Source: a virus. Taken from it: 32,698 nucleotides of DNA. The position numbers and the translations under genes are program-made. This document shows positions 1-32,698 of this stretch, piece after piece. The notes below the pieces were generated by a model. That model saw nothing but the letters and a program-made list of their open reading frames with translations. It made no database searches and was not told the DNA's origin. The DNA is taken from positions 1 through 32,698 of the IMG/VR virus record IMGVR_UViG_3300025120_000274; one strand, 5' to 3'. Numbering within the stretch: the first letter of the stretch is position 1; the number at the start of each line of letters is the position of its first letter.

Positions 1-1118
1 TATATTCTTTGTTCATACCTATGGAATGGAATTACGAAGGATTCATTGACAATTATGGAATGCCTGTATTCGAAGACCCATCAGAAAGCTGCAAGGGCCC
101 ATACGGCGACCCTATTGAAGTCGGGGTCATCAACCATTGGAATAATGAGGTAGATGGATTAAGAGGCGATCAAGACGCTTTAAATGAATTTTACAGACAA
201 TTCCCAAGAACAGAAGAGCACGCTTTTCGGGACGAAACAAAAAATAGTATATTTAATTTAGTTAAAATATACGAGCAAATAGATTACAACGAAGATTTAA
301 GAAACACAAGCGTTGTAACCACAGGGAGTTTTATGTGGGAAAATGGCATAAAAGATACTAAAGTAAAATTTACACCAAACCCTAGCGGCAGATTTAAAAT
401 ATCTTGGGTTCCAAGTTTTGATTTGCAAAATCGCCAAATTATTAAGAATGGGGCTAAGCACCCGGGTAATGAACATATAGGTGCATTTGGGTGTGATAGT
501 TATGACATATCGGGAACAACAGACGGTAAAGGCTCCAAGGGCGCATTGCATGGTGTTACAAAGTTTAGTATGGAAGATGCGCCACCCCATTCGTTTTTTT
601 TAGAATATGTTGCAAGGCCTCAAACAGCGGAAATGTTTTTTGAAGATGTTTTAATGGCTATAGTTTTTTACGGTATGCCAATATTAGCAGAAAACAATAA
701 ACCTAGACTTTTATATTATTTAAAAAGAAGGGGCTATAGAGGTTACTCTATGAACCGGCCAGACAGACTTTGGAATAAGTTATCTGTAACAGAAAAAGAA
801 ATAGGTGGTATACCAAATTCGAGTGAAGACATTAAGCAAGCTCATGCAGCCGCAATTGAATCTTACATAGATAAATACGTTGGTTTAAAATCCGATGGAG
901 ACTATGGCGATCTATATTTTAATCAAACATTAAATGATTGGTCAAAATTTGACATAAACAAAAGAACAAAATTTGATGCTTCTATTAGCAGCGGACTAGC
1001 CATTATGGCTTGCAATAGAAATTTGTATAGGCCGGTTGCAAAAAAAGTTAAACAAAAATTAAACCTAAGTGTCGCTAGATATACCAATAGCGGTAGTTTA
1101 TCAAAAATAATAAAATAA
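1..1118 (+). CDS. terL: Terminase large subunit, C-terminal part (5' end outside window)
   Basis: This is the 3' part of the DNA-packaging motor gene. The frame is open to the left edge (codons from base 3 read Y-S-L-F-I-P-M-E-W-N), so the TTG at 9 is not a start and the ATPase domain lies outside the window. What remains fits the RNase H-like nuclease domain. A beta-strand carries an aspartate in FGCDSYDISG (D codon at 495-497). A second acidic position follows in PILAENNKPRLL. A late aspartate sits in KFDASISSGLAIMA, near the C-terminus. This D...E...D spacing and the flanking strand/helix pattern are typical of the headful-cutting nuclease of TerL proteins. The portal gene follows after 2 bases, the usual order in tailed phages. 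The identity rests on motifs plus synteny. The subfamily cannot be set without the ATPase part. Confidence 0.85.
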   Translation, partial: YSLFIPMEWNYEGFIDNYGMPVFEDPSESCKGPYGDPIEVGVINHWNNEVDGLRGDQDALNEFYRQFPRTEEHAFRDETKNSIFNLVKIYEQIDYNEDLRNTSVVTTGSFMWENGIKDTKVKFTPNPSGRFKISWVPSFDLQNRQIIKNGAKHPGNEHIGAFGCDSYDISGTTDGKGSKGALHGVTKFSMEDAPPHSFFLEYVARPQTAEMFFEDVLMAIVFYGMPILAENNKPRLLYYLKRRGYRGYSMNRPDRLWNKLSVTEKEIGGIPNSSEDIKQAHAAAIESYIDKYVGLKSDGDYGDLYFNQTLNDWSKFDINKRTKFDASISSGLAIMACNRNLYRPVAKKVKQKLNLSVARYTNSGSLSKIIK

Positions 1119-1120
1119 AT

Positions 1121-3547
1121 ATGGCTGGATCAGTTATAAAAGATTTTTTCCCTAGTCAAGTTGCTAGTGACGCAGACAAAATGTCTGCTGAATACGGGCT
1201 TAAAGTAGGCAAGGCTATTCAAGACGAGTGGTTTAAAATGGATATGGGCACGAATAGGTATCGTACAAACCAAAGGGCATTTCATAATCTTAGGTTATAT
1301 GCAAGGGGAGAACAAGGAATACAAAAATATAAAGACGAGTTATCTATTAATGGTGATTTATCTTATTTAAACTTAGACTGGAAGCCAGTCCCTATTATAC
1401 CTAAATTTGTTGATATTGTTGTTAATGGTATATCTGAAAGGTCATTTGACATAAAAGCTTTTAGCCAAGATCCTTTTGGCGTTGAAAAGCGGACTAAGTA
1501 CATGGAGTCTATTATAAGAGATATGCAGACGCAGGAATTAAGCGAAATTGCAATGCAAGCATTCGGTGTTTCTTTATATGAGAATAATCCTGAAAATTTA
1601 CCCGAATCAAAAGAAGAATTAGATCTTCATATGCAGCTTGGCTATAAGCAGGCTGTTGAAATAGCAGAAGAGCAGGCTATAGAAACCTTATTAAAAGGTA
1701 ATAGATATGACCTTACTAGAAAAAGGGTTACATATGACTTAACAACTATAGGTATTGGATGTGTTAAGAACACCTTTAATACTTCTGAAGGTGTTAAGGT
1801 TGAGTATGTGAACCCTGCCAATATGGTTTATTCATATACAGAAGACCCTTATTTTAGCGATGTTTATTATGTTGGAGAAATAAAAGATGTACCAATTAAT
1901 GAACTTAAAAAGCAATTCCCAAATTTAACTCAGGATGAGCTTGAGAAAATTTCAAAAACCGCGTATAGGTCAAATGGTTTTTACGATAGAACCGCAGGCA
2001 ATTACCAAGGGGCGGATTCCAACACTGTTCAGGTTTTGTATTATAACTATAAAACTTACATGAACGAAGTTTATAAAGTTAAAGAAACAGCAACAGGTGC
2101 TTCAAAAATTTTAGCTAGAGACGATCAATTCGATCCGCCTGTCGAAGTTTTAGAACAGCAATTTGGTAAACTGTCTAGATCATTAGAAGTATTATATGAG
2201 GGTGTTTTAATTTTGGGCACTGACATTTTATTAAAATGGGCAATGGCAAAAAATATGATGCGCCCTAAAAGCGACTATACAAAAGTAAAACTAAATTACA
2301 GCATTGTTGCCCCAAGAATGTACAAAGGCAAAATAGAGTCTTTAGTTAGTAGAATTACCGGATTTGCTGATATGATTCAATTAACCCATTTAAAGCTGCA
2401 GCAGGTGATGTCTAAAATGGTTCCAGATGGAGTTTATTTAGATGCAGATGGTTTAGCTGAAATAGACTTAGGAAACGGCACAAACTATAATCCGCAAGAA
2501 GCACTTAATATGTTTTTTCAAACAGGTTCTGTTATCGGGAGATCGTATACTCAAGAAGGAGACATGAATCCAGGAAAAGTTCCTATTCAAGAAATAACAA
2601 GTGGCAGCGGTGGAAATAAAATGCAGGCATTAATAGGAACATATAACTATTATTTGCAAATGATAAGAGATGTAACGGGACTAAACGAAGCTAGGGACGG
2701 ATCAACACCAGATTCTAGGGCTTTAGTTGGGGTACAGAAATTAGCGGCTGCAAATAGCAACACCGCGACAAGACATATATTAAATGCCAACCTGTTTATA
2801 ACAGCTGAAACAGCGGAAGCTTTATCTTTAAGAATATCGGATATATTAGAGTATTCGCCCGCTAAGGAAGCGTTTATACAAAAAATAGGCGGTCACAATG
2901 TTGCAACCCTGGAGGAAATGTCAGATTTGCATCTTTATGATTTTGGCATATTTATAGAGCTTGCTCCGGACGAAGAACAAAGACTTTTGTTGGAAAATAA
3001 TATACAGACCGCTTTGTCCGCGGGTCTTATAGACTTAGACGATGCTATAGATTTAAGAGATATAAAAAACATTAAGCTTGCTAATCAGCTTTTAAAAATA
3101 CGCAGAAAAAGAAAACTTGAAAGAGATCAAATGATGCAGCAGGAGAATATTCAAGCACAAGCGCAGGCTAATGCTCAAAGCCAGCAGGTGGCCGCTAATC
3201 TTGAAGTTCAAAAACAATCAGCAATTACGGGTCAAAAGTTACAAATTGAGCAAACTAGAATGCAATTAGAAATGCAAAAGCTAGAGCAAGAAAAGCTTGC
3301 TAAAATGGAACTAATGAATTTGGAGTTTCAAATGAACATGCAGCTAAAAGGCATGGAGGTTGAAAATTACAAAGCTAGAGAGAGCTTTAAAGAAGACAGA
3401 AAAGACGATAGAACTAAAATACAAGCGACTCAGCAAAGCGAGTTAATTGAGCAGAGAAAAAACAATACTCCTCCTAAAAGTTTTGAATCTAGCGGGAATG
3501 ACATAATTGGAGGAGGATTTGACTTAGGTTCTTTTGAGCCCAAGTAA
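1121..3547 (+). CDS. Portal (head-tail connector) protein, 808 aa
   Basis: The likely role is the dodecameric portal at the capsid vertex, through which DNA is packaged and ejected. It lies directly between terL and the scaffold/capsid genes and has the size of the long portals of marine and crAss-like podoviruses (T7 portal is about 536 aa). The N-terminal third holds the helix-rich region with KPVPIIPKFVDIVVNGISER, where the protein binds the DNA-facing wing and stem in related portals. From about residue 675 to 790 it is a long Q/M/E/K-rich helix with heptad-like hydrophobics (MQLEMQKLEQEKLAKMELMN), a predicted coiled coil that would form the barrel projecting into the capsid. The tail ends in a glycine-rich GGGFDLG segment. 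The start ATG follows the terL stop by 2 bases and has only an A/T leader. Function is inferred from position, length and architecture. Confidence 0.82.
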   Translation: MAGSVIKDFFPSQVASDADKMSAEYGLKVGKAIQDEWFKMDMGTNRYRTNQRAFHNLRLYARGEQGIQKYKDELSINGDLSYLNLDWKPVPIIPKFVDIVVNGISERSFDIKAFSQDPFGVEKRTKYMESIIRDMQTQELSEIAMQAFGVSLYENNPENLPESKEELDLHMQLGYKQAVEIAEEQAIETLLKGNRYDLTRKRVTYDLTTIGIGCVKNTFNTSEGVKVEYVNPANMVYSYTEDPYFSDVYYVGEIKDVPINELKKQFPNLTQDELEKISKTAYRSNGFYDRTAGNYQGADSNTVQVLYYNYKTYMNEVYKVKETATGASKILARDDQFDPPVEVLEQQFGKLSRSLEVLYEGVLILGTDILLKWAMAKNMMRPKSDYTKVKLNYSIVAPRMYKGKIESLVSRITGFADMIQLTHLKLQQVMSKMVPDGVYLDADGLAEIDLGNGTNYNPQEALNMFFQTGSVIGRSYTQEGDMNPGKVPIQEITSGSGGNKMQALIGTYNYYLQMIRDVTGLNEARDGSTPDSRALVGVQKLAAANSNTATRHILNANLFITAETAEALSLRISDILEYSPAKEAFIQKIGGHNVATLEEMSDLHLYDFGIFIELAPDEEQRLLLENNIQTALSAGLIDLDDAIDLRDIKNIKLANQLLKIRRKRKLERDQMMQQENIQAQAQANAQSQQVAANLEVQKQSAITGQKLQIEQTRMQLEMQKLEQEKLAKMELMNLEFQMNMQLKGMEVENYKARESFKEDRKDDRTKIQATQQSELIEQRKNNTPPKSFESSGNDIIGGGFDLGSFEPK

Positions 3548-3579
3548 TAATAATAATAGTAATTTTATAATATTTTATC

Positions 3580-4770
3580 ATGGAAAACAAAGAAAACGAA
3601 GTTGTAGAACCTACAGCTGAAGTAAAAAAGCCAAGACGTCCAAAGCAGCTTGTTGACAAACCAACAGAAGATGACGTTATTAAAATTGATTTAAGAGAAA
3701 ATAAACAAGAAGAACAAGAAGATGCCGTTCAAGAGCAAAGCACAGATGACAGCAATGCTACTGTCGAACAACCCCAAGACGAAAGCAATAGCGAAGAAGT
3801 GGTTGAAGAAATACAAAGCGCCACTGAAGAACAAGAAGAGTCTATTCTTGAAGAAATAACAGAGGAGGAAGTTCAAGAGCAAGCTGAAGATTTACAAGAA
3901 GAAATCGCAGAAGCTGTCCAAGAACAAGCTGAATCAGGAGAACCGCTTCCTGAAAATATTCAAAAAGTTGTGGACTTTATGAATGAAACAGGCGGGAATC
4001 TAGAGGATTATGTTAAATTAAATACAGACTATTCTAAATTAAGCGAAAACCAACTGCTTAGAGAATACTACGAAAATACTAAGCCTCATTTAGATAAAGA
4101 AGAAATTGATTTTTTAATGCAAGATAATTTTTCTTATGAAGAAGATGTTGATGAAGAAAGAGATATAAGAAAAAAGAAAATTGCATACAAAGAGGAGTTA
4201 GCGAGAGCTAAAAATCACCTAGACGGACTAAAGTCTAAATATTACGAAGAAATTAAAGCTGGATCAAGATTAAATCCAGAACAACAAAAAGCGGTTGAGT
4301 TTTTTAATCGCTATAATAAGGATAATGCGGAGGCATCTAAAGTGGCTGAAAAGCAACAAAGTGTATTTTTAAACCAAACCAATAATGTTTTTTCAAATGA
4401 TTTCAAAGGTTTTGACTATCAAGTTGGAGACAAGAAATACAGGTTTAAGGTTAAAAATACGAATGAGATTAAGGAAACCCAAAGTGACATTAATAATTTT
4501 GTTAAGAAGTTCTTAAACGATAAAAATGAAATGTCAGATGCTAAAGGTTACCATAAATCGCTTTTTACTGCTATGAACCCCGACGCTGTTGCAAAACACT
4601 TTTATGAGCAAGGCAAAGCCGATGCAATGAAAGAAAGTATGGCGAAATCTAAGAATGTTAATATGGACGCGAGAGGTGTTCATGAAAAAGTTACCACTTC
4701 TAATGGTTGGACCGTAAAAGCAATAAACGGGCAAGATACTTCTAAATTAAAAATTAGAACAAGAAATTAA
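3580..4770 (+). CDS. Acidic scaffold-like capsid assembly protein, 396 aa
   Basis: The probable role is an internal scaffold that guides capsid assembly and is lost or cleaved before DNA packaging. It sits between portal and major capsid genes, the normal scaffold position. The first roughly 125 residues are extremely rich in Glu, Gln and Asp with short repeated blocks (EEVVEEIQSATEEQEE, EEVQEQAEDLQEE) and look disordered. The middle (about residues 125-250) is helical and charged. The C-terminal 100 residues are more basic and end in KLKIRTRN, compatible with a capsid-binding tail as in other scaffolds. No protease motif is visible. A 32-base A/T-only leader precedes the ATG. The gene is assigned by position and composition rather than by sequence recognition. 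Confidence 0.68.
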   Translation: MENKENEVVEPTAEVKKPRRPKQLVDKPTEDDVIKIDLRENKQEEQEDAVQEQSTDDSNATVEQPQDESNSEEVVEEIQSATEEQEESILEEITEEEVQEQAEDLQEEIAEAVQEQAESGEPLPENIQKVVDFMNETGGNLEDYVKLNTDYSKLSENQLLREYYENTKPHLDKEEIDFLMQDNFSYEEDVDEERDIRKKKIAYKEELARAKNHLDGLKSKYYEEIKAGSRLNPEQQKAVEFFNRYNKDNAEASKVAEKQQSVFLNQTNNVFSNDFKGFDYQVGDKKYRFKVKNTNEIKETQSDINNFVKKFLNDKNEMSDAKGYHKSLFTAMNPDAVAKHFYEQGKADAMKESMAKSKNVNMDARGVHEKVTTSNGWTVKAINGQDTSKLKIRTRN

Positions 4771-4788
4771 CACTTAAAAAAATAAACT

Positions 4789-6273
4789 ATGAGTTTTTCA
4801 ACAACTGCGGCTAAATTAACGCCGCGCCCAACTAAAACATTAGCTTGGGATAATTACTTGAACATTAATGATCTTAAATTTGATCAACAGTTCTTGCCTG
4901 AGGTTTACGAAAAAGAAATCGAAAGATTTGGAAATCGTACAATCTCTGGATTTTTAACTATGGTAGGAGCCGAAATGCCAATGGCTTCTGACTTAGTGAC
5001 ATGGGTTGAGCAAGGGCGTTTACACATTGCTTTTGACGACATTAAAAAAATAGATGAAAAAACAATTGAATTTGCATCTGACGCCGATATTGCGCTTATT
5101 GGTGTAGGAGATACTATTGTATTAGGAAAAGGAAACAATGAGATTAAAGCTTACGTTTCTGCAGTTGCTGCCGCTGGTGGTAACAAAAGAGCCACAGTAC
5201 AAGCCTACACAAATGGAGCTAATGGTATTGACACACTTGGTGCTGACAACACAACAGGATGTTCTTTATTCGTATACGGTTCAGAGTATGCAAAAGGAAG
5301 CGCTACTGGAGGTAATTCAATTGAAGCTAAATCAGAATTCTTTAACAACAAGCCAATTATTTTACGTAACAAGTATTCAGTTGCTGGATCTAACGTTGCT
5401 CAAATTGGATGGGTTGAAGTAACTTCTGAAGCTGGAACTGGCGGGTACTTATGGTACTTAAAATCTGAGCATGAGTCAAGATTGCGTTTTCAAGATCACC
5501 TAGAAATGTCTATGGTTGAAGCTGAAAAAGCAGACTTAACAGTTGTAGGTGGTGCCGCTTCTTTTGCGTCAATAAACGGTCCTTCTGGTACTGATACTGG
5601 TAGCGAAGGGTTATTCTCTGCTATTGAAGCTAGGGGTAACGTTTACACTGGTGCTGACTTTGGAGCTACTTTAGCCTTCAACGCTGCTACCTCTGGAGCC
5701 CCTGCGGTGGCTGTGGATTATGCTGCTAACAACGGAATCAATGAGTTTGATACTATTTTAACACAATTAGACACTCAGGGTGCTATTGAAGAAAACATGC
5801 TTTTCTTAGATCGCGGGACTGCTTTGTCTATAGATAATATGCTTGCTGCTGTTAACGCTCCTTACGGAGGTGGAACATCTTTTGGCGTATTTGAAAACGA
5901 TGAAGAAATGGCATTAAACCTTGGATTTAGCGGTTTCCGTAGAGGATCTTACGATTTCTACAAAACTGACTGGAAATATTTGAATGATTCTACAACTCGT
6001 GGAGGTTTCGCAAATATTGAAGGAGTATTAGTTCCTGCTGGTGTTTCAACTGTTTACGATCAACAATTAGGTACAAACATTCAAAGACCATTCTTACACG
6101 TACGCTACAGAGCTTCTGAAGCTGACGATCGAAGAATGAAGTCTTGGATCACTGGATCTGTTGGCGGAAACTACACAAGCGAAGAGGATGCAATGAATGT
6201 AAACTTCTTATCGGAGCGTGCACTTTGTGTTCAAGGAGCAAACAACTTTGTGTTATTCAAGAAAATAGCATAA
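4789..6273 (+). CDS. Major capsid protein, 494 aa
   Basis: This should form the icosahedral shell, presumably with the HK97 fold, although the fold is inferred. Evidence is the position right after the scaffold and the length typical of such proteins. The composition is Gly/Ala/Asn/Thr-rich and low in Lys-rich helices. A C-terminal block ends NFLSERALCVQGANNFVLFK, a pattern I associate with capsid proteins of marine phages. The N-terminal region (about residues 20-80) with FLPEVYEKEIERFGNRTISG would be the N-arm and early P-domain. A strong hairpin terminator follows 10 bases after the stop, consistent with a highly expressed transcript ending here, as after T7 gene 10. The start ATG is preceded by TTAAAAAAATAAACT, with no Shine-Dalgarno sequence. 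Codons look more uniform (GCT, GGT/GGA, ACT) than in neighbouring genes, as expected for an abundant protein, but I did not compute this. Confidence 0.85.
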   Translation: MSFSTTAAKLTPRPTKTLAWDNYLNINDLKFDQQFLPEVYEKEIERFGNRTISGFLTMVGAEMPMASDLVTWVEQGRLHIAFDDIKKIDEKTIEFASDADIALIGVGDTIVLGKGNNEIKAYVSAVAAAGGNKRATVQAYTNGANGIDTLGADNTTGCSLFVYGSEYAKGSATGGNSIEAKSEFFNNKPIILRNKYSVAGSNVAQIGWVEVTSEAGTGGYLWYLKSEHESRLRFQDHLEMSMVEAEKADLTVVGGAASFASINGPSGTDTGSEGLFSAIEARGNVYTGADFGATLAFNAATSGAPAVAVDYAANNGINEFDTILTQLDTQGAIEENMLFLDRGTALSIDNMLAAVNAPYGGGTSFGVFENDEEMALNLGFSGFRRGSYDFYKTDWKYLNDSTTRGGFANIEGVLVPAGVSTVYDQQLGTNIQRPFLHVRYRASEADDRRMKSWITGSVGGNYTSEEDAMNVNFLSERALCVQGANNFVLFKKIA

Positions 6274-6283
6274 TTTTAAAATA

Positions 6284-6332
6284 AAAATTCTGGGGTCACA
6301 CATACTAAAGTGAGACGTGGCCCCGGAGTTTT
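6284..6332 (+). terminator. Intrinsic terminator after the capsid gene
   Basis: Bases 6284-6299 (AAAATTCTGGGGTCAC) pair with 6317-6332 (GTGGCCCCGGAGTTTT) in a 16-bp stem with a few G-U pairs and a 17-base loop. The G/C core is flanked by A's on the left and a short T-run on the right. It lies just after the capsid stop. It probably lets only part of transcription continue into the downstream tail genes. Confidence 0.8.
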
Positions 6333-6360
6333 ATTATTAACTATTTAATTATATTATATC

Positions 6361-7176
6361 ATGGCTAAAAAAGCTAAAGCAGAAGCTGTTGAGGTTGCAC
6401 CTCAGGAGGTTGCGGTAAAAGCTGCACCTAAAAAAATTAAACAAAAACCAGTTTACGCAGATAAACTATATACTCTAAAGGGTAATAAAAAACCTTTAAC
6501 ATATACATTACAGAGCAAACATTCAAGCAGAAAACCATTACTTTGGTTCGATGAAGAAAAAGGCTATCAAAGAGAATTAAGGTATTCCACTAATCAAGCC
6601 TCCCCATTTGCCGATGAGCAAGCGGGCATGGTAACTTTGGGTAGAATTATTTTTAAAGGAGGAGCTTTAAGGGTTCCTAAATCAGACGTTTGTTTACAAA
6701 AACTATTGTCTTTGTATCACCCAGCTAGAAATGAAGTATATGAGGAGTACAACCCTGTTCAAGAGTCTATAGACGAAACAGCGCTAATAGAATTAGAAAT
6801 AGAAGCTTTACTTATTGCTAAGCAAATGGACATAAATGAAGCAGAAGCTGTATTAAGAGTAGAGGAAGGAAACAAGGTAGATTCATTAAGCTCTTCAGAA
6901 TTAAAAAGAGACTTATTGATTTTTGCAAAACGTAATCCCGGTTTATTTATAAATCTTGCTAATGATGAAAATGTGGAGTTAAGAAACATTGGAATTAAAG
7001 CAACTCAATCTGGTATTTTAAAATTATCACAAGATCAAAGAACTTTCTTTTATGGAAGCAATGACAGAAAACTTATGACTGTCCCATTTGATGAACATCC
7101 ATATTCAGCTTTAGCCGCTTGGTTTAAAACTGATGACGGTATGGAAGTTTTAAAACACATAACCAAAAAAATATAA
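6361..7176 (+). CDS. Unrecognised protein downstream of capsid gene, 271 aa
   Basis: I do not recognise the family. The N-terminus (residues 1-35) is a Lys/Ala/Val-rich, probably disordered tail (MAKKAKAEAVEVAPQEVAVK). Residues about 40-125 look like a beta-rich domain with KPLTYTLQSKHSSRKPLLWF, then a small sub-region where GRIIFKGGALRVPKSDVCLQ would anchor a conserved fold. Residues 135-215 are helical and acidic (ALIELEIEALLIAKQMDINE), and the end is a mixed domain. It is framed by two hairpins (6284-6332 and 7186-7224), so it can form its own transcription unit. Its position between capsid and connector genes suggests a virion or assembly protein, such as a capsid decoration or head-completion factor, but this is inference from position only. 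The leader is A/T only. Confidence 0.6.
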   Translation: MAKKAKAEAVEVAPQEVAVKAAPKKIKQKPVYADKLYTLKGNKKPLTYTLQSKHSSRKPLLWFDEEKGYQRELRYSTNQASPFADEQAGMVTLGRIIFKGGALRVPKSDVCLQKLLSLYHPARNEVYEEYNPVQESIDETALIELEIEALLIAKQMDINEAEAVLRVEEGNKVDSLSSSELKRDLLIFAKRNPGLFINLANDENVELRNIGIKATQSGILKLSQDQRTFFYGSNDRKLMTVPFDEHPYSALAAWFKTDDGMEVLKHITKKI

Positions 7177-7185
7177 GTTATCATT

Positions 7186-7224
7186 ATAGTAGTTAGGCTG
7201 CTGTAATGGTGGCCTAATTATTAT
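7186..7224 (+). terminator. Hairpin, probable weak terminator
   Basis: Bases 7186-7198 (ATAGTAGTTAGGC) pair with 7212-7224 (GCCTAATTATTAT) in a 13-bp stem with two G-U pairs and a 13-base loop. It fills most of the 62-base gap between two genes. The right arm is followed by an A/T-rich stretch but not by a clean T-run. It may therefore be an attenuating terminator or an RNA-processing or stability hairpin. Confidence 0.5.
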
Positions 7225-7238
7225 TAATAAAAAATTAT

Positions 7239-7970
7239 ATGGCAGTAAGCGTAGATACAGTATACCAAAAAGTTTTAGGTATATTAAATAAAGAACAAAG
7301 AGGCTATGTTACCGCCCAAGAATTTAACTTATTTGCTAATCAAGCACAGTTAGATTTATTTGAGCAGTATTTTTACGATATAAATCAATTTGGCAGAATT
7401 CCTGGTAATGATACCGAGTATTCTGATATGCTCAATATGCTAGATAAAAAGCTAGCTCCTTTCCAAACATCAGCGTCGCTTATATATGACGCAGCAAACA
7501 ATCACTTTGTTTTACCGGCTGATCTTTATAGGCTAGGCACAGTAATATATGGCAACACCACAACAAGCAATTTTGGCGTTACAAGTACTGAGCAAATAGA
7601 AGCCGAAAGAATCAACCAAAATGAGATTCTATACATAAACTCATCACCATTAACAAAGCCTGCTAATACGCGCCCCATATACACGCAAAACAGCGCTGGG
7701 CTTAATGTTTTTGGAGCAGCGGAATTAATAGCCAACGTTTCCTGTACTTACATAAAGAAACCGGCTAAAGTTCAATGGGCTTATACTATTGTTTTTGATG
7801 AGCCTCTTTACAACGCTTCAAACTCTGTTGACTTTGAATTAGACCCTTCCGAAGAAACGGAGTTAGTTATAAAAATACTAGAATTATCTGGGTTGTTAAT
7901 AAAAGACTTCAACATGTACAATGCCATAAACCGCGAGGAAATGGAAACTATTCAACAAGAAAAATCATAA
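7239..7970 (+). CDS. Probable head-tail connector (adaptor/ring) protein, 243 aa
   Basis: The likely role is a ring protein below the portal that joins the head to the short tail. The protein starts with a helical segment (VDTVYQKVLGILNKEQRGYV) followed by LFANQAQLDLFEQYF, a layout common in adaptor proteins. A beta-rich middle contains HFVLPADLYRLGTVIYG. The pattern LPxDLYRL is also seen in T7 gp11-like gatekeeper proteins and connector proteins of marine phages. The C-terminal part (about residues 195-243) is helical with an acidic ELDPSEETELVIKILELSG stretch. The gene is followed after 3 bases by another connector-like gene, so the pair probably forms successive rings. The assignment is from position, size and general resemblance; the exact ring is not known. 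Confidence 0.6.
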   Translation: MAVSVDTVYQKVLGILNKEQRGYVTAQEFNLFANQAQLDLFEQYFYDINQFGRIPGNDTEYSDMLNMLDKKLAPFQTSASLIYDAANNHFVLPADLYRLGTVIYGNTTTSNFGVTSTEQIEAERINQNEILYINSSPLTKPANTRPIYTQNSAGLNVFGAAELIANVSCTYIKKPAKVQWAYTIVFDEPLYNASNSVDFELDPSEETELVIKILELSGLLIKDFNMYNAINREEMETIQQEKS

Positions 7971-7973
7971 TAA

Positions 7974-8873
7974 ATGGCTTTACAAAACTTAACAGACGAA
8001 CAATATTACTTAGGCCCAGATGGAGTTTGGAACAGTTTAGATGAAAACTATGGCAGCTACCAGTTTATTTCGCTTAAGGACATTGTAAATAACTTTATTA
8101 TAGCTTATGTTGGCGAAAGCAAAATTATAAGTAAAATTAAAAGAACTGATGTTGCTTTTCATGCTCAAAGAGGTATACAAGAATTAAGCTTTGATACACT
8201 TCCTTCTATAAAGTCACAAGAAATAGAAATACCACCGGCTTTATATATGGTGCTACCCAAAAATTATGTAAACTACGTTAAGCTAACTTGGGTGGATGAT
8301 TCGGGTATAGAAAGAATAATATACCCTGCAATTAAAACTAGCAATCCCATACCTATTGTTCAAGATGATGACTACGAATATACGTTTGACCAAACAGGCG
8401 AAATTATAGAGGCGTCAGAGTCTGAAACATTAAGAAAATTTAAATCTAAAGACGGGGCCTATTCTGGCTCTACAAGTAGTTATCCGCACGGAAGACTACA
8501 TGCTGCTGGGCAAAGATACGGGCTTGACCCGCAATATGCGCAATCAAATGGCGTGTTTTATATAGATCAAATACAAGGATTAATACACTTTAGCTCAGAT
8601 TTGTGCAACAAGATTGTAACCTTGAAATATATAAGTGATGGCGTAGCTGGCGATGAAGATAAAGTGGTTCACAAGTTTGCCGAAGAAGCTATTTACAAAT
8701 ATATAGCGCATGCTGTTTTAGCTACAAGGTTTAACACGCCAGAATACTTAGTTGCTAGATTTAAAAGAGAAGCAGCTGTAGCAAAAAGAAATGCTAAATT
8801 AAGATTATCAAATATAAAATTAGAAGAAATCACGCAAATAATGCGCGGTAAGTCTAAGCAAATAAAACATTAA
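7974..8873 (+). CDS. Probable second connector / tail tubular protein A-like, 299 aa
   Basis: This is likely a nozzle or adaptor protein of the tail, comparable in place to T7 gp11. The N-terminal half has a helix with the block HAQRGIQELSFDTLPS, then beta structure including PALYMVLPKNYVNYVKLTWV. The pattern of a predicted loop after PxNYVxYVKL and a long variable insertion (about residues 125-185, rich in D, E, S and G) fits a ring protein with a surface loop. Helices near the C-terminus (FAEEAIYKYIAHAVLATRF and RFKREAAVAKRNAKLRLSN) are basic and could contact the portal or DNA. It is 3 bases from both the upstream and downstream genes, indicating one co-translated block. The family is conserved in marine phages as I recall it, but the specific ring number is unknown. 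Confidence 0.62.
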   Translation: MALQNLTDEQYYLGPDGVWNSLDENYGSYQFISLKDIVNNFIIAYVGESKIISKIKRTDVAFHAQRGIQELSFDTLPSIKSQEIEIPPALYMVLPKNYVNYVKLTWVDDSGIERIIYPAIKTSNPIPIVQDDDYEYTFDQTGEIIEASESETLRKFKSKDGAYSGSTSSYPHGRLHAAGQRYGLDPQYAQSNGVFYIDQIQGLIHFSSDLCNKIVTLKYISDGVAGDEDKVVHKFAEEAIYKYIAHAVLATRFNTPEYLVARFKREAAVAKRNAKLRLSNIKLEEITQIMRGKSKQIKH

Positions 8874-8876
8874 TAT

Positions 8877-11800
8877 ATGCCAGAATTTATCCATTCCTTC
8901 ACTAGGGGGAAAATGAATAAAGATCTTGATGAGCGATTGGTGCCAAATGGCGAATATCGTGATGCTTTAAATTTAGATATTGCAAACTCAGAAGGATCAA
9001 ATGTAGGTGCTTTACAAAATGTAAAAGGTAATGTGGAGCTAAGAGGTAAAGCCGACGACTTAAATGGCTGGCAGGCAAATTATATAGAGGATTTGTCTAA
9101 TCCTGTTTGTATTGGATCAATAAGAAACGATATAGATGAAAAAATATATTGGTTTATTGCTTCTGACAATGTGAGCGCTATTGCTGAGCTTGATACTACA
9201 ACTGGATATATTTACCCTATATTGGTGGATAAAAACAATATATTAAAGTTCAGTAAAGACTATTTAATAACCGGTATAAATATATTAGACAAGTTTTTGT
9301 TTTGGACAGACGATCAGACAGAACCTAAGAAAATTAACGTTGAAAAGTTTAAGGCTGGCTCTTGTGATTTTAATACACACACAAAAATACCCGAATGGAA
9401 TCCAGACCAAGATAATTATACAGAGGTTAACTGCGGGTTTGTTGGAGCAACAGAGCCGGACTTTACAGAAGAAGATGTAACTGTAATTAAAAAATCCCCT
9501 CTTACAGCACCAACCATCAATGCAGCGGCATCGCCTTTTGGGAACGATATAGCTGGTACAGGGATTGATCCAGTTTATGCTTTTGCAGATGCCCCTATCC
9601 CCGGCCAAACGACAGGATTTGAAAATTTTACCTATACTCCTCAGGTCTTGATAGACCCTCTCGTACAAGAATCATTACCTACATATGGTGAATTTTTAGC
9701 GAACACAACGGGGCCAAACGGCAACCCAACCTATTATAACAATAGTAATCTTCCTGCAAATTGGAACGGAAGAGTCAATTTTACTTTAGAAAGTATTTAT
9801 GGAACAGACCCGGCTACAGGAGAATCTGTTTGGCAAATAAATGATATTATATTTTTGCAAGGATCAAAAACTGACGATTTTAATGAAACGCTAGAATATC
9901 AGGTTACTATAAAAATTACAGCTATAAACAATCTTGTAATAACCGGAGAAATTCAGGCTATTTCTAGTGGTATATTAAGATTTTTAGATATAAATCTTAA
10001 TCCTTCCCTTGTAAGTTGGGAAATTGTTTTAAAGGAGCAGGATCCGATGTACGAGTATGTTTTTCCAAGATTTGCTTATAGGTGGAGGTACATAGACAAT
10101 GAATATTCTGCATTTTCTCCTTTTTCCAAAGTAGCTTTTATCGGGAATAGATTTAAATACGTATCTTCGGATGGGTATAATATAGGTATGACAAATAATA
10201 TAAGAAAGCTTATTGTAGAATCTTTAACCCATGGGTCCGAAGAGGTTGCTGAGATAGAAATATTATATAAAGAATCCAATAATACATCAGTTTACTCTAT
10301 AGACTCAATAAAGAAAAAAGAATTTGCTCCCTATAATGCTGGAGCACCGGCTCTTCCTACAATATTTGAAATTAAATCTGAAGTTATAGGCCAAACTGTA
10401 CAAGCAAATCAACTTTTGCGCCCATGGGATAATGTTCCTAGAAAAGCCAAGGCCCAAGAAATTATAGCAAATAGAGTGGTATATGGCAACTATTTGCAAA
10501 ATTATACAGTAGATTCAACCCTGGATTTAAAAGTTAGCACAACTAATATTGCTCACCCAGGTAGTAGTAATGTAGAAAACCCTGAGGTAACGCTTGAGGA
10601 GTCGGAGATTAGGATGCCGCATGAATCTTTAAAAACAATTAGAACTTATCAAACAGGAATTGTGTTTAAGGACGAATTCGGAAGAGAGACCCCTGTTGTT
10701 ACAAATAAAAATGCGTCTATAAAATTAGAAATAAATAATTCAGATAAATTAAATAAAATAACTGTGGAGCCCATTAGCTCTGCTCCTAGCTGGGCAACTC
10801 ATTATAAGTTTTTTGTTAAAGATACATCTAACGAGTATTACAATTTAGCTTTAGATAGGTTTTACGAAGCAGAGGACGGTAATGTATGGTTATCTTTCCC
10901 CTCTTCAGAAAGGAATAAGGTTGACGAAGAAACATATTTGATACTTAAAAAGCAGCATGACAACAACATTGCCATTGAAAATTTAGTAAAATACAAAATA
11001 TTATCGATAAAGAGCAGCGCTCCCGATTTTATAAAAACTTTTGATATTGCAGTGGTGCAGGGTAATGCTACTAATCTTCAAGGTTTTGAACCTGGATTTG
11101 TGCAAATTAGTTTTAATTCAACCACGGATTTTAGCGGGAAATTGCAAGGTGGGTTTTTAGTGGAAATTTTTTCCGGAGGAGTGTCTGATAGATATATAAT
11201 AAGCGGAGGCGAATGTACTGGATCAACTACCTTTAATGTTACCATAGATCTAGAAAGAGAACTTGGCCAAGATACCGCGTTTTTGCAAGGCGCTACTGGG
11301 GCAAATATAAGAATATATGAACCTAAAGTGGAAAATGAACCTGAATTTGAAGGTAGGTTTTTTGTAAAAATAAATAGAGATTTTGCTTTTGACACAAATA
11401 TTATAGCGCCTTTTGACGCTTTGGAAAAAAGATATGGTATTTTAGCAAGTTTAGACTTTAAATCTCCAGAAGCATATCAAAATATAAATAGTGGGTGGGG
11501 GAATAGCACGAGATGGCACAGAATGGGCTGGCATCATATTGATAGAGGAGAAGCGGGTACAGATTCTGGCTGTAGATCACGATATCGAAGAGTAGGGCAT
11601 GGTCAAGTGGGTAACAATATTGCTCAAGGTATTATAGATATTTTTGGAGTAGTTCAATACGATAGCCAATTTTTAGGGTGTATTTTTTCAGGGCCAAAAA
11701 GTGTAATGCACGAAAGAGGTTGCAACGGAAGCGGAGGAGGAACTGCTTGCGGGCAAACATTTTACGATGATGTGGCAGCCGGTTCTTTAATAAGAATAGT

Positions 11801-14486
11801 AATGAACGACGGCACCAAAACGGAGCCTTATCGAGTTAGAAGAGTAGAAAAAAGCTCTAGTCATTTTAGAGGAAGAAAAAGAGGAGCTTGCACACTAGGC
11901 TGCACGGATTGCCAGAAAAACACGGATGGGAATAAAGCTTGTACAATGGCTATAGAGTTAGTTCGTCCTATATCAGATTTATTTGTAGGCAATGGAACCA
12001 CAGCAGCACTTAACAATATAAAAGGCTACGAATTAGTAAGAGAAATAATAAGCGACAGAAATAAACTTTTAACTTCTACAAATCCCGCAATATTTGAAAC
12101 TGAGCCTAAGGAGGCTGTTGATTTAGATTTATATTACGAATCCTCTAACGCTTTTCCGATAGCTCAATATAATTCTACTCAAACTTTAGATTATTATAAT
12201 TGCTTTTCTTATGGGCAAGGAGTGGAATCAAATAGGATTAGGGATGATTACAACGCTCCTACTATAGACAAAGGGCCAAAGTTATCGGCACCTTTAGATG
12301 AGCCATACGCAGAGGAAAGAAGAGGTAGTGGCATGATATTTTCTCAGATATACAACTCAACATCGGGAATAAATAGATTAAATCAATTTATACAAGCAGA
12401 GCCTATTACTAAGGATTTGAACCCTATACATGGTACTATCCAAAAAATGCACGCACGGGACACTGACGCTATTGTTTTGTGTGAGGATAAATGCTTTAGA
12501 ATATTAGCAAATAAAGATGCGTTATTTAATGCCGATGGGAGCGCAAATGTAACTTCAAATCAGGCTGTTTTAGGCCAAGCTGTACCGTATGCAGGCGAGT
12601 TTGGTATTTCAAAAAACCCTGAATCGTTTGCATCATATGGATTTAGAGCTTATTTTTCAGACAAAAACAGAGGCGCAGTAATAAGACTCTCTGTAGACGG
12701 TATTACAAATATAGCTGAAAAAGGTATGACAGACTTTTTTAATGATAATTTAAAAGCGTCTACCAATATAATAGGTAGTTATAATGATAGAAAAGACTTA
12801 TATAATTTAACAGTAGATTCTTTATCAACTCAGTGGCAAAACGCTTTTAATACTAGCCAAACCTACCAATTGAACCCAGACTGTAATGCTGGATCGATTA
12901 CAGCTTCCTTAGAGGGGACAACCATATCTTTTAAAGAAACCGTTGACGGTTGGACAAGCCGCAAATCTTTTATACCAGAAAGCGGGGTTAGTATAAATAA
13001 TTTGTATTATACATTTAAAGATGGCAGAATATATGAGCACGGATTGAATGTAGCAGCTAATAATTTTTATAGAGTTCAGCACGAAAGTTCTTTTAATTTA
13101 TTAATTAATGAACAGCCTAATATTGTAAAAGGATATAGCACTATAAACTATACCGGAACAAGATCAAGAAGACTCGAATACCAACATAATCAAAAATTTT
13201 ATTCTATAGCAGAAATAAACGCTCTTCAGGTTATACCAACAAGTGTCCAGCAAAAAAGGCCAGGGTGGTATGTAAATTATATTAAAACAGACCTTGAAGG
13301 AGGAGAAGTAAAAGAATTTGAGAAAAAAGAAGGTAAGTATTTTAACTATATAAAAGGTTTAGAAATATTTAATGATTGTGATCTTATAGGCGACGGTATA
13401 GACAACCCGGATATAATTGATGCAGATCCACAGAATTATATATTAACGTTTACTATTGATCCTACTTGCAGTGACACAGGAGGCACAACGCCTGACACAA
13501 TACAATATTTTGTTAACATATGGGCCGGTAGAAAAGCTTTGGCCAACAACACTATTGATTTGGATATAGAGCCAATAACATCAAGTGCACAAGATGTTAA
13601 ATGTGCTATTGAAAATTTCTACACAACTATAACTCCTTTCCAAAATTACGCGCAAGTTGTAAACACGGGGACAGTGTTTTCTTACGTATTTAGTGATGGC
13701 TTGCAGGCTGGGACTCAAATGTATAATCACCTAACCAATGAGGCCATAACTCAAGCAGGCGCTTATTTATTTGTAAATACACCAGCTGATCAAACGTCAG
13801 ATATAGTTAACCATGCAGGGTTAGACGTAAATAATCCAATAGCCGTTCCGGCATCTTATTATGTAATGATATTAGGGGCAGATGGTAAAATTGCATCTTA
13901 TACACAATATAATACGCTTAACCCATGCGTAGGAGATCCTGAAAAAGCAGTATACACTTTTAGCAATTATTCATCAAGTAAGTTTCCTTTTGAAACACCC
14001 AATGTTGCTGTTATTACACATTATAATCCAACAATAGGCGGGACTTCTACAGATGCTCAATTAATTTGTGCACACAAAAATGCATTTAGCGAGTATTTTG
14101 CAAACGCATTACCAGGATGTTCACCCCCTAGCGGTGCAGAGCCTTGTAAAACGGCTAGTGGCATTGGATCTCTTGGGTATTATTATTCGGCAGCACAAGG
14201 CGGATCAGACACTATCGCTGTAGGCACTCAGCTTTATGGTTACAGCGCATCTCAAGAACAATACATACCAGCTTTCCCAAATGGATATGTTGGCATTGTT
14301 GACATAACTAACTATAATAATAATTTAATATTACCTGGAAGAGTAGGGACAACATTTACGCCACAAAGTTTTTGGGATAATGTAGCTACTCTTGATAATA
14401 AGTGGAAAATAATAAGAATAGATAGCAATGGAGTAATTACTCACTTAGACCAGATAAATCAGATTACAAACCCAACATGCCCTTAA
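8877..14486 (+). CDS. Large tail tube / stabilisation protein with propeller-like N-terminus, 1869 aa
   Basis: This is probably a tail nozzle component in the place of T7 gp12 (tail tubular protein B), greatly enlarged. The N-terminus KMNKDLDERLVPNGEYRDAL is the hallmark of the stabilisation/tail proteins of crAss-like and marine podoviruses. It continues into beta-propeller-like repeats, including KIYWF at 89-93 and FLFWTDDQTEPKKINVE with WTD at 143-145. A block near residues 1228-1265 (VPYAGEFGISKNPESFASYG, then AYFSDKNRGAVIRLS) matches a block I know from structural proteins of marine phages. Between them lies a cysteine-rich stretch with Cys 899, 935, 949, 958, 1005, 1009, 1012 and 1022, and a Trp/His motif at 880-887. 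The C-terminal 400 residues are repetitive beta-rich and may be receptor-facing. Its length is over twice that of T7 gp12 (794 aa), so it may combine tube and fibre-anchor roles. Confidence 0.7.
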   Translation: MPEFIHSFTRGKMNKDLDERLVPNGEYRDALNLDIANSEGSNVGALQNVKGNVELRGKADDLNGWQANYIEDLSNPVCIGSIRNDIDEKIYWFIASDNVSAIAELDTTTGYIYPILVDKNNILKFSKDYLITGINILDKFLFWTDDQTEPKKINVEKFKAGSCDFNTHTKIPEWNPDQDNYTEVNCGFVGATEPDFTEEDVTVIKKSPLTAPTINAAASPFGNDIAGTGIDPVYAFADAPIPGQTTGFENFTYTPQVLIDPLVQESLPTYGEFLANTTGPNGNPTYYNNSNLPANWNGRVNFTLESIYGTDPATGESVWQINDIIFLQGSKTDDFNETLEYQVTIKITAINNLVITGEIQAISSGILRFLDINLNPSLVSWEIVLKEQDPMYEYVFPRFAYRWRYIDNEYSAFSPFSKVAFIGNRFKYVSSDGYNIGMTNNIRKLIVESLTHGSEEVAEIEILYKESNNTSVYSIDSIKKKEFAPYNAGAPALPTIFEIKSEVIGQTVQANQLLRPWDNVPRKAKAQEIIANRVVYGNYLQNYTVDSTLDLKVSTTNIAHPGSSNVENPEVTLEESEIRMPHESLKTIRTYQTGIVFKDEFGRETPVVTNKNASIKLEINNSDKLNKITVEPISSAPSWATHYKFFVKDTSNEYYNLALDRFYEAEDGNVWLSFPSSERNKVDEETYLILKKQHDNNIAIENLVKYKILSIKSSAPDFIKTFDIAVVQGNATNLQGFEPGFVQISFNSTTDFSGKLQGGFLVEIFSGGVSDRYIISGGECTGSTTFNVTIDLERELGQDTAFLQGATGANIRIYEPKVENEPEFEGRFFVKINRDFAFDTNIIAPFDALEKRYGILASLDFKSPEAYQNINSGWGNSTRWHRMGWHHIDRGEAGTDSGCRSRYRRVGHGQVGNNIAQGIIDIFGVVQYDSQFLGCIFSGPKSVMHERGCNGSGGGTACGQTFYDDVAAGSLIRIVMNDGTKTEPYRVRRVEKSSSHFRGRKRGACTLGCTDCQKNTDGNKACTMAIELVRPISDLFVGNGTTAALNNIKGYELVREIISDRNKLLTSTNPAIFETEPKEAVDLDLYYESSNAFPIAQYNSTQTLDYYNCFSYGQGVESNRIRDDYNAPTIDKGPKLSAPLDEPYAEERRGSGMIFSQIYNSTSGINRLNQFIQAEPITKDLNPIHGTIQKMHARDTDAIVLCEDKCFRILANKDALFNADGSANVTSNQAVLGQAVPYAGEFGISKNPESFASYGFRAYFSDKNRGAVIRLSVDGITNIAEKGMTDFFNDNLKASTNIIGSYNDRKDLYNLTVDSLSTQWQNAFNTSQTYQLNPDCNAGSITASLEGTTISFKETVDGWTSRKSFIPESGVSINNLYYTFKDGRIYEHGLNVAANNFYRVQHESSFNLLINEQPNIVKGYSTINYTGTRSRRLEYQHNQKFYSIAEINALQVIPTSVQQKRPGWYVNYIKTDLEGGEVKEFEKKEGKYFNYIKGLEIFNDCDLIGDGIDNPDIIDADPQNYILTFTIDPTCSDTGGTTPDTIQYFVNIWAGRKALANNTIDLDIEPITSSAQDVKCAIENFYTTITPFQNYAQVVNTGTVFSYVFSDGLQAGTQMYNHLTNEAITQAGAYLFVNTPADQTSDIVNHAGLDVNNPIAVPASYYVMILGADGKIASYTQYNTLNPCVGDPEKAVYTFSNYSSSKFPFETPNVAVITHYNPTIGGTSTDAQLICAHKNAFSEYFANALPGCSPPSGAEPCKTASGIGSLGYYYSAAQGGSDTIAVGTQLYGYSASQEQYIPAFPNGYVGIVDITNYNNNLILPGRVGTTFTPQSFWDNVATLDNKWKIIRIDSNGVITHLDQINQITNPTCP

Positions 14487-14501
14487 TTAAATACTTATAA
14501 T

Positions 14502-16115
14502 ATGCCATCAATAAACAATTACACTTTTTCAGAACCTGTATTTAACATTCCAGAGGAATCAAATATAGTGACCTTAGTGGGGGCAACTGCAGTAATAACA
14601 ATTACACCTAACACTGGTTTCACGGCAACCGCTGGGGATTTTTCAACTACAAGCTTTAATGCTACTTACATATCAAATGTTGCTTTTACTCAAAGTGGCA
14701 ATAATGTACTATGTACAATGACCCTAGTTAATACAACCACAATGCCATCTAGCAACTTGACTTTAGGTTTATGTGTATCAGGTTCCGCGGTAGAAAAATT
14801 AATAACTATAGGCGGAAAATATAGCGCGGTCGTTGGATCAAACGTTACAGGCGACTCGTCTGAAACCGATGTAGTATACAGCGCTAGCGGCATTATGTCA
14901 ACAGTTAGTTCTTTATTTACAAAAACTTATAATGCAGCTACGGGTTATTTTTGGGAGGGGACCAGTATACCTTCTATAAATATTGTAAAAGGCAATCAAA
15001 AACATTATTCAATTGCACAAACGCCTACATTTGATGCCTCAAATAGACTGACAAATATAGCTTACGCTGTTAGTTATCAGTTTCCAGGTAAAGATGTTTC
15101 AGGCGATGAAATTTCTATTAATGTGCCGTCAACTCAGGAAATATATGTTCCTGTTGCTAAGATTTTTGGTTACAACTTTAATACAGCTGGCTTGGGTAAT
15201 CTGCCTAGTGTTAGAAACCTTACTGTTTTTGGAGGTGAAGGCGCTGCTGTTACGGCAACCTTAACATATGGCGCTACCAGTACTATTATAATAAACAATG
15301 AAACTATAACGGCTTTAGGGCAAATTACTAAACCTGTAGCATTCCCTGAGCTAATAAAAGGAGACCCTGATGTTAATTATACTTTAACATTAACAGGAGA
15401 CTTGCCGTCTGGGGGATTAACACAGCCGAATCCAATATTAGTCAAGCAAAGAGACGAAATATTAATAAGATTCCTTGCTACAACAGCAAACCCAATATCA
15501 GGCTTTACGCAGGTTAATAGACAATTTAAGCCTTTAACGCAATCGCCATTCCAAAACCCGCCAACAGAAACGGGTATTGGGGCCCCTTTTGGCAATTGGC
15601 TTGTTAAAATAAATAGCACAATTACTGCATTGTCTGGAACAATAGCAGTTGCGAGGCAGCTTGACGATGATCATATAAGTGATTTTAGCAATACCACAGT
15701 TGTAGGGCTAGGCGATACGCCTGTTACAGCAACAGGAGCTCAATCGAGCGTAACATCTTTAATAATATCTGACACTACGGATATTGTTGCTGGCATGCAA
15801 TTTAATAATCAAAACAGAAACCCCAATGGTGGAAACTCTTTCGCTAGGTCTCCTTTGGCGCCATATACGCATTCAGTTTCTAGCGTAGACAGCTCTACAC
15901 AATTAACTGTATCACCATCTATAACCGTGTCTAATGGCGAGCTTCTTTCTTTTACAAATAGCAAAGGTACATTTTTTAATATTACAGAAAGTAATATAAA
16001 ACAAATAAACTCAACCAGCGTGCAACTTGAGGCCTTAATAGCTATAGTAAACATAGGAGATAGCGATATTGATTTTACGCTTAATCTAGATAACTTAATA
16101 ACACATACACCGTAA
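14502..16115 (+). CDS. Beta-rich putative tail/fibre protein, 537 aa
   Basis: I do not recognise a named family. The protein is rich in Thr, Ser, Asn, Gly and Ile with very few Cys or charged helices, and alternates short strands and loops throughout (for example VVGATAVITITPNTG-like patterning near the N-terminus, and NYTLTLTGDLPSGG around residues 287-300). This composition is typical of phage fibre, baseplate or immunoglobulin-like decoration proteins. It lies right after the large tail protein and its stop overlaps the next start (TAATG at 16113-16117), so the two are co-translated. It may be a fibre shaft or an adhesin subunit. No transmembrane segment or enzymatic motif is visible. Confidence 0.55.
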   Translation: MPSINNYTFSEPVFNIPEESNIVTLVGATAVITITPNTGFTATAGDFSTTSFNATYISNVAFTQSGNNVLCTMTLVNTTTMPSSNLTLGLCVSGSAVEKLITIGGKYSAVVGSNVTGDSSETDVVYSASGIMSTVSSLFTKTYNAATGYFWEGTSIPSINIVKGNQKHYSIAQTPTFDASNRLTNIAYAVSYQFPGKDVSGDEISINVPSTQEIYVPVAKIFGYNFNTAGLGNLPSVRNLTVFGGEGAAVTATLTYGATSTIIINNETITALGQITKPVAFPELIKGDPDVNYTLTLTGDLPSGGLTQPNPILVKQRDEILIRFLATTANPISGFTQVNRQFKPLTQSPFQNPPTETGIGAPFGNWLVKINSTITALSGTIAVARQLDDDHISDFSNTTVVGLGDTPVTATGAQSSVTSLIISDTTDIVAGMQFNNQNRNPNGGNSFARSPLAPYTHSVSSVDSSTQLTVSPSITVSNGELLSFTNSKGTFFNITESNIKQINSTSVQLEALIAIVNIGDSDIDFTLNLDNLITHTP

Positions 16116-16462
16116 TGGCAAATATAACATTAACATTTTCAAATCCATTACCTGAAACTATACAAGTGGGAGATATTGCTTGGTATGTAGATTCTTCTGC
16201 TGCTGTAGGAACTGGCCAGCAAGAGTTTCAAATGGGACCAATAATATCCTATACTGTGACTCCTCCTTACCAGGTAGTAATAAACGCAGCCGTTGGTGTC
16301 CAGCCGCCCACGGCAAATGATTTTGTATTTTATGTAAAAGACCCCATAGCCAAAGTAGGTCAATTAAAGGGGTATTTCGCAGAAGTTCAATTTAGAAATA
16401 ACAGTACGGCATTTGCAGAATTATTTTCAGTAGGCAGCGAAGTGTTTGAAAGTAGCAAATAA
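16115..16462 (+). CDS. Small beta-rich putative tail protein, 115 aa
   Basis: The family is not recognised. The protein is beta-rich, beginning NITLTFSNPLPETIQVGDIA and containing DIAWYVDSS, a pattern of short strands and turns with Pro and Gly. The start codon shares one base with the upstream stop (TAATG), showing tight translational coupling to the 537-aa protein and suggesting that they work in fixed ratio, for example as subunits of the same fibre or collar. It is too short for a full fibre. No motif for enzymatic function is visible. Confidence 0.55.
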   Translation: MANITLTFSNPLPETIQVGDIAWYVDSSAAVGTGQQEFQMGPIISYTVTPPYQVVINAAVGVQPPTANDFVFYVKDPIAKVGQLKGYFAEVQFRNNSTAFAELFSVGSEVFESSK

Positions 16463-16479
16463 TACGTAATAATAATTAT

Positions 16480-16968
16480 ATGCCTAAAAATAAAATAAAA
16501 TCAAATAATAACAAATTAAGCACATTTACTCACCAGTTGGAATGTGTGCAAGACGTAATGATAGAAAACAATCATTTAGAATACGTATATGGCGATGGTA
16601 AAAATTTAGTTAATAATGAAATTTTCAGAATTGAAAACGATTTTTCTGACCAATTGTACATGCGCAAAATGTATATGCCCAAAGAATCCGTTGTTATTAG
16701 CGCAATGCATCATACAGAGCATTTTTGGTTTTTATTAAAGGGAAGAATACTGGTAACCACAGACGGGGAACAAGTCGAGCACATAGCTCCTTGTTTTGAA
16801 AAGTCTATGAAAGGTGCAAAAAGATTAATATTAGCCCTGGAGGACTCTTTATTTATAAATGTACATAAAAACCCGACAAACACTAAAGATATGAGCAAGG
16901 TTGAAGAGTATTTATACTCTATAACCATCGAAGAATACAACAAAAAAGAAAAATTATGGCAGGAATAG
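16480..16968 (+). CDS. Cupin-fold protein in the tail gene cluster, 162 aa
   Basis: The C-terminal two thirds look like a single cupin beta-barrel. Motif 1 is MHHTEHFWFLLKGRILVTTDGE with His77, His78, Glu80, His81 and Gly88. Motif 2 is the region APCFEKSMKGAKRLILALED followed by SLFINVHKNP, where the conserved P/G turn and the final His129 fall where a metal-binding His is expected. The first ~50 residues are Asn/Lys-rich. Cupins bind metals or sugars and need not be enzymes. Here the gene is surrounded by virion genes and its last 13 bases overlap the start of the next gene, so it is likely an assembly helper or virion component rather than a metabolic enzyme, which is inference. Substrate and metal cannot be read from the sequence. 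Confidence 0.65.
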   Translation: MPKNKIKSNNNKLSTFTHQLECVQDVMIENNHLEYVYGDGKNLVNNEIFRIENDFSDQLYMRKMYMPKESVVISAMHHTEHFWFLLKGRILVTTDGEQVEHIAPCFEKSMKGAKRLILALEDSLFINVHKNPTNTKDMSKVEEYLYSITIEEYNKKEKLWQE

Positions 16969-17627
16969 CAACAGCAATGATGGTAGGTGGCGCGGCTAAA
17001 AGCGCACTAGGCGGGTTAACAAGCATAGCTTCGGGCATTATAGGCTCAGGTAAAAGAAAAGCTGAGCAAAGAGAGGCCCAGAGGCAATTTAATAAAAGAA
17101 TGTCTGAGTTTGAAAACTTAGATACAAGTAATCTATATAGAAATATGGATAATACTTATGAGGATTTAACTGTTAATCAACAGCAGGCGGACTATACCCG
17201 TAGGCAACAGGAGCAAGGCCTTGCTAACGTTATGGGGGGAATGCAGGGTGCTGCGGGGGGTTCTGGTATTGCGGCGTTAGCACAATCTTTAGCTAATCAA
17301 TCTTCGCAAAATGCAGAAAGATCAGCAGTTTCAATAGGGCAACAAGAATCTAGAAATCAAATGCTATCTGCGCAGCAGCAAGCTAGAAATAATGTAATGG
17401 AAATTCAAGGCCAGGAAAAGTCCAGAGCTTTGCAAAGAGAAAAAACGGAAACATTATTAGGCATGTCCCAACAGAGGCTAGGTGCTGCTAATGCCGCTAG
17501 GCAGCAGGCCACTCAGGCTATTGTTGGTGGAGTAGGCGGAGTCATGGGAGCTGGTGCTGATGCTCTTGGCGATATGAACGCTGCAAAAGGAGCCGGCGGG
17601 ACTCCAGCTATGGCTGCATTATTCTAA
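16956..17627 (+). CDS. Internal virion protein, T7 gp14-like, 223 aa
   Basis: This is probably the first of the ejected inner-core proteins that form a channel across the outer membrane at infection. Residues 1-34 are a Gly/Ala/Ile-rich hydrophobic segment (IATAMMVGGAAKSALGGLTS) able to insert into membranes. Residues 34-175 are Gln/Arg/Glu-rich helices with coiled-coil character. The C-terminus is again Gly/Ala-rich (IVGGVGGVMGAGADALGDMN). This hydrophobic-helix-hydrophobic plan and the size (T7 gp14 is 196 aa) match gp14-like proteins, and the next two genes fit gp15 and gp16 positions. It starts inside the cupin gene (13-base overlap) in another frame, so the two are co-translated. Sequence identity to T7 is not claimed. 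Confidence 0.72.
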   Translation: MAGIATAMMVGGAAKSALGGLTSIASGIIGSGKRKAEQREAQRQFNKRMSEFENLDTSNLYRNMDNTYEDLTVNQQQADYTRRQQEQGLANVMGGMQGAAGGSGIAALAQSLANQSSQNAERSAVSIGQQESRNQMLSAQQQARNNVMEIQGQEKSRALQREKTETLLGMSQQRLGAANAARQQATQAIVGGVGGVMGAGADALGDMNAAKGAGGTPAMAALF

Positions 17628-17655
17628 TAATAGTTAGTAAAATAAATTAAAAAAA

Positions 17656-19065
17656 ATGGGGAATAGACAATTAATAACAGGAGCAGGGGCTATAGCTCCT
17701 AAGTTTGTTGATTACGGGAAAGGAGCTTTCAGCAGCAATCCCGGAAAAAGAGGCATGTCCAAGGGCGAAGCAATGGGTCTTGCTAGAGAGGCTAAATTAG
17801 CCGCGGATGACGCAGCCTTAAAAGGTTATATAAGTGGACTAAATACAGAAATGGATTTAGTATCATTGTCTGATGCCGAGCAGGCGTCTATTAAAGGATA
17901 TTTGTTTGAGCAAAAAAAAGAATATGCCAGGCTTGCGAATGAAACTATGCAATTAGATGCGCTTAGCCCTTTATTTTTAGAAAATAAAAATAAGATGGAT
18001 GCTATAAAGCAATCCTTTATAAATTTAAAAGGTCAAACAGATAAATTCAAAGAAAGAAAAATACAATACTTAGATGACTTTGAAAACGGTAGATTGTCAA
18101 AAGGAAATAAAACAGATGATTATAGTAGAGCTAGTAAAGTGTACGGCGGAGGGGCATTAACAATAGATCCCAATGGAGGTATAAACATAATCACAGATAA
18201 TGGAACAAAATTTACTAAATATTCTGACGTATCTGACCCTTTTCTTAAAGATTTTAAAACCGCAGACGAAATACTTGAACAAAACAATAAATTATACACC
18301 GCTGGTGTTGAATTAGACGCTTCTAAGGAAGCTTTACTAAGAAATAAGCTTAAATCCCAGTTGTCACAAGACGGGTCCTTAGAATCAATCGTAGAAGATG
18401 GACTTATTAACAATGAAAGGTTAGATGTAGACTTAGAATCTTACGAAACAAGAGAGGCGGCTATAAACGATGTTGCTGAAATATTATTACAAGGTTACCG
18501 GGATAGTGCTATTGCAGGTAAAAAAGAAAAAGACATTAAAAAAGGAAAAATAACCAGTGATGTCAATGACGACGATGAGCTTACGCCTAGCGATACATAT
18601 CTTGGCTATGAAAGAAACTCTCAAAAAGACAAAAATAACTTCAAGGCAAACTGGGCTGATACGCAGAGTATTGCGCAACAAGATGCTGAGTTTATGAAGA
18701 CTAGGGTTATGGGGAATAATAACGAGGCAGAGGATTACAGAAATGGATCTAAGGGAGCCGCGGTAATGAAGCTGAACAGAGAGACCGGTAAGCTAGAAAT
18801 AATGGCTGAGCCTAAGGCAAGCTCTATCCGAAGCCAGAAATGGTATTCAAGCTTTGATTCTAAAAAATACAGAGGAGAAGCAAAATCAAACCAAAGATGG
18901 CAGCTAGCTCCGGCAATGATTATAGAAGCTGGGGGGCCTAGACCTGTAACGGTGTGGAGAGCCAACAGTAATGACGATTGGCAAATACTTAAAGAAGAAG
19001 ACTATCAAAAAGAATTTAGTGGTACGGCGGGCCTAGAGGGAGGCGCATCGCAATTTAATAATTAA
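17656..19065 (+). CDS. Putative internal virion protein, T7 gp15 position, 469 aa
   Basis: The family is not recognised with certainty. The N-terminus (MGNRQLITGAGAIAPKFVDY) is followed by a long helical region, about residues 35-140, rich in Ala, Lys and Asp (GEAMGLAREAKLAADDAALK). The middle is mixed, with a short beta hairpin region (GGALTIDPNGGINIITDNG) and a charged helical part (about 195-290). The C-terminus is polar, ending AGLEGGASQFNN. It lies between the gp14-like gene and the giant gp16-like gene (5-base gap), so it may be a second ejected core protein, but it is shorter than T7 gp15 (747 aa). The gene start follows a 28-base A/T-rich gap. Function is inferred only from order. Confidence 0.58.
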   Translation: MGNRQLITGAGAIAPKFVDYGKGAFSSNPGKRGMSKGEAMGLAREAKLAADDAALKGYISGLNTEMDLVSLSDAEQASIKGYLFEQKKEYARLANETMQLDALSPLFLENKNKMDAIKQSFINLKGQTDKFKERKIQYLDDFENGRLSKGNKTDDYSRASKVYGGGALTIDPNGGINIITDNGTKFTKYSDVSDPFLKDFKTADEILEQNNKLYTAGVELDASKEALLRNKLKSQLSQDGSLESIVEDGLINNERLDVDLESYETREAAINDVAEILLQGYRDSAIAGKKEKDIKKGKITSDVNDDDELTPSDTYLGYERNSQKDKNNFKANWADTQSIAQQDAEFMKTRVMGNNNEAEDYRNGSKGAAVMKLNRETGKLEIMAEPKASSIRSQKWYSSFDSKKYRGEAKSNQRWQLAPAMIIEAGGPRPVTVWRANSNDDWQILKEEDYQKEFSGTAGLEGGASQFNN

Positions 19066-19070
19066 TAAAT

Positions 19071-22000
19071 ATGAACGAAAAGGCATTACAATACTCATTT
19101 GATTTATTTACGTCAGATGGCTATAATGGAACATTCGATGATTACAAAAAGTTAATAGCGTCAAATAAAGGCGCTGTAGATTACTCTTATAAGTTATTTT
19201 CAGAAGACGGATATAATGGTTCTTTAGAAGATTTCTCAGCATTAGTAGGAGTGGGAAAGCAACAAGCCCCAGTGATGGAGACCACGAGCGCCGGGGCATC
19301 AAGCAACGTGGCAAATGGGGCATTCATATCGGAAGATGGTTCTTCGGGCTCACCAGAGAATGATGCATTAAAAAGAAAAACAGAAATACTACTTGATCCG
19401 CTTTATAAAAGAGAAAAAGATGATGATGGCAATACTTTAAGAAACGAACAAGGAATTGCAATATATGGAGCTGACCCACAGCAGGGCAAATATTTATTTT
19501 CACAAGATGAAGAAGAAGGCGGCGCGGCTTTAAGAGAAATTTATAGCGGCACAAACTTAATATTTGAAGAAGTAAATCAAGGGCAATTTTCAGATGAAAA
19601 TTTAGCTAGGCTAAAAGGCGCTAATCCTGAAGCTGGAGGTGGATTTGAATTTATAAAGGTAAAAGTACCAGGCGCTAATGATCACGTTGTTTTAGAATTT
19701 AATACAGATTTTGCAGGCTTAGGATCTAAAAAAGAAAAAGAGGCTTTAAATGTAGCCAACCTAAACTTACTAAAAGGCTATTTAGAAAAAAACATAGACA
19801 AAATAACTGTTTCTGATGATGTTGAGCAAAATAGAAAGAAAGAGTCCGAAATAATAGTAAATGAGCTTAACACTGCTTTAAATTCAGATGAAGAATATAA
19901 CTCTAAAGTTTCTAAAACTAATGATAAATATGATCCTAAGAATCTTTTTATAGATGCAGGGTTTGCAAATAACCAGTTTGATGGGAGCATTATTGATCGA
20001 GTGGTGCCTTCTGCCGGAATGACGGCGTCGCCAGTCATAACAACAGAAAAAGTATTTAAAGAGGGCAAACTAAAAAGTCAATACGATAAAGAACTTGAAA
20101 GATTATTAAAACTACCTGAAGATAAACTAGCTAAAAAAATTGAAGAGGCCCAAAAAAAATTAGGGGATGAAAATAAGGTTGATATAACCAAGCTGGCTAA
20201 AATGAACATTTTGGAAATTGCTAAAAAATCAGAGCTAGCTCAATTAAAAACCGAATACACATCTTTATATATAAATGAAAAAGAAGATCGTCAAGCAGAG
20301 TTTTATGCAGGTTTAAATTTTGCAAATCAAGAAATACAAAGAGAAGCAGACTTTACTATAGAGACAATAAACACTGTGATACAAGACAGTGAAAATAAAA
20401 TTAATGTTATTGATGCCGCACAAAGTTACGCAACAGCTGGATATGCTAGCAAGTCCGAAATGGAGGCACTTGAAAATTATGTGCTTAATAACAGCGATGT
20501 GACACTTGGTGAGCTTAACGCTAACATGTCAATACAAGAAAAAATTGACAAGAATGGAACTTCCAATACTTTTTATAGAAATAAATTTATTGAAGAAAAT
20601 TTAAAAGATATATACGGTAATGCTTTTAATGACTTTGAATTAAACAAAAAAGTTTTTGAAGAGCAGCAGTCGAATTTGGAAAGTATTGCAGAAGAAGGCG
20701 GAGGTATATCTTTGGCAATGAACGCCGCTTCTCGTAATTATAATGAATTAGAAAAATACATAGCTAATATAGGACTTGGGGGCTTAGAGCTTGTTGGAGG
20801 GGGATTAAATATAGCTAGAAATACTATATTAACCGCGGCAGAAATAGCAAACCCATATGGTGCACCAGTAGGAACCGCTATAAAATCCGAATCTGCAATT
20901 ACTGAATTTTTTGAAAGCGCAAAAGATCAAAGAGCAGGTTATGTTGCTGATGTTAAATTTGAAGGCGGAGAAACCGGAGCGTTTGGTTCTGTTACAAATT
21001 TTGGTAAATTTGTTGCCCAAGAGGTTTCAAATCAAATACCTATTTTTGCGACCGTAGCGCTTTCTGGTGGCTATGCGGGCCTTGTGCTTGGTATAACAAC
21101 CGCTGGGCAGAAACAAGCGGAAATGACAAACTTAATAGCATCCGGCGAAAAAGATTATAGCGCGGGTAATATATGGCTAACAAGTTTGGGGCACGGTGCA
21201 GCTGAGGGCGTATTTGCACAGCTTTCAACAGTGCCTATAATGAAAAGAGCTAAGTCAAGGTGGATGCGAGCAGGTGGATCTGGAGCGGACGATTTGCTTA
21301 ATAATTCCACGAGAAACTGGTTTAAAGAAAACTCTAAAGCCACTTTAACAGATATTCTCCTGGAGCCTGGAGCTGAAATGGCTACACAATTTACCCAAAA
21401 CGTTATAGACGGCAATGACCCGTTTGAGGGCATAGGGCATGCTGGATTCAGCGCGTTAGGATTTAGCTTGGTTTTAAGTGGGGTGCCATTCGCAAAAGGA
21501 ACATTAAATTCTAGATTTTCTTCTTATGAGGGTCTAAACAAATCAAGGGCTTTAGACAGCGAAATTAATGATTTAGCAAACAGATATAATTCTTTAGATA
21601 AAAGAACAAGGGAGGCTATATCTCTAAAAAATCAAATAGAGCAGAAAAAAAGCGAATACCTGGATGTTGTAAAACAAGAAACAGAAGCTTTTGAAAAATC
21701 TGTTAGTGAAAACGGCTTGGAAAGACTTATAGCATTAAGAGCTAAGCAAGTTAATTTACAAAATCAAGCAAAAGATGTTTTGCAGTCTGATATGAGCGAG
21801 ACTGCTAAACAATTTGAAATTACCAGATTACAAAGAGAATTTGCTACTCTTAATATGATTTTAAAAAGAACTAGATCTTTAGATTCAAAGCGCAAGTTTG
21901 AGGTTGATTTTAGAGCATTAGAGGGCACCAATAAAACAGCTTATGATAACTACCAAAACGAAGCAGCATCTCAGCTAACTTCAGAAAAAGACGGGAAAAC

Positions 22001-25000
22001 ACCGACTGAAGAAGATATAGACAGGAGAGCTTATGACTTATATTTTGCCGACGTGGTTAGGCAGAGAAATAACGAAACCAATACTAATTCCATAAAAATT
22101 GAAAGCTTTGAAACTGTAGCCGAGGCTGTTGCTAATTTAGACTCTAGAATTGCAAAAATACAATCAGATATTGAAAGTGGCAAAATAGATCCTGCGAAAG
22201 GTGCTGAATTAATTTTTAACATAGAATCTGGGAAAAGAAATATAGAACTAGGCGGCGATGGATTTGCAGTACCAACTCAAGACGGCAGAAAAACTGGCCC
22301 AACAATTGCTGTGGTTGAAAACCAGGTTAAAAACCAAAGGAAAGCTATTAAAACTCATGAAATTGGGCATCAAGTAGCCTGGAAGGTTTTAACAAACAAT
22401 TTAGCCGGCTTAGAATCTATTACAGACCAACTGTTAAAGTCAATGCAGGCTTTAGATAATAAAACATATAAAGAGTTTTTAAACGACAGTAGAATATACA
22501 AAACTAAAATTACAGGAGGTTTATCAGTTGACAGGGTGGACAATGATGGTAATTTCCTTGGGGGCGATTTAGATAACGCTGAAGTTCTTTCTGTTTTCAT
22601 GGAATATGTGGCAGAAGGAAAGTTTACATCAAAACAAAAAGCAAGAGGTATTAGTGGGGTTTTTGGAGCAGTAACTCAGAAAGCTTTAAGTTCTTACCAT
22701 AATTTTGATTTTCATGGCACCGACGATGCTTACAATTTTGTTGTAGCGATGGCACAAAAAATAAAAGACGGTACTTTAACAAGAAAAGATATTTCTAATA
22801 TTAAGTCTTCCGATCTAATAAAAAATGCAAGAAAAAATGCAACGCCTGAACAAAACAAGTTAATAACCCAAAACAGTGCGGGGCTAGAAGCACAGTTAAA
22901 TGCTTTAGAACAGCAGCTAAGTGATAATGAAATTGACTATGATACGTTTGAGCAAAAAGTATCAGCTCTTGAATCAGCGTTAAAGAACAAACCAACTACA
23001 AAGCCTAAGGCTAAGCCTAAAAGAAAAGAAGGCAAAAAAGATGAAACTTTAAAAGAATCTACCGCAAGATCTAAAAAAATACTTGACAGAATAGGTAATG
23101 ATCCTAATGGCTATAATCCTAACAATTCTAAAATTGTTGAAGTATTATCAGGTATAATAGAGTCTAAATCTAAGGTATTTAGAACTGCTGACGGTAATGT
23201 TAGAAATTTAACTAACCTGCCTGGGTTTGAAATGCAAAATATGGTGCAAGAAACCATAACCGGTTTAGTACCAATGATTAACAAGTTTGATCCTAAAATA
23301 AACGATTCTTTATATGGTTATTTAAATTCTCAAATAGCTAATAAAATGCGTGGAGCTTTAAAATCTGGTAAAGTTACAGACCAAAAGTTTACAGAAGACG
23401 TTTCTACGGCTAAAGGTGTTGCGGCAGATAATACTACAACACTCCGTGAAGACCCTGGCTATAAAAAAATAAAAGACTCTAATATATTTGAACCTGAGGT
23501 TATATCCAATATTAAAAGTAAGGTTGTTTCCACTGTTAGGGTTTTAAAAAGCAAACTAGGTGTGGCTGTAGGTAAAAACCAAAACACATCACCATTGGTT
23601 GCTGAATTTACAGAGTCTATATCTAAACAGGCAGACATAGATATTAAAAAAGCTATAGGCGGCAAAAAGGATAAGAAGCTTAGAAATTGGACCATTGAAA
23701 ACAAACAAGCCATTGTAGAAAATGCTACTACCACATGGCTAATGGGTAAAGACGATGGCACTAAAGTTCTAGGCGGTATACCGATAGCTATAGAGAAAAA
23801 GTTAAAATCTACTGGGCAATTTGTAGGTTATCCCGAATGGATAGGCCAAGAAATAGCAAGGGAAACTACGGAGGGAAGAGGCGCTACTGCAGGTAATCAA
23901 ATAGTAAGGCGCGTTCCTTTTGATGAAATATCTGATACAGATTTTGCAGATTTTGTAACAAAAACCGATGGCACACCTATAAGAGGCAGAAAAGAATCTT
24001 TGTCAAAAGAATTAGCCACAGAGCTAGCTTCAGAAATATTTGTTGATGCCATAGAGACAGGATCAGGACCTGTTTACGATGCATTCGCAAATAACCGCCA
24101 GGCAATGAAAGATGTTTTATTAGAAAACACAACTGGGGAAATTGTAAAACAATTTGAAAGAGGTACCGTTAAATTTAGCTCAGCATTAACGCCAGATGTT
24201 ATATTTAGCACTTTAAATGCAATGACTGAGGCTACGCAAACCAAAAGAAGAAAAGCAATAAAAGGCGTTAAAAGCCAATATCCAGAGGCAGCTGCAGATA
24301 TAGAAAAATATATTGTTAAGCCTTACGCAAATCAAATGCAAATACTTTCTCAAATGGTTAGGGACGGCGAAGCAAAAGATAAAGGATTTGCCTATGAAAT
24401 AGTGTTTAGAAAGGAAATAAATGATTTTGCTGGAAAAAACAAAAATTTTAAAATAAAAAATATTAAGTTAGGGCAAAACGGGATAGACATACAATACGAG
24501 TTTAAAGGGCAAAACCAGGGGATAGAGTTAAAATTAAATAAAGATTCTAGACTTAGCAGTTTTACTATAAACAATTATGGTGCTTTATTAAATGACGGAT
24601 CCCCTTCTTTAACTATAAATACTGATTTTAACGAAGATATTATAAGTGCGTTAAAGAAAAACCAAAACGTAAAAAAATATTTGCAAAAAGCAGTCGATCT
24701 AGGCGCCACGTTAGATAAAAGCGGTATTGTGTATATAAATGACAATATATATTCTGCCTTAAAGGATGAACTTCAATTTAAAGATTTTTATACTAACGCC
24801 GCAACTTTGGTTGACGCGCCGTGGTCTTTTATATCTGATATATATACAAAAAATAAAGCTTTTCCTGTAAACACTATTAACTTTAGGGATATAGGTGCTT
24901 TTTGGATGGGGCAAAATAGCTTAAATGTAAATAACCTACCTGAATTTGCTACTTATGATTCAAATGACAATCAAGAAAACGGGGTTAAAGTTAGAATGCA

Positions 25001-28000
25001 ATTTCAAACAAGAGCCATTAACCCAAAAACACCAAGAAAAGATGGAATGAATAGACGTCTTGTTTTAAAAGGGTCTAATTCTATAAAAAACGCAAGCTTT
25101 AGTGATAAGCTTTCTAAAAAATCCATTACAAACCTAAGTGTGCAAGGCGGAATGAAGCAATTTTTTGATTCTGCTTCACCAATGACAGCAATGAGCAAAG
25201 GTGCTATAGAAACAAACTTAGCGCTGTCTCAAGCTTTAAATCCTGTTAAGGATATGAAAAAGTTTGATCCTTACGGCATGGCTGATGTAATTGCTGCAAG
25301 AATATTTAAAAAAGAATTTGAAAACTTACCGAGTTTTAGACAAACATATAATAATCTTACTGAAGCACAGAAAGTTAAAGTAAGAGAGGAAATGATTAAA
25401 AATGGTATTGCTAGAATGAGCAAAGGTATAAGCGTTTGGGATTTTGACGATACCTTAGCAACTACAAAAAGCAAGGTGTTATACACAATGCTTGACGGTT
25501 CTACGGGATCATTAACTGCTGAACAATTTGCTAAAGAAGGTGACATACTAGCAGATCAAGGCGCCGCATTTGATTTTTCTGAATTTGAAAAAGTAATGAA
25601 AGGGGCTAAAGGCCCTATGTTTAATAAAGCTGTCGAAAGAAATAAAAAGTTTGGCAATGATAATGTCTATATACTCACTGCTAGACCAGCGGCTTCATCA
25701 GTTGCTATACACGAGTTTTTAAAAGGTATAGGCCTAAATATTAAGCTGGAGAATATAGTTGGACTTGGAGACGGTACCGCAAAAGCAAAAGCCGATTGGG
25801 TTAAAGGAAAAGTTGCAGAGGGTTATAATGATTTCTATTTTGCGGACGACGCTTATAAAAATGTAAAAGCTGTTCAGCAAGTTTTAGAAGCCACGGATAT
25901 TAAATCTAAGGTTCAACAAGCTATGGTCAGGTTTAGCGCCCCCACAGACCCCAAATTGCTTTCAGACGCTATTAATCAAATGATCGAAAGAAGGTCTGGT
26001 ATTGATGCTAACATTGAAATATCAAAAGCAAGGGCTCAGCAGTTAGGTAAAGGCAAAGGTAGATTTGATTACTTTTTACCACCCAATGCTGAAGACTTTC
26101 AGGGTTTATTATATAAATTTTTAGGCAAAGGAAAGCAAGGCGATGCGGATATGCAGTTTTTCAAAGACAACCTATTTGATTCTTTTAATGAAGCCGAAAA
26201 TTCAATAAGTTCTTTTAGACAAAGATTAGCAGAAAACTTAGAAATATTAAATACAGAGCTTGGTAATATAGAAAAAGATATAGATTCAGATACAATAAAA
26301 AGAATAGAAAAATCTGGGTTCACAGCAGACCAGGCTGTTAGAGTTTTTGTTTGGAATAAAAAAGGTGAAACTATTCCAGATTTAACCGCTATAGAAAAAT
26401 CTAAGCTTGTAGGCATTGTTATGAGCGATACAAAGCTTTTAGCTTATGCAAATGAGCTTATAAAAATTACAGAGCAATTTGGGGGTTATCCGCCTCCAGG
26501 TAATACTTGGTATGCTGGCAATTCTAAAAGTGATTTATACCAATACGCTAACGAAAATGTTAGAAGTAAGTTTTTAGAAACATGGCAAGCTAATGCAGAT
26601 GCAATGTTTAGCCCTGAAAACATGACTAAAATAGAGGCCGCGTATGGCAAAGACTTTGCTAAAAATTTAAAAGAAGTTCTTAGAAGAATGAAAACAGGCA
26701 GCAATAGACCTGTTGGCGGCAGTGAAATGGGTAATCAAATGATGAACTACATAAATGGATCAGTTGGTACAATTATGTTTTTAAACATGAGGTCCGCAGT
26801 TCTTCAAACAATATCAGCGGTAAACTTTTTAAACTGGCATGACAATAATTTATTTAAAGCTGGCGCCACATTAACAAACCCCAAGAACTTTGTTAAAAAC
26901 TTTATGGAAATAATGAATTCGGATTTCCTAAAACAAAGAAGGAACGGATTAGAAATAAATGTTAATGAAGCTGAGATCGCGCAGGCTGCCGCGCAAAGTC
27001 AGAACAAAGCAAGAGCTATATTTAATTATATTATAAAATTAGGGTATAAGCCAACACAGTTTGCTGATAGTTTTGCAATAGCGGCCGGTGGAACTCCAAT
27101 GCTTATAAATAGAACAAAGACTTACCAAAAGCAAGGCATGACCTACGAGGAGGCCAGGGCTAAAGCTTTTACAGACTTTAGAGCTATAGCAGAAGAAAAC
27201 CAACAGTCATCTAGAACAGATAGAACGTCTAATTTACAGGCTGGTAATTTAGGAAGATTTGTGTTTGCATTTAATAATACTCCTTTTCAAATGACTAGAT
27301 TGTTTAAAAAAGCCACTCTTGATTTAGTTAACGGCAGAGGGGATTTTAAAACCAACGCTAGTAAAATGCTTTATTACGGAGCCATACAGAATATAATTTT
27401 TTATTCCTTACAGCAAATGTATATGGCATTTCTTTTCGGAGCAGATGAAGACGAAGCAGATAGAGATAAAAAGATGGTGGATCGAACAAAAAGAATAGCT
27501 AATAGCACTGTTGACGGTATACTAAGAGGTTCCGGTCTCCCGGGCGCTATAATAAGCACTATAAAAAATACTGTATTAGAATACCAAAAACAAGAAGCCA
27601 GAGGCGACTTTCTTGCTGACCATGGAAAAACATTAGTAGCTGGATTAAATTTTTCACCACCATTAGGGTCTAAAGCTTCAAGAATTTTATCAGCATTGAA
27701 TTCTAAAAAGTTTGAAAAAACGCAATTTGATTATTTGAAAAATAAAGCAAAAATAGTTTCAGCGCTTACTAATATTCCTGTTGACAGACTTATGACTAAA
27801 ATGGATAACTTGTATGTTGCTACGACGCAGCCCATAGATACCTGGAAAAGAATATTTCTTATAAATGGGTGGGACCAATGGTCATTAGATGTTTACGATG
27901 ATTTAAAAGAAATAAACAAAGGAAATGAGCCGGAAAAGCCTAAAGTAGATAGAAGCAAAATAATGAAAGAGGTTTGGCGTAAAAGGAAAGAAGAGGATAA

Positions 28001-28058
28001 AAGAGTAAGAGACAGCATTTTCAATGAAGAATTAAGAAGCTCATTTAATAAAAAATAA
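19071..28058 (+). CDS. Giant multi-domain internal virion/ejection protein, 2995 aa
   Basis: This is probably an ejected inner-core protein in the place of T7 gp16 (1318 aa), more than twice that size. In order: a duplicated 30-residue motif at residues 7-59; a charged, coiled-coil-rich region to about 555; a hydrophobic, Gly-rich stretch (about 563-810, for example GLGGLELVGGGLNIARN and FATVALSGGYAGLVLGITT) that could contact membrane; long helices (about 825-960); an HExxH metallopeptidase motif at 1096-1100; a Lys-rich linker (about 1330-1350); a candidate PD-(D/E)XK nuclease (1772-1825); and a HAD-type motif set (2118-2275). Its C-terminal part (about 2720-2835), with RFVFAFNNTPFQMTRL and GILRGSGLPGAIISTIKN, resembles blocks I know from very large virion proteins of marine phages. 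No lytic transglycosylase signature was found. Late expression is inferred from position. The reading frame is intact for 8.9 kb with no break. Confidence 0.75.
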   Translation: MNEKALQYSFDLFTSDGYNGTFDDYKKLIASNKGAVDYSYKLFSEDGYNGSLEDFSALVGVGKQQAPVMETTSAGASSNVANGAFISEDGSSGSPENDALKRKTEILLDPLYKREKDDDGNTLRNEQGIAIYGADPQQGKYLFSQDEEEGGAALREIYSGTNLIFEEVNQGQFSDENLARLKGANPEAGGGFEFIKVKVPGANDHVVLEFNTDFAGLGSKKEKEALNVANLNLLKGYLEKNIDKITVSDDVEQNRKKESEIIVNELNTALNSDEEYNSKVSKTNDKYDPKNLFIDAGFANNQFDGSIIDRVVPSAGMTASPVITTEKVFKEGKLKSQYDKELERLLKLPEDKLAKKIEEAQKKLGDENKVDITKLAKMNILEIAKKSELAQLKTEYTSLYINEKEDRQAEFYAGLNFANQEIQREADFTIETINTVIQDSENKINVIDAAQSYATAGYASKSEMEALENYVLNNSDVTLGELNANMSIQEKIDKNGTSNTFYRNKFIEENLKDIYGNAFNDFELNKKVFEEQQSNLESIAEEGGGISLAMNAASRNYNELEKYIANIGLGGLELVGGGLNIARNTILTAAEIANPYGAPVGTAIKSESAITEFFESAKDQRAGYVADVKFEGGETGAFGSVTNFGKFVAQEVSNQIPIFATVALSGGYAGLVLGITTAGQKQAEMTNLIASGEKDYSAGNIWLTSLGHGAAEGVFAQLSTVPIMKRAKSRWMRAGGSGADDLLNNSTRNWFKENSKATLTDILLEPGAEMATQFTQNVIDGNDPFEGIGHAGFSALGFSLVLSGVPFAKGTLNSRFSSYEGLNKSRALDSEINDLANRYNSLDKRTREAISLKNQIEQKKSEYLDVVKQETEAFEKSVSENGLERLIALRAKQVNLQNQAKDVLQSDMSETAKQFEITRLQREFATLNMILKRTRSLDSKRKFEVDFRALEGTNKTAYDNYQNEAASQLTSEKDGKTPTEEDIDRRAYDLYFADVVRQRNNETNTNSIKIESFETVAEAVANLDSRIAKIQSDIESGKIDPAKGAELIFNIESGKRNIELGGDGFAVPTQDGRKTGPTIAVVENQVKNQRKAIKTHEIGHQVAWKVLTNNLAGLESITDQLLKSMQALDNKTYKEFLNDSRIYKTKITGGLSVDRVDNDGNFLGGDLDNAEVLSVFMEYVAEGKFTSKQKARGISGVFGAVTQKALSSYHNFDFHGTDDAYNFVVAMAQKIKDGTLTRKDISNIKSSDLIKNARKNATPEQNKLITQNSAGLEAQLNALEQQLSDNEIDYDTFEQKVSALESALKNKPTTKPKAKPKRKEGKKDETLKESTARSKKILDRIGNDPNGYNPNNSKIVEVLSGIIESKSKVFRTADGNVRNLTNLPGFEMQNMVQETITGLVPMINKFDPKINDSLYGYLNSQIANKMRGALKSGKVTDQKFTEDVSTAKGVAADNTTTLREDPGYKKIKDSNIFEPEVISNIKSKVVSTVRVLKSKLGVAVGKNQNTSPLVAEFTESISKQADIDIKKAIGGKKDKKLRNWTIENKQAIVENATTTWLMGKDDGTKVLGGIPIAIEKKLKSTGQFVGYPEWIGQEIARETTEGRGATAGNQIVRRVPFDEISDTDFADFVTKTDGTPIRGRKESLSKELATELASEIFVDAIETGSGPVYDAFANNRQAMKDVLLENTTGEIVKQFERGTVKFSSALTPDVIFSTLNAMTEATQTKRRKAIKGVKSQYPEAAADIEKYIVKPYANQMQILSQMVRDGEAKDKGFAYEIVFRKEINDFAGKNKNFKIKNIKLGQNGIDIQYEFKGQNQGIELKLNKDSRLSSFTINNYGALLNDGSPSLTINTDFNEDIISALKKNQNVKKYLQKAVDLGATLDKSGIVYINDNIYSALKDELQFKDFYTNAATLVDAPWSFISDIYTKNKAFPVNTINFRDIGAFWMGQNSLNVNNLPEFATYDSNDNQENGVKVRMQFQTRAINPKTPRKDGMNRRLVLKGSNSIKNASFSDKLSKKSITNLSVQGGMKQFFDSASPMTAMSKGAIETNLALSQALNPVKDMKKFDPYGMADVIAARIFKKEFENLPSFRQTYNNLTEAQKVKVREEMIKNGIARMSKGISVWDFDDTLATTKSKVLYTMLDGSTGSLTAEQFAKEGDILADQGAAFDFSEFEKVMKGAKGPMFNKAVERNKKFGNDNVYILTARPAASSVAIHEFLKGIGLNIKLENIVGLGDGTAKAKADWVKGKVAEGYNDFYFADDAYKNVKAVQQVLEATDIKSKVQQAMVRFSAPTDPKLLSDAINQMIERRSGIDANIEISKARAQQLGKGKGRFDYFLPPNAEDFQGLLYKFLGKGKQGDADMQFFKDNLFDSFNEAENSISSFRQRLAENLEILNTELGNIEKDIDSDTIKRIEKSGFTADQAVRVFVWNKKGETIPDLTAIEKSKLVGIVMSDTKLLAYANELIKITEQFGGYPPPGNTWYAGNSKSDLYQYANENVRSKFLETWQANADAMFSPENMTKIEAAYGKDFAKNLKEVLRRMKTGSNRPVGGSEMGNQMMNYINGSVGTIMFLNMRSAVLQTISAVNFLNWHDNNLFKAGATLTNPKNFVKNFMEIMNSDFLKQRRNGLEINVNEAEIAQAAAQSQNKARAIFNYIIKLGYKPTQFADSFAIAAGGTPMLINRTKTYQKQGMTYEEARAKAFTDFRAIAEENQQSSRTDRTSNLQAGNLGRFVFAFNNTPFQMTRLFKKATLDLVNGRGDFKTNASKMLYYGAIQNIIFYSLQQMYMAFLFGADEDEADRDKKMVDRTKRIANSTVDGILRGSGLPGAIISTIKNTVLEYQKQEARGDFLADHGKTLVAGLNFSPPLGSKASRILSALNSKKFEKTQFDYLKNKAKIVSALTNIPVDRLMTKMDNLYVATTQPIDTWKRIFLINGWDQWSLDVYDDLKEINKGNEPEKPKVDRSKIMKEVWRKRKEEDKRVRDSIFNEELRSSFNKK
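19089..19247 (+). repeat. Tandem 30-residue protein repeat at the start of the giant protein
   Basis: Residues 7-29 (YSFDLFTSDGYNGTFDDYKK core) and 37-59 (YSYKLFSEDGYNGSLEDFSA core) are two copies with a period of 30 residues. Conserved positions are Tyr8/38, Ser9/39, Leu12/42, Phe13/43, Asp16/46, Gly17/47, Tyr18/48, Asn19/49, Gly20/50 and Asp24/54. The DGYNG turn between two short helices suggests a small binding module. Confidence 0.85.
22338..22610 (+). other. HExxH metallopeptidase domain inside the giant protein
   Basis: Residues 1096-1100 read HEIGH within IKTHEIGHQVAWKVL, the zinc-binding and catalytic motif of zincin-type metallopeptidases. About 70 residues later a helix AEVLSVFMEYVAEGKF offers Glu1171 or Glu1178 as the third metal ligand, as in gluzincins. 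The possible role is processing of virion proteins or cutting of host proteins or peptidoglycan links at entry. The substrate is unknown. Confidence 0.65.
24384..24545 (+). other. Candidate PD-(D/E)XK nuclease core inside the giant protein
   Basis: A helix with GFAYEIVFRKEI (Glu1776) is followed by a strand with GIDI (Asp1806) and then GIELKLN (Glu1819, Lys1821). The order helix-E, D, E-x-K with spacing of 30 and 13 residues is the classic core of this nuclease superfamily. The motif is short and degenerate, so this is a candidate only. Confidence 0.45.
25422..25895 (+). other. HAD-type phosphatase domain inside the giant protein
   Basis: Motif I is VWDFDDTL (Asp2124 nucleophile, Asp2126, Thr2128), motif II is YILTARP (Thr2203), and the acidic motif IV is YFADDAYKN (Asp2259, Asp2260), with a lysine-rich segment (GDGTAKAKADWVKGK) between, where motif III lysine is expected. 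Order and spacing are those of HAD hydrolases such as 5'/3'-nucleotidases and polynucleotide 3'-phosphatases. The substrate is not readable. Confidence 0.75.
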
Positions 28059-28060
28059 CA

Positions 28061-28519
28061 ATGAACATACCAATTACAAAGCGCGTAATGATGCGCAAAA
28101 GCACAAATTTTCCGCCTAACCAAGAGGTAACAAAAAATGCAGATGGATCCGGTGGACCTATTAGTATAGCTAAGAAAAAAGACGCTTGTTATACTAAAGT
28201 AAAAAGTAGATACAAAAAGTGGCCCTCAGCATATGCCAGCGGAGCTTTAGTCAAATGCAGAAAGGTTGGGGCTGCTAACTGGGGTAATAGTTCTCCAGCA
28301 AAGCAAACTAAGCCTCCGGGATTTACAGATAAACTTTATATAAAAGCAGAAAAACTACAAGACAAAGCTGACGCTAAGGCGCGCAAAGCTGCAATAGCTG
28401 TTGACGAAGGTAGGGATAGAAAAGCCGATAGGCTATATAAAAGAGCGGCTAAGCTTGAAAATAGAGGAATTAAAATTGAAGAGAGAGAAGCTAAAAAAAG
28501 AAAAAAATATAAATATTAA
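28061..28519 (+). CDS. Small basic protein of a phage/giant-virus family, 152 aa
   Basis: The segment DACYTKVKSRYKKWPSAYAS followed by GALVKCRKVGAANWG is a block I recall in small proteins from many phages and some large DNA viruses of unknown function. Its two cysteines are at 43 and 66. The first 30 residues are polar. The C-terminal half is a Lys/Arg/Ala/Glu helix (AEKLQDKADAKARKAAIAVD) with coiled-coil character and a highly basic end (AKKRKKYKY), suggesting nucleic acid or virion binding. The stop overlaps the next start (TAATG). It sits between the ejection gene and the lysis genes. A nucleoid-like or internal virion role is possible, but nothing in the sequence decides this. Confidence 0.65.
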   Translation: MNIPITKRVMMRKSTNFPPNQEVTKNADGSGGPISIAKKKDACYTKVKSRYKKWPSAYASGALVKCRKVGAANWGNSSPAKQTKPPGFTDKLYIKAEKLQDKADAKARKAAIAVDEGRDRKADRLYKRAAKLENRGIKIEEREAKKRKKYKY

Positions 28520-28743
28520 TGGGATTTAAAATGAACTCGCCATTTAAAAACTTAAACCGCTGGTTTAAAGAAGAATGGAAAACACCTGGCGGTAAAAAAG
28601 ATTACAGCGATGGTGAAAATACATTTAGGCCCACTAAAAAAATATCCAAAGACACCCCAAAAACCTGGAGTGAGGTTACTCCTGAGTCCAAAAGAAAAGC
28701 CCAAAAAGAAAAAAACACTAAAGGTAGAGTTACAAAATATTAG
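28519..28743 (+). CDS. Small basic protein, 74 aa
   Basis: The family has no assigned role. The N-terminus MNSPFKNLNRWFKEEWKTPG is followed by a polar Lys/Thr/Ser/Pro-rich tail (EVTPESKRKAQKEKNTKGRV). The motif RWFKEEW with a following K-rich C-terminus also occurs in small proteins of other phages and large viruses, often beside the preceding family. The ATG at 28519 shares its A with the upstream stop (TAATG), which is why I chose it. An in-frame ATG at 28531 would give a 70-residue form beginning MNSPFKN, the more family-like start. Confidence 0.6.
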   Translation: MGFKMNSPFKNLNRWFKEEWKTPGGKKDYSDGENTFRPTKKISKDTPKTWSEVTPESKRKAQKEKNTKGRVTKY

Positions 28744-28748
28744 AATAC

Positions 28749-28907
28749 ATGAGCTTACAAGATATTAAACTATATGCAATGAACGGTAGCGCCCTAGGCG
28801 TAACAACTTTTACTCAAATAGAAGATTGGCTAAAAATAATATTGCTAGTAGTTACTATAGGTTATACTATATCAAAATGGTCAAAAGTTAAAAAAGAAAA
28901 AGATTGA
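28749..28907 (+). CDS. Single-span membrane protein, holin candidate, 52 aa
   Basis: This short frame reads MSLQDIKLYAMNGSALGVTT, then FTQIEDWLKIILLVVTIGYT, then ISKWSKVKKEKD. Residues about 27-42 form a hydrophobic helix, and the C-terminus is strongly positive (KWSKVKKEKD), giving N-out or periplasmic and C-in topology by the positive-inside rule. It starts 5 bases after the previous gene and its stop TGA overlaps the TTG start of the peptidase gene (TTGA at 28904-28907). A small membrane protein translationally linked to a cell-wall peptidase is the usual holin-endolysin layout. Similar one-span proteins occur in marine phages near the lysis genes, as I recall. The holin role is inferred; spanin or other membrane roles remain possible. 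Confidence 0.65.
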   Translation: MSLQDIKLYAMNGSALGVTTFTQIEDWLKIILLVVTIGYTISKWSKVKKEKD

Positions 28908-29257
28908 AATATTTTAGCTATAATGAGTTTGATTCGCCGGACGAAGAAGGCAGCGGAAGAAATATGGATTACGATCTATTAAATATGATAGACAAAGCTA
29001 GAGAGCTGTACGGTAAACCTATTGTAGTTACGAGTGGCTTTAGAACTGAAAGTCATAACAAAAAAGTTGGAGGGGTATCTTCATCGTCCCATTTAAAAGG
29101 ATTAGCAATTGATGTGGCGTGTGTGCGTTCTAAAGATAGATTTGAAATGCTTACAGCATTAATGGAAGTAGGGTTTAATCGCATAGGGGTAGGTAGTACT
29201 TTTATTCATGTTGACATAGATAAAAATAAATCCCAAAACGTAATTTGGACATATTAA
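28904..29257 (+). CDS. M15-type D-Ala peptidase (endolysin), 117 aa
   Basis: The protein probably cuts peptidoglycan cross-links to lyse the host. Residues 41-49 VVTSGFRTE and the block SSSSHLKGLAIDVA give His63 and Asp70, and FIHVDID gives His102 and Asp104; these are the zinc ligands and catalytic positions of the Peptidase M15A/VanY-type fold. It lacks a signal peptide, so export depends on a holin, here probably the 52-aa gene just upstream. The start is TTG at 28904, overlapping the upstream stop in TTGA; no upstream in-frame ATG gives a better fit, and the first residues KYFSYNEFDS are the expected N-terminus of this family. The length is that of a single catalytic domain without a binding domain. 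The gene ends the + strand operon and runs into a terminator. Confidence 0.85.
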   Translation: MKYFSYNEFDSPDEEGSGRNMDYDLLNMIDKARELYGKPIVVTSGFRTESHNKKVGGVSSSSHLKGLAIDVACVRSKDRFEMLTALMEVGFNRIGVGSTFIHVDIDKNKSQNVIWTY

Positions 29258-29288
29258 AAAAGGGCACCGTTTCCAGCGCCCTTTTTTT
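29256..29288. terminator. Bidirectional intrinsic terminator between convergent operons
   Basis: Bases 29256-29265 (AAAAAAGGGC) pair with 29278-29287 (GCCCTTTTTT), a 10-bp stem with a 12-base loop. The left A-run becomes a U-run in the opposite transcript, so the element can stop both the + strand lysis transcript and the - strand nrdA transcript. It overlaps the stop codon of the peptidase gene by two bases. Confidence 0.9.
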
Positions 29289-29302
29289 AACTAACTAAAC
29301 AA

Positions 29303-31024
29303 CTAACCATCACACGCGAGACAATCTTCACTCATTGCTTGCTGTGCAATATCTCCACGTAGAACACTTTCTGTTCTAGTATAATACAAAGTTTTAATAC
29401 CGTTTTTCCAAGCAGTCATATGAACCTGATTAATCCATTTAGGCGTAGCCACGCTAGGGAACGCTAGGTTTAAACTAACAGACTGATCTATATACTGCTG
29501 GCGTATACCTGCTTGATTGACTAACTCTAATTGGTTAATCTCCTTAAACGTCTTAAATACTTCCTTCGCCGGGATTTCGTGTGATCCAACAGTAATCCCA
29601 TCAAGCTCATCCAGACCTTGAACACTACCACCATCCGCGAGAATTTTATCCCATGTTTCATTCGTATTAATTTTAAGTTTTCTAAGTAATTTTAAAAGTG
29701 TAGGGTTTTTTCTTATGAAAGTTCCTTTAGCCGACTGCTCCGTAAATACATTAGCAGCCCAAGGTTCTATTCCTGGCGAAACATTTCCCGAAAGCTTACT
29801 ATTGCTAACAGTGGGAGCAACAGCGCGCAGGTGAGTATTACGATAGCCAGTGCCAGCACACCACAAAGGTTCACCATAAACTTCAGCAAGAGCCATACTA
29901 GCCCTTTCAGACTCGATTTTAATTTGCGAAAATATTTTCCTAGTTTCAAACTGAGCGAGTAAACCTTCAAAAGGTATTCCCTTTTCTTGGAGATACGTGT
30001 GCCATCCGAGTACACCCAGTCCAAGCGCTCGTCCTTTCGTAGCAGAACGAATGGCATTTTCAAAACCTCTAAGTCCTTTTGCTCTTTGAATAAATTCCTC
30101 CATAACGCCATCAAGAAACCACGTAGCGTGGTATATAAGGTTACTTCCTTTCCATTCATCATATTTAGCTAAGTTTAGTGATGACAAGCAGCATACAAAG
30201 CTATGGTTCTCGTCTGTGTGTAATGTAATCTCTGAACATATGTTTGTCATATGTACCTTTAAGCCATTGTCTTTGTAGGCTTTTGGGTTATTTTTATTTG
30301 TATTCCCCTTAAAAAGGATGTAAGGTTCGCCAGTAGCTTTTCGCTTTTGAAGTAATTTTCCCCAACGTTTTCTAGCTTCTCTATCTCCTTGTTCAATTCG
30401 TCGCATAAACTTATCGCCGACAACCGCGCATTGATGTAAGTTAAGGGATTGCCTGTTGACGTCTCCTTTAGGTTCACGTATTTCGAGCCACTCATCGAAA
30501 TCGGGGTGATCAATATTGATATTAACTGATGCAGCTCCTCGTCTGACAGATCCTTGATTAGTGGCAAGTATTGTTGAATCGTATATTTTACAAAAAGGTA
30601 CAACTCCGTCGCTTGTTCCATTTCCTGTTATTTTAGCGCCAGCGGGTCTTATTTGATTTATACCGATGCCAACTCCACCGCCGTGCTTAGCGAGTAGCAT
30701 CATTTCTAAGTTTTTCTGCCCTATGTCCTGTATCGAATCAGCAACATCAATGCCAAAACAGCTAATAGGCAACCCACGATCAGTACCAGTGTTGGATAGT
30801 ACAGGACTAGCCAAGCAAAGCCAACCATTCCAAATATACTCAAAAAACGTATCGGCCAGTTCAGGCTTATACAAACGTCTAGCCACTGTTTTAGCAATTC
30901 TTTGATATGCGTCACGAGGCGTTTCATCTTGTAATAAGTAACCACCCGCGATAGTTTTTTTGTATACATCCGTATCGCCCCACTTAGGGTAGTCTTCGCC
31001 TTTTTTCCATTCATTATTCCACAT
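29303..31024 (-). CDS. nrdA: Class I ribonucleotide reductase, large subunit (NrdA), 573 aa
   Basis: This enzyme reduces ribonucleoside diphosphates to deoxy forms for phage DNA synthesis, with NrdB as radical-generating partner. Catalytic parts are visible: Cys89 in RGLPISCFGIDV (first redox cysteine), Asn261, Cys263 and Glu265 in MTNICSEITL (radical cysteine and partners), Cys278/279 in CCLSSLNL (second redox cysteine), the Tyr547-Tyr548 radical-transfer pair in LYYTRT, and a C-terminal Cys568-x2-Cys571 relay (EDCLACDG). The length is short: the N-terminal ATP-cone of E. coli NrdA (761 aa) is absent and the protein starts directly at the reductase domain, so dATP inhibition by that route is not expected. 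The start ATG shares its A with the stop of the upstream 42-aa gene (TAATG), and the gene runs into the bidirectional terminator. No frameshift was seen. Confidence 0.95.
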   Translation of the reverse strand: MWNNEWKKGEDYPKWGDTDVYKKTIAGGYLLQDETPRDAYQRIAKTVARRLYKPELADTFFEYIWNGWLCLASPVLSNTGTDRGLPISCFGIDVADSIQDIGQKNLEMMLLAKHGGGVGIGINQIRPAGAKITGNGTSDGVVPFCKIYDSTILATNQGSVRRGAASVNINIDHPDFDEWLEIREPKGDVNRQSLNLHQCAVVGDKFMRRIEQGDREARKRWGKLLQKRKATGEPYILFKGNTNKNNPKAYKDNGLKVHMTNICSEITLHTDENHSFVCCLSSLNLAKYDEWKGSNLIYHATWFLDGVMEEFIQRAKGLRGFENAIRSATKGRALGLGVLGWHTYLQEKGIPFEGLLAQFETRKIFSQIKIESERASMALAEVYGEPLWCAGTGYRNTHLRAVAPTVSNSKLSGNVSPGIEPWAANVFTEQSAKGTFIRKNPTLLKLLRKLKINTNETWDKILADGGSVQGLDELDGITVGSHEIPAKEVFKTFKEINQLELVNQAGIRQQYIDQSVSLNLAFPSVATPKWINQVHMTAWKNGIKTLYYTRTESVLRGDIAQQAMSEDCLACDG

Positions 31025-31152
31025 TATTTTTTAGGCTTAGCGTGTGTGTACCCTTTCTTTTTCATTCTTGTATGATCAGCCATTTTATTAGCTTTATACC
31101 CTTTTCCTGTCTTAGGGTCGTACATCATATGAGGTTTAAATTTTTTTGCCAT
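31024..31152 (-). CDS. Small basic protein, 42 aa
   Basis: Reads MAKKFKPHMMYDPKTGKGYK, then ANKMADHTRMKKKGYTHAKP, then KK. It is rich in Lys with several His and Met; the motif PHMMYDPKTGKGYKA is one I recall in small proteins of phages without known role. Its TAA stop overlaps the nrdA start (TAATG at 31026-31022 on this strand), so it is co-translated with nrdA. The ATG follows a leader ending AAAACAAAATT with no Shine-Dalgarno sequence. It may bind nucleic acid or a partner protein, but that is not shown. Confidence 0.7.
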   Translation of the reverse strand: MAKKFKPHMMYDPKTGKGYKANKMADHTRMKKKGYTHAKPKK

Positions 31153-31169
31153 AATTTTGTTTTTTATAT

Positions 31170-31439
31170 TTATATTCCGTTTATTAAGTGTATTATCCAT
31201 GCTATTAAACCATTAACGTTTAAAGCCACTAAGTTCCATTGTTTACGTGATGAGGTTTGAACAATGATACATATAAACCCTATAATAAATAATATAGGAT
31301 TAATAGTCCATTGCCCAGCAATAACAAATCCAGCGCCCATATAACCAACACGTGATGCAAATTTTTGATAACTAGTTAATTTATTTGTATATTTAAGAGC
31401 CTTTAACAGCCGGTGTTTCCACCTTCTTTTTCTCCCCAT
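31170..31439 (-). CDS. Small membrane protein, 89 aa
   Basis: After a very basic N-terminus (MGRKRRWKHRLLKALKYTNK), three hydrophobic stretches follow: about 32-42 (GYMGAGFVIAG), 46-62 (INPILFIIGFICIIVQT) and 70-88 (LVALNVNGLIAWIIHLING). Two or three spans of the inner membrane are likely with the basic end in the cytoplasm. No motif identifies a function; the position between nrdB and nrdA suggests an early role, such as superinfection exclusion or a membrane anchor, but this is speculative. The start ATG at 31439 lies inside the upstream 75-aa gene, giving a 47-base overlap in another frame; no other in-frame start is visible before the first hydrophobic stretch. Confidence 0.65.
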   Translation of the reverse strand: MGRKRRWKHRLLKALKYTNKLTSYQKFASRVGYMGAGFVIAGQWTINPILFIIGFICIIVQTSSRKQWNLVALNVNGLIAWIIHLINGI

Positions 31440-31620
31440 CTTCTTTTAATTTATTTTTTAATTCATCTATTGCTTCATTATAACCTGGCATACGCTTAAC
31501 CGTTTCCAGTGTGCCCACTGCAAGATCTTTTAATTTTTTATTTTCTTCAACTAAAAACTGAACCGCTTGCCCGAGCATCTCAATTTTATTTTTCATTTCA
31601 ATTAATCTACTTTCCTTCAT
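31393..31620 (-). CDS. Small coiled-coil protein, 75 aa
   Basis: No family is recognised. Residues about 5-45 are amphipathic (MKNKIEMLGQAVQFLVEENKKLKD) with heptad-like hydrophobics, and the C-terminus is Lys/Glu-rich (LKNKLKEDGEKKKVETPAVK), probably disordered. It starts 32 bases after nrdB in the same operon; its 3' end overlaps the 89-aa membrane protein gene by 47 bases. An alternative internal start is Met9. Dimer or trimer formation is plausible; any link with ribonucleotide reductase is unproven. Confidence 0.58.
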   Translation of the reverse strand: MKESRLIEMKNKIEMLGQAVQFLVEENKKLKDLAVGTLETVKRMPGYNEAIDELKNKLKEDGEKKKVETPAVKGS

Positions 31621-31652
31621 ATAAATCTTTATATATATCTTTTTCTGTTATG

Positions 31653-32621
31653 TTACCAAATGTCTTCGAAGTCTTCCCCTTCGTTAGCTTTGCTATAATC
31701 CGTCGGCCGTATTGCGAAAAAATCAGTATGAGTGACCCCGCCGGTAAGATGATAGAACCAATCAAGATTAGCCGCTGCAGCTTTGTCATACGCGAAATAG
31801 TTCCCAAGGTCAACGTACCCCAGTTCAACAAGTTTTTCATTTGCTCTCTTTTTTATAAAATGCGTAAGATCATTTGATGATATGCCTTCAATGTCCCCCA
31901 TCTCAAACATTTTGTTAATATACTTAGTCTCTAATGCCACCATAGTTTCTGCGGCTTTTACTATATCTTCTCGGCATAAATTCAGTAATTGATTGTTTTC
32001 ACTGCACATATCGCGGAAAAGCTTACAGCCCATTTTGCTGTGCAGGCTTTCATCACGAACAGACCATTTCATTTGTTGCCCGATACCCTTAAGTAAATTT
32101 CGAAGCTGAAAACTATACAACACTGCAAAAGCACTATACAAGCTAACTCCTTCAGCGAAGGCTGAAAATACAGCCAAGCTTTTACCAATGCCAACAGAAT
32201 TATCGCCGTCGTAAGCAACCAGATTATCAAATCTCTCAGCCGTTGCTGGTTCATGTAAGAATGCTTCATAGTCTTCTAATCCTAATGTTTCATTTAAATA
32301 ACTGTATGCTACCGCATGTATTGTCTCTTGTGATCCAAACATCATAGCCATTTGCTGTATCTCATACTTTGGAAACCAACTTACTACTTTTTGGGTCCAG
32401 TAATCAGAAACCGCGCACTCCGTCTGCGCGAAGCCCAATAGTATATTACCGACCAGGTTCTTTTCTTTATCATTTAGTTTTTCTTTCCAATCTTTAACGT
32501 CTCCTTGCATTGGTATTTCGGTGTGTAACCAAAATGCTTGCGCTTGCTTTAACCAACCTTCTGTGTAATATTCAGGGTATTCAAAAGGCTTATACGGTAT
32601 TCTTTTATCAAACAATCCCAT
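31653..32621 (-). CDS. nrdB: Class I ribonucleotide reductase, small subunit (NrdB), 322 aa
   Basis: This subunit forms the dimetal centre and tyrosyl radical that activate NrdA. The ferritin-like helices carry the ligands Glu68 (TECAV), Glu99 and His102 (QETIHAVAY), Glu157 (AEGVSLY), Glu191 and His194 (RDESLHS). The radical tyrosine is Tyr106, four residues after His102, as in E. coli Tyr122 after His118. The first ligand is Glu, where E. coli has Asp84; Glu is found there in class Ic enzymes, but those lack the tyrosine, so this is an intermediate combination. The C-terminus ends DFEDIW, which should dock to NrdA. The start ATG shares its A with the stop of the upstream gene (TAATG), and the length is close to that of small NrdB forms. 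It is the first complete gene of the visible - strand operon. Confidence 0.95.
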   Translation of the reverse strand: MGLFDKRIPYKPFEYPEYYTEGWLKQAQAFWLHTEIPMQGDVKDWKEKLNDKEKNLVGNILLGFAQTECAVSDYWTQKVVSWFPKYEIQQMAMMFGSQETIHAVAYSYLNETLGLEDYEAFLHEPATAERFDNLVAYDGDNSVGIGKSLAVFSAFAEGVSLYSAFAVLYSFQLRNLLKGIGQQMKWSVRDESLHSKMGCKLFRDMCSENNQLLNLCREDIVKAAETMVALETKYINKMFEMGDIEGISSNDLTHFIKKRANEKLVELGYVDLGNYFAYDKAAAANLDWFYHLTGGVTHTDFFAIRPTDYSKANEGEDFEDIW

Positions 32622-32698
32622 TAGTGATATACTTCTAAGGCTATATCAACAAAAGGTATGTATAGCACGTGAGTTGTTTGATCCTCTTCGTGATAAGT
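32621..32698 (-). CDS. C-terminal end of an unidentified gene (5' end outside window)
   Basis: Only 25 residues are visible, ending THVLYIPFVDIALEVYH at a TAA that overlaps the nrdB start (TAATG). The frame is open to the window edge. It is too short to identify. The coupling places it in the same operon as nrdB, so a nucleotide-metabolism or early role is possible but not shown. Confidence 0.6.
   Translation of the reverse strand, partial: TYHEEDQTTHVLYIPFVDIALEVYH

Follow-up and report, generated by a model that had tools for sequence, protein, structure and literature searches.

The 32,698-nucleotide stretch of viral DNA analyzed here (IMG/VR record IMGVR_UViG_3300025120_000274; "the window") carries a large gene in whose product a run of cysteines raised the question of what these residues do. 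The initial annotation, made from the letters alone, had read positions 11511–11945 (residues 879–1023) as a Cys-, Trp- and His-rich insert in a tail protein, perhaps an acquired module for receptor contact or a redox-sensitive trigger, with cysteines that could bind zinc or iron or form disulfides. We asked what kind of protein this is, how the stretch varies among relatives, and which chemistry its cysteines best fit.

The protein and its neighborhood

The product of the gene is a muzzle protein of a crAss-like phage, a known kind of protein (Table 1). It matched phrog_14478 over four stretches (E = 7.5e-137) and resembled structural proteins of Cellulophaga, Flavobacterium, Tenacibaculum and Maribacter phages (87 records). 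A large model of residues 380–1480, built from 96 sequences (mean pLDDT 81.7), had the phicrAss001 muzzle as its top Foldseek match in the PDB (7qok_A, E = 3.4e-18; a second muzzle match had E = 1.4e-17), and its alignment with 7qol_P by VIA-align gave Z = 13.3 and an rmsd of 4.7 over 491 aligned residues (Z = 12.5 for the other muzzle match). The TM-scores of the muzzle matches were low (0.28–0.33); at 13% identity across the aligned positions, no more is to be expected of a large and flexible protein with several domains. A HMMER sequence search against solved structures, including the phicrAss001 muzzle, gave no usable match; a lone row in the solved-structure sequence search, an interleukin receptor at E = 0.23, was dismissed. 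The Pfam family crAss_MUZ_C (PF25729) scored 24.5 bits in this protein, where the cut-off is 27, and 28.9 and 37.4 bits in the relatives L090 and L068, respectively.

Excerpts of the phicrAss001 structure paper (PMC10172136) describe the muzzle as a hexamer in which a crass domain is inserted into an immunoglobulin-like domain. According to the same excerpts, the exposed crass-domain loops at the tail tip have a likely role in cell-surface contact, muzzles differ in length where the crass and IG2 regions have gained insertions, and the gate presumably opens only when the crass domain and the immunoglobulin-like domains rearrange.

The neighbors of the muzzle gene are the end of the terminase large subunit gene, genes for a portal-like and a capsid-like protein, and other structural genes. 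The portal and capsid labels are our reading of gene order and size; the capsid-like protein had a weak Pfam match (E = 0.063). The next two genes are related to stretches that relatives carry as C-terminal extensions of the muzzle protein itself (for L004, 40% over 124 residues, E = 6e-15; for the end of L052, 33%, E = 3e-11). Judging by these matches, tail-tip parts that are split here may be fused in those phages. The first of the two genes had a match in 12 of the 13 records, a count that includes its own. A small cupin-like protein encoded at 16480–16968 (+) matched phage short tail fibre/adhesin families (phrog_12032, E = 1.6e-23) and, weakly, Pfam Cupin_2, while 29303–31024 and 31653–32621 (−) encode what we take to be the large and small subunits of ribonucleotide reductase.

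Among the relatives are giant muzzle proteins of 2,400–3,160 residues (L060, L068, L081, L084, L089 and L090) with 40–81 cysteines, most of which fall in the C-terminal third. L090 and L068 carry them as repeats with the pattern GCTDPTAxNYDPxANxDDGSC; searching the literature for DDGSC brought up nothing relevant. The C-terminus of the L060 muzzle (L060:12201–15584, residues about 990–1126 of this stretch) matched PT-HINT (E = 1.3e-9) and Hint (E = 2.9e-8) in Pfam, which suggests possible self-processing at the tail tip. The sole match in the bacterial genome collection was to a Flavobacteriales assembly contig (L331), a partial match limited to 42 residues in the downstream anchor described below, and may be a weak hint of the host group.

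Table 1. Features of the muzzle gene and the genes that follow it, in window coordinates.
Feature	Residues	Position	Strand	Remarks and basis
Muzzle (tail-tip) protein, crAss-like phage	1,869 aa	8877–14486	+	phrog_14478, Foldseek, VIA-align
Hypervariable segment	823–1078	11343–12110	+	Between anchors PEFEGRFF and NPAIFETEP; segment extraction, identity profile
WHRMGWHH	880–887	11514–11537	+	Private; alignment of 109 relatives
Loop A window	890–905	11544–11591	+	Follows predicted strand 884–889
C899, common loop A Cys	899	11571–11573	+	Cys in column in 61 of 109 aligned relatives
C935	935	11679–11681	+	In predicted strand, rare in relatives; alignment, model
C949 and C958	949, 958	11721–11750	+	Loop of low model confidence, near-private; alignment, model
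Loop B window	1000–1016	11874–11924	+	Contains C1005, C1009 and C1012; alignment, two models
C1009, common loop B Cys	1009	11901–11903	+	54 of 109 aligned relatives
C1022	1022	11940–11942	+	In strand after loop B, rare; alignment, model
Muzzle C-terminal part	1501–1869	13377–14483	+	Also variable, 11–18% identity in 1681–1860; eight Cys in 1501–1868
Two next genes		14502–16115 and 16115–16462	+	Related to fused C-terminal muzzle extensions of relatives; sequence comparison

The hypervariable segment and its cysteines

The eight cysteines (residues 899, 935, 949, 958, 1005, 1009, 1012 and 1022) are exactly where the initial annotation placed them in the open reading frame, and the spacing C-x3-C-x2-C-x9-C is correct by the letters. 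The description of the rest of the protein as poor in cysteine did not hold: there are 24 cysteines in all (1.28%), of which 16 are outside the stretch, half of these in the C-terminal part. The other virion proteins counted in the window have 0–1.3% Cys, most of them less than 0.5%. When the 24 cysteines were shuffled at random (20,000 shuffles), eight within 125 residues had P = 0.008, and four within 18 residues had P = 0.02. Adding Trp and His weakened the case (0.03 to 0.15; P = 0.15 for Cys, Trp and His together in 60 residues). By itself, the clustering of cysteines is only modestly unlikely by chance. Two of the eight, C899 and C1009, are common among relatives; the other six are rare or private. 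The WHRMGWHH motif is present as described, but private to this sequence: columns 880–881 are gaps in 105 of the 109 aligned relatives, and column 887 holds W, Y or F in 102 of them.

The stretch lies in a hypervariable segment of the muzzle. Identity to nine close relatives is 17–27% in residues 841–1020, compared to 66–87% in residues 1081–1260 and 77% in residues 661–720. The sister pair L013/L014 is 69% identical in the segment versus 89% and 95% in the flanks, and the other sister pairs display the same contrast. The C-terminal part of the muzzle varies as much as the segment. Relatives about 50% identical overall all have, flanked by the same two anchors, a segment of about this size, in disagreement with its description as an insert. 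The segment is 217 residues long here, 69 in phi46:3 and phi13:2, 115–121 in two elemoviruses and 206–238 in three others, and exceeds only some distant cultured relatives in length. Receptor contact by the segment is plausible, this being the hypervariable part of the muzzle outside the conserved blocks.

The large model and a second model, of the domain, place the same strands at about residues 851–865, 884–889, 932–938, 971–976, 985–995, 1021–1028 and 1048–1058, and in both the segment is made up of strands and long loops. C899 follows the second strand, C1005–C1012 fall between the fifth and sixth, and C935 and C1022 are in strands. The large model has a confidence of 75–76 at loops A and B, the domain model one of 82–86. 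The domain model weakly resembles small β-barrels, including parts of phage baseplates and tailspikes (best Z = 7.4), and Foldseek found no PDB match to it at E ≤ 0.001. Since the likeness is weak, no fold was assigned. The order and spacing of the strands resemble those of gp44, the phicrAss001 muzzle, as presented in excerpts of PMC10172136, from which we infer that the segment may correspond to the small β-barrel of the crass domain.

Acquisition of a receptor-binding module by insertion into the muzzle gene might be argued from the composition of the segment, which is unlike that of the flanks, and from the far shorter segments (69–121 residues) of some distant cultured relatives, but is highly improbable and already largely refuted by the relatives, since the segment is common to the close ones, with the same anchors and order of predicted elements, and the domain model contains no clear foreign domain.

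Diversity-generating retroelements in crAss-like phages target hypervariable tail protein regions, according to excerpts of two reports (PMC12386605, PMC10136315), and the segment is similar in being such a region; the variation here differs in that it includes many length changes. No reverse transcriptase was found in any of the 13 records examined (none of them shown to be complete). Repeats of at least 30 bases in the window form five short families, none of which puts the segment in a template–variable pair. Going by these records and the window, a retroelement is unlikely.

Cysteines of loops A and B among relatives

The relatives were the best 80 per scan among more than 425 related stretches, and the tree was built from the flanks alone. 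With loop windows that had been narrowed after wider ones were seen (wider counts 53/27/9/5), and in a MAFFT alignment, a method prone to putting the cysteines of variable loops in one column, 49 of 94 unique relatives had cysteine in both loops, 39 in neither, five in loop A only and one in loop B only (88 of 94 concordant). A likelihood-ratio test on the tree favored dependent traits (28.2, 4 df, p about 1e-5), and among 3000 simulations in which the traits evolved independently on the tree, none gave a phi as high as the observed 0.87. Control windows that did not overlap loops A or B gave phi values of at most 0.27. Further unique sequences, scored with windows fixed beforehand, were concordant in 15 of 15 cases (7 both, 8 neither), but three of these share 89–95% identity with sequences of the first set and there are two pairs of similar sequences among them; the 15 therefore do not represent fifteen independent events. 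Across the sequences sampled, the cysteines of loops A and B tend to be present or absent jointly.

The numbers of cysteines in the two loops are also correlated (Spearman 0.44, p = 0.0008, for the 56 rows with cysteine in both; 0.39–0.44, p = 0.003–0.02, in cluster representatives). The commonest cysteine class (27 of 109) has one Cys per loop, with no other Cys or His conserved; Asp at 889 is conserved in this class and is present in the Cys-free class too. Two cysteines in loop A plus four in loop B occur in L094, L097, L101, L139, L033 and relatives, and three plus three in L018, L182 and L183. The loop B motif C-T-x-G-C-x-D-C-Q-K is common to this phage, L094 and L139. Within its windows, the present protein has one cysteine in loop A and three in loop B, so not all of them pair between the loops. 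Among 30 representatives (50% identity) with cysteine in both loops, 24 had an even count and six an odd one. This parity was not decisive as a sign of disulfides, since 15 of the 24 are one-plus-one.

What the paired cysteines may do

Of the two chemistries originally proposed, disulfide formation fits best, since the cysteines of the two loops come and go together; metal binding fared less well. We prefer a disulfide because the commonest class has two cysteines, because cysteines tended to be added to both loops, because virions are found outside the reducing cytoplasm, and because disulfides are known in phage tails. In phicrAss001, the tail barrel and hubs contain disulfides between proteins (excerpts of PMC10172136).

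We infer that loops A and B touch, that the bond between them is a disulfide, and that it may form within one chain rather than between subunits. In about half of the sampled lineages both loops have cysteine, most simply one each, equivalent to C899 and C1009, and these two would most likely become disulfide-joined once the virion leaves the reducing cytoplasm. The bond would then fix the shape of two long surface loops that change fast and that would meet the host surface. That the hypervariable loops contact the host is presumed by analogy with what the excerpted structure paper (PMC10172136) proposes for the crass domain, combined with the hypervariability seen here. In the clade of this phage, extra cysteines appear to have been added to the same loops, probably forming further cross-links. 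It is with moderate confidence that we consider the segment to be the variable, loop-bearing part of the muzzle's crass-like domain, in which a disulfide staples two host-contacting loops.

The co-occurrence of the cysteines fits bonds within and between chains equally. Pairs formed between neighboring subunits of the muzzle hexamer could lock the tail tip, which might be loosened by reduction on reaching the host surface, thereby aiding the opening of the gate. This arrangement would suit the hexameric phicrAss001 muzzle, its presumed domain rearrangement and the inter-protein disulfides of its barrel and hubs (excerpts of PMC10172136), and in phage Milano the tail cannot contract until disulfides between its subunits have been reduced (excerpts of PMC10811340). 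However, the pair is absent in about half of the relatives, so the gate does not need it, and we regard such a lock as unlikely.

We also considered the possibility that the two loops have no joint function, and that long loops and cysteines travel together by shared ancestry while cysteine numbers drift. The stricter independent-pairs test (treekit) agrees with this in not being significant, with an average of 2.3 pairs the same way and 0 opposite among five pairs on supported branches, too few for an adequately powered test. Cysteine-bearing loops are also longer on average (47 versus 34 and 23 versus 17 residues). However, the association holds among long-loop sequences (64 of 109: 53 both, 8 neither, 3 discordant) as well as in the tree simulations, and the 15 further sequences agree, some of them being close to earlier ones. 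Loop length does not account for the association, and the lack of a joint function is distinctly unlikely.

Binding of zinc or iron by the cysteines, with histidine, was suggested by C1009-x2-C1012, which looks like a metal knuckle, and by the subclade of L094, L097, L101 and L139 with its two-plus-four cysteines. The common state of one Cys per loop argues against it: a search for four conserved Cys or His ligands in the one-plus-one class found two conserved cysteines and no conserved histidine, too few ligands for an ordinary zinc site. Moreover, the histidines of WHRMGWHH are private, and no metal-binding Pfam domain was matched with an E-value of 1 or below. Metal binding is therefore improbable. 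Less probable again is a redox-sensed ejection trigger, in which a cysteine latch between hexamer subunits would be released by a reducing host surface in some marine crass-like lineages and be absent in others; its whole case derives from the analogy with Milano, as described in excerpts of PMC10811340.

Compared with known systems, the closest likeness is to phicrAss001 gp44 (7qok, 7qol), which shares the overall fold by Foldseek and VIA-align and has a variable crass domain with exposed loops (excerpts of PMC10172136). The present protein differs in its lack of a HMMER sequence match to gp44 and in its low identity over the aligned residues, and the excerpts do not describe paired cysteines of the loop A/B kind. 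The Cellulophaga and Flavobacterium phages phi46:3, phi13:2, Calle_1 and elemoA, Maribacter phage Panino and Tenacibaculum phage Gundel_1 have a homologue of the muzzle gene at 25–29% identity, with gene order preserved, but their segment contains 0–1 Cys in the seven compared, which weighs against a staple. No isolated phage in the phage collection matched the domain of L129. A literature search of open-licence papers found none on cysteines in muzzle loops, and, so far as this literature goes, paired-Cys variable loops have not been described, whereas the muzzle is a known kind of protein. Agrobacterium phage Milano is similar in having Cys-rich virion tail proteins outside the cell, with disulfides acting as a mechanical lock, but its tail is contractile, the proteins are unrelated, and its bonds were seen by cryo-EM and mass spectrometry, where the present case is one of covariation (excerpts of PMC10811340). 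Within the crass domain, for which the excerpts of the structure paper (PMC10172136) propose contact with the host surface without naming the loops that make it, the fastest-varying loop pair, with its jointly occurring cysteines, marks a candidate site on the tail tip, and the chemistry predicted for it is simple: a single disulfide, C899–C1009.

Follow-up and report, generated by a model that had tools for sequence, protein, structure and literature searches.

What is the very large protein encoded at the end of the late gene cassette of a marine crAss-type relative, and what might it carry into the host cell? The virus DNA that raises this question, IMGVR_UViG_3300025120_000274, was analysed as a single stretch of 32,698 bases, here called the window. 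The initial annotation saw motifs of three enzymes in the protein, perhaps delivered together with the phage DNA. We give an even chance to a fuller reading, in which the giant is a polyvalent cargo protein of a crAss-like, Cellulophaga-type podovirus, bearing a sigma-like domain as well as nucleic-acid end-processing enzymes.

The plus strand of the window begins with the end of TerL, the portal, a 396-aa protein, the major capsid protein and several smaller virion proteins, and continues with a 1,869-aa muzzle-like protein, a tail-fibre-like set, a 469-aa protein and the 2,995-aa giant (Table 1). Two small genes and an M15 peptidase (endolysin) lie 3′ of the giant, followed by ribonucleotide reductase genes on the opposite strand. 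The giant is the last large gene of the cassette running from TerL through portal, capsid and muzzle, ahead of the M15 endolysin, a location that parallels that in cultured relatives whose giant carries a structural annotation. It had been placed in the position of T7 gp16, which holds loosely for the last gene of a late virion cassette, but the phage itself is crAss/Cellulophaga-like and not T7-like. The window capsid and portal proteins are ~35-54% identical to those of MW202828 and of Maribacter, Flavobacterium and Cellulophaga phages, and the muzzle-like protein, judged by its sequence, marks the cassette as crAss-like. Because these identities and the match to the crAss muzzle domain agree, the phage is a crAss-like podovirus of the Pervago-Pachyviridae (Cellulophaga) type and no relative of T7. 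The host is probably a member of the Bacteroidota, as inferred from the relatives; GTDB matches of the HAD domain were set aside as host evidence, being metagenome-bin contigs with conflicting taxa.

Other genes around the giant have relatives too. Several related phages have a gene of ~420-650 aa at the same spot upstream of the giant, and the 469-aa protein found there in the window is a candidate co-ejected partner. Just 3′ of the giant, a DUF5872 protein (window 28519-28743, E 1.1e-12) is 64-91% identical in several relatives. Viruses that share only ~25-50% identity in their capsid, muzzle and giant proteins are ~75-94% identical in NrdA and NrdB (window 29303-31024 and 31653-32621, both on the minus strand), which suggests that the reductase genes are either under strong constraint or exchanged.

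Table 1. Coordinates of the giant, its modules and two neighbouring genes in the window.
Feature	Position	Strand	Details
Muzzle-like tail protein	8877..14486	+	crAss_MUZ_C E 3.7e-5 (just under cut-off); phrog_14478 E 7.5e-137
469-aa protein directly upstream of giant	17656..19065	+	synteny and similarity in many relatives
Giant polyvalent protein, 2,995 aa	19071..28058	+	intact frame
N-terminal module, residues 1-94, two repeats (YSFDLFTSDGYNG... / YSYKLFSEDGYNG...)	19071..19352	+	
Conserved domain, residues ~511-991, candidate virion/membrane module	20601..22043	+	homology to structural-annotated giants
Zincin-like metallopeptidase, residues ~1040-1240	22188..22790	+	HExxH 22356-22370, Glu1171 22581-22583
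Sigma-70 region-2-like domain, residues ~1325-1444	23043..23402	+	Pfam Sigma70_r2 match 23226-23366
Conserved mainly helical module, residues 1450-1715	23418..24215	+	40-65% identical in close relatives
PD-(D/E)XK nuclease-like domain, residues ~1716-1960	24216..24950	+	E1776, D1806, E1819, K1821
HAD phosphatase, polynucleotide-kinase/phosphatase type, residues ~2108-2290	25392..25940	+	
C-terminal module, residues ~2291-2960	25941..27950	+	most constant part of family

The giant frame is intact, as first read, being open throughout with zero internal stops. Pfam and PHROGs leave nearly all of it unnamed, PHROG 415 being the single useful match, and a tblastn search with the complete sequence gave no match in 50,697 phage records. 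This blank reflects sequence divergence and not absence, as homologous giants do exist: at least 100 other viruses encode a comparable giant beside virion genes. We compared 78 distinct homologous giants of at least 2,000 aa, selected by their C-terminal module, which is hence counted in all 78. Throughout this set the order of 511-991 domain, zincin, sigma-like domain, nuclease, HAD and C-terminus is unbroken. By profile, the 511-991 domain was detected in 26 of the 78, the zincin in 72, the sigma-like domain in 38, the HAD in 62 and the PD-(D/E)XK domain, rare in this family, in five; these counts are lower limits, and the contigs are not phylogenetically independent. All three enzyme motifs of the initial annotation survive the comparison with the giants of related phages. 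Its list of modules was incomplete, as a sigma-70 region-2 domain had been overlooked, so that domains of four disparate predicted activities are found on one chain.

Public records treat some of these genes differently. Giants at the same position in two relatives (L003 741-12320 and L004 13229-18718) are annotated as 'reticulocyte binding/rhoptry protein' and 'tRNA methyltransferase', which are probably misannotations. Two other viruses encode the giant in two overlapping frames (L088 1834-6591 and 6567-8756; L107 5497-9333 and 9315 onward), which are either natural two-gene forms or sequencing frameshifts.

The HExxH motif at residues 1096-1100 was part of the first reading and is borne out by conservation. 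His1096, Glu1097 and His1100, together with Glu1171, the third ligand downstream of the motif, are the sole invariant columns among 72 aligned sequences, and because of this invariance the HExxH is not a chance motif. The giant thereby presents a trait that is frequent, without being universal, among phage polyvalent proteins: a zincin-like metallopeptidase with an HExxH and a Glu ligand downstream. A phmmer search of the giant, and profile searches with HAD and zincin, against PDB sequences gave nothing useful, and the zincin and HAD assignments are therefore based on motifs and conservation, with the fold in addition for HAD. Foldseek E-values for models of the giant are never significant alone, and fold matches are used here as support only.

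Residues 1385-1425 (GFEMQNMVQETITGLVPMINKFDPKINDSLYGYLNSQIANK) were first recognised by eye as resembling sigma region 2. Pfam Sigma70_r2 is the only family matched by the window fragment (E 0.0036-0.013) and is matched by the 32.7-kb window record at E 7.9e-5 and 17.9 bits; scores for the window are 15.8-17.9 bits where the Pfam cut-off is 24. Profiles of the relatives reach further. When a profile built from 21 giants, with no sigma factor included, was compared with all PDB sequences, the sigma factor 8b3z came first (E 2.5e-6) and sigma factors made up most of the 36 sequences listed. With a second set of 26 giants all eight PDB matches at E <1 were sigma factors, the best only at 0.039, and all six families matched by domain members among the 18,950 NCBIfam models were sigma factors, below the NCBIfam cut-offs. 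In Pfam, DUF2963 matches more members of the second set than Sigma70_r2 does, but with weaker E-values. Aligned by hhalign with region 2 of E. coli RpoD, RpoS, RpoH, FliA and RpoE, the domain profile scored 34.7, whereas control windows outside the domain elsewhere in the giants reached at most 12.6; the five windows that scored above 12.6 are, as far as they can be placed, overlaps of the sigma-like domain itself. T4 gp55 scored 26.2 against the giant domain profile and 14.4 against the bacterial sigma set.

The structural model agrees with these profiles. The AlphaFold2 model of the domain has a pLDDT of mostly 90-97, and for model residues 345-455 sigma factors are the only coherent matching family (7xya Z 6.2, 7xl3 5.8, 6pfv 5.7), although Z scores of 5-6.2 are moderate where domains are helical and count only when taken together with the profile results. 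The TM score to 8b3z is 0.63 on the target, and the sigma-factor alignments cover regions 1.2-2. Roles in sigma-70 have been assigned to Tyr430 and to two promoter-melting tryptophans; the position matching Tyr430 is aromatic (Y, W or F) in all 21 members, and the two tryptophans are missing from the giant domain. Homology of residues ~1325-1444 to sigma-70 region 2 is thus well supported as a sequence-based prediction. We do not file the giant as a sigma factor, because the region 4 helix-turn-helix has no Pfam match anywhere in it, although a divergent copy could escape such a search; no sigma region 3 was found in the giant either. Searching with 64 residues of the sigma-like domain of a relative retrieves 192 viral stretches. 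Each of the 80 best falls within a long frame, in most cases with a recognisable zincin upstream, and 52 of the 53 complete frames among these measure 2,113-3,345 aa. The domain was not detected in the giants of the cultured relatives. In one set of relatives, comprising most of L091-L108, the sigma-like domain is present and no HAD was detected.

Conservation also bears out the PD-(D/E)XK core that had been proposed. Glu1776, Asp1806, Glu1819 and Lys1821 are among nine invariant columns of 320 in an alignment of six sequences that are 23-29% identical to the window, and two further giants carry the same D...ExK. These relatives were taken from the giants already collected; when the nuclease region served as a single query sequence against viral contigs, no relative came up. 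PDDEXK_9, Mrr_cat_2 and Hjc are among the best Pfam families matched by the nuclease-region members, in each case weakly, and the AF2 model of the region has an alpha-beta-beta-beta-alpha topology at low to moderate confidence. A fold search with a 1,200-residue model gave none among the matches listed for the PD-(D/E)XK part, nor a fold among them for the C-terminal module, which says little at that model size.

The HAD phosphatase is the best conserved stretch of the giant, with a mean column identity of 63%. All HAD motifs (DxDxT, T/S, K and DD) are present: the previously named residues Asp2124, Asp2126, Thr2203, Asp2259 and Asp2260, and likewise Lys2240, the candidate motif-III lysine, are invariant or >90% conserved in 50 HAD/C-terminal sequences. 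The modelled fold is that of a HAD, and a fold search with this model placed two RNA- or polynucleotide-processing enzymes at the top of 981 aligned chains. The first is Pnkp1 from the RNA-repair complex of bacteria (Z 10.7, 2.7 A over 123 residues), the second T4 polynucleotide kinase/phosphatase (PNKP; Z 9.9); other HADs follow from Z 9.7 down, and chains whose Z lies within 1 of the T4 PNKP value count as ties with it. PHROG 415 (polynucleotide kinase) matches the window giant at residues 2114-2269 (E 8.5e-4) and ten of 17 giants, at best with E 3.7e-7. Fold and PHROG family, two independent methods, together point to a predicted polynucleotide 3′-phosphatase. Searching with the HAD segment retrieves at least 83 viral contigs at 50-80% identity, and nearly all of the frames retrieved are 2,300-3,600 aa long with one HExxH ~950 residues upstream. 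Some relatives (L042, L059, L088 and a number of those in L134-L213) show two matches per giant to HAD motif I or to the HAD profile, and the doubled match is an insertion into, or a duplication of, the HAD.

The remaining modules have fewer names. The N-terminal repeats are common to the MW202828 giant (35% over 79 aa) and a few others. Residues 563-810, initially described as a hydrophobic segment, are only weakly so, with one stretch, 656-676, exceeding 1.6 (Kyte-Doolittle, 19-residue window); this region instead belongs to a conserved domain common to other giants. That domain, 511-991, is the part of the giant common to the cultured relatives, with homologues in the giants of Cellulophaga phi38:1 (gp101) and phi13:2 (gp127), Tenacibaculum Gundel_1_74 and elemoE. 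The helical module at 1450-1715 was modelled with high confidence and no fold was named; just 3′ of the sigma-like domain, it carries the highly conserved QADIDIKKAxGGK...NxxTTWLMGKD. The unit 2118-2940, comprising HAD and C-terminal module, is conserved as a whole at ~40-50% identity in ~80 contigs. The C-terminal module is kept in relatives with no HAD and possibly serves packaging or ejection.

How far does this giant resemble known virion cargo? The positional, homologous giants of phi38:1, phi13:2, Gundel_1 and elemoE are annotated as structural or virion structural, labels that may rest on similarity. In crAss001 the large cargo proteins gp45, gp46, gp47, gp49 and gp50 were detected by mass spectrometry and are encoded after the muzzle gene (PMC10172136), a place that matches that of the window giant. 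The giant domains showed no convincing homology to gp45, gp46, gp49 or gp50. In crAss001 gp47 (L133 21120-28145) there is an HEAFH at residue 2157, near the end, with a faint profile match to the giants' zincin; the word 'zincin' is missing from the crAss001 structural paper (PMC10172136). The giant thus shares an HExxH and a corresponding gene position with gp47, and no sequence homology with crAss001 cargo beyond that faint match. Like the N4 virion RNA polymerase and crAss001 gp47/gp49/gp50, it combines a zincin with a transcription-related domain in a late cassette, but where those systems carry a polymerase the giant has a sigma-like domain for the host enzyme. We rejected the giant as a virion RNA polymerase because the polymerase motif D.DGD is absent from it; the motif is likewise absent from the long frames of the window and of the complete relative MW202828.

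The closest known kind is that of the polyvalent proteins, described as injected multi-enzyme phage proteins, some with zincins (Iyer et al. 2017, PMC5512222). Like the giant, these are very large, multidomain proteins encoded beside late virion genes, in which a zincin hub is combined with disparate enzymes and injection with the DNA is presumed. The giant differs in its sigma region-2 domain, its polynucleotide-type HAD and its lineage-specific C-terminal module, and the terms 'sigma factor' and 'phosphatase' are missing from the main text of PMC5512222. The suggestion of an undescribed system is therefore best narrowed: the kind is already known, and the architecture, with a sigma-like domain and a PNKP-type HAD, is new. 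Our search of the open-access literature found no report of a virion, packaged or injected sigma factor. Among single-domain comparisons, T4 gp55 shares region-2-type sigma homology and has no recognised region 4, but is a small, free protein made during infection, whereas the giant's domain sits inside a virion-linked protein. T4 Pnkp and bacterial Pnkp1, the best structural matches, share fold and motif set with the giant's HAD, which differs in being embedded in a giant protein with no kinase domain detected. T7 gp16 resembles the giant as a very large, presumed ejection protein at the end of a late cassette, but Pfam and PHROG family searches, the sole basis of this comparison, gave neither homology nor a lytic transglycosylase match.

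Delivery of several enzymes with the DNA, as first proposed, is still the best reading: it gains from the three enzyme assignments and from a virion-cargo setting that has good support in synteny and in homology to structural-annotated giants. We propose a model where the giant would be made late and packed into the virion and, as crAss001 cargo and T7 ejection proteins suggest by analogy, would exit through tail and muzzle before the DNA or together with it. The 511-991 and C-terminal modules may serve packaging and membrane passage. The zincin, in the role proposed for such zincins, would free domains from the chain, either in the head or in the cell. The sigma-like domain, following its homology, could then dock on the beta-prime clamp of host RNA polymerase, the site of sigma region 2, and either steer the polymerase to early phage promoters, as T4 gp55 does, or bar it from host promoters. 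The PD-(D/E)XK nuclease and the polynucleotide-type 3′-phosphatase would act on nucleic-acid ends at entry, whether by cleaning or repairing incoming DNA ends, mending RNA damaged by defences or cutting host nucleic acid. T4 gp55 has region 2 and lacks region 4, so a region-2-only factor can work. With no D.DGD in the long frames of the window or MW202828, entry-stage transcription should use the host enzyme. This absence, the gp55 precedent and a 3′-phosphatase beside a nuclease are the reasons why we favour transcription takeover combined with end processing. Of the roles suggested at first, end processing of nucleic acid is retained for the HAD, and general nucleotide or defence roles are less favoured.

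The family comparison leaves room for other readings. The giant could be mainly an ejection or structural protein, an inner-channel or DNA-translocating component in a role like that of T7 gp16, whose enzymes are auxiliary and whose sigma-like helices are packing or an inert remnant. That the C-terminal module is the most constant, that 511-991 is common to the cultured relatives and that the sigma-like and nuclease modules come and go would all fit; we nevertheless find this unlikely, as the catalytic residues are strictly conserved wherever the modules occur, the HAD exceeds all other stretches in conservation and the sigma-like domain is kept in those 192 viral stretches. It is very improbable that the giant is a late, non-structural multi-enzyme protein lying beside virion genes by chance, given a cassette-end position conserved across families and homologues annotated as virion structural.

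Two further readings concern what the enzymes would do in the cell. T4 Pnkp and Rnl1 mend cut RNA later in infection, and the HAD and the nuclease-like domain, possibly helped by ligases of host or phage, might mend defence-cut tRNA or rRNA right after entry. The closest HAD folds and the PHROG polynucleotide kinase match speak for such a repair kit, as do a tRNA-splicing ligase annotated in phi38:1 and a weak T4_Rnl1_C match (E 0.0021) in one of 17 giants, which would fit RNA repair beside a polynucleotide phosphatase. We hold it to be improbable, since Pfam and PHROG detected no kinase or ligase domain in the giant, T4 pseT and rnlA have no direct sequence match in the giants, and PD-(D/E)XK enzymes mostly cut DNA. 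A low probability also attaches to counter-defence or host takedown, in which the nuclease would degrade host nucleic acid, the sigma-like domain sequester RNA polymerase and the zincin cleave host proteins. Polyvalent proteins have been proposed to target host defences (PMC5512222), and variable middle modules would suit an arms race, but HAD and zincin are widely conserved and not fast-changing, and no link leads from the domains to a particular defence system.

Returning to transcription takeover with end processing, we consider it possible, at somewhat less than an even chance, that very common aquatic phages, probably of Bacteroidota, inject a giant-borne sigma-like domain that seizes host RNA polymerase from the first minute, along with a protease and end-processing enzymes. 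If true, phage transcription would have a third mode of starting, alongside the injection of a complete RNA polymerase, as in N4 and crAss phages, and sole reliance on host sigma. A sigma-like domain brought in by the virion would then be a novel answer to the problem of early transcription, and an evolutionary counterpart of the RNA polymerase that gut crAss phages carry in their virions. A large class of giant phage genes now unannotated or misannotated would be accounted for and, as cultured relatives exist among Cellulophaga, Flavobacterium and Tenacibaculum phages, the entry stage of abundant, almost unstudied marine and freshwater phages becomes testable.
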